Shown here: positions 1-64,000 of the stretch, one piece after another
How positions within the stretch are numbered: position 1 is the stretch's first letter
How the letters are laid out: every line of letters begins with the position of its first letter
Source: Pseudomonas sp. PDNC002
GTDB lineage: Bacteria > Pseudomonadota > Gammaproteobacteria > Pseudomonadales > Pseudomonadaceae
DNA length: 64,000 nt
Reading direction: 5' to 3'
Assembly (NCBI RefSeq): GCF_016919445.1
Contig: NZ_CP070356.1
Coordinates: forward strand, 1,061,501-1,125,500
Notes under the pieces: generated by a model
Told to the model about the DNA's origin: nothing
The model's database searches: none
What the model saw: only the letters and a program-made list of their open reading frames with translations
Program-made: the position numbers and the translations under genes

Positions 1-198
1 CACCAGCGCGGGAATCTGCTCCGGCGGCAGCACCTGGCCCGTCCAGTGACCATACTGGGTATGGTTGGAGAACTGCACGGTGTTCAGCGGCCAGACGTTC
101 ACCCCGACGCGGCGCATGGGGAACTCGGCGGCGCTGTTGCCGGCATGGCCGAAGACGACGTGGGACTGGATGGCGAGAACGTGGGGAGTGCGCGGCAT
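1..198 (-). CDS. pdxY: Pyridoxal/pyridoxamine kinase PdxY, N-terminal part (runs off the window)
   Basis: Partial gene with its ATG at 198 on the minus strand and its 3' end outside the window; 66 codons are visible. The N-terminus reads [20 protein letters not shown], followed by [19 protein letters not shown], which is the characteristic start of PdxY: an ATP/substrate-binding strand, then the conserved NTVQFSNH segment of the ribokinase fold. PdxY phosphorylates pyridoxal to pyridoxal 5'-phosphate in the B6 salvage pathway in the cytoplasm. In P. aeruginosa pdxY lies close to the mifSR genes, which agrees with the two-component genes found at 2.1-5.2 kb here. Identification rests on the N-terminal 66 residues only. 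Confidence 0.9.
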
Positions 199-318
199 AA
201 CGGTGTCCTGCTACAGAATGGCGCAGTATGGAGCGCAATTCACACCCTGTGAACAACCGCCCCTCGCCGCCCGGCGACGGAGTGAGTAAGCTGATGCGCC
301 GATTCCGAGGAAGCTGAC

Positions 319-807
319 GTGGACCTGGGCAATCTTTTCATCTTCATGCTGGTTATCGCGGCCGCCGCCTGGTGGTGGCGTGCCCACGGCATTCGCGAAC
401 GCGCGCTGGCCCTGGCCAAGCAGCACTGCGCGCGCGAAGGTGTTGAGTTGCTCGACGACGCCATGGCGCTGCAACGCTTCCGCTTCCAGCGCGACGGCCG
501 GGGCAACCTGCGTCTGGCTCGCGAGTACGCCTTCGAGTTCACCGCCACCGGCCAGGAACGCTACGCCGGCAGCATCGCGATGTTCGGCCAGCACCTGGGC
601 CGCGTCGAGCTGGCACTGTTCCGCATGGAACCCGAACCGCGCGCCCCGGTGATGCCGGTCGCCACGTTCCATCCCGTCGTGAACGCCTCGGACGACGAGA
701 TCGTCGATGCCGTGTTCGATGACGAGCCGGTGCCACGCGCCAAGGCCGAAGTCGTGCGCCTGGACGAATGGCGTCGGGCACACCAGGGCAAGAAGGTCGG
801 CGACTAG
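319..807 (+). CDS. DUF3301-type membrane-anchored protein
   Basis: GTG start at 319; 162 residues. One N-terminal membrane segment (about residues 5-21, IFMLVIAAAAWWW) is followed by a cytoplasmic domain with the pattern LLDDAMALQRFRFQRDGRG, typical of the DUF3301 family of gammaproteobacteria. The function of this family is unknown to me. The protein ends in a charged tail. The gene is divergent from pdxY and convergent with the next gene, sharing 4 bp at their stop codons (804-807). No regulatory signal is evident. The family call comes from remembered sequence pattern, not from a search. Confidence 0.75.
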   Translation: MDLGNLFIFMLVIAAAAWWWRAHGIRERALALAKQHCAREGVELLDDAMALQRFRFQRDGRGNLRLAREYAFEFTATGQERYAGSIAMFGQHLGRVELALFRMEPEPRAPVMPVATFHPVVNASDDEIVDAVFDDEPVPRAKAEVVRLDEWRRAHQGKKVGD

Positions 808-1157
808 AGCTGCGCGCGGATCTTCGCCCAGTCGTCCTGCACCGCCGCCGTCATCGCCTTCCTGAGCAATCGGCAGCGCCCGCGATGCCAGAGTGAACGG
901 CGCCGCTTCTGATTACGCCGACAGGCCTCGAACAACCAGTCCGGGTCGAAGCCGTCCCACACGCCCGCTGTCGCCCAGGCATTGCTCCAGACCACTGGCG
1001 CCACTTCCAGGCGGTAGATCGCCTCCAGCTCATCGACGGGGAAACCGCTGATCGCCAGGGTCCGGGCGATGGCGGCCAGGCCGCTGTCGTCCAACTCGGT
1101 GTCCAGCCACAGCTCGGACAGCGCCAGCCAGACGGACTCGCGGACCGGGTCGTTCAT
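804..1157 (-). CDS. Small conserved protein, DUF7079-like
   Basis: 117 residues from the ATG at 1157, beginning MNDPVRESVWLALSELWLDT and continuing with a helical pattern (LAAIARTLAISGFPVDELEAIYRLEVAP). This resembles a small Pseudomonas protein family annotated as DUF7079; function unknown. The frame is open up to 1412, but the ATG at 1157 overlaps the stop codon of the upstream hydrolase as ATGA, which indicates translational coupling and decides the start. The C-terminus is rich in Arg/Lys/Trp (RRNQKRRRSLWHRGR), unusual for such a small acidic protein and possibly nucleic-acid or membrane contacting; that is inference. Confidence 0.7.
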   Translation of the reverse strand: MNDPVRESVWLALSELWLDTELDDSGLAAIARTLAISGFPVDELEAIYRLEVAPVVWSNAWATAGVWDGFDPDWLFEACRRNQKRRRSLWHRGRCRLLRKAMTAAVQDDWAKIRAQL

Positions 1158-2032
1158 TCGTGGCCCAGCAGGAAGCGCGAGACTCGCTCGGCGCTCTCCT
1201 CGGGAAACTCCTGCATGAAGCAGTGCCCGCCGTCGACGCACTGCCCGCTCACCACCGCATTCGACGCGCACCAGCGCGCCACGGACTTGGGTACGAAGGG
1301 ATAGGTACGCTCGCCGAACAACACCTGGGTCGGCGTTACCACTTTGTTCAGCGATGGCCACAGGCGCTTGGGGAAGGAGCTGAATATCTCCGCTTCGCGG
1401 CTGGGCCGGCATTTCAGCTCGACGCCGGCGTCAGTGCACTTCATGGCGTTCTCCACGTAGGCCCAGAGCGCTGCGTCAGTCCAGCCCTTGAAGATGCCGC
1501 GACCGTGCAGGCCAGCGTAGGCCGCCTCGCGATCCGCCCACTGGCTGCGCCGCGAGCGCGCTTTCTGCACCATGGTGCGGCGCTTGTGCAGCCCGAGCAC
1601 TTCGGAGAGCGCCATCACGCCGATCATCGCCGGAGTGAACAGCACCGGATCGAGCAGCACGGCGCGGCGGAAGAGCTCGGGATGGCGACCCAGGATCAGG
1701 CTGGTGAGCACGCCGCCGAAGCTGTGCCCCGCGGCATAGTGCGGCACGTCGCCGAACAGCCGGCTGCCGGCCTGGAACGCCTCCACCGCCATCTCGGCAT
1801 TGCGGTTCCAGCCATGGAAGCGGCCGCCGTGGTCGCTGTCGCCGTGGCCCTGCACGTCGCACAGCCAGAGGTCGAAATCCTTCGCCAGCACGCGCAGCAT
1901 CGGCTCGTAGGCGCGACCGCAGAAACCGTTGCCGTGCAGGAAGTGCAACAGCGGCTTGCCGCTGGGTTCGCTGCGCCAGCCGCGCAAGGTGAAACCGGCG
2001 GACCCTTCGTGGGCCCAGGACAACAACTGCAT
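1154..2032 (-). CDS. Alpha/beta hydrolase
   Basis: 292 residues from the ATG at 2032, which has a good ribosome site (GGAGA about 6 bases upstream); longer in-frame starts to 2137 lack one. It has the oxyanion-region motif HGNGFCGRAYEP, a nucleophile elbow GHSFGG (Ser nucleophile), a late acidic region, and a C-terminal catalytic His in DGGHCFMQEFPEE. This is the classical alpha/beta-hydrolase triad order. The substrate cannot be predicted. It is the first gene of a two-gene unit with the DUF7079-like gene (ATGA overlap) and divergent from the sensor kinase at 2136. A hydrolase also lies next to mifS in P. aeruginosa as I recall (PA5513), so this may be its counterpart. Confidence 0.85.
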   Translation of the reverse strand: MQLLSWAHEGSAGFTLRGWRSEPSGKPLLHFLHGNGFCGRAYEPMLRVLAKDFDLWLCDVQGHGDSDHGGRFHGWNRNAEMAVEAFQAGSRLFGDVPHYAAGHSFGGVLTSLILGRHPELFRRAVLLDPVLFTPAMIGVMALSEVLGLHKRRTMVQKARSRRSQWADREAAYAGLHGRGIFKGWTDAALWAYVENAMKCTDAGVELKCRPSREAEIFSSFPKRLWPSLNKVVTPTQVLFGERTYPFVPKSVARWCASNAVVSGQCVDGGHCFMQEFPEESAERVSRFLLGHE

Positions 2033-2135
2033 GGGTGTATCTCCATCAGGACGCCGCAGTGTAACGAGGCGGCGGGGCCCCGAACCAGAGCGCCAACGTG
2101 CTATCGTCGCCGTCCTTGCATGACTTGCCGCGAAC

Positions 2136-3895
2136 ATGCCGCTTCCCCGCCCCCTCCGTCTTGCCCTGCTCAGCCTGCTCCTGCTGGCCGGCCTGGTGCT
2201 GTCGGTGTACTGGGCCGGCGAAAAGGCGCGGCACCGCGCGCTGCTGGCCGAGGCGGAAACCGCCCATGAACAGCTGGGCCTCTACGCCAGTTCGTTGCAT
2301 ACCCTGATCGAACGCTTCCGCAGCATTCCCGCCGTGCTGGCGCTGGACCCGGAACTGCGCGCAGCCATGCGCGGCCCGGTGACCGACGAGGTGCAGCACC
2401 GGCTCAACCTCAAGCTGCAGCAGATCAACGGCGCGGCGCGCTCCTCGACGCTGGAACTGCTGGACCGCACCGGCCTCGCCGTGGCCGCCAGCAACTGGAA
2501 CCTTCCAACCAGCTACGTCGGCCACAACTACAGCTTCCGCCCGTACTTTCGCCAGACCATCGCCCAGGGCGCCGGGCGCTTCTATGCGGTTGGCGTGACC
2601 ACCGGGATTCCCGGCTACTTCCTGTCCAACGCGCTGCGGGACGACACGGGCAACTTCCTCGGCGCCATCGTGGTCAAGCTGGAATTCCCCGACCTCGAGC
2701 GCCAGTGGAGCCAGACTCCGGACGTAGTGCTGGTGAGCGACAGCAAGGGCGTGGTGTTCCTCGCCAACCACCCACGCTGGCGCTACCGCGAGCTGATGCC
2801 GCTGGACGCGGTGGCCCGTGCGGAACTGGCCGATACCCGCCAGTACCACAGGCAGCCGCTCAGCGCGCTGCCACACCGGACGCTGGAATCCCTCGGCGAG
2901 CACGCGCGCATGGTGCGCGTGGACGGCCAGGACATCAGCGGCGCTTACCTCTGGCAATCGGTCGGCCTGCCGGAAGAAGACTGGACCCTGCACTTGTTGC
3001 GCGATACGCGCGGCGTGCAGTCCGACGTCACCAGCGCACGCCTGGCCGCCGCCGGCGTCTGGCTGGCGCTGGTGTTCCTGGTCCTCTGGCTGCAGCAACG
3101 GCGCCGCCTCGCCCGCCTGCGCCAGCGCAACCAGGAAGAGTTGGAGCGCCTGGTCGAGCAGCGTACCGCCGCCCTGCGCACCGCCCAGGACGGCCTGGTG
3201 CAGGCCGCCAAGCTGGCCGCGCTGGGGCAGATGTCCGCCGCGCTCGCCCACGAGATCAACCAGCCGCTGACCGCCCAGCGCATGCAGCTGGCCAGCGTGC
3301 GCCTGCTGCTGGACGCCGGTCGCCACGACGACGCCCGCGCCGCGCTGGTACGCGTCGACGAGTTGCTCGAACGCATGGCCGCCCTCACCGGCCACCTGAA
3401 GACATTCGCCCGCAAGACGCCCGGTGGCCTGCGCGAGCGCATCGAACTCGGCCATGTGGTCGAACAGGCGCTGCAACTGCTCGCCGTGCGCATCCGCGCC
3501 GAACGCGTGGACATCAGCCAGAACTTGACCCTGCCCGCCTGGGTGCTGGGGGATGCGATCCGCCTCGAGCAGGTGCTGGTCAACCTGATCCGCAACGCGC
3601 TGGACGCGGTGGCGGACGTCGAACATCCGCACATCACCCTGAGCCTGCGCCGCGACGAAGGACATTGGTGCCTGGAAGTCGCCGACAACGGCCCGGGCAT
3701 CGACGAAGCCCATCTGGCCAGCGTCTTCGATCCCTTCTTCACCACCAAGCCGGTGGGCGAAGGACTCGGCCTCGGGCTGGCGGTATCCTATGGCATCGTC
3801 CACGAACTCGGCGGCCGCCTCGGCGCAGCCAACCAACCCTCCGGCGGCGCGGTGTTCCACCTGAGCCTGCCGGTCGCCCGCGAAGAAGGAAGACC

Positions 3896-3899
<4 letters not shown>
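2136..3899 (+). CDS. mifS: DctB/MifS-family membrane sensor histidine kinase
   Basis: 587 residues. Transmembrane helix 1 spans about 8-26 and helix 2 about 304-318. They enclose a ~270-residue periplasmic double-Cache-like sensor with the DctB-type segment SYVGHNYSFRPYFRQ. A short coiled linker leads to the H-box ALAHEINQPL with phospho-His372, then the N-box NLIRNALDAV, DNGPGID and GLGLGLAVSYG of the ATPase domain. This family senses C4-dicarboxylates (DctB) or, for MifS, 2-oxoglutarate. The stop overlaps the start of the regulator gene (ATGA), so the pair is co-translated. I favour MifS over DctB because pdxY and a hydrolase are neighbours, as in P. aeruginosa PA5511-PA5516, and no dctPQM transporter genes adjoin. 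That choice is synteny from memory. Confidence 0.75.
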
Positions 3900-5211
<1,312 letters not shown>

Positions 5212-5230
<19 letters not shown>

Positions 5231-6216
5231 ACAAGCTGCTCGGCGAAGAACCAGCCGGTGCACCAGCGCGCCAGCGGCCAGAGCAGCGCGAGCACGATCA
5301 CCGCAGGCGGCAGCAGATAGACCGGCAGGCTGCTGGAACTCAGCGAGCTGTACGCGGCGAACGCCACCAGGAGCGCTACCAGCAGGACCAGCACCGTCCA
5401 CAGCGCCACCAGCGCCACGGCCGCCGCCAGCACGCGCCCGGCGGCGAAGCGCGAGACCTGCGCCGGCAGGCGTGTATGCACCGCAGCCATGACGATCAGG
5501 AACGGCAGCACGCAGCTGGTCAGGAGAAACACCGATTGCAGGCTGCCGTCGCCGAGATACAGGTAGAGCGCGCCATAACTGAGCGCGGAGAACAACTTGT
5601 AGATCACCGCGGTGAAACAGAGCGCCACGCCCAGGGCGATATGCCAGGACGGCAGCACCAGGGTCTGCCCCGGGGCCAGCCGCTCCCAACGCGCCCGCGC
5701 ATACCTGAGGACCAGCCACAGCGGTAGAAGGCAACCCAGCACCAGGGTGAGCAAGGTGGACAACTGGCCGTGCAGCGCTATCCAGAAGCTGCGCGCACTC
5801 TGTTCGAAGGCCCACGAATAGAACGACTGGCTCAGGAACGCGACGCCGGTGCTGACGATCAGGGTGCCGAACAGATACAGCAATGCGAACCCCGCCAACA
5901 GCCCGGCCTGCGGATTGAACTGCGCGATGCCATGGCGCTCGCGCTGGGCATGCACCAGCAGCAGGACCGCCGCCGCATAGAGGCTCAGCCCGCCAACCCA
6001 GTTGGCGATCATCGCCGGCAGGTACTGCACGAGCCGCTCGCGGAAGCCGCCCAGGTCAGTGATCCACTGCACCCCATTGCTGCCGAAGAAGAGCAGCGCA
6101 GCCGCCGCGACCATGGCGGCAACGAACAGGAAGGGCTGGTTCCCGGCCGATGCCGGTGCGCTGCTGGACGCCGTCAATGACGCCAGGGGCGTGGCGAAGG
6201 GGTTGTCGCTCATCAT
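5212..6216 (-). CDS. Polytopic membrane protein of unknown function
   Basis: 334 residues. It has a short Ser/Ala-rich cytoplasmic N-terminus, then about seven or eight hydrophobic segments, including FLFVAAMVAAAALLFFG, SLYAAAVLLLVHA, AGFALLYLFGTLIV, LLTLVLGCLLPLWLVL and VALVALWTVLVLLVALLVAF. I do not recognise the family and no catalytic motif stands out. The 3' end overlaps the convergent mifR gene by 19 bp. Translation from the first of two adjacent ATGs (6216) is supported by AAGG six bases upstream. It could be a small transporter or a signalling membrane protein. Confidence 0.75.
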
Positions 6217-6383
6217 GAACGTCCTTGTCGATCTATCGAATCTTGTGCCGAGCCTCTCACAGCCGCCAGCCTCCCGCCAGCGATGCCTTCAGCGGATGGT
6301 GGCAAAAGAATAGCCACCCGCTACCCTATCGGCAGCCGTCCACCGGCCAACTTCCCGGGCTCTCCATAACAAGGACAATACGT

Positions 6384-7286
6384 ATGACCGGCAGCCTTCT
6401 ACCCTCGATCTGGCTGGGCGCCTTCGACTGCGCGGAACAATGGAACCGGGCGCGGGAAACCCAGCAGGTTCCGACGGCTCGCCGCCTGGGCGGCGCCATT
6501 GACGATCGTGTGCTGTGGTCGCGCCATCCGATGACGCTCGATGCCTGGTGTGCCGGTTGCCAGGCGGTGCAGCCTATCCAGGTCGACTGGCATTTCGGCA
6601 GCGTCGGCACCGATGGCAGCGTTCACCCGGCCTGGTCGGAAACCGCGGTGTGCAAAGGCTGCGGCCTCAATAGCCGGATGCGCGCGCTGCTGGATCGCGT
6701 CCAGCATCTCGCACTCGCGGAACAGACGCAGGTCTTCGTCGCCGAAAGCATCACCGCCAGCTACCGGCAGTTGGAACGCCGCTTCCCACGGTTGCTCGGC
6801 AGCGAGTTCCTGGGCGCGGACCACGAGCCCGGGAAAAGCTACTGGAACGAACGCTATCAGCAGGAAATCCGTCACGAAGACCTGACCCGGTTGTCATTCG
6901 AGGATGGCCGCTTCGACCTGGTGATCACCCAGGACATCTTCGAGCACATCCCCGACTTCGTCCGTGCCTTCGCCGAATGCCGGCGGATACTGCGCAGCGG
7001 CGGCCATTTGGTCTTCACCGTGCCGTTCCGTCCCGGCCTGGCGGCGACCGAAGTGCGCGCACGCTTCGACGCCAACGGCGTGCTGGAACACCTGCTGCCG
7101 CCGGAATACCACGGCGATCCGATTGGCGATGGCGGTGTGCTGTGCTTCCAGCGCTTCGGCTGGGACATGCTCGACAGGTTGCGCGAAGTGGGGTTTGCCA
7201 AGGCGCAGGCCCACCTGTACTGGGGCCCTTGGCAGGGTCATTTCGGCTTTCCGTTCTTCGTCTTCCAGGCGTCGTGCGCCCCATAA
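6384..7286 (+). CDS. Class I SAM-dependent methyltransferase
   Basis: 300 residues from the ATG at 6384, preceded by AAGGAC seven bases upstream. The open frame to 6225 gives a low-quality N-terminus, so the later start is preferred. An N-terminal zinc-ribbon-like region carries CAGC...CKGCGLNSR. It precedes a methyltransferase core with motif DLVITQDIFEHIPD and the typical ILRSGGHLVFTVPFRP (motif post-I to IV of the Methyltransf_11 type). The Cys pairs suggest metal binding, as in some methyltransferases of surface glycan loci. The substrate is unknown. The gene is monocistronic and followed by a hairpin whose T-tract faces the other strand. Confidence 0.8.
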   Translation: MTGSLLPSIWLGAFDCAEQWNRARETQQVPTARRLGGAIDDRVLWSRHPMTLDAWCAGCQAVQPIQVDWHFGSVGTDGSVHPAWSETAVCKGCGLNSRMRALLDRVQHLALAEQTQVFVAESITASYRQLERRFPRLLGSEFLGADHEPGKSYWNERYQQEIRHEDLTRLSFEDGRFDLVITQDIFEHIPDFVRAFAECRRILRSGGHLVFTVPFRPGLAATEVRARFDANGVLEHLLPPEYHGDPIGDGGVLCFQRFGWDMLDRLREVGFAKAQAHLYWGPWQGHFGFPFFVFQASCAP

Positions 7287-7290
7287 AAAA

Positions 7291-7425
7291 AAGGCCGCTG
7301 ATAGCAGCGGCCTTGAGACGGACGTCGATCTGGAGCAATCAAGAATCGACGTCGGGAAGATTGCCGGCGGTGAGGCCGGTAACGGCGCCACTCGAAAGTC
7401 GCGCTGTTGGGTCAAGTATATTGAC
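7291..7425 (-). ncRNA. Candidate structured small RNA (minus strand)
   Basis: No convincing reading frame is present. Read on the minus strand this stretch holds several hairpins in series: a CCGGC/GCCGG stem near 7365-7383, a perfect 9-bp stem (7345-7353 with 7321-7329), and a 10-bp terminator stem (7305-7314 with 7291-7300) followed by a run of eight or more Ts. A possible -10 (TATACT) lies near 7416-7421 with no good -35. The upstream secreted-protein gene has its own terminator, so this would be an independent transcript or a processed 3' end. The 5' boundary is a guess. Confidence 0.35.
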
Positions 7426-7463
7426 CGATAAGACAGGAATACAGACCACCCACAGCGAAAGAC

Positions 7464-7482
7464 TGTTACAGCATCTGTAACA
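7464..7482. promoter_or_regulatory. Perfect 8-bp inverted repeat, operator-like
   Basis: TGTTACAG and CTGTAACA are separated by three bases. It lies upstream (minus-strand sense) of the candidate small RNA and downstream of the secreted-protein terminator. Symmetry and lack of a T-tract suggest a protein-binding site rather than a terminator. The binding factor is unknown. Confidence 0.35.
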
Positions 7483-7510
7483 ATTGCTCTCCAGACGAAA
7501 AACGCGGGCA

Positions 7511-7538
7511 AAAAAAACGCCGCATGTCTTATGCGGCG
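7511..7538 (-). terminator. Rho-independent terminator of the small secreted-protein gene
   Basis: An 8-bp stem (7518-7525 with 7531-7538, CGCCGCAT / ATGCGGCG) with a five-base loop is followed on the minus strand by a T-run of about seven. It ends the transcript of the gene at 7593-7787. Confidence 0.75.
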
Positions 7539-7592
7539 CAAGGTGTTGAGAAGCCCGGCTCACGCTCCGGACCTCCCGGGGGAAGCGGCCGA

Positions 7593-7787
7593 TCAGGAAT
7601 CGGCGTTGCTGCTGGCAGCGGCCTTGGCAGTCTGCTCGGCGGACTGGGCCTGCTGCTGGGCAATCACTGCTTCGTTGGCCTTGACCATCTTGTCGGTCAT
7701 CAGGCGCGATTCTTCGGCGAAGCTCAGCTGAGTGAAGGACAGCGAGCAGACGGACAGCAGGGCAGCAACATAAAGCGAACGGGACAT
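7593..7787 (-). CDS. Small secreted protein, 64 aa
   Basis: 64 residues from the ATG at 7787, supported by AAAGGA upstream; the longer frame to 7883 has no ribosome site. The N-terminus MSRSLYVAALLSVCSLSFTQLSFA is a Sec signal peptide with predicted cleavage before EES. The mature part is about 40 residues of Gln/Ala/Glu/Lys with no aromatic residues (NEAVIAQQQAQSAEQTAKAAA), so probably one amphipathic or coiled helix. There is no lipobox Cys at the cleavage site. It has its own terminator and is transcribed alone. The function is unknown; small helical periplasmic proteins of this sort are often stress-related, which is only a guess. Confidence 0.7.
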   Translation of the reverse strand: MSRSLYVAALLSVCSLSFTQLSFAEESRLMTDKMVKANEAVIAQQQAQSAEQTAKAAASSNADS

Positions 7788-7980
7788 GACGGTGATCCTT
7801 TCTGAACACCCGATTGGTCGGGGTTGGAGAAAGGTTACGGCGCAACAGTCGCTCGAAAAATAGCTAGCTAACCAACAAAGCATTGCCTAAAAAGCAACAA
7901 TCCGCTGCGATCTTCCGAGAACGCCGATATAGAGCGGCTGCGACCATCCGCCACGCTGGCGCAAAGACACTAGGCGCGCC

Positions 7981-8916
7981 TCAGGCCCAATTGACAGGAT
8001 CGTTGAGCACTGCTTCGTCTTCGGCGAAGACCCTCGGCAACTCCGCCTTGAGGAAGTCCACCCACGTGCGGATCTTCGCATCGAGGAATCGCCGTGACGG
8101 GTATAGCGCGTAGATCTGCCGCACGTGCAGGCTGTGCCGCGGTAGCACGCGCACCAGGGTATGTTGGCGCAGCGCCGGCGCCGCCACGTAGCTGGGCAGC
8201 AGGCAGATGCCCATGCCAGCACTGGCCGCGCCGCTGAGCGCTTCGGCGACGTTGACCATGAAGGTGTCGCGCGGGCGGATCACGCTTTCCTCGTTACCTT
8301 CCTCGAATGCCCAGCCTTCGGGGAAAGTCGGGTCCTGCAGGCGCAGGCACTGATGCTGGTGCAGGTCGGCAACGCTGGTCGGGGTGCCACGTCGCTTGAG
8401 GTAGTCGGGGCTGGCGCAGAGCACGCTGTAGATGGTGCCCAGGGTCTGGGCGACGAACTCGGAGTCGGGCAGCTCGCGGTCGCGGGTGATCACCACGTCC
8501 TGGCCTTCCTCGAGGATGTCCGGCTGGCGCTGGGCCAGGGTCAGCTCGATGTAGACCTCGGGGAAGGACTCGCAGTAGCGCGAAATCAGTGGCAGCAGGT
8601 GCTGCTGGCCGAGCCCGGTCAGCGAATGCACGCGCAGTCGCCCCCGTGGACTGAGGTGCGCGCCGCTGGCTTCGGCTTCGGCTTCCTCGACGTCGGCAAG
8701 GATCTCCCGGCAGCGCAGCAGGTAGCGCTCGCCGGTTTCGGTCAGCGCCAGGCGGCGGGTGGTGCGGTGCAGCAGGCGGGCTTCGAGCTGGGATTCAAGG
8801 TCGGAAACCACGCGCGAGACCTGGGCGGTGGATAACCCCAGAGCATTGGCCGCCGCAGTGAAGCTGCCAGCATCCACCACCCGGACGAAAGCCCGCATCG
8901 CATGAAGCACGTCCAT
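7981..8916 (-). CDS. LysR-family transcriptional regulator
   Basis: 311 residues, the normal length for the family. The N-terminal winged helix-turn-helix spans about residues 1-60 (MRAFVRVVDAGSFTAAANAL, then LSTAQVSRVVSDLE). The LysR_substrate effector domain spans about 90-295. It resembles the CrgA/AaeR branch (TTRRLALTETGERYL). The effector and targets are unknown. On its 5' side, transcribed away from it, is the candidate small RNA at 9031-9176 rather than a protein gene, so that RNA could be a target. The end of the gene is 193 bp from the small secreted protein. Confidence 0.85.
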   Translation of the reverse strand: MDVLHAMRAFVRVVDAGSFTAAANALGLSTAQVSRVVSDLESQLEARLLHRTTRRLALTETGERYLLRCREILADVEEAEAEASGAHLSPRGRLRVHSLTGLGQQHLLPLISRYCESFPEVYIELTLAQRQPDILEEGQDVVITRDRELPDSEFVAQTLGTIYSVLCASPDYLKRRGTPTSVADLHQHQCLRLQDPTFPEGWAFEEGNEESVIRPRDTFMVNVAEALSGAASAGMGICLLPSYVAAPALRQHTLVRVLPRHSLHVRQIYALYPSRRFLDAKIRTWVDFLKAELPRVFAEDEAVLNDPVNWA

Positions 8917-8997
8917 GGTTCCCCCTGCTTATCCATCTTGTAGGAGACGACGACAATTATTGTCCGCGCCGCAAAACTGAATCGCAGTATAGGGTCG

Positions 8998-9025
8998 TTG
9001 TTTGGCGATTGTTACCACGTATAGT
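8998..9025 (+). promoter_or_regulatory. Sigma-70-type promoter for the candidate small RNA
   Basis: TTGTTT (8998-9003), a 16-bp spacer and TATAGT (9020-9025) lie about 6 bases before the first base of the structured region. The plus-strand direction points away from the LysR gene. Confidence 0.45.
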
Positions 9026-9030
9026 GCCGG

Positions 9031-9176
9031 CCAGGTCGCTGCAGCAACGTTGGGCATACCAGGCTCATCGTACGGTCGCCGATACACCAATCGTCGACCA
9101 TCTCCCCCGCGCATACCTGGCTGCAGCGACTGACTCTTTCTCCAGGGGCGGCCTTCTTCGGATGGCCGCCCTTTTT
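9031..9176 (+). ncRNA. Candidate structured small RNA (plus strand, about 145 nt)
   Basis: This stretch has no ORF but a complete transcription-unit layout: promoter at 8998-9025, a long-range 11-bp closing stem (9035-9045 with 9120-9130, GTCGCTGCAGC / GCTGCAGCGAC), and a strong terminator (GGGCGGCC 9146-9153 with GGCCGCCC 9164-9171, then five Ts). The internal loop holds several pyrimidine-rich single-stranded stretches. It is divergent from a LysR gene. I cannot match it to a named Pseudomonas RNA from memory. Confidence 0.55.
9146..9176 (+). terminator. Rho-independent terminator of the candidate small RNA
   Basis: An 8-bp GC-only stem, ten-base loop and TTTTT tract. No plus-strand protein gene ends here, which is the main reason for proposing an RNA gene upstream. 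Confidence 0.75.
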
Positions 9177-9210
9177 CATTTCTGACGGTTAGGTCTGGCG
9201 CAGCTCATTG

Positions 9211-9534
9211 CCCTCACCCCAACCCTCTCCCAGAGGGAGAGGGAGTAGTTCGTGCCGGCCGATGGTGCTGTTTCATCCTGCACCGATCAGTCCCTCTCCC
9301 TCTGGGAGAGGGAGTAGTTCGCGCCGGCTGATGGCGCTGTTTCATCCCGCACCGATCAGTCCCCTCTCCCTCTGGGAGAGGGAGTAGTTCGTGCCGGCTG
9401 ATGGCGCTGTTTCATCCTGCACCGATCAGTCCCCTCTCCCTCTGGGAGAGGGAGTAGTTCGTGCCAGCCGATGGCGCTGTTTCATCCTGCACCGATCAGT
9501 CCCCTCTCCCTCTGGGAGAGGGTTAGGGTGAGGG
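9211..9534. repeat. Tandem array of a ~70-bp palindromic element (four full copies plus a partial)
   Basis: Copies begin near 9221, 9291, 9360, 9430 and 9500 (partial), with a period of 69-70 bp and very few differences. Each has the palindrome CTCTCCC..GGGAGAG followed by a spacer beginning AGTAGTTCG and ending CACCGATCAG. The outermost flanks (CCCTCACCCC at 9211, GGGTGAGGG at 9526-9534) are inverted, so this looks like one long palindromic element expanded internally. Confidence 0.85.
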
Positions 9535-9560
9535 CCCGCGGAGTCAACGGCGCGCACCTG

Positions 9561-9592
9561 GGTTCGCGAGCAAGCTCGCTCCTACAAAAAGC
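9561..9592. repeat. REP-like element (TTCGCGAGCAAGCTCGCTCCTAC)
   Basis: An inverted repeat GCGAGC/GCTCGC with the GTAGGAGCGAGC signature of Pseudomonas REP sequences. It sits just past the 3' end of the quinone oxidoreductase gene. Confidence 0.7.
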
Positions 9593-9600
9593 GCAAATGC

Positions 9601-10305
9601 TCAGCGCGGCAGCGGATACAGGCGCTCGTCGAACTGCTCCAGGCGCACGAACTCCAGCGGCTGGTCGCTCTCCAGATTCTGCAGACGATCCTGGTACTGA
9701 CGCAGGAAGTCCTGACGCGCGTCGTTGCTGATATAGGGCACGTGCCAGGCTACGAACGGCGGCAGCACGCTCATGCCGGTGTAGGCCAGGGTGCCGCGCA
9801 GGATCGGCCGCAGCATGTCTTCCAGCGGACCGTGGATGGCGCCGTCGCCGAACATGTGGTCGCGCCCGCCGAGGGTCACGGTCACCAGCGCCTTCTTGCC
9901 GGCCAGGCCGCCCTGGTCGTAGAAGCGCTTGCCGCCGTAGCAGATGCCCGAGACCAGCACGCGGTCGAACCAACCCTTGAGGATGGCCGGCGCGGAGAAC
10001 CAGTAGATCGGGAAATTGAAGATCACCAGGTCCGCCCAGAGCAACTTGTCCAGCTCGGCCTGGATGTCGGCGGCGATGGTTTTCGCCTTGGCGCCTTCGC
10101 GCTGCTCCAGGGCGTAGACCAGGTATTCGGGGTTGGCGCGGGCGCCGAAGTCGGCGGCGCTGGCCACCGGGTTCCAGTTCATCGCGTAGAGGTCGGAGAC
10201 CTGCACTTCATGGCCCTGGCCGCGGAGGGTTTCCTCGGCGAGCTGGTACAGCGCGGTGCTGAAGGATTGCGGTTCGTTGTGGGCGTGGACGATCAGTACG
10301 TTCAT
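9601..10305 (-). CDS. NAD(P)H-dependent oxidoreductase (quinone reductase, flavodoxin-like fold)
   Basis: 234 residues of the Flavodoxin_2/NQO1 family. The N-terminal FMN/FAD-phosphate strand-loop is MNVLIVHAHNEPQSFSTAL, and the family signature FPIYWFSAPAILKGWFDRVL is followed by GGRDHMFGDG. Members carry out two-electron reduction of quinones in the cytoplasm. In P. aeruginosa a gene of this type (PA4975 by memory) sits directly beyond aruH, so its place at the end of the arginine transaminase cluster is conserved, though its link to arginine use is unclear. It is separated from the aldehyde dehydrogenase by a 209-bp palindrome-filled gap. Confidence 0.8.
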   Translation of the reverse strand: MNVLIVHAHNEPQSFSTALYQLAEETLRGQGHEVQVSDLYAMNWNPVASAADFGARANPEYLVYALEQREGAKAKTIAADIQAELDKLLWADLVIFNFPIYWFSAPAILKGWFDRVLVSGICYGGKRFYDQGGLAGKKALVTVTLGGRDHMFGDGAIHGPLEDMLRPILRGTLAYTGMSVLPPFVAWHVPYISNDARQDFLRQYQDRLQNLESDQPLEFVRLEQFDERLYPLPR

Positions 10306-10359
10306 GTGGATTCCTGGCCAGAAAAGCGATTCTTGGCGGATCGGTGTGTTGGCTCGGCA

Positions 10360-10500
10360 CCCTCTCCCCAGCCCTGGCTACGCGCCCCGCTCCGAAGAGA
10401 GAGGGAGTGTTGATGTTTAACCTTTTGCGCCCTCTCCCCCCGCTAGCACCGAAGCGCTTTTGCCCCCTCTCCCGCTTGCGGGAGAGGGCTGGGGAGAGGG
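10360..10500. repeat. CCCTCTCCC/GGGAGAGGG palindromic repeat
   Basis: Outer inverted arms CCCTCTCCCCAGCCC (10360-10374) and GGGCTGGGGAGAGGG (10486-10500) enclose further CTCTCCC copies. It fills most of the gap between the oxidoreductase and aldehyde dehydrogenase genes. Confidence 0.75.
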
Positions 10501-10514
10501 CGCTCTTCAGGCGC

Positions 10515-11933
10515 TCAAAGTTGAATGGCCTTGAGCTCGACGAACTCGTGCAAGCCCTGCTCGCCCCATTCGCGGCCGTTGCCGGACTGCTTGTAGCCGC
10601 CGAAAGGCGCACGGTAGTTGAAGGCACCGCCGTTGACGAAGCATTGGCCGGCGCGCATCTGCCGGGCGAGGCGCAGGCCATCTTCGCGGTCGCCGGCCCA
10701 GACGGCGCTGGACAGACCGAACGGCGAGTCGTTGGCGATGGCGATGGCTTCTGCTTCATCGGCATAGGGAATCAGGCACAGCACCGGGCCGAAGATTTCC
10801 TCGCGGGCGATGCGCATCTGGTTGTTCACCCCGGCGAAGATCGTCGGCTGCACATAGTGGCCACGCTCCAGATGGGCCGGGCGTTCGGCGCCGCCGCAGA
10901 CCAGCTGCGCGCCCTCTTCCTGGCCAACACGGAGGTAATCGAGCACAGTGCGGCGCTGGCCGCCCGAGCACATCGGGCCGAGGAAGCTGTCGGCGTCCAG
11001 CGGGTCGCCCATCTTCAGCGCGAGGGTTTCGGCACGGGCGATTTCCACGGCTTCGGCATAGCGATGGGCCGGCAGCAACATGCGCGTGAGCGCGGTGCAG
11101 GTCTGCCCGGAGTTGATCATCACGTCCTGCACGCCGTGGCGTACAGCGGCGGCCAGGTCGGCATCGGCGGTGATCAGGAACGGCGACTTGCCGCCCAGCT
11201 CCAGGCACACGCGCTTGACCGTCGGCGCCGCGGCTTCGGAGACCTTGACGCCCGCGCCGGTGGAGCCGGTGAACGAGACCATGTCCACGTCCGGATGCCG
11301 CGCCAGTGCTTCGCCGACCTTGGAGCCGGGGCCGCTGACCAGGTTGAACACGCCGGCCGGCAGGCCGATGGCGTGGACCATGTCGGCCAGCAGGAAGGCG
11401 TGCAGCGGGGTGTCCTGGCTCGGCTTGACCACCACGGTGCAGCCGGCGGCGAGCGCCGGGGCGAGCTTGCCGATCAGTTGGTGCAGCGGGTAGTTCCAGG
11501 GGTTGATGAAGGCGCAGACGCCCACCGCCTCTTTCACGATCAGCGAGTTGCCGACCTCGCGCACTTCGTCCATGTGCGCGGCCATCGTGGCGTAGCTTTC
11601 CAGGCCCTTGATCGGCCCGTCGACCTGCACCATGCGGCACCACTGCACCGGCATGCCCAGCTCGGCGGTGATCAGCGCGGCCATCTCGTCGGCACGGTTC
11701 TTCAGTTGTTCGGCGAGGGCGCGGATGTAGCCGGCGCGCACATGGGACGGCGTTTGCGACCAGGCCGGGAAGGCACGGCGCGCGGCATCCACCGCACGGT
11801 TCACGTCGCCTTCGCCGCCCAGCGGCACGCGGCCGACGCATTCCTCGGTGGCGGGGTTCTGCACCTCGGCCACGCCCTGCCCTTGCGGCGCCACCCAGGT
11901 GCCGTCGATGTAGAGCCGCGTACGGTCATGCAT
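10515..11933 (-). CDS. Aldehyde dehydrogenase, probably 4-guanidinobutyraldehyde dehydrogenase of the arginine transaminase pathway
   Basis: 472 residues from the ATG at 11933, whose first bases overlap the end of aruH by 8 bp, so the two are translationally coupled; the open frame further upstream lies inside aruH. It has the NAD-dependent ALDH signatures: FINPWNYPLHQL, the general-base Glu245 in LELGGKSPF and the nucleophile Cys279 in NSGQTCTALTRM, then EEIFGPVLCLIPY. Its position behind aruI-aruH fits oxidation of 4-guanidinobutyraldehyde, the AruI product, to 4-guanidinobutyrate. As I remember it, P. aeruginosa has no aldehyde dehydrogenase at this position and uses KauB elsewhere. The function is inferred from context. 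Confidence 0.8.
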   Translation of the reverse strand: MHDRTRLYIDGTWVAPQGQGVAEVQNPATEECVGRVPLGGEGDVNRAVDAARRAFPAWSQTPSHVRAGYIRALAEQLKNRADEMAALITAELGMPVQWCRMVQVDGPIKGLESYATMAAHMDEVREVGNSLIVKEAVGVCAFINPWNYPLHQLIGKLAPALAAGCTVVVKPSQDTPLHAFLLADMVHAIGLPAGVFNLVSGPGSKVGEALARHPDVDMVSFTGSTGAGVKVSEAAAPTVKRVCLELGGKSPFLITADADLAAAVRHGVQDVMINSGQTCTALTRMLLPAHRYAEAVEIARAETLALKMGDPLDADSFLGPMCSGGQRRTVLDYLRVGQEEGAQLVCGGAERPAHLERGHYVQPTIFAGVNNQMRIAREEIFGPVLCLIPYADEAEAIAIANDSPFGLSSAVWAGDREDGLRLARQMRAGQCFVNGGAFNYRAPFGGYKQSGNGREWGEQGLHEFVELKAIQL

Positions 11934-13116
11934 AGCGTTTTTCCTTGAGCAGTTCGGCGGCGCACAAGGCGATGCGGCGGCAGGCTTCGCGCAGCGGTTC
12001 GGCGCCGAGCACCAGGCCCAGGCGGATGTGCCCGGCGGCGCTGGGGCCGAAGGCTTCGCCGGCCAGTACGGAAACGCCGTGGCGGTCCAGCAGCACATCA
12101 GCGAAGTCCTGGGCGGAGAGCCCGGTGGCGCGGATATCCACCATCACGAACATGCCGCCGTCCGGGCGCAGGGCGCGCACGCCGACGCAATCGGCCAGGC
12201 AGTCGAGCACCAGGTCGCGGCGCTGGCGGTAGGCCTCGCGCATGGCTTCCAGTTCCGGCAGCTTCGCTTCCAGCGCGGTGCAGGCGGCGTCCTGGATGAA
12301 GTCCGGCGAGCCGTAGAGCATGCACAGGGCAAGGTTTTCCAGGTGCGCGCAGAGCTCGCGCGGGCCGACCACCCAGCCCACGCGCCAGCCGGTCATGGCG
12401 TGGGATTTCGACAGGCTGTTGAGGGTCGCGGTGCGCTCGGCCATGCCCGGCAGGCTGGCGGGGCTGATGTGTTCGCCGTCGAACAGCAGCTCGCTGTAGA
12501 CCTCGTCGGAGATCATCCACAGGTCATGCTTCACGCACAGCTCGGCGAGCTTTTCCCAGGTGGCGCGCGGCAGGCTGGCGCCGGAGGGGTTGTGCGGGCT
12601 GTTGATGGCGAGCGCGCGGGTGCGCGGGGTGATCAGCGCGGCGACGTCCTCGGCCTGCACGCGGAAGCCGTGTTCGGAGCGCACCGACACCGGGATGACC
12701 TTGGCGCCACAGGCACCGAACACCGCTTCGTAGGTGACGTACATCGGCTCGGCGACAATCACTTCGTCGCCCGGATTGAGCACGCACTGCGCCACGGCAT
12801 ACAGCGCGCACTGGGCGCCAGCCAACACCACCACGTCATCGGCGGTGACGGCCTGACCGCTGCGCTCGCTGTGACGGCGGGCGATGGCCTCGCGCAGCGA
12901 ACGCTTGCCGCGCACATCGGCGTAATGGGTGTTGCCGGCCAGCAGGCTGTCGATGGCCGATTGCACGATGGGGACGGGAGTGTCGAAGTCCGGGTCGCCC
13001 ACCGATAGCAGCAGGATGTCGTCGCCCTGCTCCATGCGCGCCAGGGCGCGGTAGTGGATGTCCCAGGCGGCGGCGCCGTCGCCGGCGATGCGTTGGGTGA
13101 AGTTCGAGTAGCGCAT
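11926..13116 (-). CDS. aruH: Arginine:pyruvate transaminase AruH
   Basis: 396 residues of the class I/II PLP aminotransferases. I choose the ATG at 13116 (MRYSNFTQRIAGDG) over 13125 because AAGGA lies 8 bases upstream of it and known AruH begins MRYS. The PLP-binding Lys237 is in LNSLSKSHAMTGWR, with the conserved SPHNPSGASLP and SDEVYSELLF segments. The sequence agrees closely with the remembered P. aeruginosa AruH (e.g. GDPDFDTP, CMLYGSP). It transfers the alpha-amino group of arginine to pyruvate, giving 2-ketoarginine and alanine. It is downstream of aruI (55-bp gap) and overlaps the aldehyde dehydrogenase start. Confidence 0.93.
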   Translation of the reverse strand: MRYSNFTQRIAGDGAAAWDIHYRALARMEQGDDILLLSVGDPDFDTPVPIVQSAIDSLLAGNTHYADVRGKRSLREAIARRHSERSGQAVTADDVVVLAGAQCALYAVAQCVLNPGDEVIVAEPMYVTYEAVFGACGAKVIPVSVRSEHGFRVQAEDVAALITPRTRALAINSPHNPSGASLPRATWEKLAELCVKHDLWMISDEVYSELLFDGEHISPASLPGMAERTATLNSLSKSHAMTGWRVGWVVGPRELCAHLENLALCMLYGSPDFIQDAACTALEAKLPELEAMREAYRQRRDLVLDCLADCVGVRALRPDGGMFVMVDIRATGLSAQDFADVLLDRHGVSVLAGEAFGPSAAGHIRLGLVLGAEPLREACRRIALCAAELLKEKRYA

Positions 13117-13171
13117 GGTGTTCATCCTTAAAGGCGCCAGGGCCCAGGGGCCCCGGCGGGTGCAACAGGTC

Positions 13172-14782
13172 CTACTGGGCGCAGGCGTGTTTCAGCTCGA
13201 TCAGCGTCACGCCCGGATGGGCGAAGCCGGTGCGCAGGTCGCGCTCCAGTTCGTCCAGGCTCTGCGGCTGGCGCATCTCGCAACCGTAGGCGCGGCCGAG
13301 CAGGGCGAAGTCCGGGTTGCGCGGCAGGACGCCGATGGGCTCGATGTCCAGGCCGATCATGTCGTCGCGAATCTGCCCCAGCGCATCGTTGTTCCACAGC
13401 AGCACCACCAGCGGGCTGTCCAGCTCCTCGGTGGCGGTGGCCAGTTCCTGCGCGGTGTAGAGGAAGCCGCCGTCGCCCACCAGCACCAGGCCGGGACGCT
13501 CCGGCGCACCGAACTTGGCGCCGATGCCGGCGGGCACGCCGTAGCCGAGGGTGCCGTAGCCGGTGGGGTGCAGCCAGCCGCGCGGGGCCTTGCTCGGGTA
13601 CAGGTAGTTGGCGGTGTAGGCCAGCTGGGTCATGTCGCTGGCGATGAAGGCGTTGTCCGGCAGGACCTTGGCGATGCGCTGCAGGATCGACTTGTGGATC
13701 AGTTGCAGCGGGGCGTGGCCGCCGTCGATCTGCGCGCGCAGTTCGGCAATCCGCGACTGCGCTTTCGCCGCGTCACGGGCTGCGCTCGGCAGCGCAGCGA
13801 GCAGGGCTTCGGCGGTGGCTTTCGAATCGCCCAGCAGCGCCACGGCGCTCGGGTAGAAGTCGTTGAACTTGCGCGAGTCGACGTCGACGCGGATCACTTC
13901 GCCGTTGACCGGCAGGCGGTCGCGCCAGAAGTCGGTGTCGGCCATTTCGGTGCCGATGGCGAGGACCACGTCGGCCTCGGCGATCATGTCCCAACCAGCC
14001 TGGGTGCACAGGGTGGCGCCGGCGGACAGCGGCGCTTCCGGCGCCAGCAGGCCCTTGCCAGCAACGCTGGTGAACAGCGGCGCAGCCAGGCGCTCGCTCA
14101 GCGCGGCCAGGGCATCGGCGGCATGCAGCGCGCCGCCGCCGGCGATGATCATCGGGCGCTGGGCGGCCTTGAGTTTATCCACAGCCTGCTGGAGCGCCTC
14201 GGCGCTAGGCTGGCCGCGGCCGGCGCGGCGCACCACTTCATTGGTCCAATCGCGGGCGACGGGGTTGGCGAGTACGTCCAGCGGCACGGAGATGTGCACC
14301 GGGCGCGGACGCTCGCTGCCGAATACGGCGTAGGCGCGGGCGATCAGTTCGGGCAGGTCCTCGGCGCTCAGGGCGACGGCGGAGAATGCGGTGATCGGCG
14401 CGGTCATGGCGCGCTGGTCCTGGGTCTCGTGCAGGCAGCCCCAACCCTTGCCCAGGCTGGCGGTGTGGTTGACGCTGGAAATCACCAGCATCGGGATCGA
14501 GTCGGCGTAGGCCTGGCCGATGGCGGTGGCGGCGTTGGTCACGCCCGGCCCGGTGATGATGAAGGCCACGCCCGGCTTGCCGCTGACGCGCGCGTAGCCG
14601 TCGGCCATGAAGCCGGCGCCCTGCTCATGGCGCGTCAGCACATGGCGGATGCCGCTGCCGGGCAGGCCGCGATACAGCTCCAGGGTGTGCACGCCGGGAA
14701 TGCCGAACACGGTGTCGACGCCATAGTTGGCCAGCAGGCGCACAAGGGCCTGGCCGCCGGTGAGAGTTTTGTCGTTTTGCAT
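13172..14782 (-). CDS. aruI: 2-Ketoarginine decarboxylase AruI (thiamine-diphosphate enzyme)
   Basis: 536 residues from the ATG at 14782 (GGGAG eight bases upstream; the frame runs on to 14821 without a better site). It has a typical ThDP-enzyme layout: an N-terminal domain with catalytic Glu53 (LTRHEQGAGFMADGYAR), a central domain, and a C-terminal cofactor domain with GDGGFLYTAQEL...NNDALG (about residue 436 onward), the GDG-X25-NN metal/diphosphate motif. It resembles acetolactate synthase large subunits, but its place beside aruH and the HPTGYGTLGYGVPAG region fit AruI. The enzyme decarboxylates 5-guanidino-2-oxopentanoate to 4-guanidinobutyraldehyde. Confidence 0.92.
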   Translation of the reverse strand: MQNDKTLTGGQALVRLLANYGVDTVFGIPGVHTLELYRGLPGSGIRHVLTRHEQGAGFMADGYARVSGKPGVAFIITGPGVTNAATAIGQAYADSIPMLVISSVNHTASLGKGWGCLHETQDQRAMTAPITAFSAVALSAEDLPELIARAYAVFGSERPRPVHISVPLDVLANPVARDWTNEVVRRAGRGQPSAEALQQAVDKLKAAQRPMIIAGGGALHAADALAALSERLAAPLFTSVAGKGLLAPEAPLSAGATLCTQAGWDMIAEADVVLAIGTEMADTDFWRDRLPVNGEVIRVDVDSRKFNDFYPSAVALLGDSKATAEALLAALPSAARDAAKAQSRIAELRAQIDGGHAPLQLIHKSILQRIAKVLPDNAFIASDMTQLAYTANYLYPSKAPRGWLHPTGYGTLGYGVPAGIGAKFGAPERPGLVLVGDGGFLYTAQELATATEELDSPLVVLLWNNDALGQIRDDMIGLDIEPIGVLPRNPDFALLGRAYGCEMRQPQSLDELERDLRTGFAHPGVTLIELKHACAQ

Positions 14783-14880
14783 TAACGATCTCCCGAACTG
14801 TTCTTCGGCGGATAACCGCAAGCGGTTATTCGCCCTACTCGTGGGGGCCTACGCCGAGTGTCCGGCGTGCGCCGCTTTTG

Positions 14881-15028
14881 CCCCCTCTCCCGCAAGCGGG
14901 AGAGGGGAGCGTTCGTATTCGTCCTTCAAGTACCGAATTGCTTTTTGTAGGAGCGAGCTTGCTCGCGAACAAATCCCGCTGCGGGGCTGTTCGCGAGCAA
15001 GAACTAGGCGTCCCCCTCGCTCCTACAG
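14881..15028. repeat. Palindrome plus REP pair between aruI and the acyl-CoA synthetase gene
   Basis: CCCCTCTCCCGCAAGCGGGAGAGGGG (14881-14908, a near-perfect palindrome) is followed by two opposed REP-like units (14946-14970, GTAGGAGCGAGC..., and about 14988-15028, ...CTCGCTCCTAC). These form a large potential stem-loop in the 252-bp gap. Confidence 0.75.
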
Positions 15029-15034
15029 GTACGG

Positions 15035-17122
15035 TCATTCAGCGACGCGGATCAGCGCATCCACCGCCACGGCGCCATCGGCGTCTGCCAGCAGCGGGTT
15101 CACGTCCAGTTCCAGCAGGTTGTCCACGTGTTCGCAGGCGTAGTCGGCCACCGCGCGGATCGCCTCCACCAGCGCCTCCAGATTCACCGGCGCGCGGCCA
15201 CGGAAGCCGGTGAGCAGCGGCGCGCTGCGCAGGCTCAGCAGGGCATCGCGGATCGCCGCGTCGGTGGTCGGCAGCAGCAGGCTGCGGCTGTCCTTGAGCA
15301 GCTCGACGAGGATGCCGCCGGCGCCCAACACCAGCGCCAGACCGAAGCCGTTCTCGCGCTTGATGCCAACGATCAGCTCGGCCAATGGCGGGCTGGCCAT
15401 GCGCTCCAGCAGCACCTGGTCGAACGGCACTTTGGGCGCGTGGCGGGCGATGTTCTCGCGCATGTCGAACAGTGCAGCTTCCAGCGCCGCCTCGTTGCGC
15501 AGGTTGAGCGCCACACCGCCGGCCTCGGTCTTGTGCGGCAGTTGCGCGCTGACCACTTTCAACGCCAGCGGGAAGCCAACATCGGCGGCCGCTTCGCGGG
15601 CCTGGGTCGGGGTGCTCAGCGCGGCGCGTGGCAGCGGCAGGCCGAAAGGTTTCAGCGCCTGCTTGGATTGCCACTCGTCCAGTAGGCGGCCTTCGCCTTC
15701 CAGCGCCTGCGGGCAGAGCGGCACCAGCGCGGCTTCGCCACGGGCCAGCAGCGCTTCGCGGCGCTGGCGGTAATGGGCGATGCGGCCCCAGGCGGCGAGG
15801 CCGTCTTCCACGCCTTGCAGCGCGGCGACGCCGTGGGAGTGCAGCAGTTCGCGGGCGTGCCTGGGCAGCAGTTCCGGCAACGCGGAGGCGATGAAGCCGA
15901 CCTTGCCGTGGCGCTCCAGCGCGGCGCAATACAGCTCCAGCAGCAGGTCGCACTGCGGGCGTTCGCCAGTCTCTTCGCCGGGGTAGTCGAGCACCAGCAG
16001 GGCAGCATCGGCTTCAGTCTGCAGGGCGCTGTCGAGCATGCGGTCCAGTGCCGGGCCGTCGCCCCAGATGGCGGTGGTGAAGTCCAGCGGGTTGGCGATG
16101 TTGGCGTAATCCGGCAGCACCTGCGCCAGCTCGGCGCGCTGGGCATCGACCAGCTTGGGCAGGCTCAGGCCGTTGCGCTCGGCGTAGTCGGCGATCAGCC
16201 CGGCATCACCACCGGAGCAGGCCAGCGCGGCCAGGCTCGGGCCGGCCGGCAGGTTGCCGCAGGCGGCAGCCTTCAGGGTTTCGATGAAGCTCACCGGGCC
16301 GCTGACGCGGATCACACCGAGGCGGTCGAACAGCGCGTCGTACAGCGCATCGGAGCCGGCCAGGGAGCTGGTGTGGCTGAGCGCGAGCTCGGCACCGATC
16401 TCGGACACACCGGTCTTCAGCGCGATCACCGGGATGCCTTTCTGCAGCGCCTTGAAGGCGGCGCGGGCGAAGCCGGGAACGTTCTTAAGGCCTTCCAGGT
16501 GCAGGCCGATGGCGGTCACGCGCGGCTCGTCGAGCAGCACGTCCATCAGTTCGGCCACGCCCAGCTGCGCCTGGTTGCCCACCGAGGCCATGTAGGCGAT
16601 GGGCAGCGAGCGGTCGCTCATGGACAGGTTGTAGGCGAAGTTGCCGCTCTGGGTGAGCACCGCCACGCCCTTCTCGACCATGTGCCCGCCGTGGGCCACC
16701 GGCCACAGCGCGGAGCCGTGCAGGTAGTCGAGCAGGCCATAGCAGTTGGGGCCGAGCAGGGCCATGTCGCCGGCGGATTCGAGCAGGCGGCGCTGCAGCG
16801 CTTCGCCTTCGGCGCCGGTCTCGGCGAAGCCGGAGGCATAGCAGATGGCGCCGCCGGCGTCCTTGGCGGCCAGCTCGGCAACGGCCTGCAGGGTGAGGTC
16901 GCGGTTGGTGGCGACGAACACTGCGTCCGGGCCTTCGGGCAGGTCGGCAACGCTACGCACGCAGGGCACGCCTTCGAGTTCGTCGTATTGCGGGTTGACC
17001 AGCCACATCGCACCCGGGAAGCCGCCTTCGGCGCAGCGCTTGAGCGCGCGCGCCATGCTGCGGCCGCCGATGAAGGCGACGTGACGGGGGGCCAACAGGC
17101 GCTGGAGGTTTTCTCTTTTCAT
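15035..17122 (-). CDS. NDP-forming acyl-CoA synthetase, acetate--CoA ligase family
   Basis: 695 residues fusing the alpha- and beta-type modules of ADP/GDP-forming acyl-CoA synthetases. The CoA-binding domain (about 5-125) contains PRHVAFIGGRSMARALKRC and VNPQYDEL. Two succinyl-CoA-ligase-like domains follow (about 140-440; VAVLTQSGNFAYNL). The C-terminal ATP-grasp domain (about 480-690) contains VVSAQLPHKTEAGGVAL with the His-phosphorylation-region Lys-Thr-Glu pattern and LELDVNPLL. It activates an organic acid to its CoA thioester. The location between aruI and an acyl-CoA dehydrogenase matches PA4978-PA4980 in P. aeruginosa as remembered. The acid is unknown; a guanidino or branched acid is possible. 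Confidence 0.85.
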   Translation of the reverse strand: MKRENLQRLLAPRHVAFIGGRSMARALKRCAEGGFPGAMWLVNPQYDELEGVPCVRSVADLPEGPDAVFVATNRDLTLQAVAELAAKDAGGAICYASGFAETGAEGEALQRRLLESAGDMALLGPNCYGLLDYLHGSALWPVAHGGHMVEKGVAVLTQSGNFAYNLSMSDRSLPIAYMASVGNQAQLGVAELMDVLLDEPRVTAIGLHLEGLKNVPGFARAAFKALQKGIPVIALKTGVSEIGAELALSHTSSLAGSDALYDALFDRLGVIRVSGPVSFIETLKAAACGNLPAGPSLAALACSGGDAGLIADYAERNGLSLPKLVDAQRAELAQVLPDYANIANPLDFTTAIWGDGPALDRMLDSALQTEADAALLVLDYPGEETGERPQCDLLLELYCAALERHGKVGFIASALPELLPRHARELLHSHGVAALQGVEDGLAAWGRIAHYRQRREALLARGEAALVPLCPQALEGEGRLLDEWQSKQALKPFGLPLPRAALSTPTQAREAAADVGFPLALKVVSAQLPHKTEAGGVALNLRNEAALEAALFDMRENIARHAPKVPFDQVLLERMASPPLAELIVGIKRENGFGLALVLGAGGILVELLKDSRSLLLPTTDAAIRDALLSLRSAPLLTGFRGRAPVNLEALVEAIRAVADYACEHVDNLLELDVNPLLADADGAVAVDALIRVAE

Positions 17123-17147
17123 GTCGAATCTCGGTTCGGGGCCTGAG

Positions 17148-17278
17148 CCCTCTCCCCCAGCCCCTCTCCCTGAAGGGAGAGGGGAGCTTCCGGGGTCATC
17201 CTTCGGCGCTCGGTATCAGGCCGCGCGCCGAATCGCTCTTGCCCCCTCTCCCTTTAGGGAGAGGGCTGGGGAGAGGGG
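17148..17278. repeat. CCCTCTCCC/GGGAGAGGG palindromic repeat
   Basis: Paired outer arms (CCCTCTCCCCCAGCCC at 17148 and GGGCTGGGGAGAGGG ending at 17277) with inner CTCTCCCT..AGGGAGAG stems. It fills the gap between the acyl-CoA dehydrogenase and synthetase genes, where it may affect read-through. Confidence 0.75.
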
Positions 17279-17327
17279 TCTTCAGGCAGTGCCGGAAAGC
17301 CATCCCTTCCCCGGAGAAAACCGCAAA

Positions 17328-18488
17328 TCAGCGCAACAGCGGACGCAGCAGTTCGCGGGAAATGATGTGGCGCTGGATTTCCGAGGTGCCTTCCCAGATG
17401 CGCTCGATCCGCGCGTTGCGCCAGATGCGCTCCACCGGGCCTTCGTCCATCAGGCCCATGCCGCCGAAGATCTGCACGGTCTCGTCGGCGACCTTGCCCA
17501 GCACTTCACTGGCGAACAGCTTGGCCATGCCGGCCTCGCCGTCGGTCATGCTGCCGCGGTCCATCTTCCAGGCGGTGTGCAGGGTCATGAGTTCGGCGGC
17601 GCGGATCTGCGTGGCCATGTCGGCGAGCTTGAAGGAGATGCCCTGGTAGCTGCCGATGGCCGCACCGAACTGCTTGCGGTCGGCGGACCATTGCAGCGCC
17701 AGGTCCAGCGCGCGCTGGGCCTGGCCGACGCAGTTGGCGGCGACCATCACGCGGCCGGCGGTGAGCCAGGCGTTGGCCACTTCCCAGCCCTTGTCGACTT
17801 CGCCCAGGACCTGGGAGGCCGGCACGCGGCAGTCGTCGAAGAAGATTTCGTAGGTGTGGTAGCCCTTGTTGCTCACGCATTTCGGGCCACGGCGCACGGT
17901 CATGCCGGCGGTGCCCTTGTCCACCAGGAAAGCGGTCACGGCGTTGCGCTTCTTGCCGTTGCGCTCGAAGGTGTCGGTCACCGCGAAGACGATGGCGAAG
18001 TCGGCGTGCCCGGCATGGCTGATGAAGTGCTTGGAGCCGTTGATCACGAAGTCCTCGCCGTCACGCACGGCGCGGGTCTTGATCGAGTTGGCGTCGGAGC
18101 CGGCGCCCGGCTCGGTGAGGGCGAAGCAGTCGATCTTCTCGCCCTGGACCACCGGCAGCAGGTAGTTCTGGATCTGCTCGCCCTTGCAGGCCATGAGGAT
18201 CTTCGAGGGGCGCGCGACGAACACATGCAGCGCCCAGGAGACCTTGGACAGCTCGCGCTCGACCAGCGCCTGGGACAGATAGTCCAGGCCGCCGCCGCCG
18301 ACTTCCTCGGGCATGTTGAAGGCGTAGAAGCCGGCTGCCAGGGCCTTGCCACGAATCTTCGCGGCCAGCTCCGGGGACACCGCGTCGGCGCGGTCCACTT
18401 CTTCCTCGTAGGGCAGCAGCTCTTTCTCGACGAAAGCCTTGACCGCTTCGACGAGCATTTCCTGTTCTTGCGTCAGTTGGAAATCCAT
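17328..18488 (-). CDS. Acyl-CoA dehydrogenase
   Basis: 386 residues from the ATG at 18488 (a GTG one codon earlier is possible). A full-length ACAD: an N-terminal helical domain; the FAD/beta-domain motifs CFALTEPGAGSDANS and NGSKHFISHAGHAD; and the C-terminal helical domain with QIFGGMGLM and the catalytic-base signature RIWEGTSEIQR (Glu366). It oxidises an acyl-CoA to the 2-enoyl-CoA and passes electrons to ETF. Fourteen bases separate it from the enoyl-CoA hydratase upstream, so the two form one operon. Together with the synthetase they make a three-step start of a beta-oxidation-type route. The substrate is not determined by sequence. Confidence 0.9.
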   Translation of the reverse strand: MDFQLTQEQEMLVEAVKAFVEKELLPYEEEVDRADAVSPELAAKIRGKALAAGFYAFNMPEEVGGGGLDYLSQALVERELSKVSWALHVFVARPSKILMACKGEQIQNYLLPVVQGEKIDCFALTEPGAGSDANSIKTRAVRDGEDFVINGSKHFISHAGHADFAIVFAVTDTFERNGKKRNAVTAFLVDKGTAGMTVRRGPKCVSNKGYHTYEIFFDDCRVPASQVLGEVDKGWEVANAWLTAGRVMVAANCVGQAQRALDLALQWSADRKQFGAAIGSYQGISFKLADMATQIRAAELMTLHTAWKMDRGSMTDGEAGMAKLFASEVLGKVADETVQIFGGMGLMDEGPVERIWRNARIERIWEGTSEIQRHIISRELLRPLLR

Positions 18489-18505
18489 CACATCACCTGC
18501 AGCCG

Positions 18506-19294
18506 TCAGCGGCCTTTGAATTGGGGGGAGCGTTTCTCGGCCACGGCGCGCAGCGCCTCGGCGGCATCTTCGCTGCGGCCGCAGAGCAGCCCGGCGGCCT
18601 GTTCGGCTTCCAGTTGCTGGGCCAGGGTGCGGCTGGCGCCTTCGCGGATCAGGCGCTTGGTGTGGCCGAAGGCGTAGGTCGGGCCAGCGGCCAGGCGTGC
18701 GGCGAATTCGCCGACGTGGGCTTGCAGTTGCTCATCGGCGACCACTTCGCCGACCAGGCCGGCGTTCAGCGCGCGCTCGGCATTCCACAATTCGTCGAGG
18801 AACAGCAGGCGCTTGGCCGCTTCGCTGCCGATCAGGCGCGGCAGGTGCCAGCTGGCGCCGGCATCGGGGCAGTAGGCCATGCCGGTGTAGCCGGCCTTGA
18901 AGCGCGCGGAGGCGCCAGCGATGCGGAAGTCGCAGCACAGGGTCAGGTCCATCCCGGCGCCGACAGCAGTGCCGTTGACGGCGGCGATGGTCGGCTTGTC
19001 CAGGCTGTGCAGGCGGCGCATCAGGGCGTGGGCGGTTTCAGTCCAGCCGTAGGTTTCCAGCTCGCCGCGCGCTTCGGCCTCGGCCCATTCGGCGAGGTCG
19101 GCGCCGGCGCAGAAGCTGCGGCCTTCACCGGTCAGCACGATGACGCGCACGGCCGCATCGGCCTCGTAGGCGTCGAGCAGGGCCAGCAGGTTCTTGAGCG
19201 TGGGGACGTCGAGCGCGTTGCGCTGCTCGGGGCGGTTCAGGGTGATCCAGGCGATGCCGTCCTGGACCCGGCTGAGCGGGGATGGCTGAGTCAT
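18506..19294 (-). CDS. Enoyl-CoA hydratase/isomerase family protein
   Basis: 262 residues from the ATG at 19294; the frame to 19372 adds an unlikely N-terminus without a ribosome site. Crotonase motifs: NRPEQRNALDV, the oxyanion-hole segment FCAGADLAEW, and the second loop NGTAVGAGMDLTLCCDFRIAG. In place of the usual Glu-containing hydratase signature it has YCPDAGASWHLPRLIG (Asp/Ala), so hydratase versus isomerase activity cannot be settled. It is the first gene of the operon with the acyl-CoA dehydrogenase. A TetR-like imperfect palindrome (TGAACACTTGTTTA on the minus strand, near 19344-19357) lies upstream, possibly an operator. Confidence 0.85.
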   Translation of the reverse strand: MTQPSPLSRVQDGIAWITLNRPEQRNALDVPTLKNLLALLDAYEADAAVRVIVLTGEGRSFCAGADLAEWAEAEARGELETYGWTETAHALMRRLHSLDKPTIAAVNGTAVGAGMDLTLCCDFRIAGASARFKAGYTGMAYCPDAGASWHLPRLIGSEAAKRLLFLDELWNAERALNAGLVGEVVADEQLQAHVGEFAARLAAGPTYAFGHTKRLIREGASRTLAQQLEAEQAAGLLCGRSEDAAEALRAVAEKRSPQFKGR

Positions 19295-19493
19295 GCTGCC
19301 CTCGTTCTTGTAGTCGATTGTGTTGAGGCGATGGCCAATACTAAACAAGTGTTCAGCAAGGCGGCAATCCACCCGAATGGGTGGCTTGTAACGCTCCGCC
19401 GAACGGCAGGAAGGCCGCGCGACGCGGGGGCTGAGGGGATTCCTCTCGGTTTCCCCCGAGAGCTTGTTACAACTTCGAACAAACGGCCCTGCG

Positions 19494-19715
19494 GGCCTTC
19501 GCGGACGGAGTCCGCTCCTCCCTGACCGGCGAGCGTAGGAGCAGACTCCGTCCGCGATTGCCCCCCGGCAGCTCCGGCGTTGGGCGTGTTCACGAGCAAG
19601 GGCTAGGCGCCCCCCTCGGTCCTACAAAAGCCACGACGTGTAGGGCGCATAACCTGGAACAGGTTATCCGCCGGCCCTGCGGCGGATAACGCTGGCGCGT
19701 TATGCGCCCTACCCA
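19494..19715. repeat. Cluster of REP-like elements in the 465-bp gap upstream of the hydratase gene
   Basis: Three structures occur in series: TCGCGGACGGAGTCCGCTCC with an opposed copy (19498-19560), a CCTCGGTCCTAC-type half REP (about 19590-19626), and a TAGGGCGCATAACC...GGTTAT...GCGCCCTA stem (about 19640-19715). No gene is visible in this interval. Confidence 0.65.
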
Positions 19716-19748
19716 AAGAAAAAGCCCCGCGAGGCGGGGCTTTTCCGA
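19716..19748 (-). terminator. Terminator of the amino acid permease gene
   Basis: AAAAGCCCCGC / GCGGGGCTTTT stem (about 19727-19747) with a short GAG loop; read on the minus strand it is followed by TTTTTC. It lies 12 bases past the permease stop. Confidence 0.8.
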
Positions 19749-19759
19749 TGCAGTACGAC

Positions 19760-21187
19760 TCAGCCGATACTCGGCAGCGCCTCCTCGCTCAACACCTGGC
19801 CACGCTTGCGCTTGAGGAGGTAGTAGGCCAGGTAGCACGCGCCCATGAAGCCGAAGCCCCAGTACAACGACGGGCGCTGGGTCGGGTCCATGGCGAGGAA
19901 CACGAACAGCGAGCAGCAGATCGCGATGCACGCCAGCGGGATCAGCGGGAACAGCGGCGCGGCGTATTTCAGGTCGGCGACGGTGCCGCCCTTGGCCATG
20001 TGTTCACGGCGGAAGCGGTATTGGGCGTAGGCGATGACGATCCAGGTGACGGTGCCGGCCATCCCGCTCACCGCCATCAGCACCATGAACAGGGTGTCGG
20101 CGGCGACCACGCTGGTGAGCAGCGACAGCAGCGCGAAGCCCAGGCTGATCAACAGCGCGTAGAGCGGCACGCCACGGGCACTGAGTTTCGACAGCTTGCG
20201 TGGTGCCATGCCGGTCTTGGACATGGCCCAGAGGATGCGGGTCGATGCGTAGAGGCCGGAGTTACCCACCGAGAGGATCGCGGTGAGAATCACGAAGTTC
20301 ATGAGGTCGGCGGCGTAGGGAATGCCGACCATGTCGAACACCTGCACGAAGGGGCTTTCCATCAGCCCGGCCTGCTTCCACGGCACGATGCAGGACAGCA
20401 CGGCAATCGCCAGCACATAGAAGATCAGCACGCGGAACACCACGTTGCGCACGGCGCGCGGGATGCTCTTTTCCGGCTGGTCGGTCTCGCCGGCGGCGAC
20501 GCCCATGATCTCGCAGCCCTGGAAGGCGTAGACCACCGTCATCATCACCGCGAACACGGCGGACAGGCCGTTGGGGAACAGGCCGTCGCCGACCAGGTTG
20601 GACAGCCCCGGCGCGGCCTCGCCGCTGTTCAGCGGGATGGCGCCGAAGATCACCAGCAGGCCGACCACGATGAAGCCGAGGATGGCGGCGACCTTGATCC
20701 CGGAGAACCAGTATTCCGCCTCGCCGAAGGCGCGGGTGGCCAGGGCGTTGAGGGAGAACAGCACGACCACGAAGAAGCCCGACCAGAGCCAGATCGGCAC
20801 CTCGGGGAACCAGCGGGTCATCAGCATGCCGGCGGCGGTGAATTCCAGGCCGACGGTGGAGGCCCAGCTCATCCAGTAGACCCAGCCGATCATGAACCCG
20901 GTGGCCGGGCCGATGAAGCGCGTGGCGTGGGCCTGGAAGGAGCCGGAGACGGGCATCTGCACCGACAGCTCGCCCAGGCAGACCATCACCAGGTACATCA
21001 ACAGGCCCGCGACCAGGTAGGCGAGGATGGCGCCCATCGGGCCGCCGGAACTGATGGTGACACCCGAGCCCATGAACAGGCCGGTGCCGATCACGCCGCC
21101 CAGCGACAGCATGAAGATGTGGCGGCTCTTGAGCGCGCGGGTGAGCTGGATTTTCTCGCCGCTCGTGGCGTGATAGGACTCAGACAT
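19760..21187 (-). CDS. Amino acid permease (APC family), probable arginine-related importer
   Basis: 475 residues with about twelve hydrophobic segments. N-terminal helices carry the APC/AAT consensus HIFMLSLGGVIGTGLFMGSG, then SGGPMGAILAYLVAG and the cytoplasmic motif FGEAEYWFSGIKV, typical of the GABA/lysine/aromatic permease branch. It imports an amino acid with protons across the inner membrane. In P. aeruginosa a permease (PA4981 by memory) sits at this position between the enoyl-CoA hydratase and the AruS kinase gene, so arginine or a related compound is a reasonable substrate, by inference. It has its own terminator. Upstream is a 416-bp gap with repeats. Confidence 0.85.
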   Translation of the reverse strand: MSESYHATSGEKIQLTRALKSRHIFMLSLGGVIGTGLFMGSGVTISSGGPMGAILAYLVAGLLMYLVMVCLGELSVQMPVSGSFQAHATRFIGPATGFMIGWVYWMSWASTVGLEFTAAGMLMTRWFPEVPIWLWSGFFVVVLFSLNALATRAFGEAEYWFSGIKVAAILGFIVVGLLVIFGAIPLNSGEAAPGLSNLVGDGLFPNGLSAVFAVMMTVVYAFQGCEIMGVAAGETDQPEKSIPRAVRNVVFRVLIFYVLAIAVLSCIVPWKQAGLMESPFVQVFDMVGIPYAADLMNFVILTAILSVGNSGLYASTRILWAMSKTGMAPRKLSKLSARGVPLYALLISLGFALLSLLTSVVAADTLFMVLMAVSGMAGTVTWIVIAYAQYRFRREHMAKGGTVADLKYAAPLFPLIPLACIAICCSLFVFLAMDPTQRPSLYWGFGFMGACYLAYYLLKRKRGQVLSEEALPSIG

Positions 21188-21445
21188 GGCGCACCTCCGG
21201 GAAACGGTGGGCGCGACGGAGCGGAACTCTACGTTGGATCATTATTGTTATCTCCAATCAATCAGAGGCCGTGGCTCGGGCACGGATGCCACCGGATTAT
21301 TGGAAGGCGATGTAAGGCCCCGTTGTTCCTCCGGATCGAAGTTGTAGAAAGATGTAAGGATTTTGTGCAGGGCGCGTGGGGCGGGGCTTTCAGCGGGTTT
21401 CTTTTTTGTAGGGGCGCTCCCTGGCTGGCAAGACGCTGGGGCGAT

Positions 21446-21584
21446 CCCCTCACCCTAGCCCTCTCCCAAAGGGAGAGGGGACTGTCCTGAGCAAGCTGCA
21501 AAATCGGTGCTCGCCGGCGAACGCTGAACTGACCAACTACACCGATCGGCCCCCTCTCCCTTTGGGAGAGGGCTGGGGTGAGGG
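21446..21584. repeat. CCCTCACCC...GGGTGAGGG palindromic element
   Basis: Two CTCTCCC..GGGAGAG palindromes (21460-21480 and 21551-21571) are flanked by inverted outer arms CCCTCACCCTAGCCC and GGGCTGGGGTGAGGG. They lie in the 416-bp gap between aruS and the permease gene; apart from this element and the permease promoter I see nothing in the gap. Confidence 0.75.
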
Positions 21585-21603
21585 CCGTCCGCCCGCGCCG
21601 AAA

Positions 21604-23847
21604 CTACGCCCGGATGCTCTTCAAAAGCTCAGAAGCAACAACCCTCTCCCGCTCCAACCGCTCCGGCCAGCCGGCAAACGAAGCCCCCGCAAGCGCCGCC
21701 TCCTCCAGCTCACCCAGGCATTCCCCCAACCCGCGCACCCCCATGGACCGGCAACTCCCCGCCAACCGATGCGCAAGGCTCGCCGCCTCAACGGCGTCAT
21801 CCTGGCGCAACGCATCCAGCAGCAGCGGCCACTGTTCATCGAGCAACTTCCACAGGCTGACGAGCAGTTCGTTCAGCTTGTGCTCGCCCAGCAGGCGGCG
21901 GTGGGTATCGAGTACCTGCCGATCCAGCGGACCGTCATCCACAGCCTCCGGCAACAGCTCCCAGGCCACGCCGGACAGCGCACGGCGCAGGTCGTCCAGG
22001 CGCAGCGGCTTACCCAGCACGCCCTGCATGCCGGCCTCGAAATAGCGACGGACCATGCCCGGCTGCACGCTGGCAGTGAAGGCATGGATCGGTGTGGTGA
22101 CGTTGAGCCCACCCGGTTGAGTACGGATAGCCCGGCACAGGTCGAGGCCGTTCATGCCCGGCAGGTGCATGTCCAACAGGATCAGATCGAAACGCCGCGC
22201 GGCGGTGAGCGCCAGCGCCGGCTCCGCGTCCTCGGCGAGCTGCACACGGTGGCCGTCGCGCTCCAGCAGGGCCTGGACGACCTCGCGGTTGAGGGCGACG
22301 TCTTCCACTACCAGTACGTCCAGCGCCGGCGCCGGCTCGGGGCCGATGCCGGACTGCGGAACGACACCCGGCGCCAGCTCGATCTCGAACCAGAAGGTGC
22401 TGCCCTCGCCTTCCAGGCTTTCCACGCCGATCTCGCCGCCCATGGCTTCCACCAGCCGCTTGCTGATGGCCAGACCCAAGCCGGTGCCACCGTAGCGCCG
22501 CGCCACCTCGTCGCTGGCCTGGGTGAAGCGCTGGAATATCTTCTCCTGCTGTTCGGCGGAGATGCCGATACCGTCGTCGGTCACCGTGAAGCGCAGCCGC
22601 TGGCCGGTGTCGCCTCCCCCGAGCAGCGCGACTTCCAGCAGTACTTCGCCTTCCTCGGTGAACTTCACCGCGTTGGCCAGCAGGTTGCTCAGCACCTGGC
22701 GCAGGAACTGCTCCGCGCCCCGGCAGGCGTCCTCGACCTGGGAATCGACGCGCAGACGCAGGCAGGTACCACTCTCTTCGGCGCGCGGCTCCAGCAGGGT
22801 CACCACATCGTCGAGCAGCCGGCGCAACGAGAAGTCCACCGGCTCCGGCTGGCTGGCGCCGTCCTCCAGCTTGGCGAAGTGCAGCACCTCGTTGAGGATC
22901 GCCAGCAGTCCTTCGCCTGCTGTGGATAACGCTTGAAGCCGGCGCCGGTCCTGCTCCCCCAGGGGCGCGGCGCGCAGCAGTTCGGCCATGCCGAGGATGC
23001 CGTTGAGCGGCGTGCGGATTTCGTGGCTCATGGTGGCAAGGAAGCGGCTCTTGGCGCGGTTGGCAGCTTCGGCTTCCTCCTTGGCGCGGCGCAGGCTGGC
23101 AGTGCGCCGCTCGACCCGCCGCTGCAATTCGTCACGCTTGCTCTGCAAAGCCTCGCGGTCGGCCTCGCGCCGACGCAACTCGGCGCGCAGGGCGCGGCGC
23201 AAACCGTCGAGGGCGTCGGCGACGGTATCGATCTCGTCTTCTTCGCCCGAGCGTTTCTTATCCAGCGCCAACTCAGTGCCGAGGTCGCCGCCGGTGAGCC
23301 CGCGCACGAAGTCAGCCATCGCACGCAGGTGACGAGTGACCAGGCTGTGGAACAGCCAGCTCAGCGCCACCGCCAGGCCGCAGAGGAACACACCCATCCA
23401 CAGCAGGCTGGCGAGACCGCCATGGAGCAGGCGCAGGTAGACGGCGCCCAGGTCGATGCTGACCTCCAGCTCGCCCAGGTCGCGGCGCTCGCCGTCCGGC
23501 GGCTGGAAGGCCAGGGCGAAGCGCTCGGTACGGAACGGCCCGCGCTTGTCGTCGGCGTCCTGCACCAGGTTGAAGTCGGCGCTGCGCAGGCGCACCTGGG
23601 CGATGTCGGGGAAGTCGGCCAGGCCGTGCAGCTGCACGTTGAGCTGCTCCTGGTTGAGGTCCCAGAGGCTGCGCTCGAAGCTGGCCAGGTAGCCGACACG
23701 GATCAGGTCCAGGCGCGTATCGATATCGCGCATCTCGCGGCGGTACTCAAAGTACAGCTGCACCGCGCTGGCCAGCACGGTGAAGCACAGGCTGAACAGC
23801 AGCACCCGCAGCAGCAGGCGCCGGGCCAGGCCGCCGGGCAGTTTCAA
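21604..23847 (-). CDS. aruS: Hybrid sensor histidine kinase AruS
   Basis: 747 residues from a TTG at 23847 that overlaps the stop of the upstream binding-protein gene (TTGA); no ATG precedes the first membrane helix in this frame. Order: transmembrane helix 1 (about 10-30), a periplasmic ~130-residue sensor, helix 2 with HAMP, H-box [15 protein letters not shown] (His275), ATPase motifs, a receiver with phospho-Asp559 ([10 protein letters not shown]), and a C-terminal HPt domain ([12 protein letters not shown], His693). It is therefore a His-Asp-His relay kinase passing phosphate to AruR. In P. aeruginosa AruRS controls the arginine transaminase genes. The identification comes from its place next to aruR and the aru genes. 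Confidence 0.85.
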
Positions 23848-24686
23848 CGTGGCACCCCGTCGCCGGCGAGCATGGCGCGGTAACCGCGCTCGCTCTCGTC
23901 CAGCCATCGGGCGATGCTGCCGTCGTCCACGCGCCGCTTCAGTGCGGCGTCGATTTCGTCCATCCGTGCGGCGAGCGGTGAATGGCGGGAGACGGCAATG
24001 CGCAGGTAGTCCACGGTCAGCGGCTTTGGCAACGCCGCGATGTCCTGGCCGCCGGCCAGCTGTTCGACGAACAGCGTGCCGGTGCGCCGCTCGTGGGCGA
24101 TGAAGTCGATGCGCTGGCGGATCAGCTTGCCGAAGTTCTGTCGGCTGTCGGAGACCCATTCGACGTTGCCGTGCTCGGCGACGAATCTGTCGAACGCCGG
24201 CCCGTAGCTCTCGCCGAAGAGCAGCCCGCCGCGGTAATTCGCCAGGTCGCTCAACTGGTCGAAACGCACCGGCTTGCGGCGGTTGTAGAAGATCGCCACT
24301 TCCTCGCGCAGCACCGGTACGCGGGAGAACAGCAGGCCGTCGTCACGCTGCGGGGTCTGGTAGGCGAGCACCACGTCGACGCGGCCTTCGGCGGCGTCCA
24401 GCAGGCAGCGCTTCCAGTTGCCCAGCACCACGGTATTCACCTCGTAGCCCAGCTCGCCGAGGATGCTGCGCACGGTCTGCGGGGCCAGGCCGCGTACTTC
24501 GTGGCCGTCGCTCCAGGAGATGGGCGGGTAGACGGGGTAGTCGCAGTAGCGGATGGGTTGGGCGGCGCGGGTGGTGGTGCAGAAGAGCAGGACCAGCAGA
24601 GACAGGAGGAGTCGAAGCAGGGGTTTCCCTCTCCCTAACCCTCTCCCTAAAGGGAGAGGGGACCGTCCTGCGCCCCAGGCAATCAC
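23844..24686 (-). CDS. Periplasmic substrate-binding protein (family 3 type) in the aruRS operon
   Basis: 280 residues from a GTG at 24686. After a hydrophobic signal segment ([19 protein letters not shown], cleavage before AQP) comes a SBP_bac_3-like fold: [48 protein letters not shown]. It probably binds an amino acid in the periplasm and may present it to AruS, whose TTG start overlaps its stop. An odd point: the first ~20 codons are the translation of a CCCTCTCCC palindrome (24627-24661), giving [13 protein letters not shown] ahead of the signal peptide. No other start codon lies between the repeat and the hydrophobic segment. The true N-terminus is uncertain. Confidence 0.75.
24627..24661. 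repeat. CCCTCTCCC palindrome inside the 5' coding region of the binding-protein gene
   Basis: CCCTCTCCCTAACCCTCTCC followed by a CTAAAGGGAGAGGG arm. It is the same repeat family as in the surrounding intergenic gaps, here between aruR and the signal peptide of the next gene. Confidence 0.7.
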
Positions 24687-24695
24687 CGTGCTAAC

Positions 24696-25442
24696 TCAGG
24701 TGTCGGCAGGCGTGGCAGTGAACAGGTAGCCGGCGCCGTGGATGGTGATGATCAGCTCCGGCTCGGCCGGGTCGTCGCGCAGCTTGCGGCGCAGGCGGCC
24801 GACCAGCACGTCGATGGAGCGGTCGTTGGGCAGCCATTCGCGGTTGCGGATCTGGTCCATCAGTTGGTCGCGGCTCAGGGTGTGGCCGGTGTTGCGCAGG
24901 AACACGCCAAGCAGCTGGAACTCGCCGTGGGTCAGCGGGGTTTCGCTGCCATCGTGATCGATCAGGCGGCGGCGGTCCGGGTCCAGTGTCCACTGGGCGA
25001 AACGCTTGTGGTTCTGTCGTGGCGACCCCGTCGTGGCTGGCACAACCACGGGTTGGCGGGCGTGGCGCACGCGGCGGATCAGGTTCTTCGCGCGGGACAC
25101 CAGCTCGCGGGGGTTCAGAGGCTTGATCACGTAGTCGTCGGCGCCGCATTCCAGGCCGACAATGCGGTCGATGTCGTCGTTGCGCCCGGTGATCAGGATG
25201 ATGCCGATCTCCGAACGCACGCGAAGTTCGCGGGTCAGGGTCAGGCCGTCCTTGCCGGGCAGGCGGATATCGAGCATCACCAGGTCGATGGGCTGGTCGG
25301 CCTGCTCGGCTTGCACGAGCGTCGCCTCGGCCTGTTCGGCAGTGCCGGCACAAAGCACGTCATAGCCTTCCTCGCCGAGGTAGGCCTGGAGGAGCTCGCG
25401 AATCACCGGATCGTCGTCGACGATCAGTACACGGGAAGTCAT
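24696..25442 (-). CDS. aruR: Two-component response regulator AruR (OmpR type)
   Basis: 248 residues from the ATG at 25442. The receiver domain has D9-D11 and phospho-acceptor Asp58 (LVMLDIRLPGKDG), Thr in LITGRNDD and Lys in YVIKPLNPREL. A C-terminal winged-helix domain (about 145-245) contains LTHGEFQLLGVFLRN and IDVLVGRLRRKLRDD, typical of OmpR/PhoB. Between them lies an Arg/Pro-rich linker. It would activate aru promoters after phosphorelay from AruS. It is the first gene of the aruR / binding protein / aruS operon, with a 9-bp gap to the next start. The name follows the conserved neighbourhood. Confidence 0.85.
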   Translation of the reverse strand: MTSRVLIVDDDPVIRELLQAYLGEEGYDVLCAGTAEQAEATLVQAEQADQPIDLVMLDIRLPGKDGLTLTRELRVRSEIGIILITGRNDDIDRIVGLECGADDYVIKPLNPRELVSRAKNLIRRVRHARQPVVVPATTGSPRQNHKRFAQWTLDPDRRRLIDHDGSETPLTHGEFQLLGVFLRNTGHTLSRDQLMDQIRNREWLPNDRSIDVLVGRLRRKLRDDPAEPELIITIHGAGYLFTATPADT

Positions 25443-25558
25443 CGCAATACCCTGCTGACGCCACCGCGCGTGGCGGGGCAATTCTTGTTATGCGTGGAGG
25501 TAGAGCTGTAGGAACTGTCCTGCAGATGGCGGCAGGTTACCGATCACTGAACAATCGA

Positions 25559-26206
25559 TCAACAGGCTCCCGACGCCCGACAAAAACGCTGCCGGCCGCC
25601 GAACTGAAGGCCGTCCACCCACGCCTCGCAGATCTGCACACCCTGCTCCGGGGTAAAGGTATTGGGGTTCAGGCCTGACTCCAGCCACAGGCCGTCGAGC
25701 AGTGCGCTGAGGGCGATGGCGGCGAGATCGGCGTCGAAATCCGACCAGTCCTGCTCCTTCGCCAGATCATTCAGTGCCTGCGCCAGCAAGGTGCGGTACT
25801 CGCCGTAGGAATGATCGTGGGCCTTGTTGATTTCCTCGGCCGTCTTCACCGCGCCCCAGAACGCCAGCCAGGCATCCAGCAATTGCGGGTCGAGCAGCTC
25901 GGCGGAGAACGACGCGCGGAAGAATGCAGACAGGCGCGCACGGGCATCCGGCGCCGCTTCGGCGATGGCCTCGCGCAGCAGTTGCATGACCCGCCCGGTG
26001 ACGGTGAGGTAAGCCTCGGCCACCAGTTCGTCCTTGCCCGAATAGTGGTGGTTGATCAGCCCCACCGAGACGCCGGCTTCGGCGCAGATCTTGCGAATGG
26101 AAGCTCCCTGGAAGCCATGGCGCTTCAGGCACGCAAGGGTCGCCTCGATCAGCAGCGCCTTGCGCTGCTCCGGCTCCAGTCGGGTAAAGCGGACTTCCTC
26201 GTTCAT
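25559..26206 (-). CDS. TetR-family regulator (BetI-like)
   Basis: 215 residues. The N-terminal TetR helix-turn-helix (about 15-60) contains ALLIEATLACLKRHGFQGASIRKICAEAGVSVGLINHHYSGK, whose GLINHHYSGKDEL segment is typical of BetI-like repressors, followed by the TetR_C_6-type ligand domain with DAWLAFWGAVK. It is divergent from the polyamine-type operon at 26367 and probably represses it. A GAAC-N4-GTTC palindrome lies in the shared gap. The ligand is unknown; BetI itself binds choline, but the neighbours here suggest an amine. Confidence 0.85.
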   Translation of the reverse strand: MNEEVRFTRLEPEQRKALLIEATLACLKRHGFQGASIRKICAEAGVSVGLINHHYSGKDELVAEAYLTVTGRVMQLLREAIAEAAPDARARLSAFFRASFSAELLDPQLLDAWLAFWGAVKTAEEINKAHDHSYGEYRTLLAQALNDLAKEQDWSDFDADLAAIALSALLDGLWLESGLNPNTFTPEQGVQICEAWVDGLQFGGRQRFCRASGAC

Positions 26207-26236
26207 GCCTGGGCTCCTAGGGTTCAGGTGGCCAAT

Positions 26237-26252
26237 CTGAACGATTGTTCGA
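26237..26252. promoter_or_regulatory. Probable TetR operator in the divergent promoter region
   Basis: An inverted repeat CTGAACGATTGTTCGA (GAAC 26239-26242, GTTC 26247-26250) 30 bp upstream of the tetR start and ahead of the divergent operon. Spacing and symmetry suit BetI/TetR dimers. Confidence 0.5.
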
Positions 26253-26366
26253 CAGGAAGCCAGCCTTACCTACCCGTTCGGGGAATGGTCCGGGCACCGC
26301 CCCTGGTCGAGAGTGGCTTCATCCGCGATATCTCCAATCCATAACAAAATCAAAGGTGGGACTGAC

Positions 26367-27470
26367 ATGCAGAAAACGCTCGCAGCAGTACTCAGCGCGG
26401 CGCTGGCGACCTTGCCGGCACTGGGTCACGGGGAGGATGCCGCCGGCGCGAAGACGCTGCGGCTGTACAACTGGACCGACTACATCGGCGAGCACACCGT
26501 CGCCGACTTCGAGAAGGAAACCGGGATCAAGGTGGTCTACGACACCTTCGATTCCTACGAGACTGTGCAGGGCAAGCTGCTGCCCGGCCGCTCGGGCTAC
26601 GACCTGGTGGTGCTCAACGCCGCCCTGGTGCCGCCGCTGCTCAAGGCCGGCGTCTTCCAGCCGCTGGACAAGTCCAAGCTGCCCAGCTGGAACAACCTCG
26701 ACCCGGACGTGCTCAAGCACCTGGACCACTACGATCCGGGCGTGAAGTACTCGGCGCCCTACACCTGGGGCAGCAACGGCATCACCTACAACATCGACAA
26801 GATCAAGCAGCGCATGCCCGACGCGCCCATCGGCTCGCTGGCGATGCTGTTCGATCCGAAGATCGTGTCGAAATTCGCCGATTGCGGGGTGACCATCATC
26901 GATTCCCCCACCGACGTGATCCCGCTGGCCCTGGCCTACCTCAAGCGCGACCCCAACAGCGCGCTGCCCGAGGACCTGAAGGCCGCCCAGGACCTGCTGC
27001 AATCGATCCGCCCGTACATCCGCAAGTTCGACTCCACCAGCTACCTCAACGGCCTGGCCAACGGCGACCAGTGCATGGCGATGACCTGGTCCGGCGACTA
27101 CGCCACCGCCCAGGCCCGCGCCGACGAAGCCGGCGCCAAGGTCAAGCTGGGCTACTTCGTGCCCAAGGAAGGCTCGCTGATCTGGTTCGACGACTTCTAC
27201 ATCCCGGCCGACGCGCCGCACGTGGAAAACGCCCACAAGTTCATCGAGTACATGCTGCAGCCCAAGGTCGCCGCGGGCGTCGCCGACTACATCCGCTACG
27301 CCTCCAGCAACGCCGCCGCCACCCCGCTGCTGGCCGCCGAAGTGCGCAATGACCCGGCGATCTACCCCGACGCCGAGACCCGCGCCCGCCTGTTCACCCA
27401 GAAAGTGCAGAACCCCAAGGCCACCCGCCTGATCACCCGCACCTGGAACGCGGTGAAGACCGGGACCTGA
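26367..27470 (+). CDS. Periplasmic polyamine-binding protein (PotF/SpuD family)
   Basis: 367 residues from the ATG at 26367 (AAAGGTGGG upstream). A Sec signal peptide (about 1-22, ending LGHGEDA) precedes the PotD/PotF hallmark LRLYNWTDYIGEHTVADFEKETGIKV, the polyamine-site aromatic residues NWTDYI and the late FYIPADAPHVENAHKFI. It should bind a di- or polyamine for an ABC importer, but no ABC permease or ATPase genes follow. It may use a transporter encoded elsewhere or serve as a sensor component. The next gene is a class III aminotransferase, suggesting catabolism of the bound amine. Confidence 0.88.
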   Translation: MQKTLAAVLSAALATLPALGHGEDAAGAKTLRLYNWTDYIGEHTVADFEKETGIKVVYDTFDSYETVQGKLLPGRSGYDLVVLNAALVPPLLKAGVFQPLDKSKLPSWNNLDPDVLKHLDHYDPGVKYSAPYTWGSNGITYNIDKIKQRMPDAPIGSLAMLFDPKIVSKFADCGVTIIDSPTDVIPLALAYLKRDPNSALPEDLKAAQDLLQSIRPYIRKFDSTSYLNGLANGDQCMAMTWSGDYATAQARADEAGAKVKLGYFVPKEGSLIWFDDFYIPADAPHVENAHKFIEYMLQPKVAAGVADYIRYASSNAAATPLLAAEVRNDPAIYPDAETRARLFTQKVQNPKATRLITRTWNAVKTGT

Positions 27471-27485
27471 TAGCGCAAGACCACA

Positions 27486-27655
27486 GCCCCCTCTCCCCAG
27501 CCCTCTCCCTGAAGGGAGAGGGGGCAGCCCGCCGCCGTCTTCAAGGAAGTCATCTTTCTGAGGTTCAGCTGGCAGCGGGTCAGACATGATCTTCGGAATC
27601 GCCGAGCGCACCGAACGGTCCCCTCTCCCTTCAGGGAGAGGGTTAGGGAGAGGGC
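27486..27655. repeat. Pair of CCCTCTCCC/GGGAGAGGG palindromes within the operon
   Basis: Palindromes at about 27489-27522 and 27620-27655 fill the 225-bp gap between the binding-protein and aminotransferase genes. No promoter or terminator T-tract is evident. Confidence 0.7.
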
Positions 27656-27695
27656 AAGGACTCGCACGACGAACCGAAATTTCGAGGTAAAGCAG

Positions 27696-29114
27696 ATGAC
27701 CACCACCACCCCAGCCTTCTTCGCCCAGTTCAACGACGAGCAGCTGGTCGCCGCCGACAAAGCCCACTACATGCACGGCTACCACGTGTTCGACGATCAC
27801 CGGGTCAACGGTGCGCTGAACATCGCCGCCGGCGAGGGCGCGTATATCTACGACACCAAGGGCAATCGCTACCTGGATGCCGTGGGCGGCATGTGGTGCA
27901 CGAACATCGGCCTGGGCCGCGCGGAAATGGCCGACGCCATCGCCGAGCAGGTGCGCCAGCTGGCCTACTCCAACCCCTTCTGCGACATGGCCAACGTCAC
28001 CGCGATCCAGCTCTGCGAAAAGCTCGCGCAGCTCGCCCCAGGCGACCTGGACCACGTGTTCCTCACCACCGGCGGCTCCACCGCGGTGGACACCGCCTAC
28101 CGGCTGATCCAGTACTACCAGAACTGCCGCGGCAAGCATGAGAAGAAGCACATCATCAGCCGGGTCAACGCTTACCACGGCTCGACCTTCCTCACCATGT
28201 CGCTGGGCGGCAAGGTCGCCGACCACCCGGCCGAGTTCGACTTCCTCAAGGACGTCATCCACCACATTTCCTGCCCCAACCCCTACCGCGCGCCGGAAGG
28301 GATGACCGAAGGGGACTTCCTCGAATTCCTGGTGAAGGAGTTCGAAGACAAGATTCTCGAACTGGGCGAAGACAAGGTCGCCGCCTTCTTCGCCGAGCCG
28401 ATCATGGGCTCGGGCGGCGTGATCATCCCGCCCAAGGGCTACCACCAGCGCATGTGGCAGGTGTGCCAGAAGTACGACGTGCTCTACGTCGCCGACGAAG
28501 TGGTGACCTCCTTCGGCCGCCTGGGCGCCTTCTTCGCCTCCGAGGACGTGTTCGGCATGCAGCCGGACATCATCACCACCGCCAAGGGCCTGACTTCCGG
28601 CTACCTGCCGCTGGGCGCGTGCATCTTCTCCGACCGCATCTGGAAGGTGATCGGCGAAGCCGACAAGGGCCGCTGCTTCGCCCACGGCTTCACCTACAGC
28701 GGGCACCCGGTGAGCTGCGTCTCGGCGCTGAAGAACATCGAGATCATCGAGCGTGAGAATCTGCTGGAACACGTGAAGGACGTTGGCGGCTATCTGGAAC
28801 AGCGCCTGCAGGAACTGGCCGACCTGCCGCTGGTGGGCAGCGTGCGTTGCCAGAAGCTGATGGCCTGCGTCGAGTTCGTCGCCGACAAGCGCAGCAAGGT
28901 GCTCTTCCCCGAGGAGCTGAACATTGGCGAGAAGATCCACCTGCGCGCCCAGGCCAAGGGCCTGCTGGTGCGGCCGATCGTGCACCTGAACGTGATGTCG
29001 CCGCCGCTGACCATCACCCGTGAGCAGGTCGACGAGATCGTCGACACCCTGCGCGAGTCGATCCTGGAGGCCGCCGAAGACCTCCAGCGCAGCGGCGATT
29101 ACGCGGGGCACTGA
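27696..29114 (+). CDS. Class III PLP aminotransferase (omega-amine/polyamine type)
   Basis: 472 residues. Class III signatures: the N-terminal YDTKGNRYLDAVGGMWC; LTTGGSTAVDTAYRLIQYY; AYHGST; the aspartate of VADEVVTSFGRLG; and the PLP lysine Lys297 in TTAKGLTSGYLPLGA. It resembles the aspartate/pyruvate:omega-amine aminotransferases such as SpuC and beta-alanine:pyruvate enzymes. It would transfer the amino group of a polyamine or omega-amino acid to pyruvate in the cytoplasm. It is preceded by a polyamine-type binding protein and followed, with a 1-bp overlap (TGATG), by a LuxR regulator. The specific amine is not deducible. Confidence 0.88.
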   Translation: MTTTTPAFFAQFNDEQLVAADKAHYMHGYHVFDDHRVNGALNIAAGEGAYIYDTKGNRYLDAVGGMWCTNIGLGRAEMADAIAEQVRQLAYSNPFCDMANVTAIQLCEKLAQLAPGDLDHVFLTTGGSTAVDTAYRLIQYYQNCRGKHEKKHIISRVNAYHGSTFLTMSLGGKVADHPAEFDFLKDVIHHISCPNPYRAPEGMTEGDFLEFLVKEFEDKILELGEDKVAAFFAEPIMGSGGVIIPPKGYHQRMWQVCQKYDVLYVADEVVTSFGRLGAFFASEDVFGMQPDIITTAKGLTSGYLPLGACIFSDRIWKVIGEADKGRCFAHGFTYSGHPVSCVSALKNIEIIERENLLEHVKDVGGYLEQRLQELADLPLVGSVRCQKLMACVEFVADKRSKVLFPEELNIGEKIHLRAQAKGLLVRPIVHLNVMSPPLTITREQVDEIVDTLRESILEAAEDLQRSGDYAGH

Positions 29115-30037
29115 TGATCGATCCGAGGATTTTGCCTACGCCCCGGCAGCCCTTTATGCTGCCGGGCATGAGCGAATCTCAGGCACTGAGCGAAACATCC
29201 GACGCACTGGCCCTGCATGCCTGGCATGCGGGGCTGGCGCGCGTCATGGCCAGCGTCGGCGAGGTCGCCTTCGTCGAACGCCTGGCCGACGCCCTGGGCT
29301 GCCTGGTGCCGGTGGAGTCAGTGATGCTCGGCCTGGAACAGCGTGGCCAACCGCCGCAACCGCTGTACCAGCGCGGCATCGTGCCGGAGCACCACGAAGG
29401 GTTGATCGACCGCTACTACGCCCGCGGCTATCTGCTCGACCCCTTCTGCCTGGCCATGGAGGACGGCCTCACCGAAGGCTTCTACCCGCTGGCCGACATC
29501 GCCCCGGACGACTTCTTCGCCAGCGAGTACTACAAGACCTACTACCTCAAGTTCGGCTGCACCGAAGACTGCCACTTCATCATCGACCTGGGTGAAGCGC
29601 GCAAGGTCTCCCTGTGCCTGTACCAGGGCAAGAGCGGCGTGCGCTTCAGCGAGACCCAGCTGGACCTGCTGGCCACCGTGCTGCCGCTGGTACGCGAGCT
29701 GATCCTCCAGTTCGAGCGCAACGGCGGGCTGGACCTGCTGTTGGCCGGGCGCGGCGTGAGTGTCGGTGCGCCGGACGATCAGGCGCCGCTGAACCGGCAC
29801 ATCCGCGCGGCCTTCATGAACTTCGGCGCCGACCGGCTCACCGAGCGCGAACGGGAAATCGCCCACCTGCTGCTGCGCGGGCACTCGGTGAAATCCAGCG
29901 CGCGGGTGCTGGATATTTCGCCGGAAACCGTGCGCATGCACCGCAAGCACCTCTACACGAAGCTCGAGATCAACTCCCAGGCGGAGCTGTTCTCGCTGTT
30001 CATCGACTGGTTGACCGGCGACGCCACCGCCGCCTGA
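29114..30037 (+). CDS. LuxR-family transcriptional regulator
   Basis: 307 residues if started at 29114, where the start overlaps the aminotransferase stop; 29157 (MLPGMSES) and 29168 (MSESQALSE) are alternatives and none has a strong ribosome site. The N-terminal ~200 residues form a GAF/PAS-like sensory region (VMLGLEQRGQPPQPLYQRG, YYLKFGCTEDCHFIID). The C-terminal LuxR helix-turn-helix is clear: LTEREREIAHLLLRGHSVKSSARVLDISPETVRMHRKHLYTKL. It lacks the typical acyl-homoserine-lactone site, so it is probably a metabolic regulator of the preceding operon. Confidence 0.85.
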   Translation: MIDPRILPTPRQPFMLPGMSESQALSETSDALALHAWHAGLARVMASVGEVAFVERLADALGCLVPVESVMLGLEQRGQPPQPLYQRGIVPEHHEGLIDRYYARGYLLDPFCLAMEDGLTEGFYPLADIAPDDFFASEYYKTYYLKFGCTEDCHFIIDLGEARKVSLCLYQGKSGVRFSETQLDLLATVLPLVRELILQFERNGGLDLLLAGRGVSVGAPDDQAPLNRHIRAAFMNFGADRLTEREREIAHLLLRGHSVKSSARVLDISPETVRMHRKHLYTKLEINSQAELFSLFIDWLTGDATAA

Positions 30038-30060
30038 CTTCATTTCACAGGTGATCCAAT

Positions 30061-30165
30061 CCTGTAGGACCGAGGGGGGCGCCTAGCCCTTGCTCGGGAA
30101 CGCCTGACGCCGTGCCCACCCGGCTCGCAAGCAAGAACTGGGCGTCCCCCTCGCTCCTACAAAAA
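30061..30165. repeat. Degenerate REP pair
   Basis: TGTAGGACCGAGGGGGGCGCC at 30062 and an opposed CCCCCTCGCTCCTAC ending near 30160 are separated by CTTGCTCGGG / CTCGCAAGCAAG arms. They fill the gap upstream of the hydrolase gene. Confidence 0.65.
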
Positions 30166-30272
30166 AAGCGCTCCTCGCATTACCCGTCGTTGCGGCGGAG
30201 CGACCGGAAATCTGCCAACCTATGGCCTTTCCCGCTGTCTGACCCGTGCCCCACCCTCAGGAGAGCTCCCCG

Positions 30273-31283
30273 ATGTCCCGACGCTGGCTACCCGCCTTGC
30301 TGTTGGCCGCCGCCCTGCCGCTGCACGCCGCCGAATCCAAACCCACCTATGGCCCGGAACTGGAGCGTTTCAACTACGCCTACCCGGTCGGCCACTACAG
30401 CTTCGCGTCCCAGGGCCACCACATGCACATGGCCTATATCGACGTGAAGCCGAAGAAACAGCCCAACGGCCGCACCGTGGTGCTGCTGCACGGCAAGAAC
30501 TTCTGCGCCGGCACCTGGGAAACCACCATTGCCGCGCTGAGCGATGCGGGCTACCGCGTGGTGGCGCCGGACCAGATCGGCTTCTGCAAATCCACCAAGC
30601 CCGAGCGTTACCAGTACAGCTTCCAGCAGCTGGCGACCAACACCCACGCGCTGCTGGACCACCTGAAGATCGGCAAGATCACCCTGCTGGGCCACTCCAC
30701 CGGCGGCATGCTCGCCGCCCGCTACGCGCTGATGTACCCGCAGCAGGTGGAGCAGTTGGCCATGGTCAACCCCATCGGCCTGGAAGACTGGAAAGCCCTC
30801 GGTGTGCCCTACCGCACCCCGGACCAGTGGTACGAGCGCGAGCTGAAGACCAGCGCCGACAGCATCCGCCAGTACGAGCAGGCCACCTACTACGCCGGCC
30901 AGTGGAAGCCCGAGTACGACAAGTGGGTGAACATGCTCGCCGGCCTGTTCAACGGCGCCGGCCATGAGCGCGTGGCGTGGAACTCGGCGCTGCTCTACGA
31001 CATGATCTTCACCCAGCCGGTGGTCTACGAATTCGGCCAGCTGAAGATGCCGACCCTGCTGCTGATCGGCACCAAGGACAACACCGCCATCGGCAAGGAC
31101 ATCGCCCCGGCCGAGCTGAAAGCCAAGCTGGGCAACTACGCCGAGCTGGGCAAGACGACCGCCAAGGCCATTCCCAACGCCACCCTGGTGGAGTTCGACG
31201 ACATGGGCCACGCGCCGCAGATTCAGGATCCGAAGCGTTTCCACGAGGCGCTGCTCAAGGGGTTGGCTGATCTGAAGCACTGA
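30273..31283 (+). CDS. Secreted alpha/beta hydrolase
   Basis: 336 residues from the ATG at 30273 with AGGAGAG upstream. A Sec signal peptide (about 1-20, LPALLLAAALPLHAAES) is followed by an alpha/beta-hydrolase fold: oxyanion motif LLHGKNFCAGTWE, a nucleophile elbow GHSTGGMLAARYAL, a late Asp in GTKDNTAIGKD and the His of DDMGHAPQIQDP. It is probably periplasmic. It resembles haloalkane-dehalogenase-like/epoxide-hydrolase-like proteins but lacks specific markers, so the substrate is unknown. Monocistronic, followed by a long repeat-filled gap. Confidence 0.85.
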   Translation: MSRRWLPALLLAAALPLHAAESKPTYGPELERFNYAYPVGHYSFASQGHHMHMAYIDVKPKKQPNGRTVVLLHGKNFCAGTWETTIAALSDAGYRVVAPDQIGFCKSTKPERYQYSFQQLATNTHALLDHLKIGKITLLGHSTGGMLAARYALMYPQQVEQLAMVNPIGLEDWKALGVPYRTPDQWYERELKTSADSIRQYEQATYYAGQWKPEYDKWVNMLAGLFNGAGHERVAWNSALLYDMIFTQPVVYEFGQLKMPTLLLIGTKDNTAIGKDIAPAELKAKLGNYAELGKTTAKAIPNATLVEFDDMGHAPQIQDPKRFHEALLKGLADLKH

Positions 31284-31289
31284 CGTGGC

Positions 31290-31648
31290 AAGCCTGTAGG
31301 AGCGGACTCCGTCCGCGATCGGTTCCGCTTCGCGCCGGATACCATCGCGGACGGAGTCCGCTCCTACGCTTCTTGCGACATCGGTGCGGGCTATCCCCTC
31401 ACCCCAACCCTCTCCCGGAGGGAGAGGGAGCCGTTCGGAGTACTAGATCGGTAACGAAGGTAGCCGGCGTGCTCGAAGCTTCCCGAGCGCAGAGGACAGT
31501 CCCCTCTCCCCCTGGGAGAGGGTTAGGGTGAGGGCCAGCCGAGGCACCGGGCACAACTTGTAGGAGCGAGCTTGCTCGCAAACCGCCCCTGAGCCGCCGG
31601 GTAATCCGTTCGCGAGCAAGAACTGGGCCTCCCCCTCGCTCCCACAAA
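31290..31648. repeat. Repeat-filled 450-bp gap: REP pair, CTCTCCC element, second REP pair
   Basis: Opposed GTAGGAGCGGACTCCGTCCGCGAT units (31296-31375), a CCCTCACCCC...GGGTGAGGG palindromic element (31397-31535), and another opposed REP pair GTAGGAGCGAGC...CTCGCTCCCAC (31560-31647). No gene is seen here. Confidence 0.75.
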
Positions 31649-31682
31649 CATGCAGCTCCCAGGCACGCGAATAGCGCCCACA

Positions 31683-31720
31683 AAAAACGCCGGCTCCCCT
31701 CGCAGGGAGCCGGCGTTTTC
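31683..31720. terminator. Bidirectional terminator at the end of the cbc operon
   Basis: A 13-bp stem AACGCCGGCTCCC / GGGAGCCGGCGTT (31686-31698 and 31705-31717), with A-run before and T-run after, 19 bases beyond the cbcV stop. It acts on the minus-strand cbc transcript. Confidence 0.85.
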
Positions 31721-31735
31721 ATGCAGCCGAAAGAA

Positions 31736-32914
31736 TCAGCCCAGGTTCTTGCCCAGCAGCGCGTGGTACAGCTCGCTGTCGCCGAGCACGCCGACGACGC
31801 GGCTCTGCTCCTGCAGCACCAGCTTGTGGCCGGTCTGATAGCGGATCTGCAGCGCGTCGCGCATGCGGATGTTGACGTCCACCAGGGTCGGCTCGTGCTT
31901 GAGCTTCTCCACCGGGTCGCCCGGGCGCCATTGCTGCAGGTCGATGATGTTGCTGCCCTGGCGCGCGGTCTTGATCTGGTTGGTCTCGGTCAGGCCCAGC
32001 CAGCAGTCGCGGCCCTGGTCGAAGCACACCTCGTCGGCCTGGCGGCGGCACTGGTCCAGGCCACGCATCAGGCTGGAGCCGCACAGCACGTTGAGCGGGT
32101 TGGTGTGGGCGACGAAGGTGCGCACGTAGTCGTCCGCCGGGCTGAGCACGATTTCCTCGGGCTTGCCGTGCTGGATGATGCGGCCGTCCTTCATGATCGC
32201 GATGCGCGAACCGATCTTCAGCGCCTCGTCCAGGTCATGGCTGACGAAGACGATGGTCTTGTGCAGCTGGCGTTGCAGCACCAGCAGTTCGTCCTGCAAC
32301 TGCTGGCGGATCAGCGGGTCGAGTGCGGAGAAGGGCTCGTCCATCAGCAGGATGTCGCCATCCATCGCCAGCGCGCGGGCCAGGCCGACGCGCTGCTGCA
32401 TGCCGCCGGAGAGCGAGTCCGGGCGCTTGTCGCGCCACTGCGACAGGCCGACCAGTTCCAGCTTCTCGTCAATCACCTTCTTCCGTTCGTTGGCCGGTCG
32501 GCCCTGCATCTCCAGGCCGAAGCCGATGTTCTCGGCGACGGTCAGCCAGGGCATCAGCGCGAACTTCTGGAACACCATGGCGATGCGCTTGGTGCGCATG
32601 GTCTTGAGCGCCGCCGGCGAGCAGTTGGCGATGTCCACCTGCTGGCCTTCGTGCTCGATCAGCAGTTTGCCGCGGCTGACCCGGTTGAGGCCGTTGATGC
32701 AGCGCAGCAGGCTGGACTTGCCGGAGCCCGACAGGCCCATCATCACGCAGATTTCGCCGCGTTCAACATCCAGGCAGGCATCCTCCACACCCAGCACCTG
32801 GCCGGTGCGCTTGAGGATTTCCTCGCGGCCCAGGCCCTTGTCCAGCAGCTTGAGCGCTTCCTTGGTGTGGGTGCCGAAAATCACATCCACATGTTCGAAT
32901 CGAATCGCCGACAT
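31736..32914 (-). CDS. cbcV: Choline/betaine/carnitine ABC transporter ATP-binding subunit CbcV
   Basis: 392 residues from the ATG at 32914. Walker A GLSGSGKSS, Q-loop FQKFALMPW, signature LSGGMQQRVGLARAL, Walker B ILLMDEPFSALDP and the H-loop VSHDLDEAL are all present. A C-terminal extension of ~110 residues follows, as in OpuA/ProV-type ATPases with CBS-like regulation. Together with CbcW it forms a quaternary-amine importer that accepts CbcX (choline), CaiX (carnitine) or BetX proteins; this sharing is known in P. aeruginosa. It is 5 bp downstream of cbcW. GbdR is expected to induce the operon. Confidence 0.92.
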   Translation of the reverse strand: MSAIRFEHVDVIFGTHTKEALKLLDKGLGREEILKRTGQVLGVEDACLDVERGEICVMMGLSGSGKSSLLRCINGLNRVSRGKLLIEHEGQQVDIANCSPAALKTMRTKRIAMVFQKFALMPWLTVAENIGFGLEMQGRPANERKKVIDEKLELVGLSQWRDKRPDSLSGGMQQRVGLARALAMDGDILLMDEPFSALDPLIRQQLQDELLVLQRQLHKTIVFVSHDLDEALKIGSRIAIMKDGRIIQHGKPEEIVLSPADDYVRTFVAHTNPLNVLCGSSLMRGLDQCRRQADEVCFDQGRDCWLGLTETNQIKTARQGSNIIDLQQWRPGDPVEKLKHEPTLVDVNIRMRDALQIRYQTGHKLVLQEQSRVVGVLGDSELYHALLGKNLG

Positions 32915-32919
32915 AGTGC

Positions 32920-33759
32920 TTACCTCCCCCGCAGCGAACGTTGCTTGCACACCCGGTCGAGCAGGATGGCGAGCAGGACGATGGCCAGACCGGCCTCGAA
33001 GCCGAGGGAAATGTCCGCGGTGTTGAGCGCATTGACCACCGGCTTGCCGAGGCCGTCAGCACCCACCAGCGCGGCGATAACCACCATCGACAGCGACAAC
33101 ATGATGCATTGGGTGATCCCCGCGCCGATGCTCGGCATGGCGTGCGGCAGCTCGATGCGCGTCAGCAGTTGCCAGCGCGAGCAACCGAAGGCCTTGCCGG
33201 CGTCCATCAGTTCCGCCGGCACGTCCTGGATACCCAGGCAGGTGAGGCGGATGGGCGCGGCGATGGCGAAGATCACCGTGGAGATCAGACCCGGAACCAC
33301 ACCCAGGCCGAACAGGGTCAGGGTGGGGATCAGGTAAACGAACGTTGGCACCGTCTGCATCAAATCCAGCAAGGGCCTGAGCGCGGTGTAGAACCAGGGC
33401 TTGTGCGCCGCCAGGATGCCCAGCGGCACCCCGATGGCGATACAGACCACCGTGGCGAAGATCACCTGCGCCAGGGTCTCCATGGTTTCCTGCCAATACC
33501 CGAGATTCAGGATCAGCAGTAGCGAGGCCAGGGCAAACACCGCCAGACCCCAGCTGCGCTGGATGTAGAACACCAGGAAGACCATCAGCGCGATCAGCGC
33601 CAACGGGTTGAACCAGAGCAGGCTGTTGGTGACGCCGTGGATTAGGAATTCGAGGGTGTCGGAAATCTTGTCGAACACCGACGCGCCATGTTGCGTGAGC
33701 CAGTCGACGAAGGCGGCAATATGCTCGCCCAGCGGTAGCTTGTGGTCAGTCAGAAACAT
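32920..33759 (-). CDS. cbcW: Choline/betaine/carnitine ABC transporter permease CbcW
   Basis: 279 residues. A ~40-residue cytoplasmic N-terminus is followed by about six or seven membrane helices and the binding-protein-dependent permease loop, with the ProW/OpuAB pattern GVPLGILAAHKPWFYTALRPLLDLMQTVPTFVYLIP and AGKAFGCSRWQLLTRIELPHAMPSI. Its order with cbcV and cbcX equals P. aeruginosa PA5376-PA5378. It transports choline-type substrates through the inner membrane. Confidence 0.93.
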   Translation of the reverse strand: MFLTDHKLPLGEHIAAFVDWLTQHGASVFDKISDTLEFLIHGVTNSLLWFNPLALIALMVFLVFYIQRSWGLAVFALASLLLILNLGYWQETMETLAQVIFATVVCIAIGVPLGILAAHKPWFYTALRPLLDLMQTVPTFVYLIPTLTLFGLGVVPGLISTVIFAIAAPIRLTCLGIQDVPAELMDAGKAFGCSRWQLLTRIELPHAMPSIGAGITQCIMLSLSMVVIAALVGADGLGKPVVNALNTADISLGFEAGLAIVLLAILLDRVCKQRSLRGR

Positions 33760-33825
33760 AATGCGGGCCCATCAGAAGCTTGAGGAATCGGCCAACGGCA
33801 ATTACTCGGCACTTATTTCGACTTT

Positions 33826-34764
33826 TTATTTCGAGAGTGCCACCTTGGCTGCCGCCAAGGCCGGTTTGCCGTCACGGGTGGTCACGCCGGCGAGCCAGGC
33901 GTCGAGCAGTTCCGGATGGTCCTTCAACCAGGCTTTGGCCGCCTCTTCGGGCTTCTTGCCCCCGTTGAGCACGGCGTCCATGAGTTTGTTTTCCATTTCC
34001 AGGGTGAAGGTCAGGTTGGTCAGCAGCTTGCCGACGTTCGGACACTCCTGGGCATACCCCTTGCGCACGTTGGTGTAGATGGTCGCGCCGCCATAGTTGG
34101 GGCCGAACACGTCATCGCCACCTTCGAGGTACTTCATCTTGAAGCGGGTGTTCATCGGATGCGGTTCCCAGCCCAGGAACACGATCCACTGGTTGCGGCG
34201 GTCGGCGCGCCCGACCTGCGAGAGCATGCCGGCCTCGCTGGACTCCACGAGCTTGAACTTGCCCAGGCCGAACTGGTTCTTGTCGAGCATGCCCTGGACC
34301 AGGCGGTTGCCGTCGTTGCCCGGCTCGATGCCGTAGATCTTGTTGCCCAGCTTGTCGGCGTACTTGGCGATGTCCGCGAAGGACTTCAGCCCGCCGTCGT
34401 AAGCGGCCTGGGTAACGGCCAGGGTGTACTTGGCGCCCTCGAGGTTGGCTTTCACCGTCTCCACCGAACCATTGTCGGCATAGGGCTTGATGTCGTTGGC
34501 CATGCTCGGCATCCAGTTGCCGAGGAAGACGTCGAGATCCTTGTTCGCCAGCGACTTGTAGGTCACCGGCACGGACAACATGGTTACCTTGGTGGCGTAG
34601 CCAAGCGACTCGAGCACCTGACGGGTAGTAGCGGTGGTCACGGTGATGTCGGTCCAGCCGACATCGGAGAAGCGAACCGTGCCGCACGACTCAGGTTCAG
34701 CGGCCTGAACCACCAGCGGCGCACCTAGGGACACAGCCAGCAGCAAAGACTTGAAACCATTCAT
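33826..34764 (-). CDS. cbcX: Choline-binding periplasmic protein CbcX
   Basis: 312 residues from the ATG at 34764 with GAGGAG upstream. Signal peptide about 1-22 (VSLGAPLVVQAAEP). The OpuAC/ProX-like choline-binding fold has the quaternary-amine signatures VGWTDITVTTATTRQVLESLGY, DVFLGNWMPSMANDIKPY and the tryptophan-containing WIVFLGWEPHPMNTRF, whose aromatic residues form the cation-pi box. It delivers choline to CbcVW. The next upstream gene is a close paralogue. A 66-bp gap separates it from cbcW. Confidence 0.92.
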   Translation of the reverse strand: MNGFKSLLLAVSLGAPLVVQAAEPESCGTVRFSDVGWTDITVTTATTRQVLESLGYATKVTMLSVPVTYKSLANKDLDVFLGNWMPSMANDIKPYADNGSVETVKANLEGAKYTLAVTQAAYDGGLKSFADIAKYADKLGNKIYGIEPGNDGNRLVQGMLDKNQFGLGKFKLVESSEAGMLSQVGRADRRNQWIVFLGWEPHPMNTRFKMKYLEGGDDVFGPNYGGATIYTNVRKGYAQECPNVGKLLTNLTFTLEMENKLMDAVLNGGKKPEEAAKAWLKDHPELLDAWLAGVTTRDGKPALAAAKVALSK

Positions 34765-35005
34765 GAGCGTACTCCTCTGCGGGGGTGGGGCGCCGGCGCT
34801 GCCCGCTTGGGGCGCGGCGGTCTGAATTATGGGTGGGACCTCAGGGCGCAGGTCCTTTTGTTGTCATTTCGTAAACGATCATGGAGCAGGAAAATTTCGT
34901 CGCCTACCGGGTGGGTCGCATCCAGTGCAGGCGAAGTCGTATTCAGCACCAGCCATGTCGCATCCAGTGGAAAGGCCCGGTTCCAGCGACTTGCAGAGGC
35001 CCGGA

Positions 35006-35944
35006 TCATTCCATGGCGGCGGTTTTCTGGCCCCCTGGCGCCGCGCCCGATGTACTCGGAGCGACACCCTGCAGCCAGCCATCGCGCATCTGTGGATTGG
35101 CCTTCAGCCAACCCTTCGCGGCCTGGCGAGGATTGAGGCGCTCGTTGAGCACCGCATCCATCAACTGGTTCTCCATCGCCAGGTCGAATTTCAGGTTCTT
35201 CAGCAGCCGCGCGACATTGGGGCACTCCTGAAGATAGCCTGCTCTGACGTTGGTGAAGACCGTCGCACCGCCATAATTGGGACCGAAGTAGGAATCCCCT
35301 CCTTCCAGATAGTTCATTTGGATGCGGGTATTCATCGGGTGCGGCTCCCAGCCCAGGAACACGATGGGCTGCTTCAAGGCCCCGGCTCGCTTGACGTAGG
35401 CCAACATGTCGGCCTCGCTGGATTCCACCAGCTTGAAGTCGCCCAGGCCGAAGGCCTTTTCCTTGATCATCTTCTGGATCAGCTGGTTGCCGTCGTTGCC
35501 CGGCTCGATGCCGTAGATGCGCCCGCCCAGTTGCTCCTTGAATTTTGCGATATCGGCAAAAGTCTTCAGCCCGGCCTCATAGGCGTAGCGCGGCACCGCC
35601 AGGGTGTACTTGGCGCCTTCGAGGTTGGCGCCCACCGTTTCCACCTGCCCCTTGTCGGCGAAAGGCTTGATGTCGTTCGCCATGCTCGGCATCCAGTTGC
35701 CGAGGAACACGTCGATCTTCTTCTCCGACATCGCCTTGTAGGTGTCCGGCACGGACAGCCGCACCACCTGCGTGCGGTAGCCCTGATGGCTGAGCACCAG
35801 GCGGGTCACCGCGGTGGTCACGGTGATGTCGGTCCAGCCGACATCGGCGAAGCGCACCACGGCGCAGGATTCGGGTTCGGCGGCGCGCACGGCGCCCGGT
35901 AGTACCACGGATAACGCCAACAGCGACGACACAAGACTCTTCAT
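35006..35944 (-). CDS. Second choline-binding protein, tandem paralogue of CbcX
   Basis: 312 residues from the ATG at 35944; the frame to 36025 lacks a ribosome site. Signal peptide about 1-22 (ALSVVLPGAVRAAEP). It shares VGWTDITVTTAVTRLVLSHQGY, the same DVFLGNWMPSMANDIKPF block, and the FLGWEPHPMNTRIQMNYLEGG core with the neighbouring CbcX, so the pair arose by tandem duplication. The C-terminus is longer and diverged, ending in a Ser/Ala/Gly tail (SGAAPGGQKTAAME). It may widen or change substrate preference for the CbcVW transporter. The gene starts the operon and is divergent from sdaB; 241 bp separate it from cbcX. Confidence 0.85.
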   Translation of the reverse strand: MKSLVSSLLALSVVLPGAVRAAEPESCAVVRFADVGWTDITVTTAVTRLVLSHQGYRTQVVRLSVPDTYKAMSEKKIDVFLGNWMPSMANDIKPFADKGQVETVGANLEGAKYTLAVPRYAYEAGLKTFADIAKFKEQLGGRIYGIEPGNDGNQLIQKMIKEKAFGLGDFKLVESSEADMLAYVKRAGALKQPIVFLGWEPHPMNTRIQMNYLEGGDSYFGPNYGGATVFTNVRAGYLQECPNVARLLKNLKFDLAMENQLMDAVLNERLNPRQAAKGWLKANPQMRDGWLQGVAPSTSGAAPGGQKTAAME

Positions 35945-36291
35945 GAGGCCAGCCTCTGACTGCGGAGAAGGGGGTGGATACGGGCGAACGCGGCCGTTCG
36001 TCGGTGGCGGATCATGGAACAGCACAGCGCTGCGCGCCTATCGACCGGTCGTGGTTCGCGTCACTCGCGTCGTAAAAAGGCAAGCTTTCGTCGGCCCCGG
36101 AACAGGAGAGCCCGCGCCCTGCATCGGCGGGGTGCGCGGGCGGCGTTATTGGATACGGCCGCGTCGTCGATGGACGCAGCCGGCGCCGGACTTGGGTCGA
36201 TCATGGCCGGGCATCGCGGGCACAGGGACGTGCCTACTCATCCCTACAAGAGATGCTCCTTCATGGATGCGCAGCTCGCCCGGAGTCCGGC
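35945..36291. promoter_or_regulatory. Divergent promoter region between the cbc operon and sdaB (347 bp)
   Basis: No gene is visible. In P. aeruginosa the cbc and sdaB promoters are GbdR-dependent, so GbdR sites are expected here. I cannot locate them with certainty by eye. The sdaB ribosome site (GGAG near 36282) is at its right end. Confidence 0.4.
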
Positions 36292-37668
36292 ATGGCAATC
36301 AGTGTGTTCGACCTGTTCAAGATCGGTATCGGCCCTTCCAGTTCGCACACGGTCGGCCCCATGCGCGCCGCCGCACTGTTCGTCGGTGCCCTGCGCGAAC
36401 GGCAGATGGTCGAACGCACCACGCGGGTAGAAGTACGCCTCTACGGCTCGCTGTCTGCCACCGGCGTCGGCCACGGCACCGACCGCGCGGTAATCATGGG
36501 CCTGATGGGCGAATGGCCGGACCGCATCGACCCCAGCCAGATCGAACCGCGCATGGCTGAGCTTCTAAAGAGCGGCGGATTGTTGCTGGCCGGCGAAAGA
36601 ACAATCCCCTTCGACTGGATCCGCGACATGCGCCTGCTCGAAGAGAACCTGCCCTACCACCCCAACGCCATGCGCCTGACCGCCATCGAAGGCGACCATG
36701 TGCTGCACAGCGACACCTACTACTCCATCGGCGGCGGCTTCGTGGTCGACGAGGGGCAGGCCGCCTCCGGCAGCCTCGACACCGACAACACCGTGCTGCC
36801 CTACGACTTCGCCAGCGCCGCCGAACTGCTCATGCTCTGCCGCCGCCACAACCTGCGCGTGTCCGAACTGATGATGGCCAACGAGCGCATGTGGCGCAGC
36901 GAGACCGACATCCGCGAAGGCCTCAAGGTCATCTGGCAGGCGATGCGCGACTGCGTGAACAACGGCCTCAGCCACGAGGGCATCCTCCCCGGCGGCCTCA
37001 ACGTGCAACGCCGCGCCGCGCGCCTGCACCGCAACCTGCAGGACATCGGCAAGCCCAACGTCATCGGCTCGACCCTCTCCGCCATGGAATGGGTCAACCT
37101 CTTCGCCCTCGCCGTGAACGAGGAAAACGCCGCCGGCGGACGCATGGTCACCGCGCCCACCAACGGCGCGGCCGGCATCATCCCGGCGGTGCTGCACTAC
37201 TACATGCGCTTCAACCCGGACGCCAGCGACGACGACGTCACCAACTACTTCCTGGCCGCTGCCGCCGTCGGCATCCTGTGCAAGAAGAACGCGTCGATCT
37301 CCGGCGCCGAAGTCGGCTGCCAGGGTGAGGTCGGCTCCGCCTGCGCCATGGCCGCGGCAGGCCTCGCCGAAGTGCTCGGCGCCTCGCCCGAACAAGTGGA
37401 GAACGCCGCCGAGATCGGCCTGGAGCACAACCTGGGCCTCACCTGCGACCCGGTCGGCGGCCTCGTCCAGGTGCCCTGCATCGAGCGCAACGCCATCGCC
37501 GCGGTGAAAGCCATCAATGCAGCCCAGATGGCCCTGCGCGGCGACGGTCAGCACTTCATCAGCCTCGACCAGGTGATCCGCACCATGCGCAACACCGGTG
37601 CCGACATGCACGACAAGTACAAGGAAACCTCGCGCGGCGGATTGGCCGTCAGCATCATCGAGTGCTGA
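36292..37668 (+). CDS. sdaB: L-serine dehydratase (ammonia-lyase), single-chain iron-sulfur type
   Basis: 458 residues from the ATG at 36292 ([20 protein letters not shown]); 13 extra codons to 36253 are unlikely. The SDH beta-domain motif [14 protein letters not shown] at the N-terminus and the SDH alpha-domain cysteines in [29 protein letters not shown] fit the [4Fe-4S] enzyme. It converts L-serine to pyruvate and ammonia. In P. aeruginosa sdaB lies between cbcX and gbdR as here. Serine is formed from glycine at the end of choline/betaine demethylation, which explains the linkage. Confidence 0.93.
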
Positions 37669-37864
37669 CCCGCAATCGACCACGCCAGGCCCAGCGCGCC
37701 CCCCGATGGCGCAAGCGGTACGCCCGTCCCGACCACACCAGGGGCGTTACCGTTCCGGGCATAGCACCACCGGTCGCGTGACCAGTGAGTGCTACCAAAA
37801 GCCCCAGCCCACCATTCATGCGTATTTGCGACCTTCGAGGCGTCGCAATCCGGACCTGCAAAAG

Positions 37865-37890
37865 CGGCATTCCCATGCCGTTTTCTTTTT
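37865..37890 (+). terminator. Rho-independent terminator downstream of sdaB
   Basis: CGGCAT-TCCC-ATGCCG stem (37865-37880) followed by TTTTCTTTTTT. It is 196 bases past the sdaB stop and before the gbdR promoter. The rest of the 385-bp gap (37669-38053) shows no gene. Confidence 0.75.
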
Positions 37891-38053
37891 TAATTGAACG
37901 CCCATTCAACCTAGGCACGGCATTTGCCTTGCTATCAGGTAGAGAGCAATCAGAGAAATAGCCCAGGGCGAAACCCGGGCGAATTTCCCAACAGAAGAAC
38001 AAGCATAAGAAACGCCTCCCGTGAGGCGACTGTGACTAGCGTGAGGTGATCGA

Positions 38054-39160
38054 ATGAATGCGTTCAACCCCGGAGTTCCCCCGCAAAACCGAGCTCCGCA
38101 GTCCATCGGCTTCCTGCTGCTGGACAACTTCACCCTGATCTCCCTGGCCTCGGCGGTGGAACCGCTGCGCATGGCCAACCAGCTGTCCGGACGCGAACTC
38201 TACCGCTGGCACACCCTGAGCCTCGACGGCCGCCAGGTCTGGGCCAGCGACGGCCTGCAGATCACCCCTGACGCGGCCTGCGACAGCGCCCCGCAGATGG
38301 ACACGCTGATCGTGGTCGGCGGCGTCGGCATCCAGCGCAGCGTCACCCGCGAACACACCACCTTCCTCCAGGCCCAGGCGCGCCTGGGTCGCAAGCTCGG
38401 CGCCGTGTGCACCGGCAGTTGGGCCCTGGCCCGCGCCGGCCTGCTCGACGGCTACGACTGCTCGGTGCACTGGGAATGCCTGGCCGCCATGCAGGAAGCC
38501 TTCCCCCGCGTGGCCATGAGCACCCGCCTGTTCTCCATCGACCGCAACCGCTTCACCTCCTCCGGCGGCACCGCGCCGATGGACATGATGCTGCACCTGA
38601 TCGGCCGCGAGCACGGCCGCGAGCTGTCGGCGGCGATCTCCGAGATGTTCATCTACGAGCGCATCCGCAACGAGCAGGACCACCAGCGCGTGCCGCTCAA
38701 GCACATGCTCGGCACCAACCAGCCCAAGCTGCAGGAAATCGTCGCGCTGATGGAAGCCAACCTCGAGGAGCCCATCGACCTCGACGAACTGGCCGTCTAC
38801 GTCAACGTCTCGCGCCGCCAGCTCGAACGGCTGTTCCAGAAATACCTGCACTGCTCGCCGTCGCGCTACTACCTGAAGCTGCGCCTGATCCGCGCACGCC
38901 AGCTGCTCAAGCAGACGTCGATGTCGATCATCGAAGTCGCCTCGGTCTGCGGCTTCGTCTCCACGCCGCACTTCTCCAAGTGCTACCGCGAGTACTTCGG
39001 CATCCCGCCACGCGACGAGCGCCAGGGCCAGCCGATCGGCCAACCGGTCATGGTCATGCCCATCCCGCAGGACCTTGCCCTCATGCCCAACTCCTCGGCC
39101 ATCTCGGCCCTCAGCCAGGCCCAGGGCGAATCGACCTTCGCCAGCGTGCGAGTGCTCTAG
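38054..39160 (+). CDS. gbdR: AraC-family glycine betaine/dimethylglycine regulator GbdR
   Basis: 368 residues. An N-terminal DJ-1/PfpI (GATase1-like) ligand domain (about 18-190; IGFLLLDNFTLISLASAVEPLRMAN, AVCTGSWALARAGLLDG, RFTSSGGTAPMDMML) is followed by a C-terminal AraC double helix-turn-helix (about 225-330; IDLDELAVYVNVSRRQLERLFQKYL, IIEVASVCGFVSTPHFSKCYREYFG). GbdR activates betaine and dimethylglycine catabolism, choline uptake and phospholipase genes in P. aeruginosa. The position after sdaB is the same as PA5379-PA5380. Confidence 0.93.
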   Translation: MNAFNPGVPPQNRAPQSIGFLLLDNFTLISLASAVEPLRMANQLSGRELYRWHTLSLDGRQVWASDGLQITPDAACDSAPQMDTLIVVGGVGIQRSVTREHTTFLQAQARLGRKLGAVCTGSWALARAGLLDGYDCSVHWECLAAMQEAFPRVAMSTRLFSIDRNRFTSSGGTAPMDMMLHLIGREHGRELSAAISEMFIYERIRNEQDHQRVPLKHMLGTNQPKLQEIVALMEANLEEPIDLDELAVYVNVSRRQLERLFQKYLHCSPSRYYLKLRLIRARQLLKQTSMSIIEVASVCGFVSTPHFSKCYREYFGIPPRDERQGQPIGQPVMVMPIPQDLALMPNSSAISALSQAQGESTFASVRVL

Positions 39161-39180
39161 ACGTCCCTTATTGCGGCAAC

Positions 39181-39210
39181 AAAAAAGGGAGGCCAATGGC
39201 CTCCCTTTTC
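39181..39210. terminator. Bidirectional terminator after gbdR
   Basis: A 10-bp stem AAGGGAGGCC / GGCCTCCCTT (39185-39194, 39198-39207) with AAT loop, preceded by As and followed by TTC. It marks the right edge of the conserved choline block. GC content drops beyond it. Confidence 0.8.
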
Positions 39211-39325
39211 ACGCACGCACACCCATGTTCGTATTGGTACCAAAAGCGTTGCGGATCTGATCCTGAGTCGCGAACAGTCAGATAACAGGAAAGCGCTCCG
39301 CTATTTCCTGCCCCAGTTCCCGAGA

Positions 39326-40738
39326 TTAAAAGGCTTGTGTCGCGCTTAGAAATACGCGGAACTGCTCATAACTGTAGTACTCAATATTGCTATCGACTTT
39401 CTTGTAGGAAAAATTCAGTTTTGGCATAACACCCAGGACGGAAAAATCACGATGCCACAGGGAAAGTAGATAATTGTCCTCACGATCCTTGCGCCGTATA
39501 GAAAATATATCGTCATCATCCGCATATTTTCTCTCTAGAATCCCTATAAGAAACGACGCTGATAGCCGATACGGAAACTCGGCCTCGAACCCCGTTCGCA
39601 GCCCCACGAGGTTATTGGTATCGGCCTCCAAACGCGTATTCTGCTTGCCTAGATCCGCTCCACCATAGAGCGCCAAGCGACTGCTGAAGGCGTAACCCAC
39701 GGTAGTGGAAAAGAGCGAGCTCTGCCCATCCTGATAGCGATATCGCGCGCTATCATAATGTAAGCCTTGATACTCGATCGCATTGCTTAATTGCCAGTTC
39801 GAGGAAAAGTATCGGGTGTATTCCGTACGAACTCCGAAACCTGAGGAGTAGGCATCGTTTCCATACCAACGCTTTTCATAGAAGGGTAGAAGAGAAATCC
39901 GCTGTTTTGCATCAGAGTACGAATATCCAACGTAACTCCGCGCAAGGATATCGTCGTATTTGTGATTATCCCAGTAACTACGGCCATAGACGACGCCCTG
40001 GAGTCGCAGGCTATGATTATCACTCAAATGCAAGTCCCGCTGCGCACTACCGGCGTAAGAAAACCCATGTCCTTTCTGAGGATAAGAATCGGGATTTCTT
40101 AGGAAGCGCTTACCGCCAATATCCACATACCTTCCACTTGAGGCATTATTGACGTTGTCATCGTTCAAGTAGCTGAAATCCACCGTCCCAGACCAATCAT
40201 GAATACGCTCGATCGCCTGCAAATAGGATTGGACATTCTCCTGTACAACCAACGGCAGTCGGTCAGCACTCGCCTTTTCAAACTGATACTTGGCCGAATC
40301 ATACTGTTGATTTTCATACAGCATCTTAGCCAAATCCAACCGAATACGAACAAGCTGCGGATTCGCAGCAAGTATCCCACGATAGATTGCAATTGATCTT
40401 TTGTAGTCCTTTTCACTCCAGGCCAATGCTCCCTGAGCATAGGAGATCAGGACTGGATCTGGATTCGCCGAGCCTGCATATATGGGAAGTATGCTTCGCA
40501 CAATGTCCCAGGCCCCGTCCTCCACGGCCTGACTTAGAAATTTCCCTGCCAGCTCAGGATCGCGCCCCAACTCCGTGTTGGTGACGACATTCTTGCCAGG
40601 GGAGCCAGATTCTTTGCGCTGATAATCCTCAGGCCTGATGTCATTACCCGCTGGTACAACCACTGCTTCAGGAACTGCACAGAATGCATTAAGTGAATAA
40701 AGAAAAAGACATACGTACGCGTAGCGTTTTATTTTCAT
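39326..40738 (-). CDS. Slam-type surface lipoprotein assembly modifier (DUF560 outer-membrane protein)
   Basis: 470 residues. Signal peptide about 1-21 (CLFLYSLNAFCAVPEA). The N-terminal half is a TPR-like helical domain (residues ~70-175; ALAWSEKDYKRSIAIYRGILAANPQLVRIRLDLAKMLYENQQYDSAKYQFEKA). The C-terminal half is a beta-barrel of alternating Tyr/Ser/Arg strands (DFSYLNDDNVNNAS, YAGSAQRDLHLSDNHSLRLQG) ending in a terminal Phe (FLSATQAF), the BAM signal. This layout is that of Slam, which moves lipoproteins to the outer face of the outer membrane. The gene follows a surface-lipoprotein gene, the usual Slam partner arrangement, and is AT-rich. No good ribosome site precedes it. Called from fold pattern and context. 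Confidence 0.82.
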   Translation of the reverse strand: MKIKRYAYVCLFLYSLNAFCAVPEAVVVPAGNDIRPEDYQRKESGSPGKNVVTNTELGRDPELAGKFLSQAVEDGAWDIVRSILPIYAGSANPDPVLISYAQGALAWSEKDYKRSIAIYRGILAANPQLVRIRLDLAKMLYENQQYDSAKYQFEKASADRLPLVVQENVQSYLQAIERIHDWSGTVDFSYLNDDNVNNASSGRYVDIGGKRFLRNPDSYPQKGHGFSYAGSAQRDLHLSDNHSLRLQGVVYGRSYWDNHKYDDILARSYVGYSYSDAKQRISLLPFYEKRWYGNDAYSSGFGVRTEYTRYFSSNWQLSNAIEYQGLHYDSARYRYQDGQSSLFSTTVGYAFSSRLALYGGADLGKQNTRLEADTNNLVGLRTGFEAEFPYRLSASFLIGILERKYADDDDIFSIRRKDREDNYLLSLWHRDFSVLGVMPKLNFSYKKVDSNIEYYSYEQFRVFLSATQAF

Positions 40739-40755
40739 GGGCAGAATGTATTGAA

Positions 40756-40792
40756 TATAAAAAGGGAGGGTAAGATTTGCTCCTACCCTCCC
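40756..40792 (-). terminator. Terminator between the lipoprotein gene and the Slam gene
   Basis: GGGAGGGTA (minus-strand 40792-40784) pairs with TACCCTCCC (40772-40764), then TTTTTAT. It lies in the 75-bp gap, so most transcripts should end after the lipoprotein gene and Slam would depend on read-through. Confidence 0.8.
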
Positions 40793-40813
40793 CGCAATAT
40801 CGACTGACTATTT

Positions 40814-41656
40814 TTATTGCTTGGATGCGCCAAAGGCGATGTTCTTCCTTGCATCTTTTTCAAAAGTTGTAATACCTACCAACTCTGAGGCATCTGGACC
40901 GTAGAAGTGTCCGCTCATGCTGCCCGTTTCGCCACCTGACTTGGCGGTGCCCGAGATCCCTCCACCATTGATCGAGCCGGTCATGGAAACGGTATCAAAG
41001 CCTGCGCGCTGTACTGTTGCCCCGCTGATAGTTTTCGCAGCGAAGTCGACATTGAAGGAAATCTCGGCACTGCCACCGGAAACAGATACGCCATCGGTGG
41101 TGTTGCTCCTGATCGCTTTACCCACATAGGTAGCAGTACCTTGCGTCGGAACTTGCTCCGCCGTAGTCGGGTTCACGCCTGTGTAGAAGTATTCCGTCGT
41201 GGTATGCGCCTTGGAATACCATGCACCGTACCTTGCGTAACCATTAGCGCCATTGCTGCCATACGATAATGTGCCGTTTTGTCCAGCTGACATCGACGTT
41301 CCAGTGATAGGGCTCATGGTGTAACTGGCGCCTGAGGGAGCGACATACGTCTGGCCTGATGCTGTTCCAGCTGTCGCGCTACTAGCAGGTACGCCGGTTA
41401 CACTACCACTACCACTACCACTACCACTACCATTGCCATTGCCATTGCCATTGCCATTGCCATTGCCATTGTTCTGACCTTGCCCGCTACCACCAGCTTG
41501 TCCCTCGCTGGCATTCGTCCCTGTCGGACTTTCATTGGAGCTAGGCGTATCGCTTGAACTGCTACTGTGATGACCGCCGCCACCCGACGAGCACCCCATA
41601 GCTAGGCAAACTGCCATTCCAATTGCGGTAAAACGCCCAAGTTTAATAAATTCCAT
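40814..41656 (-). CDS. Probable Slam-dependent surface lipoprotein with Asn-Gly/Ser-Gly linker
   Basis: 280 residues. Lipoprotein signal with Cys22 (MAVCLAMGC-SSGGGG), then a flexible Ser/Gly/Asn-rich linker of ~65 residues containing about seven Asn-Gly and five Ser-Gly repeats. The C-terminal ~165 residues form a beta-rich domain with short strands ending in Gly motifs (GYARYGAWYSKAH, GTATYVGKAIRS, AEISFNVDFAAKTISGATV, GSMSGHFYGPDASELVGITTF). This ending is the beta-barrel pattern seen in TbpB, HpuA and hemophilin-like Slam substrates. A sigma-70 promoter candidate is at 41723-41751 and GAGAG precedes the ATG. What it binds (heme, metal-protein or host factor) is unknown. Confidence 0.78.
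   Translation of the reverse strand: MEFIKLGRFTAIGMAVCLAMGCSSGGGGHHSSSSSDTPSSNESPTGTNASEGQAGGSGQGQNNGNGNGNGNGNGNGSGSGSGSGSVTGVPASSATAGTASGQTYVAPSGASYTMSPITGTSMSAGQNGTLSYGSNGANGYARYGAWYSKAHTTTEYFYTGVNPTTAEQVPTQGTATYVGKAIRSNTTDGVSVSGGSAEISFNVDFAAKTISGATVQRAGFDTVSMTGSINGGGISGTAKSGGETGSMSGHFYGPDASELVGITTFEKDARKNIAFGASKQ
41398..41471. repeat. Hexanucleotide tandem repeats inside the lipoprotein gene
   Basis: About five CACTAC units (from about 41401 to 41430) are followed by six full CATTGC units and a partial one (41431-41471). They encode Ser-Gly and Asn-Gly repeats. Units are multiples of three, so slippage would change linker length without shifting the frame. Confidence 0.85.
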
Positions 41657-41722
41657 TTTCTCTCATCCAAAACACTCAGATTATTCGAACTGCCATTCCA
41701 TCAGCGTGGAATAGAGAAAATG

Positions 41723-41751
41723 ACTGTATTTTATTAACCTGGGATCGACAA
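41723..41751 (-). promoter_or_regulatory. Candidate sigma-70 promoter of the lipoprotein/Slam unit
   Basis: On the minus strand TTGTCG (41751-41746), a 17-bp spacer and TACAGT (41728-41723) lie about 66 bp before the lipoprotein start. The rest of the 346-bp gap 41657-42002 is AT-rich and shows no convincing gene. No Fur-box-like sequence was recognised. Confidence 0.4.
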
Positions 41752-42002
41752 TAGAAGGTCATGGAAGCGGTACATTCATGCAACGTAATTTCTAGTTTCC
41801 TACATAGGAAAAATAAGAATTCGCATAAAAAGTGGCGATTTCACTTTCACTACTCTTATTCGGTCCGGTCATGGCCACGTCACGAAATACGAACACCCGA
41901 AATTCTTTCTATCTCATTCTGGAAACGGCAATCCCCCGTAAACCGCCCCCTCTTTATCCCTCGCAAACTTACAGAGAAGAAAGAGATAAAAATGGGATAG
42001 AT

Positions 42003-42365
42003 TTATTTTCTGTACTCTAATCCGGGATCATCGCCCAGCTTTAGAGCTGGAAAATAATCTGGCCCCTTTTTCGATTCAGGATCAGCTGGATCACTAACAG
42101 CCCTCACCTCAATTTCTCGTGCAATTGTCGTAGGATTAAGTTGCTCCAGCTTATGCACATCAATCTTGCCTAAACCCTGCATCTGGAGTTCAGAGATAGG
42201 AACTCTCAAAATACCTTTCTTACTAGCCTCCAACGGAACATGGACATCATAGCCAAGGTTCTTGTTGGCGTTCAGCCCTTGGTGTTCGGATACACTAAAA
42301 CTTCCGAGCGTCTTGCCAGGTTCAAATGTGGTGGCTCCTTGGCGTGGAACTACCGCAGCCCCTTT
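42003..42365 (-). pseudogene. Fragment of a possible orphan toxin/CDI module
   Basis: An AT-rich open frame of about 120 codons with no acceptable start: only a TTG at 42233, without a ribosome site. The frame reads on upstream (VVPRQGATTFEPGKTLGSFS, NKNLGYDVHVPLEAS) until about 42365, where it meets unrelated high-GC sequence. It ends in PDYFPALKLGDDPGLEYRK. I do not recognise the family. The composition and location downstream of the cdiA/immunity genes fit an orphan cdiA C-terminal or immunity remnant, as often found behind CDI loci; this is inference. It is probably not expressed. Confidence 0.4.
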
Positions 42366-42368
42366 TTA

Positions 42369-42514
42369 GATCGGTGATCGAATTGCTTTCGGCGCTGCGC
42401 CTGGGCGACGCGGAAGAGAATCCGTTTTCCCAGGTCAGCGGTGCGCTGTTGTTGCTGATTTCCGATGCATGGTCGTTGTATCATGCCGATCACGAGCAGA
42501 GACGGGGGCGGTAG
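42369..42514 (+). pseudogene. 3' remnant of an unrelated high-GC gene
   Basis: Forty-eight codons in the plus strand reading RSVIELLSALRLGDAEENPF and then GALLLLISDAWSLYHADHEQ before a stop. The composition is typical of the chromosome (GC-rich) while both flanks are AT-rich, and a terminator follows at 42531. It looks like the tail of a native gene truncated when the AT-rich DNA arrived. In P. aeruginosa, genes PA5381-PA5383 occupy this interval, so one of those is a candidate source; I cannot verify this. Confidence 0.4.
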
Positions 42515-42530
42515 TTAATCGCAGGCAATA

Positions 42531-42560
42531 AAACCCCAGCTCGGTGGCTGGGGTTTTTAT
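42531..42560. terminator. Bidirectional terminator downstream of the CDI immunity gene
   Basis: ACCCCAGC / GCTGGGGT stem (42533-42540, 42547-42554) with a six-base loop, followed by TTTTATTTTT on the plus strand and preceded by an A-run. On the minus strand it ends the cdiBAI transcript 7 bp past the immunity stop; on the plus strand it belongs to the truncated gene. Confidence 0.8.
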
Positions 42561-42566
42561 TTTTAC

Positions 42567-43082
42567 TTATCGAAGCGACCAGTCATGTATGGATATGAAT
42601 TGAATAGTCTGCTCAGGGGCATGCTCTAGGGAGGCTCGATGGTCTGTTACAAAACTAATTCCAAAAATATCTTTACCTCCCTTCATGGCAATGAATTCAT
42701 CTTCATCCGAATTGAAGTCCACATCAAATGACTCCGCCAACTTCAAAATACTATCCGCAGGCCTGACACCATGAAAGCTCCCTCGATAGCCGACTCCAAC
42801 AGCTATCCTGTAGAGTATTTCTCGATCCTCGAAATACAAAGAGACCAGCTCATTCATGTAGCGATAAGAAAACACAAATTGATCATCAAGACCAATCCTT
42901 CTTTTCGTACCAATCCATCCGCTACTACTCAGAAGAATATCTCTAAGATGGACATCCGGACCGTAGCACTCGAAACTTCCAATTCTTTCTTTGACCGCAG
43001 CCAGTGACTCACCTATAACAAAACCAGCTGCGCTCACGCCAGGAATCAACTCGGCATCAATATCTGGGGTAAATTTTATCAT
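42567..43082 (-). CDS. cdiI: Probable CDI immunity protein (CdiI)
   Basis: 171 residues. It starts 3 bp after the cdiA stop and is therefore co-translated with the toxin end. There is no signal peptide or membrane segment, so it is cytoplasmic. The sequence MIKFTPDIDAELIPGVSAAG, LVSLYFEDREILYRIAVGVGY and a late GISFVTDHRASLEH suggest a small alpha/beta fold. It matches no immunity family I can name. The role is inferred from position: every known CDI locus encodes the cognate immunity protein directly after cdiA. The AT-rich codon use contrasts with cdiB and most of cdiA and matches the toxin tip, as expected for a module exchanged as a pair. Confidence 0.7.
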   Translation of the reverse strand: MIKFTPDIDAELIPGVSAAGFVIGESLAAVKERIGSFECYGPDVHLRDILLSSSGWIGTKRRIGLDDQFVFSYRYMNELVSLYFEDREILYRIAVGVGYRGSFHGVRPADSILKLAESFDVDFNSDEDEFIAMKGGKDIFGISFVTDHRASLEHAPEQTIQFISIHDWSLR

Positions 43083-43085
43083 GAT

Positions 43086-46000
43086 TTATTCCCAAACCTT
43101 CCACTGCCCACCTTCGTACTTAAGGCGATTACCTTGAGTATCAAAGTACTGCTGATATCGTGTTATGGTCCCTGGGCTAAAGTCAGGCGAAGGATTGATA
43201 ACTCTAACCTCTACGCCATCGTTACGTATGAACTTATAATAAGAAGTATCGCCATGGACTCCTCCGCCAGGATGGTATTCAACTTCCTTTATTGCCGGAT
43301 GTCCTTCAACTGTAAACACCTGAGCCTTTCCTGAACTGCCTGAGCGTGCAGGCTTTGGAGTAAGAGTCGCACCATCAAGAGTCAACGATTGTTTAATGTC
43401 ATCAATCGACTTACCCCACATGCTCGAAGGCGACTCAACAATATTCCGGGGAATCCCTGCTTGTGCGGCCAGATCGTCCCTCAGTCCGGCACGCGCAGCC
43501 GCCGAAGTAGCCGGTACTTCCGCCGTCGCAATCCCTTTTGTAGCCGCCTGTGCCGCCGCTGACTCTGTCAGCTTAGCCTCAATCCTACCAATAAGAGCCC
43601 CGCCAAACTCCTTAACCAGCTTTCCAGTCGCTGTTGCAGCGCCCTTGGCTGCTCCTCCAGCTGGTATCAGGTAGTCCTCCGGCGTGCTGGTCAGGATGCC
43701 ATCACCCACCGCCAGGCCCAGTGCCGTACGGATGTCGTTTTGCAGCTCCTCCTGGCCTTTGTAGCCGACTATTTCTCCGTTGTGGTTGGTGGCCTGGCCC
43801 TGCCCGTATTGGGCTACTGCTCGACTCAGGTTGGCCCATGCTGCGCTGGCCTGATTACCCTGATAGGGCTGGTTGAACAGGTTGCTGTCGGCAAATTGTT
43901 CCGCTGTGGCCTGGAAGGCGTACACCGGCTGACCGTGGGCGAGGATCGGTTCGCCATTGGCCCAGCGTAACGGCTCGCTGCCCATGCCCATCGTCGAGAC
44001 GGTGTTAAGGGCAATCTCACTGATGTGGTCGAAGTTGGCTCTCAGACTGCTGTCCGGATTGAGGCCATTCAATTGTTTGAGCAGGCTGAGGTACTGCTCA
44101 CTCTGAGCCTTGTCCACGGCAGTGCCGGCGCTCAGGGTTAGCATGTCTTCCCAGGTCAGGCTGCCGAGGTCGATCTTGCCGTACTGGGCCTCCAGTTCCT
44201 TCGCCTTCTCGCGGATCTGCCGCTGCTCTTCCGGGTGCAGTTGGCGGTTGTAGGCAGTCGCGTTCTTCGCAATCTCCGCACCCTTGCTTACGTCGCCATT
44301 CACCGCCATGGCGGCCAGAACGCCAACGATCTGCGACTCCATCAGCTCGAACTTCGGATCGCCCTTGGCCCATTTGCCAAGGACGTTGGCCATGGCCTCG
44401 TTCACACCCGCTGCCATGGCTCCGGTCTTGAAGTCGCTGCCGGAGGCCTCGGCAAGCAAGCCGCCCATCATGGCGTGAGCAACGACTTTCTGCGGGCTTC
44501 CATCCAGGTAAACTTTGCCGCCATAGTCACCCTGAGCCCAGTTGCCCACGCTATTGAAGCCCAGTGCCATGGCGAAGTCGGTGCCCTGGCCTGCCATGGA
44601 GTTGCCCAGGTTGTCCATGAAGCTGCCGCCAAAGGCCGCTTGTTGCATGACGGCTTGGGATAACGCCTGTGCGCTGTTGTATTGCGCAAAGGCAGCAAGA
44701 CCTTTCTCGCCACCCCAGGTGCTGAGGTCGAAGCCTTTAGTGACTTGATAAGCGTTGTCGTTGGTGACCCCGTACTGTTCGTTCAACGCTGGGGATATGA
44801 TGCGCTCGCCCACGTACGCCATCGCATAGCTTTTGAGCGCATCCGATGAGGTGGCGTGTTGCAGCCCTTTGCCGATGTCTCCGCCGTTGTTGATGGTGCC
44901 CACCGCCAGGTTGCTGGCCATGGCTCCGTAAACCGGTCCCATGAAGTACGCCGCGACGATGGAAATGATCAGCGTCGGCGCAGCCCCCAGGCTGTTGTTG
45001 CTGTACTTGTAACTGTCGTGGATTTCCTGCACCGCGCGCCAATCCACATCCCCTCGCGCTTCAGCTTCCTTGATCCACGCCAGACCCGGGTCGGCCTTGA
45101 CCATCGCATCGATGGCTTGGCTGACGTCTTTCTTCTTGAGCTGCTTGTAGTCGATCTGCAGGCCTTCCACGGCCTGGATGGTCACGCCGCTCTGGGCGAT
45201 CAGTTGGGTCTGGCGGATGTCTTCGCTGGTGTTGCCTTTGCCCTTGCTGCTGTTCCACGCCAGGCTGTTGCTGCTTTTGTTGTGGCTCTCCTGGTTGATG
45301 TCCTTGGCCGCTTCGAAGGTGATTTTGCCGCTGCTGATCAGGGCGATCTGCTCGCCGGATTTCAGTTCGGCGGCCTGGTAGTGCTGGTCGCCGCCGCTGA
45401 TGGCGCTGATTGGCCCGCCGGCGGTGATTTCGCTACCTACGGCGGTGACGTGAGTGGATTCGTCGTGCTGGGTCTTTTTCTTACCCCAGCTGCCCTTTTT
45501 CTTCATGTCGTACAGCGAATAGTCGCTGTCGTTGGCGGCCAGCAGGTTGATCTGGTTGCCGGCCACCAGGTACGCCTCGTTGCCCGCGCCGATCTTGCTG
45601 GAGACCAGGGTGATGTTGTTGCCGGCGCTGACCAGTACGTCACCACCGGCATTGAGCTCGCTGGCCTGCTGCTGGATGTGGTCCTGCTGGCGGGTGGATT
45701 TCTTGCTGCCGCTGGGATCGCGCTTGTAGCTGTGTTGCTCGTTCTCCGCCGAGACCACGGTGACGTTTTGCCCGGCACTCAGGGTGATATCGCCACCGGC
45801 CTTCACCTGGCTGCCGATCAACGTCGCATCACGCCCGGCCTGCAATTCGAGGTTGCCGCCGACGGCCACCTGCGAACCATGCTGGGTGACGCTGGAGCTG
45901 CGGTTGTTACTGCCGCTCGCGCGCTCGTGGGTTTCCGCCAGCCCGGTGATAACCAGGTCGCGCCCGGCGCGCAGGCTCGCGTCGCCGCCGGCGCTCAGGG

Positions 46001-49000
46001 GGTTGGCGGTGTTGATGATGTCGCGACCGGCGTCCAGGGTGAGGCTGCCGCTGGCTTCGATGCGCGAAGCAGAGCCGATGCTATCGTCGCGGCGAGTCTC
46101 TTTTTTCGTCTGGGTTCGCGTCGAAGCAAAGTCGCGCTCGTTGACGATGTCGCCGGTGAGGGTGGTCAGGCTGACATCACCGCCTTTGATCAGGCCACCG
46201 CTGTGGTTGCGGATGCTGTCCTGGGCGAGGATGTCGAGGCGCTTGCCCGATTCGAGCTGGCCGCTGTTGTCGACTGTGTTGGCGACGATGGCGAGATTTT
46301 CACCTGCCCGAATTTCGGAGGTGTTGGTGAAGTCGCCACCTGTCACCAGGGTGACGTCACGGCTTACATTGATTGGGCTGTTGAACCGAAGATCGCCACC
46401 CGCGCTCAGGCTGAGGTCGCGCTCGGCGTTGAGCTGTGAGCCCGGTTCGCTGATGAGGCTGCCGTTCTGTGCTTCGAGGTAGACATCGCGTCCTTTGATG
46501 ACGCCGCCATCGTGGTTGTGGATGCTATCCGTCACGCTGGCAGCCACGTGGCCGCCGGACTGAATCCAGCCGGTGTTGTCCAGATTTCGCGCCGTGACAT
46601 CCAGATTGTCGGTAGCAACCAAGGCGCCCGCATTCTGCAGGGAGCCACCGGCGTAAAGGCTGATATCTCCTCCGTGAATTTCTGCCTTGTCGGCATTACG
46701 AATGTCGCCTTCGACACTCACGCCCAACCGGCCTTTGGCGTCGACCCAGCCGCTGTTGTCGAAGGTCCGAGCCAGGATGTCCGTGTCGCCATCGGATGTC
46801 AGCGCCCCTGAGTTGCTGACTTGTTGGGCGATGATGCTCAGGTCGCCGCGAGACTGCAGTTGGCCTGCATTGTTCAGGTCTCCACCGCCGGATACGGCAA
46901 CGTCGCCACCGCGAATCCCAGACTGTTGCGCGTTGTGGATGCCTTCGTTTACGTCGATGTCGAGGCGCTTGCCGGCTTCGATCCAACCTTGGTTGTCCAG
47001 CGACCTGGCCGTAACGTCCAAGTTGTTCTGCGCTGACACGACGCCCGCACTGGCTATATCACCACCGGCGCGAAGGCTGATGTCATCGCCATGGATGGCC
47101 CCCGTGGCGGTGTTACGAATGTCGCCATCGACGCTGACATCGAGCTGGCCTTTGGCGTCGATCCAGCCGTTGTTGTCGAGGCTACTGGCGCGGGCGCTCA
47201 GGTCGCCGCTGGCAACCAGGGCTCCGGCATTTTGCAGGGCGCCACCGGCGTCGATACGGATATCCCCGCCGTGGATCTCACCCTTGGCGCTGTTGCGGAT
47301 ATCGCCATCGACGCTGACATCGAGCCGACCTTTGGCGTCGACCCATCCTTTGTTGTCGAGACTTTTGGCGAGGATGCCCATGTCGCCATCGGACGCCAGC
47401 GCCCCTGAGTTGCTGACTTGTTGAGCGATGATGCTCAGGTCGCCGCGAGAGTGCAGTTGGCCAGCGTTGTTCAGCTCTCCGCCGGCGGATACGGCAACGT
47501 CGCCACCGCGAATCCCGGCCTGTTGTGCGTTGTGGATGCCCTCGCTGACATTGATGTCCAGGCGCTTTCCGGCCTCAATCCAGCCCTGGTTGTCCAACGA
47601 CCTGGACGTGATATCCAGGTTGTTCTGCGCTGAAACAACGCCGGCATTGACCATGTCGCCACCGGCATGGAGGCTGATGTCCCTGCCACGGATCGCTGCC
47701 GTAGCGGCGTTGTCGATGCCTCCGGCAACGGCGATGCCGACCTGGTTGCCAGCTGATATCCAGCCGCGGTTGTCCAGATTGCGGGCGCTGATGTTGAGGT
47801 TGTCGTTGGCCGCCAGGGTGCCGGCGTTGTACAGGCCACCACCGGCGATAAAGTTTGTGTCGCCGCCCTTGAGGGTTGCGCCGGCATGGTTGCGAATGCT
47901 GTCGGCCACGCGGGCATCAAGGCGCTTGCCTGCGTCGATCTGGCCTGCGTTTTCCAGGCTCTGGGCTCCCAGGCTGAGGTTGTTGCTGGCACGCAGGGTG
48001 CCGGTGTTGGCCAGTTGGCCACTGCTGATGAGGTTGACGTCGCGGCCCTGGATCAGCGAGCCGTCGGCCATCAGGTGGCCGTCGGCACTGGCCAGGTAGA
48101 GCACCGGCACCAGGACTCTTTCGCCGTTCACGACGTGCTCTTCCAGCCAGACGATGTCGTGGGTCAGCGCGGCAACCTGTTCGGCGGAGAGGGCGACGCC
48201 CAGGGTGAGTTGCAGCCGGGCCTTGTAGGCGACGGCGTTGTCCATCAGGTATTTGAAGACCGCGGCATCGCTATTGAGGCCGTTCAGGTAGCGCTGGCCA
48301 GTTTTTGCGATCAGTGCCTGGCTCAGTAGGTATTGCTCGTACAGGCCGTCGCCCAGGCGCTTCTGGGCACGGTCGGGATCGAAGCCGAGCAGGGCGAGCA
48401 GGTAGTCCGAGCTCATGGCACCGGATTGGCCACCCTGGCCGTTGCCACTCGGGTGGTTGTTGTTCTGGGAACCGCCCTGAGCGCTGCCCCCGGTGCTGGT
48501 GCCCTGGTCATGGCCAGTCGGGTAACCGTCCTGGTCGGGAATGCTGCCGCCGCCGGTGGTGCCGCCGCCATTGCCAGGCTGGTCGGGTATGACCGCGCTA
48601 AAGTCCGGGTCGGTGTAGATCAGGTACTTGTGGCTGGGCGTGGACCAGTTGCTGCCCGGCAGGCCGTTGACGCCGGCCGCGACGGGGACGAACCGGGCGA
48701 TGTCGACGCCGTTGTAGTCGACACTCGGGACGCTCCCCGCATTGGCAATGCTGACCGCCAGCACGTCGGCGCCCGGGCGCTTGATGCTGCCGTCGGCGTT
48801 GAGGCCTTTTGGGGGCGCCACTTGTACTTTGCCGCCATCGACGGTCACACGGACGCCAAGATGGGCCAATGCGTCGCCAGCGACGCTGTCGGCGGCTTGC
48901 CAGTCGCTGCCTGGCTGCGTCGGTATTGCGGGCGCGGCGGTGTGGCTGGGCTGATAGGCGTCGGGCGCGCCGGGTGTACCGCCGCTACCTGGTTGCGGGT

Positions 49001-52000
49001 TGCTGGAGTCGGCGAGGTGGAACAGGCCGCCCTGGGGCAGGCTGAGGTTCGGCGCGACCCGTGTGGGCATGCCCGAACCGCTGAGGGTGATGGGCGAGAC
49101 TTGGCTGCTGGCGCTGGTATCGTCCAGGCTGTCAGTGGGGTTGGCGTTCGCGCTGCCATCAAGGAGTTCGCCGTTGCCCAAACGCTCGCGGGCTTCGATG
49201 CTGACGACGCCGCCCGCGTGAATGATCGCGGGGGTACCTACCGAGCCCTGGTTGTGGAAGACGTCGGTGACGATGCGGACATCGCGCTGCGCAAAGATAC
49301 TGCTGTCGAGGTTGGCGAAGTCGTTGCCGCTGAAGATGAAGTTGCCGCCGCTTTCGAGCATGGCGGCGCGCGCCTCGCCATCCTTGCGGTTGATCAGGTT
49401 GGCGACGTTGAGGTTCATGTCGCCGACGCTGGAGAGGCGACCGGAGCTGTTGTCCAGGTACTGAGTACGCCCACCGGCCTGGCCGCTCAGGCTGAGAGCG
49501 CCGAGGCTGTAAAGATCGCCACCGGCGTTGGACAGGTTGTCCACCTGCAGGGTCATGCCATTGCCGCTGAAGATCAGGCCCTGGTTGAACAGGGATTGGC
49601 CACTGAGTTGCAGGAAGCGGCCACTGCCCAGGGTGCCGCTGTTGGCGATCTGCTGGGTGTTCAAGGAGAGGTCAGTGGCCGAGGTGATGCGACCGGCATT
49701 GCTCAGGTCGCCGGTGTCGATCCGCATCGAGGCCCGGCTGCTGATGCGCCCCGTCGAGGACAGGGTGACGTTGGCGGCGCTCAGGTCAAGGTCGCCCAGG
49801 CTACTGAGCAGCCCACCGCCGCTGTAATCGCCACGAAGGTTGAGGCTGAGGTTGCCATCGGTGGCGATGACGCCGTCGTTGCTCCAGTTGTTGCCGCGTG
49901 CGACCAGGCTTTCGGCGGCCAGGAGTTTGCCGTTGGTGGTCTGGTGGAATTCACCGATGTCGAGGTTGAGGCGCCCGGCCCGGACGATGGCGTCGTTGGT
50001 CCAGCTATCGGCCTGCAAGGTCATCAGACCGTTGGTGCCGAACAGCCCGCCGCCCTGGAAGATGTTCTGGCTGCTCAGGCCGAACTCCCCCGTGCCGGCA
50101 TGGAGGATGCGGCCGCCCTGGTTGAGCAGGCTGCCAATGTCCAGGCGAACGTCGTGGTTTGCGCTTTCGAGGGTGCCGCCATTACGGTTATCGAGCAGAC
50201 CGACCTGGAGGTGGGTGGCACCATCTTCGCCAAGGTCGCGCAGATAGCCTCCCTGGTTGTTCAGGGAGGCGGCGACCACATCGAATTTTTCCGCCGCCTC
50301 GATCAGACCATTGTGGTTGTCCAGTGCGGCACTCAGGTTCACGTCGAGAACGCCAGCGCCGATTCGCCCGCCCGTGGCCAGGCTGTTACCGGCATTGACC
50401 AGGTTTGCGCCTTGCAGGTGCAGCGCCTGGTAGGCGTAAAGGCCGCCGCCAGTGTTGTCGACAACGGGAGCCGTCAGGGTGAGGTCGCCGATGACCGCCG
50501 AAAGCGTGCCCCGACTGTTGTCGAGACCGCCGGCAATGTTCAACAGCAGGTCATTGCCCTGGATGAGGCCACCGTCCCGATTGTCGACCGTCCCCGTGCT
50601 GCGCAGGTTCAGGCCGCCGGTGGCGCTGTCGAGCATGCCGCCGGCCTGGTTGTCGAGGTTGCGCAGGGCCAGGGTCAGGTCATCCTGGCTGGCAAGCAGG
50701 CCACCCTGGTTGGTCAAATCATGCAGCTGGAGGTTGATCGCCTTGCTGCCGGCGATCAGGCCACCGCTATTGTCCAGGTCGTTGAGTTCGAGGCTGATGT
50801 CCTGCTGGCTGGCAAGCGTTCCACCCCGATTGATCACGTCGTGCAGGTTGCTCAGTAGCAGCTCACCGCCAACGGAGATGGCGCCGCCGCTGTTGTTGAG
50901 GTCCTGCCCCTTGGCGTCGTATTCGAGATTGTCACCGGCGAGCAACATGCCTTGCTCTTGCAACAGGCGGTCGACATGGAGTTTCAGGTCGCCCTGGGCG
51001 TTGATTTCTCCGCCACGATTGTCCAGCTCGGCGGTGTGGACACGTATGAGATCGCCACTGGCAAGGCGACCGCCTTCACCATTGACGATGCTGTCCCGCG
51101 CCACGAGGTAAAGAGTGTTTTGGGCCAGCATCTCGCCATGGTTGGTGATGCCGATACTGTCAACGGACAGGTTCTCGCCACTCTGAATCAGGCCTTCGCT
51201 GCCGTTATCGAGGTATTCGACAGACAGGCGCATGTCGGTGTCGCCGATAAGCACGCCGTAAGCATTGCTGAACCAGTAGCTGTTCATGTCCACCCCGCCT
51301 GCGGCGGACATGTGCCCATGGTCGTTGTAGATGCTGGCGTTGGGCTGCTGGATGAGGAGACGGCCGCCACTGGCCATCACGCCGCCGTTGTTATAGATGC
51401 TCTGGGCCGCCAGGATCAGGTCCTGGCCGGCCAGCATCTCGCCATTCAGGTTGAGCAACTGCCGTGCGTTGAAGATCGACAGCGAGCCGTCCGTGCTGAG
51501 GCGGCCGCCGGAGTTGTCGAAATCACCACCGCGCATGTCGAGCGAGAGCGAGCCTCCATCAAGTACGCCGCCATCCTGCTGCAGGTCGATCACCGACAGC
51601 TTCAGCCAGCCCGCCGCGGTGACCCGGCCGCCGGCATTGAGCAGGCGCTCGAGGTCCAGCTCGACATCCTGCCCGCCTTTGACCACGCCGCCACGGTTAT
51701 CCAGCTCGCCGCCACGGACCAGCAGGTAGCCCTGGGCGCTCAGTTCGCCGCCATCTCGGTTGTCCACCTGCCCGGCCTGCAGGCTAAGCCCGGCGTTGCC
51801 GGTAATCAGGCCGCCACGGTTGTCCAGGCTTTGCACTTGCAGGTTCACGGCGTCCTGGGCGCCGATCTCGCCCTGGCGGTTGTCCAGCGCGTCGGCTTCG
51901 ACCGCCAACACGCCACCCGAGGAGATTCGGCCGGCCAGGTTGTTCAGCGCGGTAGCCTGCAGGCGGGTCTGCGTTCCGCCCGAAATCAGGCTGTTCAGGT

Positions 52001-53948
52001 TGTCGATGCGCTCGGCGGAAACCGCCAGTTTGCCCAGGCTGAGGATTTCGCCGCTGCTTTGCTCCAGCACGCTTGCGGTCAGGTCGAGATCGCCCTTGGC
52101 AGCGATGCGGCCGTGGCTGTTGTCGAGGTCGCCCGCGTCGAGAGCGAGATTGCCTTCGGCGATCAGTTGGCCGTCCTGATTATCCAGTGCTCGCGCCTGC
52201 AGCAGCAGATCGGCGCCGCTGGCGATAACGCCTTCGCGGTTGGCCAGCGTGTCGCTTTGCACGCTGGCACCCTGGCCCAGTATCAGACCTAGGGCGTTTT
52301 CCAGGTGCCGGGCGATGCGGACTTGCAGCTCGCCGCCGGCCTGGAGCTGGCCCGCTGTATTGTCGAGTTCACCGGCCTCCAGGCTCACAGCGGAAGCACT
52401 GGAGAGTTCGCCTTGCTGGTTGCTCAGTCGCTCGGCGCGAAGATCGAGCCCCTCTCGTGCGGACAAGCGCCCGCCATCGTTGAGCAGCAGGTCGGCCTGC
52501 GCTTGCAGACGACCCTCGGCGAGCAATTGACCCGACGTGTTGTCGAGGGCCTGGACGTTTGCCTGCAGGTTGCCGCGGCTGGAAACCTCGCCGTCACGAT
52601 TGAGAAGTTGCTCAGCGGCCAGCAACAGGTTGCCATCGGCACGGATCAGCCCCTGACGGTTATCCAGTTGGCCGCCCTGCAGCGCGAGATGGCCTTGGCT
52701 GGAAATCACGCCCGCCCCATTGAGCAGATCGGCGACGAACACCGACAGCGCGCTTTGGCCAAGCACCCGGCCATCCTGGTTGTTCAGCTGGCCTGCCTTG
52801 ACGGTCAACTGGTTGGCGTTGAGTTGGCCGGCGCGGTTATCCAGCGTCCTGGCATCGATGTTCGCCTCACCGCTGGCGCCGAGGATGCCCTGGCGGTTGT
52901 CGAGCGTATCGAACGACGCGATCAGTTGCTCACCCGAGGCGATGCCCCCGCGGTTATCCAGGTGCTGGATACCGAGATTGGCCAGCGCCTGGCTGCTGAT
53001 TCGGCCTTGTTGGTTGTCAAGACTGCCGGCGACCACTGAGAGGTCGCCCACCGCGGCGATCTCGCCACCGTTCTGGTTGAGGATGTCGGTTGCCTGCAGT
53101 TGCAGGCTGCCTTCGCTGAGCAACCTTCCGCCACCGCTTTGGTCCAACTGCCCGCTGAGCGTGGCATGCAGCTCACCCTGTGCAGCGATGACGCCGTGGC
53201 GGTTGTCGACTTGTCGTGCATCGAGTTGCAGCTCGCCCGCCGAGGCGAAGTAACCTTCGTCGTTCAGCAGCGTGTCGCTGGCAACATCGAGCCACTGCGA
53301 CGCCTGGATTTCACCAGCGCGGTTGTCGAGTTGCTCGACGCTCAAGGCTACGCTGCCCGCGCCCAGTATCCGGCCGCCGCCATTGTCCAGCGTGCCGCCC
53401 TGCACCACGAGAGACTGACTGGCGCTGATCAGACCTGTGCGGTTGAGCAACGTCTCGACGAACAGCGCCAGGCTGCGTTCGCTGGTGATGCTGCCCGCCT
53501 GGTTGTCCAGGACACTCGCCCTAAGGCTGAGATCGCCTTGCCCTTCGACGCGGCCCTGGCGATTGTCCAGCCGATGAAGGTCCAGCGCTGCTGTGGAGCC
53601 GGCGTAGATTCTGCCGGTGCGATTATCGACGGTATCGGCAGTGACACTCAGGTTCCGACCGGCAAGCAGTTCGCCCTGTTCGGTGTTGTCGATGTTCTGC
53701 GCGTTGAGGATGAGGTCGTCTTCGCTGCCCAGCCGACCGCCCCGGTTATCGACCGAGGTGTAGTCCAGGCGCATTTCCCCGCTGCCGACCAGGTTGCCGC
53801 CCTGGTTGTCGAGATGATCACCCGACAGGCTCAGGCCACCGCCGATCTGCAATTGGCCGCCGGTATTGTTCAGGCTCTGGGCTTGCAGGGTCAGGGCACC
53901 TGCGGCACCGATCTGGCCATTGCCCGTGTTGTCCACTGACGCCGCCAC
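43086..53948 (-). CDS. cdiA: CdiA contact-dependent inhibition effector, C-terminal 82% (continues the frame of the ORF at 53818-56280)
   Basis: An open frame of 3620 codons without a genuine start; it is the downstream part of one cdiA gene whose 5' part is in another frame. It encodes long FHA-type repeats (NxxGxI/LDNxxG, about 49.2-53.9 kb), a non-repetitive Gly/Pro-rich segment with a YLLALLGFDPDRAQKRLGD domain (about 48.0-49.1 kb; probable receptor-binding/transition region), a second FHA repeat block, a DUF637-like pre-toxin region (about 44.2-45.1 kb) and a ~125-residue variable tip (43086-43460) after AGIPRNIVESPSS. The tip (AQVFTVEGHPAIKEVEYHPG, YYKFIRNDGVEVRVINP) should be the toxin, delivered into neighbouring cells. 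No toxin family was recognised. Two ~597-bp direct repeats lie at about 46.6-47.8 kb. Confidence 0.85.
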   Translation of the reverse strand: MAASVDNTGNGQIGAAGALTLQAQSLNNTGGQLQIGGGLSLSGDHLDNQGGNLVGSGEMRLDYTSVDNRGGRLGSEDDLILNAQNIDNTEQGELLAGRNLSVTADTVDNRTGRIYAGSTAALDLHRLDNRQGRVEGQGDLSLRASVLDNQAGSITSERSLALFVETLLNRTGLISASQSLVVQGGTLDNGGGRILGAGSVALSVEQLDNRAGEIQASQWLDVASDTLLNDEGYFASAGELQLDARQVDNRHGVIAAQGELHATLSGQLDQSGGGRLLSEGSLQLQATDILNQNGGEIAAVGDLSVVAGSLDNQQGRISSQALANLGIQHLDNRGGIASGEQLIASFDTLDNRQGILGASGEANIDARTLDNRAGQLNANQLTVKAGQLNNQDGRVLGQSALSVFVADLLNGAGVISSQGHLALQGGQLDNRQGLIRADGNLLLAAEQLLNRDGEVSSRGNLQANVQALDNTSGQLLAEGRLQAQADLLLNDGGRLSAREGLDLRAERLSNQQGELSSASAVSLEAGELDNTAGQLQAGGELQVRIARHLENALGLILGQGASVQSDTLANREGVIASGADLLLQARALDNQDGQLIAEGNLALDAGDLDNSHGRIAAKGDLDLTASVLEQSSGEILSLGKLAVSAERIDNLNSLISGGTQTRLQATALNNLAGRISSGGVLAVEADALDNRQGEIGAQDAVNLQVQSLDNRGGLITGNAGLSLQAGQVDNRDGGELSAQGYLLVRGGELDNRGGVVKGGQDVELDLERLLNAGGRVTAAGWLKLSVIDLQQDGGVLDGGSLSLDMRGGDFDNSGGRLSTDGSLSIFNARQLLNLNGEMLAGQDLILAAQSIYNNGGVMASGGRLLIQQPNASIYNDHGHMSAAGGVDMNSYWFSNAYGVLIGDTDMRLSVEYLDNGSEGLIQSGENLSVDSIGITNHGEMLAQNTLYLVARDSIVNGEGGRLASGDLIRVHTAELDNRGGEINAQGDLKLHVDRLLQEQGMLLAGDNLEYDAKGQDLNNSGGAISVGGELLLSNLHDVINRGGTLASQQDISLELNDLDNSGGLIAGSKAINLQLHDLTNQGGLLASQDDLTLALRNLDNQAGGMLDSATGGLNLRSTGTVDNRDGGLIQGNDLLLNIAGGLDNSRGTLSAVIGDLTLTAPVVDNTGGGLYAYQALHLQGANLVNAGNSLATGGRIGAGVLDVNLSAALDNHNGLIEAAEKFDVVAASLNNQGGYLRDLGEDGATHLQVGLLDNRNGGTLESANHDVRLDIGSLLNQGGRILHAGTGEFGLSSQNIFQGGGLFGTNGLMTLQADSWTNDAIVRAGRLNLDIGEFHQTTNGKLLAAESLVARGNNWSNDGVIATDGNLSLNLRGDYSGGGLLSSLGDLDLSAANVTLSSTGRISSRASMRIDTGDLSNAGRITSATDLSLNTQQIANSGTLGSGRFLQLSGQSLFNQGLIFSGNGMTLQVDNLSNAGGDLYSLGALSLSGQAGGRTQYLDNSSGRLSSVGDMNLNVANLINRKDGEARAAMLESGGNFIFSGNDFANLDSSIFAQRDVRIVTDVFHNQGSVGTPAIIHAGGVVSIEARERLGNGELLDGSANANPTDSLDDTSASSQVSPITLSGSGMPTRVAPNLSLPQGGLFHLADSSNPQPGSGGTPGAPDAYQPSHTAAPAIPTQPGSDWQAADSVAGDALAHLGVRVTVDGGKVQVAPPKGLNADGSIKRPGADVLAVSIANAGSVPSVDYNGVDIARFVPVAAGVNGLPGSNWSTPSHKYLIYTDPDFSAVIPDQPGNGGGTTGGGSIPDQDGYPTGHDQGTSTGGSAQGGSQNNNHPSGNGQGGQSGAMSSDYLLALLGFDPDRAQKRLGDGLYEQYLLSQALIAKTGQRYLNGLNSDAAVFKYLMDNAVAYKARLQLTLGVALSAEQVAALTHDIVWLEEHVVNGERVLVPVLYLASADGHLMADGSLIQGRDVNLISSGQLANTGTLRASNNLSLGAQSLENAGQIDAGKRLDARVADSIRNHAGATLKGGDTNFIAGGGLYNAGTLAANDNLNISARNLDNRGWISAGNQVGIAVAGGIDNAATAAIRGRDISLHAGGDMVNAGVVSAQNNLDITSRSLDNQGWIEAGKRLDINVSEGIHNAQQAGIRGGDVAVSAGGELNNAGQLHSRGDLSIIAQQVSNSGALASDGDMGILAKSLDNKGWVDAKGRLDVSVDGDIRNSAKGEIHGGDIRIDAGGALQNAGALVASGDLSARASSLDNNGWIDAKGQLDVSVDGDIRNTATGAIHGDDISLRAGGDIASAGVVSAQNNLDVTARSLDNQGWIEAGKRLDIDVNEGIHNAQQSGIRGGDVAVSGGGDLNNAGQLQSRGDLSIIAQQVSNSGALTSDGDTDILARTFDNSGWVDAKGRLGVSVEGDIRNADKAEIHGGDISLYAGGSLQNAGALVATDNLDVTARNLDNTGWIQSGGHVAASVTDSIHNHDGGVIKGRDVYLEAQNGSLISEPGSQLNAERDLSLSAGGDLRFNSPINVSRDVTLVTGGDFTNTSEIRAGENLAIVANTVDNSGQLESGKRLDILAQDSIRNHSGGLIKGGDVSLTTLTGDIVNERDFASTRTQTKKETRRDDSIGSASRIEASGSLTLDAGRDIINTANPLSAGGDASLRAGRDLVITGLAETHERASGSNNRSSSVTQHGSQVAVGGNLELQAGRDATLIGSQVKAGGDITLSAGQNVTVVSAENEQHSYKRDPSGSKKSTRQQDHIQQQASELNAGGDVLVSAGNNITLVSSKIGAGNEAYLVAGNQINLLAANDSDYSLYDMKKKGSWGKKKTQHDESTHVTAVGSEITAGGPISAISGGDQHYQAAELKSGEQIALISSGKITFEAAKDINQESHNKSSNSLAWNSSKGKGNTSEDIRQTQLIAQSGVTIQAVEGLQIDYKQLKKKDVSQAIDAMVKADPGLAWIKEAEARGDVDWRAVQEIHDSYKYSNNSLGAAPTLIISIVAAYFMGPVYGAMASNLAVGTINNGGDIGKGLQHATSSDALKSYAMAYVGERIISPALNEQYGVTNDNAYQVTKGFDLSTWGGEKGLAAFAQYNSAQALSQAVMQQAAFGGSFMDNLGNSMAGQGTDFAMALGFNSVGNWAQGDYGGKVYLDGSPQKVVAHAMMGGLLAEASGSDFKTGAMAAGVNEAMANVLGKWAKGDPKFELMESQIVGVLAAMAVNGDVSKGAEIAKNATAYNRQLHPEEQRQIREKAKELEAQYGKIDLGSLTWEDMLTLSAGTAVDKAQSEQYLSLLKQLNGLNPDSSLRANFDHISEIALNTVSTMGMGSEPLRWANGEPILAHGQPVYAFQATAEQFADSNLFNQPYQGNQASAAWANLSRAVAQYGQGQATNHNGEIVGYKGQEELQNDIRTALGLAVGDGILTSTPEDYLIPAGGAAKGAATATGKLVKEFGGALIGRIEAKLTESAAAQAATKGIATAEVPATSAAARAGLRDDLAAQAGIPRNIVESPSSMWGKSIDDIKQSLTLDGATLTPKPARSGSSGKAQVFTVEGHPAIKEVEYHPGGGVHGDTSYYKFIRNDGVEVRVINPSPDFSPGTITRYQQYFDTQGNRLKYEGGQWKVWE
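46590..47783. repeat. Two direct repeats of 597 bp within cdiA
   Basis: Matching blocks are displaced by exactly 597 bp (199 codons): for example CGCCCCTGAGTTGCTGACTT at 46803 and 47400, and TTGTTCTGCGCTGA at 47023 and 47620. They encode FHA repeats of the second block (GWIEAGKRLDI, SNSGALxSDGD). The repeats have diverged by point changes. Confidence 0.75.
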
Positions 53949-56280
53949 CAGCAGCAGTTCCGCACCGCTGGAGACGCGTCCCCCCCTGGTTCATCAGCTG
54001 TTCGCTCAGGCACAGGCTCATGCCATCGTGGCTGACCACCAGGCCGCCGTTGCGGTTATCGAGCAGGCTGCCGAGCAGGTCGAGACGGCCACCACTGGAG
54101 AGGATGCCGGCCTGATTGAGGACGCGGTTGGCGCGCAAGGTGAAATCGGCCGCGCTATTGATGCGCCCGCCATTCTGGTTGTCCAGCAGGTCCGCGCGCA
54201 GCTCGAGATTGCCCTGGCTGGCCAGCTCACCGCCTTGGGCGTTGGTGATGAAACGGCCTTGCAAGTCCAGCGACTGGTGGCCGGCAATCAGGCTGTCCTG
54301 GCTGTTCTCCAGGGCACTGACCGACAGGTCGGCACGACCGCCAGCGATGAGCGAGCCCTGGTGCTGTTGCAACTCCAGCAACGAACTGCGGAGGTTGCCC
54401 TGGGTGGCGATGTCGCCGTCGTGATTGAGCACGCTGGTGCCATCGAGCTGCAGATCACCCTGGCTACGCATGACGCCGCCGCGGGTGTCCAGCTGGAAAC
54501 CATGCCACTGCAACTGGCCGAGGCTCAGCAGATACCCGCCGAAGTTCTCCACACGAGCGGCTTCGAGCAACTGGTCGCCGACGCTTTGTACCCAGCCGCC
54601 GTTGTTGTTCAGTTCGCGCAGGGCCAGGGTCAGTTCGCCTTGGCTGGCGATGTGCCCACCTTCGCGGTTGTTCAATACCTGGGCATCCAGGCTCAAGGCC
54701 CCCTCGGCGGCCAGTTGCCCGCCCTGGTTGAGGATGTCCCCGGCGCTGTGCAACGCGAGTTGCGCGCCGGCCGTCACCACCCCCTGACGGTTGTCTAGGC
54801 TACCCAGCATCAGCTCGGCGCCCTGGCCAGCGAAGAATTCGCCTCCTTGGTTGAGCCATTGTCCGGCCTGCAGACCGACCCGCCCCAGCGCCAGCAACTG
54901 GCCCTGGCTGTTATCCAACGTCCGCTCCAGTTGCAGGCCCAGGGCGTTACGACTCTGGACTAGGCCGCGCTCGCGGTTGTCCAGAGTCTGCGCGGTAATC
55001 TGCACGGAGCGCTCGCCCAGCAACGATCCCTGACGGTTGTCCACGTGGTCGGCGCGAACTTGCAGTTCTGCTGCCGAAACGACCCCGCCACGGTTGTCCG
55101 CCGTTGCCCGCACGGCAATCTCGGCTTTGCGTCCAGCCACCAGAGCGCCGCTGTTGCGCAGCGTGTCGGCATGCACTGTGAGGTCGCCCTGCCCGTTACG
55201 GCTGCCGTCGAGGCTCACGCCGCTTTCCACGGTGCCCTGGTTGCTGACCTCTGCCGCCTGGAGGGTGATGCTGGTTCCCGCAGCCAGGCTCTGGGCATTG
55301 CGCAACTGCCCCTGGGTGCTCAGTTCGGCGCTGCCGGCAGCATAGGCCGCCCCCTCCAGCGCAACGTCCGCCGCCTTGACCTGCAGGTTTCCAGCCGTGG
55401 CCGTCTGCGCCAGGCTCAGCCGGCCTTTGGCATCGATCTGGATGTCACCGGCGCTGGCCGCCATGTTGCCGGCCAGTTTCACGCCCACGCCCTGTTCGGT
55501 TCCGACCAGGCGAATCGCCCCGGCGTACATACCGCCCAGCGCGGAGCTGTCGATGGCCAATTGCGGCTTGGCGCTGCCGTCGTCGGCCTTGGCGGTCGCC
55601 GCGAGGGTGTCGGCATCCACCTGGTTGCGGCCGGCCACCACGGTGAGTTTCCTGGCGTAAAGCTCGGCATTGAGTTTCGCGCTGCGGGTGATCAGCTCGA
55701 ACTGGTCGATGTTGCTGGCGTTGAGCCCGGCGCCCTGGATGGCGATCTCACCGCCGTCGACGTCGTAGCCGCGCAACTGCCCGGCATCGACCACGGGCTT
55801 GCCAGTGGTCAGCGTTGCCCGCGGGGTGTTGATGAAGCCGCAACCATCGCACGTGATGCCGTGGGGGTTAGCCACGATGACATGGGCCGCCTGCCCGGCG
55901 ACTTCCGTGTAGCCGCGCAGCTGTGACGGGTTCGTCCCGGTGACTTCGTTGAGGATCTTGCTGGCTGCCCCGCCATGGAGGTTGGGGTTGCCCTGGATGG
56001 TGCCACCGAGCTGGGTGGCCTGCTGGCCGGCGGCGTTATTGAGGATCAGGCCCTGTTGCCCGACGTTGTAATCCGTGAACTTGTTGTGTGAGAGACCCGT
56101 GCCGTTGGGCGTGGCGATGTTCACCACGGGGACGCCGTTGCCCGCCGCACCGAGGTGCGTATTGCTTCCCGCCGCCGCATCCACCGCCAGTTCGGCTGCC
56201 GCCGCGACGATGGGATTGAGGATCAGGATACCGGTCAGAATGCTGGCGATGGCCTGGTACAACGGTTGGCGTACGTCCAT
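53818..56280 (-). CDS. cdiA: CdiA N-terminal part: signal, TPS secretion domain and first FHA repeats; frame broken at about 53983
   Basis: 820 codons, of which about the first 765 are genuine. A hydrophobic signal (MDVRQPLYQAIASILTGILILNPIVAAAAE) is followed by the two-partner secretion domain (LSHNKFTDYNVGQQGLILNN, NPSQLRGYTEVAGQAAHVIVANPHGITCDGCGFINTPRATLTTG), which CdiB recognises, and then FHA repeats. After LMNQGG the reading enters a nonsense frame. Removing one G from the seven-G run (53980-53986) restores GRVSSGAELLLVAASVDN and joins it to the downstream ORF, giving about 4,397 residues. It starts 33 bp after cdiB with GAGG upstream. Confidence 0.88.
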   Translation of the reverse strand: MDVRQPLYQAIASILTGILILNPIVAAAAELAVDAAAGSNTHLGAAGNGVPVVNIATPNGTGLSHNKFTDYNVGQQGLILNNAAGQQATQLGGTIQGNPNLHGGAASKILNEVTGTNPSQLRGYTEVAGQAAHVIVANPHGITCDGCGFINTPRATLTTGKPVVDAGQLRGYDVDGGEIAIQGAGLNASNIDQFELITRSAKLNAELYARKLTVVAGRNQVDADTLAATAKADDGSAKPQLAIDSSALGGMYAGAIRLVGTEQGVGVKLAGNMAASAGDIQIDAKGRLSLAQTATAGNLQVKAADVALEGAAYAAGSAELSTQGQLRNAQSLAAGTSITLQAAEVSNQGTVESGVSLDGSRNGQGDLTVHADTLRNSGALVAGRKAEIAVRATADNRGGVVSAAELQVRADHVDNRQGSLLGERSVQITAQTLDNRERGLVQSRNALGLQLERTLDNSQGQLLALGRVGLQAGQWLNQGGEFFAGQGAELMLGSLDNRQGVVTAGAQLALHSAGDILNQGGQLAAEGALSLDAQVLNNREGGHIASQGELTLALRELNNNGGWVQSVGDQLLEAARVENFGGYLLSLGQLQWHGFQLDTRGGVMRSQGDLQLDGTSVLNHDGDIATQGNLRSSLLELQQHQGSLIAGGRADLSVSALENSQDSLIAGHQSLDLQGRFITNAQGGELASQGNLELRADLLDNQNGGRINSAADFTLRANRVLNQAGILSSGGRLDLLGSLLDNRNGGLVVSHDGMSLCLSEQLMNQGGTRLQRCGTAAGGGVSGQHGQWPDRCRRCPDPASPEPEQYRRPIADRRWPEPVG
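53980..53986 (-). other. Seven-G homopolymer that breaks the cdiA frame
   Basis: On the coding strand AACCAGGGGGGGACGCG. With six Gs the reading is continuous (NQGGRVSSGAE); with seven it shifts. This is either a sequencing/assembly error, a null mutation, or a slippage-based on/off switch. Confidence 0.85.
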
Positions 56281-56313
56281 GTGGGAGCCTCACTGGCAGA
56301 AGAGCGAAGGGGT

Positions 56314-58014
56314 TCAGAAGAAGAGGTCGGCGCGGAAATAGATCGGATGCTCGCCGTGGTCGACGATGTCCGGCCGCTCCAGTGAGTGGGCAAAGGTCAC
56401 CGAGACGGCGGCGTACTCGCCGCGCGCGTTCAGCTCCACGCCCTGCCCGCTCATGCGCCCGCTCAGTTGCGGGTTGTAGCGGCGATGCTCGATAGCGCCG
56501 AAGTCGTAGGCGTAGGCCATGCCGTATTCCTGGACCCACGGCAGCAGTGGTTCCCAGGTCACCGCGCGGCGCCAGCGCAGCTGGTTGCGCCAGTAGTAGC
56601 CGGAGTCGCCGGAGAGGCTCTGGTCCTTGAAGCCGCGAACCGAGCTGAGCCCGCCAAGGCTGATGCGCTGGGGGCTGTAGAGAACGTCGTCACTGTGCTG
56701 GACGGTGACCAGGCTCTCGAAACTCAAGGCCTCGTCCCACAACTGGAACGGCTGCAGGTAGCTCAGGGTGAGGCTGTATTTGCTGTACCGGGCGGTGGGG
56801 CTGCCAGACGGCGCGTCGTGTTCATCGCTTTGCGCGCCGAAGGCACCGATACCGCGCTGCCAACCGCCATCCAGGTTGACGAAGGCGCTGCCGATGCGCC
56901 GGCCATGGTTGAGGCCGAGGCTGAATTCGCTGAGGTGGGTGCTGGAGACGTCGAGCAGGGTGTCGTCGATGTAGTTACGCGTGCGCTGGTGGCTGAGGCC
57001 GACGTTGATGGCGGTCTTGCTCACGTCGTCGCGGTGCAGCACGCGCTCGGCGCCCAACTGGTGGGTCTCGTTGTCGCCGTCGTACTTGAAGGCGAAGCCG
57101 GCGTCTTCGTTGCGGGTGCGGTAGTAGTTGCGGCTGTAGCTGTAGTTGAAGGTCCACCAGCCGTAGGGAAGGCTGTACCACAGGCTCTGGTTGTCGGAGT
57201 GCTTCCAGTGGTCGCTGACCACGTCCTCGCCCATGCGCAGGCCAAACTGGTCGGCCAGGCCCAGCGGGCTGTCCCAGTCCAGGCCGATACCGGCCTGCTG
57301 TTCGCCGGAGCTGGCGTCACCGTTGTTGTCGCGGCTGGCGGAGACGCGCCAGGGCTTTTCGCGCTCGCCCTTGAGCTGCACGCGGCTGCCGCCTACTTCC
57401 TGGCCGGGCACCAGCTCTATCTGCACCTGGCGCGAGGGCAGGCGATTGACCTGGTCGACCAGTTGCTCCAGGTCCCGCAGGTTCAGGAGCTCACCGGGAC
57501 TTCCGGCATAGGTCATGCTCAGTTCGCGCGGCGAAACCAGTTCCGTCTGGTCGAACCCCTCGAAGCGGCCTTCCACCACGATGATCTTCAGTTCGCCGCC
57601 GGAGAGATCCTGCTGGGGCAGGTAGGCCCGGCTGGTGACGAAGCCGCGTGACAGGTAATGGTCGGTGATCGCCTTGAGCAGCTCGTTTATCTGGCTGACG
57701 CCCAGGCACTTCCCGCGATAGGGCGAAATCAGCTTCTCGCGGGTGGCCGCATCGAGATGATCGGCGCCTTCCAGCGCAATGCTGCGGATGGTGAAGCAGC
57801 GGGTATCGGGGGCCGTTGTCGCGGGAGCTTCGGCAGGCGCCTTGCCGGGGAGCTGCTGGAGTTCGTCCAGGCGCTGCTGCTGTTCGCGCAGGAGTTGCTC
57901 CTGGCGTTGGCGCTGAAGATCGTTGTCACCCGGCGAAGGAAATGGCGCGGCAACGGCCACGCCAACCGAAAGGAAAGCCAAGGCGGGCATCCAGCCGCGA
58001 AGAAGGAAAAGCAT
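56314..58014 (-). CDS. cdiB: CdiB two-partner secretion outer-membrane transporter (TpsB/ShlB family)
   Basis: 566 residues. The signal peptide spans about 1-22, followed by a Gln/Arg-rich helix (LQRQRQEQLLREQQQRLDEL) that corresponds to the plug helix H1. POTRA domain 1 is CFTIRSIALEGADHLDAATREKL...CLGVSQINELLKAITDHYLSRGFVTSRAYLPQQDLSGGELKI; a second POTRA follows. The C-terminal 16-strand barrel carries the conserved L6 loop SSVRGFKDQSLSGDSG and ends in FRADLFF for BAM assembly. It exports CdiA to the cell surface. First gene of the cdiBAI operon; high GC as in the rest of the chromosome. Confidence 0.92.
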   Translation of the reverse strand: MLFLLRGWMPALAFLSVGVAVAAPFPSPGDNDLQRQRQEQLLREQQQRLDELQQLPGKAPAEAPATTAPDTRCFTIRSIALEGADHLDAATREKLISPYRGKCLGVSQINELLKAITDHYLSRGFVTSRAYLPQQDLSGGELKIIVVEGRFEGFDQTELVSPRELSMTYAGSPGELLNLRDLEQLVDQVNRLPSRQVQIELVPGQEVGGSRVQLKGEREKPWRVSASRDNNGDASSGEQQAGIGLDWDSPLGLADQFGLRMGEDVVSDHWKHSDNQSLWYSLPYGWWTFNYSYSRNYYRTRNEDAGFAFKYDGDNETHQLGAERVLHRDDVSKTAINVGLSHQRTRNYIDDTLLDVSSTHLSEFSLGLNHGRRIGSAFVNLDGGWQRGIGAFGAQSDEHDAPSGSPTARYSKYSLTLSYLQPFQLWDEALSFESLVTVQHSDDVLYSPQRISLGGLSSVRGFKDQSLSGDSGYYWRNQLRWRRAVTWEPLLPWVQEYGMAYAYDFGAIEHRRYNPQLSGRMSGQGVELNARGEYAAVSVTFAHSLERPDIVDHGEHPIYFRADLFF

Positions 58015-58225
58015 CCGTACAAACCCTCGTTTTCCAGCCGTCGACCAGCCGGATTTTTTGGAGGGCGGATTTCAGCACGTGCCTTCGCGAGGAATATGTA
58101 GGACAGCCGTCGCAGAGCCTGTAAGACGGTTTTGTTTAAGTCCGGGAAGTTCCAGGGAACGGAAGACGTCGGCTTACAGATATCGCGACGTCGAGCCGCT
58201 CCTTATCCAGCTGAGTGCTCCTCAG

Positions 58226-58474
58226 TCAGACCTTGGGCACCAGTGCCGGCAGCAGTTGCCGGGAGATCGCCTCGCGCACGGCGGGCAGCAGGGTGGCGTT
58301 GCCGGCGAGCATTTCCTCCACCAGGCGGCGCAGCGCCAGCGAGCGTTCCGGAGTCAGGCCGCGCACGGCGTATTCGCAGGCCTGTTCCGCGGTGACGTCC
58401 GGCGGCACGGCGAAGCCCAGCGCTTGCAGGCGTTCGCGGAAATCGTCCTGGTCGATCAGGTCGGCGTGCATCAT
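58226..58474 (-). CDS. Small hypothetical protein, 82 aa
   Basis: 82 residues from the first of two adjacent ATGs (58474); AAGGAG stands seven bases upstream, a strong ribosome site, while the longer frame to 58645 has a low-quality Arg-rich start. It is acidic and helical, MMHADLIDQDDFRERLQALG followed by LTPERSLALRRLVEEMLAGN. No signal or membrane segment. I do not recognise the family. It lies between the CDI locus and the carnitine genes on the same strand; it could be expressed with the CDI locus but 211 bp separate it from cdiB. Confidence 0.6.
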   Translation of the reverse strand: MMHADLIDQDDFRERLQALGFAVPPDVTAEQACEYAVRGLTPERSLALRRLVEEMLAGNATLLPAVREAISRQLLPALVPKV

Positions 58475-58693
58475 CGCGGGTCTCCTTGGGAGCGGCATGG
58501 GTCTGCATCGATTCTGGTAAGCCCGGCGGGACGCGGCAAGCACTCTCCCGACGGAATGTCCGCGGCGGGCACGCGCAGGTCGTTTTCGGCTAACCGAGGC
58601 GGCGCGGTGGCGCGCAGACTGGTCTCCATACCCCGCAGCCGGCACCGGCGGGCGGGGCCTCGCACATTGAGAGCCCGATCCGGCTCAATTTGT

Positions 58694-58731
58694 CCCCTGC
58701 CGCGCGTCGGGCGCCGCAGGGGATTTTTTTT
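58694..58731 (+). terminator. Plus-strand terminator-like hairpin without an upstream plus-strand gene
   Basis: CCCCTGC ... GCAGGGG (58694-58700, 58716-58722) with a GC-rich inner stem, then eight Ts. The minus strand has no T-tract after the hairpin. A weaker ATTGAG/CTCAAT hairpin precedes it (58668-58688). Confidence 0.5.
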
Positions 58732-58734
58732 CCC

Positions 58735-59646
58735 TCAGCACAGCCAGCGGCGCAGGGTCTCCAGCAGCACTCCGCGCAGTTCCGCCACTTCCGGAATGTC
58801 GCGGCCGCGCAAGCAGCCGTGGACCAGGCCGGCACCCGCGAAATAGTCCACCGCCACGCCCGCTTCTCGCAGGCGGTCGCGGTACAACGCGCCATCGTCG
58901 CGCAGCGGATCGAATTCGGCGACCGCGATGAAGGCTCGCGGCAGGCCTCGCAGGTGGTCGGCCCGCAGAGGCAGCGCCAGCGGATCGCGACGATCGCCGG
59001 CATGGGGCAGATAGGCTGACAGGCACGCCTCCAGGTCGGCCCGCGACAACAGCGGAGCATCTGCGCACAACGCGCGCGCGGAGGTATCGGCGTCCCCGAG
59101 TACGGGGTAGATCAGCACTTGTCCACAGGGCAGCGGCTCGCCCGCATCGCGCAGGGACAGGCACAGCGCGGCAGCGAGGTTGCCGCCAGCGCTGTCGCCG
59201 ATCACCAGCAGCCGCGCACGATCCACCGGCTCCCCCAGGGTGTTGTCGTACAGGCGCCGCCAGACGGCGAGGCAGTCGTGCAGCGCCGCCGGGTAGGGAT
59301 GCTCCGGCGCCAGCCGATAGTCCACCGCGACGACCAATGCACCCAGTTCAGCGGCCAGTTCGGCGCAGATGAAGTCGTGGGAATCCAGGCCACCGAGTAT
59401 CCAGCCACCGCCATGCAGGTAGAGCAGCGTTGGCCAGCCGGCATCCGGCGGGCTGCCCACCGGGCGGTACAGGCGCACCGAGGGCAGGCGGTCCAGGCAG
59501 AGTTCGCTGATGCGCAATCCAGGCGGGCGCGACGGGGTGAAGGCGAGCGCCATGCGTTGGTAGGCGGCGCGTTGGGCTGCGGGTGAAGGGTCGGGTTCGG
59601 TGAAGGCCTGCGTCCGTGCCACGAAGGCCTGCATGGCGTCGGACAT
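58735..59646 (-). CDS. HSL-family alpha/beta hydrolase (lipolytic enzyme) of the carnitine operon
   Basis: 303 residues from the ATG at 59646 (MSDAMQAFV); a GTG at 59664 is an alternative. Hormone-sensitive-lipase hallmarks: the oxyanion motif LYLHGGGWILGG, the nucleophile elbow VIGDSAGGNLAAAL, and C-terminal Asp and His in AVAEFDPLRDDG and GLVHGCL. It hydrolyses short-chain esters. Its place at the end of the cdh operon equals PA5384 in P. aeruginosa, where it is linked with carnitine use; acylcarnitine hydrolysis is a reasonable inference. Confidence 0.85.
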   Translation of the reverse strand: MSDAMQAFVARTQAFTEPDPSPAAQRAAYQRMALAFTPSRPPGLRISELCLDRLPSVRLYRPVGSPPDAGWPTLLYLHGGGWILGGLDSHDFICAELAAELGALVVAVDYRLAPEHPYPAALHDCLAVWRRLYDNTLGEPVDRARLLVIGDSAGGNLAAALCLSLRDAGEPLPCGQVLIYPVLGDADTSARALCADAPLLSRADLEACLSAYLPHAGDRRDPLALPLRADHLRGLPRAFIAVAEFDPLRDDGALYRDRLREAGVAVDYFAGAGLVHGCLRGRDIPEVAELRGVLLETLRRWLC

Positions 59647-59670
59647 TGGATAACGCCGCGCCACCGGCGA

Positions 59671-60144
59671 TCAGCCCGGCAGGCCGATGACGCGGCCGAC
59701 GTAGTCCGGACGGGGCAGCGGTCGATGCGCCTCCGCCAGCGCCAGCACACGCTCCAGCACCACGCCTTCGAAGGGCGCGGAGCGCGCGCCACCTTCGAGG
59801 TTCACGTGCAGCAGCATCTGTTCGCTGGCGGCCAGGGCGAGGTCTTCACCCGCGCGGTGCAGGCTGTGGAAAACGTGCAGGCGCTTGCGGTCGTGGGCGA
59901 TCAGCTGGGTGCGCACTTCGACCTTCTCGCCCTCCTTCACCTCGTGCAGGTAGTTGAGGTGCACTTCGAGGGTGAACAGGGAATCGTTGGTGGCGGCGCG
60001 ATGTTCCGCGTCGAGGCCCAGGTGGTCCATCAGGGCGTCGGTGGCGTAGCTGAACAGCAGCAGGTAGAAGGCGTCGCGCAGGTGGCCGTTGTAGTCGGTC
60101 CACTCGGTGAGGATGGGGGTTTCCCAGGTTTTCAGGGCGTGCAT
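59671..60144 (-). CDS. cdhB: Betainyl-CoA thioesterase CdhB
   Basis: 157 residues, hot-dog fold thioesterase of the 4HBT type: WTDYNGHLRDAFYLLLFSYATDALMDHLG carries the active-site Asp in the first long helix region, and EVKEGEKVEVRTQLIAHDRKRLHVFHSLH gives the central beta strands. It releases glycine betaine from betainyl-CoA, the last carnitine-specific step, feeding the GbdR-controlled pathway. The gene order lipase-cdhB-cdhA-cdhC-caiX is the same as in P. aeruginosa. An 85-bp gap with a palindromic repeat lies between it and cdhA. Confidence 0.88.
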   Translation of the reverse strand: MHALKTWETPILTEWTDYNGHLRDAFYLLLFSYATDALMDHLGLDAEHRAATNDSLFTLEVHLNYLHEVKEGEKVEVRTQLIAHDRKRLHVFHSLHRAGEDLALAASEQMLLHVNLEGGARSAPFEGVVLERVLALAEAHRPLPRPDYVGRVIGLPG

Positions 60145-60162
60145 TTTTCTATTTCCCAGAGA

Positions 60163-60199
60163 GCCCCTCTCCCCAGCCCTCTCCCTGAAGGGAGAGGGA
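60163..60199. repeat. CCCTCTCCC/GGGAGAGGG palindrome between cdhA and cdhB
   Basis: CCCCTCTCCCCAGCCCTCTCC followed by a CTGAAGGGAGAGGG arm within the operon gap. No T-tract follows. Confidence 0.7.
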
Positions 60200-60229
60200 G
60201 CCGTTCCGAGCAGGCGGTGAACGTTGAGG

Positions 60230-61195
60230 TTAGTCGGCGAAGGCGAAGCCGTGTTTGGACTTGGTTTCCTTGATGGCGCCGAGCACCGCCAGCAGGCAGT
60301 CGTCGCGGTAGCGTTCCAGCTCGGCGATGCTGCGCGAGCCTTGCTGTTCGCTGGTGCCTTCCACCACGCGGTCGATCAGGGTGTCGGTCAGCTCCGGGGC
60401 GGGCAGGTAGGTCCATGGCAATTGCAGCGCCGGGCCGAACTGGGCCATGAAGTGGCGCATCCCGGCGTTGCCGCCGGCGAGGGTGTAGGTGAGGAAGGTG
60501 CCCATGAACGACCAGCGCAGGCCGGCGCCGAAGCGGATGGCGTCGTCGATTTCGCCGGTACTGGCCACGCCGTCGTTGACCAGGTGCAGGGCCTCGCGCC
60601 AGAGCGCTTCGAGCAGGCGGTCGGCGATAAAGCCCGGTACTTCCTTCCTCACGTGCAGCGGCCGCATACCGAGGGATTCGTAGACCTTAATCGCGGCCTG
60701 CACGGCTTCGGGCGCGGTCTTCGCGCCACCCACCACTTCCACCAGCGGCAGCAGATAGACCGGGTTGAACGGGTGGCCGACCACGCAGCGTTCCGGGTGC
60801 GTGGCGTCGGCGTAGAACTCGCTGGGCAGCAGGCCCGAGGTGCTGGAGCCGATCAAGGCGTTGGGTTTGGCGGCGGCGCTGATCTTGGCGTGCAGCTCGC
60901 ATTTCAGGTCGAGGCGTTCGGGGGCGCTTTCCTGGATGAAGTCGGCGTCACGCACGCACTCCTCGATGGTGGCGACAAAGCGCAGGCGATCCTGTGAGGC
61001 ACCGGGGGCGAGGCCGGCCTTTTCCAGCGCTGGCCAGGCGTTGGCAATGCGCGCGCGCAGGGCGGCTTCGGCGCCGGGGGCCGGGTCCCAGGCGACGACG
61101 TCGAGGCCGTGGGCCAGGGCGCGGGCGACCCAGCCGCTGCCGATGACGCCGCTGCCGAGGGCGGCGAAGGTTTTGATGGCGGTGATGAAGGGCAT
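60230..61195 (-). CDS. cdhA: L-carnitine dehydrogenase CdhA
   Basis: 321 residues from the ATG at 61195, the usual length of bacterial carnitine dehydrogenase. An N-terminal Rossmann domain ([27 protein letters not shown]) binds NAD. The 3-hydroxyacyl-CoA-dehydrogenase-like active site contains His141 in [20 protein letters not shown], and the C-terminal helical domain contains [32 protein letters not shown]. It oxidises L-carnitine to 3-dehydrocarnitine. It lies between cdhC and cdhB, as expected. Confidence 0.92.
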
Positions 61196-61261
61196 GGTGA
61201 CTCCAGCGAATTGAGCGTTGGGGTGGGAGCGAACCGGTTGGCGATGAGCCCGTTGGGGCTT

Positions 61262-61320
61262 TCGCGGACAAAGTCCGCTCCTACGAAGAGCGGTTGCGTA
61301 GGGCGCAGCGTTATTCGCCC
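61262..61320. repeat. REP-like element between cdhC and cdhA
   Basis: TCGCGGACAAAGTCCGCTCCTAC (61262-61284) and an adjacent GTAGGGCGCAGCG...TTCGCCCTA arm pair. It lies in a 137-bp operon gap. Confidence 0.65.
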
Positions 61321-61332
61321 TAAGGTTCGGAA

Positions 61333-62217
61333 TCAGCGCGGCTTGAGATTCATCTTCCTGCGCCCCTCGGCCGGGGTCAGGGCGCGGCCGCCCAGGCGCT
61401 CGATGATCTCGATGGCGCGTTCGACCAGTTGGCCGTTCGTGGCGTGGACGCCGCGGTCGAGCCAGATGTTGTCTTCCAGGCCGACCCGCACGTTGCCGCC
61501 CAGCAGCATGGCCTGGGCAACCATCGGCATCTGCGAGCGGCCGATGCCGAAGCCGGCCCAGGTCAGGCCGTCGGGGATGTTGTCGGCCATCGCTTTCATG
61601 GTGGTGGTGTCGGCCGGCGCGCCCCAGGGGATGCCGAGGCAGATCTGGATCAGCGGGTCTTCCAGCAGGCCTTCCTTGAGCATCTGCTTGGCGAACCAGA
61701 GGTGGCCGGTGTCGAAGATTTCCAGCTCGGCCTTCACGCCCAGTTCGGTGATGCGCTTGGCGCCGGCGCGCAGCTGGGCCGGGGTGGAGACGTAGATGAA
61801 GTCGCCATCGCCGAAGTTCAGGGTGCCGCAGTCCAGGGTGCAGATTTCCGGCAGCAATTCCTCGACGTGCTTCAGGCGCTCCAGCGGGCCGACCAGGTCG
61901 GTGCCGGCGCCGAACTCCAGCGGCTGTTCGCCCTGGCCGATCTGCAGGTCGCCGCCCATGCCGGCGGTGAGGTTGATGATGACGTCGGTGTCGCTCTCGC
62001 GGATGCGCTCGACCACTTCGCGGTAGAGCTTCACGTCGCGGCTGGGCTTGCCGGTCAGCGGGTCGCGGACATGGCAGTGGGCGACAGTGGCGCCGGCCTT
62101 GGCGGCCTCGATGGCGGCGGCGGCGATTTCCTTCGGGGTAACGGGAATGGCCGGGTGCTTGCCGACGGTGTCGCCGGCGCCGGTCACCGCGCAGGTGACG
62201 ATCACTTCGTAATTCAC
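61333..62217 (-). CDS. cdhC: BKACE-family 3-dehydrocarnitine cleavage enzyme CdhC
   Basis: 294 residues of the beta-keto acid cleavage enzyme family (DUF849). Zinc-ligand motif [16 protein letters not shown], then [34 protein letters not shown] and the late [31 protein letters not shown]. It reacts 3-dehydrocarnitine with acetyl-CoA to give betainyl-CoA and acetoacetate. It is downstream of caiX and upstream of cdhA. Confidence 0.92.
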
Positions 62218-62305
62218 GGTGGCTGTCCTTCTTGAGGTCGAACGAACCCACTGCGCGCCGGACGACGCGCAGGGAGTTGCTGGTAGGGCGTTACTTTTTG
62301 GAGAG

Positions 62306-63244
62306 CTATTTCAGCGAGGCCTGTACGGCGGCGAGGCCGTCCTTGCCATCGAAGGTGGTCACGCCGTCGAGCCAGGCCTTGAGCGGCTCGGGGTTCTGCT
62401 TCAGCCAGGCCTTGGCGGCATCCACCGGCTGGCTGCGGTCGAGGATCGGCACCATCACCTGGCTCACCTGCTGGCTGCTGAACTTGAGGTTGTGCAGCAG
62501 CTTGGCGACGTTGCCGCACTGCGCCTGGTAGCCGCCGGCGGTCATGATCGAGACGGTGGCGGAGCCTTCGTTCGGGCCGAACACATCGTCGCTGCCGGTG
62601 AGGTACTTCATGTCGATCTGCAGGTTCATCGGGTGCGGCTTCCAGCCGAAGAACACCACCCACTGCTGGCGCTTGATGGCGCGCTTGACCGCGGTGAGCA
62701 TGCCGGCCTCGCTGGATTCGACGATCTGGAAGCCCTTCAGGCCGAACTTGTCGTCGGCGATCATCTTCGCGGTGATGCGGTTGGAGCCGCTGCCCGGCTC
62801 GATCAGGTAGATCTTGTTGCCCAGCTTGTCCTTGAACTTGGCGATGTCGGCGAAGGTCTTCAGACCGCCGTCGTAGACGTAGGTCGGCACGGCGTAGGTG
62901 GACTGCGCGTCGGGCAGGGTCGGCGGGGTGATCACGTCGATCTGCTGCTTGTCGAGGTAGGGCTTGGCCACCGGCTGCATGGTCGGTTGCCAGTAGCCGA
63001 GGAAGACGTCGAGCTGCTTGTCGGCCATGCCAGCGAGGATGATCTGCTGCGAGGCGCTGGTCTGCTTGACCTTGTAGCCCAGGCCGTCGAGCACGGCTTC
63101 GGCCACGGCGCTGCTGGCCACCACGTCGGTCCAGTTCACCGTGCCCATGCGCACGTTCTGGCACTGGGCGGGCTCGGCGGCCCAGGTGGTGCTGGCGGCG
63201 AGCATGAGCGCGGCACAGCCGAACGCTCGGATCGATAGCTTCAT
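62306..63244 (-). CDS. caiX: Carnitine-binding periplasmic protein CaiX
   Basis: 312 residues from the ATG at 63244 (GGGAGA upstream). Signal peptide about 1-22 ([14 protein letters not shown]). OpuAC-type fold with [43 protein letters not shown] and [21 protein letters not shown]; the aromatic residues resemble those of CbcX but the choline block NWMPSMANDIKP is replaced by [12 protein letters not shown]. CaiX delivers carnitine to the CbcVW transporter encoded at 31.7-33.8 kb. First gene of the carnitine operon, divergent from cdhR. Confidence 0.9.
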
Positions 63245-63468
63245 GACTTCTCCCTCAAGGCCTTTGCGGCGTTGGTTATCGTTGTTGTACGTCATGCGGC
63301 CCTCACGGGGGCTGGAGAACAAATTACGCAGGCGTCGCCCCGGTGAATCGCACAGTGGCGACCAGCTCTTGCACAGCAGCGACCTCCCCGATTGCCAGGG
63401 CGACGTCCTTGGTCCATAAGCAGGGGCAGGCTGCCACTACGCTGCCCTCCAATCGCACGGTACCCGCC
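63245..63468. promoter_or_regulatory. Divergent caiX/cdhR promoter region (224 bp)
   Basis: The intergenic region between the carnitine operon and its regulator, where CdhR is expected to bind. No single palindrome stood out by eye. Confidence 0.4.
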
Positions 63469-64000
63469 ATGTCCCACGACTTCTGGTTCCTGCTGTTGCC
63501 CGGTTTTTCGGTGATGGGTTTCGTTTCCGCCGTTGAGCCGCTGCGGGTGGCCAACCGCTTCCGCGGCGAGCTGTACCGCTGGCACCTGATGAGCCTGGAC
63601 GGCGGGCCGGTGCTCGCCAGCAACGGCATGTCGATGAACGCCGACAGCGGCCTGGAAGCCCTGCGCGAAAGCGACACGCTGCTGGTGGTGGCGGGTTTCG
63701 AACCGCTGCGCGCCTGCACCCCGGCGCTGCTGCACTGGCTCAAGCGCCTGGATCGTGATGGCGTGACGCTGGGCGGCATCGACACCGGCAGCTTCGTGCT
63801 GGCCGAGGCCGGATTGTTGCAGCGCCAGCGCTGCACGGTGCACTGGGAGGCGCTGGACGCCTTCCGGGAGACTTATCCACAGGTGCAGGCGACCCAGGAG
63901 CTGTTCGAGATCGACGGTCCGCGCATCACCTCCGCCGGCGGCACCGCGTCCATCGACCTGATGCTCGACCTGATCGCCCAGGACCATGGGCCGGAGCTGG
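63469..64000 (+). CDS. cdhR: Carnitine catabolism regulator CdhR, N-terminal part (runs off the window)
   Basis: Partial gene: ATG at 63469, open to the window end, 177 codons visible. The visible part is the GATase1/DJ-1-like domain of the GbdR/ArgR subfamily of AraC regulators: HDFWFLLLPGFSVMGFVSAVEPLRVANRFRGELYRWHLMSLDGG, GGIDTGSFVLAEAGLLQRQRCTVHWEAL, ITSAGGTASIDLML. The AraC DNA-binding domain lies beyond the window. In P. aeruginosa CdhR activates caiX-cdhCAB in response to carnitine, and the divergent arrangement is the same here. Confidence 0.9.
   Translation, partial: MSHDFWFLLLPGFSVMGFVSAVEPLRVANRFRGELYRWHLMSLDGGPVLASNGMSMNADSGLEALRESDTLLVVAGFEPLRACTPALLHWLKRLDRDGVTLGGIDTGSFVLAEAGLLQRQRCTVHWEALDAFRETYPQVQATQELFEIDGPRITSAGGTASIDLMLDLIAQDHGPEL

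Follow-up and report, generated by a model that had tools for sequence, protein, structure and literature searches.

A lipoprotein-type Slam pair in Pseudomonas sp. PDNC002 and a hairpin widespread in cargo-Slam gaps

The Slam pair and its chromosomal site

The window analysed here is a stretch of 64,000 nucleotides from Pseudomonas sp. PDNC002 (GCF_016919445.1, contig NZ_CP070356.1, positions 1,061,501 to 1,125,500). Its minus strand carries at 39326-40738 the gene of a Slam or type XI secretion system (T11SS) outer-membrane translocator, recognised from the ORF list and Pfam, which encodes 470 amino acids with the C-terminus ...SATQAF when the start codon is picked by heuristic. The TPR_Slam domain (PF24575, E 1.3e-29) occupies residues 52-153 (40280..40585, minus strand), and the SlipAM (DUF560) barrel domain (PF04575, E 9.8e-69) covers residues 182-470 (39329..40195, minus strand) up to the C-terminal Phe; the Pfam search aligned the latter over 288 of 288 positions, i.e. 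the DUF560 domain is full-length. A sequence-only reading of this DNA had proposed a Slam-like protein with DUF560 and TPR domains and a final Phe, to be checked by an HMM search, and the two domain matches confirmed this identity. The window Slam is also the one SlipAM match that a profile search gave in the whole genome; a profile search for a solved Slam structure found none.

Upstream of the translocator gene on the same strand, separated from it by 75 nt, lies the gene of its predicted cargo, a Slam-dependent surface lipoprotein of 280 amino acids (40814-41656). This direct succession of lipoprotein and Slam genes had been pointed out before and recurs in the same order in four relatives. 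The cargo was identified by its orthologues and by the NCBIfam model NF041636 (slam_lipo; E 1.8e-25, 90 bits at a cut-off of 80). Read by eye, its lipobox is LAMG-C22 (LTA-C in the Erwinia relative described below), and a Gly/Asn/Ser-rich linker extends over approximately residues 30-88. The residues that follow Cys22 are Ser, Ser and Gly and include none of those that PMC7857515, in the part used here, lists for E. coli and P. aeruginosa as retaining lipoproteins in the inner membrane; the same part also terms such signals questionable. Within the linker region, Tandem Repeats Finder detected two hexanucleotide tandem repeats, both perfect, which encode an Asn-Gly / Ser-Gly tether (41401-41471, minus strand); the long linker seen in the sequence-only reading is real. 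Because these repeat units are hexanucleotides and the linkers of the orthologues are shorter at the repeat site, changes of linker length without frameshift are possible.

The C-terminal part of the cargo, residues 169-279, forms a TbpB_B_D barrel domain (40820..41152, minus strand; PF01298, E 2.3e-16). The Pfam model FHBP_C was also matched above its cut-off (31.5 versus 28.1 bits), whereas the HpuA model remained below it (28.2 versus 29.7 bits); the sequence-only reading had suggested a TbpB/HpuA-like beta domain. A two-lobed TbpB has two TbpB_B_D domains, whereas Pfam found one such stretch in the cargo. Genome-wide, one protein exceeded the TbpB_B_D cut-off, and a second with 13.1 bits lies far below it.

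On the side of the Slam 3' end, the pair is bordered by a gene on the plus strand (38054..39160) for an AraC-type regulator, which we take to be gbdR. This flanking core gene was found in all 25 genomes of the genus and marks the conserved border of a variable site. Between the 3' ends of gbdR and Slam, an inverted repeat with A and T runs (39183..39209, no strand assigned) can be read as a shared terminator, and equivalents of it are present behind gbdR in congeners. On its other side, the pair adjoins an FHA/CdiA-type two-partner locus, in which the adjacent CdiA-type gene is split into two frames; the exoprotein of this locus was matched in five of the 24 other gbdR stretches (each up to 14 kb). 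Among the genus genomes, a pair adjoins gbdR only in the window and in one other, that of P. schmalbachii, whose pair occupies the same gbdR site and has a Slam with 60% identity.

The GC content is 0.48 for Slam and 0.535 for the cargo compared to 0.645 for the window, which agrees with the previous description of the pair as AT-rich; in the four relatives, the pair has 0.52-0.59. The claim that the pair was inserted into a conserved locus holds in so far as gbdR is present in 25/25 genus genomes, but its flank is a variable site. Likewise, acquisition is favoured by the low GC content and by the occurrence of Slam in only four of the 25 genus genomes; nevertheless, P. schmalbachii shares the gbdR site with its variable flank, hence the insertion need not be recent. 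An acquisition of the pair at the gbdR locus is thus plausible, since an AT-rich pair lies in a variable site beside this gene. Viral contigs gave 103 pattern matches, none of which was confirmed as a relative, and a phage collection yielded two distant matches (24% identity), each in a record entitled Acinetobacter phage MD-2021a; a phage origin was thus rejected. The same applies to a plasmid origin: 64 plasmid records contained a Slam match, the best of them with just 45% identity (from Erwinia), and the cargo was matched in that record alone. A tRNA target site was discarded as well, the sole tRNA being tRNA-His at 6480, distant from the pair. No convincing direct repeats flank the pair.

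Relatives and lineage

Slam occurs in the window's genome, P. jinjuensis, P. schmalbachii and a further congener (G024), and the cargo-then-Slam order is kept in all four Pseudomonas genomes. The three congener Slams are 57-60% identical to the window Slam and the three cargos 61-70% identical to the window cargo over the aligned residues; the scan of genome contigs returned relatives in P. schmalbachii and P. jinjuensis only. The closest pair found outside Pseudomonas is located on a plasmid of Erwinia sp. E602 (WP_212408330.1 / WP_212408331.1), with a Slam of 45% identity. In the annotation of this plasmid, the cargo is called a Slam-dependent lipoprotein and the Slam only a "porin family protein". 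The Erwinia pair resembles the window pair in gene order and in having a hairpin in the gap; however, the intergenic sequence is another one and the gap measures 54 nt instead of 75 nt. In E. coli genomes, blastn gave no match.

At the family level, SlipAM was matched in 34 of 398 sampled Pseudomonadaceae genomes (31 above the cut-off) and slam_lipo in 23 of the 398 (19 above). With these numbers, Slam pairs do not count as foreign in this family, and the earlier impression that a Slam is out of place in Pseudomonas is not supported. Among 369 sampled genomes of the class, 35 showed SlipAM matches (28 above the cut-off) and 16 slam_lipo matches, three of them, including that of the window, above the cut-off.

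In a tree of 58 Slams, for which the program warns of long branches and in which the cargo labels lipidated and soluble derive from a lipobox pattern, the window Slam falls into a clade of five rows (four Pseudomonas and one Erwinia), all with lipidated cargo. This clade is placed inside a 14-row clade (support 99/93) together with three lipoprotein-type Slams from Acinetobacter plasmids; the cargo of the 14 rows is lipidated in eight cases, not recognised by motif or call in four and labelled soluble in two. The other 23 Pseudomonadaceae rows belong to a soluble-cargo branch (support 100/99). The tree was built without L183, L029 (a weak family match of 31 bits), L188, L191, L185 and L170, and the weak family matches L028 and L030-L033 also lie outside it. 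From the placement of the window clade relative to the 23 soluble-branch rows, the pair is assigned to a second, lipoprotein-type Slam lineage in Pseudomonadaceae, which is rarer than the soluble-cargo type.

As a side observation, the translocators of a divergent DUF560 branch are paired with proteins that have a FecR domain and not with TbpB-like cargo. Of the 27 Slam ORFs whose cargo the motif did not recognise, 21 were covered by the corresponding test, L158, L164, L165, L170, L195 and L196 being outside it. If confirmed, the FecR-linked branch would point to a second kind of partner for the translocator superfamily.

The hairpin between cargo and translocator genes

The gap between the cargo and Slam genes contains a terminator-like hairpin of 13 pairs with a T run (40763..40793, minus strand), a candidate attenuator. 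A hairpin with T run is present in all five close pairs, i.e. the window and its four relatives, with differing letters. Single folds of the five gaps gave z-scores of -1.9 to -4.3, and none of 40 shuffles of the window gap reached the native energy. RNAalifold found 13 consensus pairs in the four Pseudomonas gaps, six of which are changed on both sides in some row; in the same alignment, nine of the 13 cannot form in one row, and RNAalifold assigns a covariation term of 0.

The observation that is new here is the spread of this hairpin across cargo-Slam gaps. Of 64 distinct Slam ORFs from Pseudomonadaceae and other Gammaproteobacteria, 37 have an upstream cargo that the motif recognised; among these 37 scored pairs, a hairpin with T run reaches -10 kcal/mol or lower in 28 and -13 kcal/mol or lower in 26. 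The level of -10 kcal/mol was not reached in nine of the 37, including all three of one Pseudomonadaceae group. By group, the hairpin is found at this level in 5/5 pairs of the own clade, 3/3 from Acinetobacter plasmids, 7/8, 7/8 and 0/3 of the soluble groups and 6/10 of the rest, whereby these counts are not independent because the pairs within one group are kin. Three of the remaining 27 Slam ORFs were read by hand (L165, L158 and L170) and also showed hairpins, with energies of -10.7, -13.5 and -23.0; the others stayed unscored.

As a control, other co-directional gaps of the same loci were folded, the genes being called by homology among the fetched loci without annotation. After identical gaps had been collapsed, -13 kcal/mol was reached by 11 of the 18 gaps that lead into Slam compared to eight of 71 other gaps; these 71 represent 26 families, and seven of the eight are the gap behind gbdR. 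When duplicate gaps were kept, the ratio was 12/19 versus 9/74. A rougher control at the same threshold gave 18/27 versus 17/99 gaps, the 17 including four cargo-Slam gaps and nine gbdR 3' ends.

In all eight pairs of the own clade and the Acinetobacter plasmids, the hairpin ends 24-35 nt upstream of the Slam start, a distance into which a full sigma-70 promoter would not fit; a separate Slam promoter after the hairpin was thus discarded. Furthermore, the predicted pairing of the ribosome site is weaker for Slam than for the cargo in 5/5 pairs, once by just 0.2 kcal/mol. Several of the hairpin stems have a poor T run, hence stabilisation instead of termination is possible. A known RNA family could not be assigned to the hairpin: Rfam gave three matches between 39000 and 43300, all of which score under the gathering thresholds and lie off the hairpin. 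A term search of the main texts of PMC12282271, PMC8406197 and PMC5449769 found neither "terminator" nor "hairpin", in the part of PMC9100927 used here "terminator" appears twice about something else, and no cargo-Slam terminator or stem-loop was found among the matches listed for the T11SS literature. For the X. nematophila genes nilB and nilC, the same part of PMC9100927 reports separate promoters and no operon.

We propose that the gap hairpin may keep the translocator below the cargo, either via termination or via protection of the cargo message. One step further, Slam operons as a class would possess a fast-changing, structurally kept hairpin near the translocator start, which, by attenuation or by dividing the mRNA, results in much cargo and little Slam. 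Several unrelated lineages of cargo would have gained or retained such a hairpin, which would equip type XI secretion with a stoichiometry device of its own. We regard this generalisation as tentative, with chances slightly short of even.

Proposed function, rival readings and known systems

By its domains, the pair belongs to a known secretion family, type XI. That it represents a Slam with its own surface lipoprotein, the central claim of the sequence-only reading, is borne out by the family models, by the same pair in three congeners and on the Erwinia plasmid, and by the tree. By analogy with known Slams, the cargo would pass through Sec, be lipidated at Cys22 and sorted to the outer membrane, and be held unfolded in the periplasm. 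A gene of the Skp/OmpH family is present in the genome; in vitro, Slam1 proteoliposomes translocate unfolded TbpB, and Skp increases the yield (PMC9090332, in the part consulted). The TPR domain of Slam is expected to recognise the cargo and the barrel to convey the TbpB-like C-terminal domain to the cell surface, where this domain would fold and stay tethered by the flexible Gly/Asn/Ser linker, with a tether length probably set in part by the hexanucleotide repeats. Cargo and Slam probably form one transcription unit, in which the gap hairpin, as partial terminator or mRNA stabiliser, and the weak ribosome site would lower Slam below the cargo. To this whole explanation, i.e. a type XI secretion pair with surface display, the described export path, transcription as one unit and hairpin-lowered Slam, we assign a probability of roughly 80%.

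Regarding the ligand, we give a surface-ligand or adhesion role of the exposed handle about an even chance, which makes it somewhat likelier than the capture of heme or metal. The latter reading, in which a surface-anchored hemophilin/HpuA-like cargo passes heme to a TonB-dependent receptor encoded elsewhere, appears rather unlikely to us. It draws on the fact that, among solved structures, hemophilins are the best relatives (8glo, E 5e-9 with the single protein and 1.5e-14 with the profile), but this match mainly covers the barrel common to such cargo, and the HpuA match is below the cut-off. Heme binding in HphA involves H43 and H106 in the N-terminal clamp (PMC8560813, in the part used), whereas the window cargo has no His in residues 88-150, the clamp limits being read from the sequence only, and the Erwinia relative has not retained H151. 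The missing clamp His is not decisive, because hemophilin itself uses a single His according to the same part of PMC8560813. Moreover, the best Fur-box match in the 400 nt upstream of five cargo genes reaches 10-12 of 19 positions, and reading of the neighbouring ORFs, a minority of which were also searched against a library, recognised no TonB or heme gene. Of the heme or metal piracy suggested earlier, the hemophilin-homologous barrel is thus the part that speaks in its favour, against which stand the lack of a conserved clamp His, of a good Fur box and of a recognised heme or TonB gene nearby.

In the window, the pair lies directly behind the FHA/CdiA-type locus, and in G024 it is again found directly behind such a locus at a different chromosomal site, as would be expected if the pair travelled at the 3' end of CdiA-type two-partner loci as part of contact-dependent inhibition (CDI) islands and its displayed protein worked in cell-cell contact, as an adhesin or competition factor. 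However, this linkage exists in just two of the five pairs: the window two-partner proteins had no match in the 17-19 kb around the P. schmalbachii and P. jinjuensis pairs or in the 13 kb around the Erwinia pair, and unrelated cassettes accumulate in variable sites, so that we hold an association with CDI islands to be improbable. The low GC content, the two-frame CdiA-type neighbour and the finding of no strong sigma-70 promoter upstream of the cargo would also be compatible with silent or decaying foreign DNA. This is very unlikely in our view, given that both ORFs are intact, that four species share the barrel and cargo motifs at approximately 60% identity and that the hairpin is likewise retained.

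The secretion pair with a surface-displayed lipoprotein remains our preferred reading. It extends the lipoprotein-type Slam systems by an example from Pseudomonas, a genus that is tractable in the laboratory; in a literature search, no named Pseudomonas Slam pair was found among the matches listed. The common cargo-Slam hairpin provides a testable rule for the balance between cargo and translocator in such operons, and it could serve as a marker for finding cargo genes.

Compared to known systems, the C-terminal barrel of the window cargo is homologous to that of hemophilin and HphA (PDB 8glo, 8gm3 and 6om5). In contrast to these proteins, the cargo carries a lipobox, its clamp is short and lacks His in residues 88-150, and no receptor gene was recognised beside it. 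An elongated disordered N-terminus before handle and barrel is also found in the cargo architecture "Disordered N-terminus 1", to which the window cargo is likened by the description in PMC12282271. T11SS (Slam/DUF560) subcluster 1A is described in the part of PMC8406197 used here, according to which 75.1% of the 1A-associated cargo is lipidated with two TbpB_B_D domains. The window pair differs from this subcluster by a cargo with one TbpB_B_D domain, by its host Pseudomonas and in that no TonB or iron gene was recognised alongside. Its placement beside 1A derives from our own tree with the Acinetobacter plasmid pairs and not from the network of PMC8406197. Like the window pair, subcluster 1A combines a translocator of TPR and DUF560 domains with an adjacent lipidated TbpB_B_D cargo.

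DUF560 loci with a FecR-domain neighbour

Among the 21 divergent DUF560 rows without recognised TbpB-like cargo that were checked, 20 carried the gene of a FecR-domain protein directly downstream of the DUF560 ORF (L029, L171-L188 and L190, loci from the family and class samples), with a spacing of -23 to 142 nt between the two genes. The Pfam cut-off for the FecR domain was exceeded in 19 of these 20 rows, L171 being below it, and in the remaining checked row, L191, no FecR-domain protein was found behind the DUF560 ORF. Moreover, 16 of the FecR-neighbour rows make up a single deep branch in the tree of 58 Slams, from which L029, L183, L185 and L188 had been left out before it was built. A literature term search found no paper in which DUF560 and FecR are named together. 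We regard FecR-domain proteins as candidates for a second class of partners of DUF560 translocators.

The CdiA/FHA-type locus beside the pair

In the window, the CdiA/FHA-type exoprotein falls into two minus-strand ORFs (43086-53948 and 53818-56280), which overlap and lie in different frames. A short orphan coding remnant (42003-42300, minus strand) lies in the interval that separates the immunity-position gene (42567-43082) from the cargo gene. This remnant may be a CdiA C-terminal piece that was displaced; the ORF within it, at 42003-42233, had no match in Pfam or NCBIfam. The pair of the congener genome G024 (L035/L200) is also situated behind an FHA/CdiA-type locus, there accompanied by several small orphan ORFs, at a different chromosomal site.

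Slam genes on plasmids

Of the 64 plasmid records that matched Slam, 25 were from Klebsiella, and in one Klebsiella plasmid (L196) the genes of a TonB-dependent receptor and of TonB adjoin the Slam gene. On the plasmid of Erwinia sp. E602 (L056), the Slam is annotated as 'porin family protein' and the adjoining cargo is named correctly. Furthermore, the cargo-Slam hairpin of three Acinetobacter plasmid pairs (L057, L193 and L194) is a ACCGTCTGAA-like inverted repeat. This repeat is similar to the neisserial DNA uptake sequence and may hint at exchange with Neisseriaceae.
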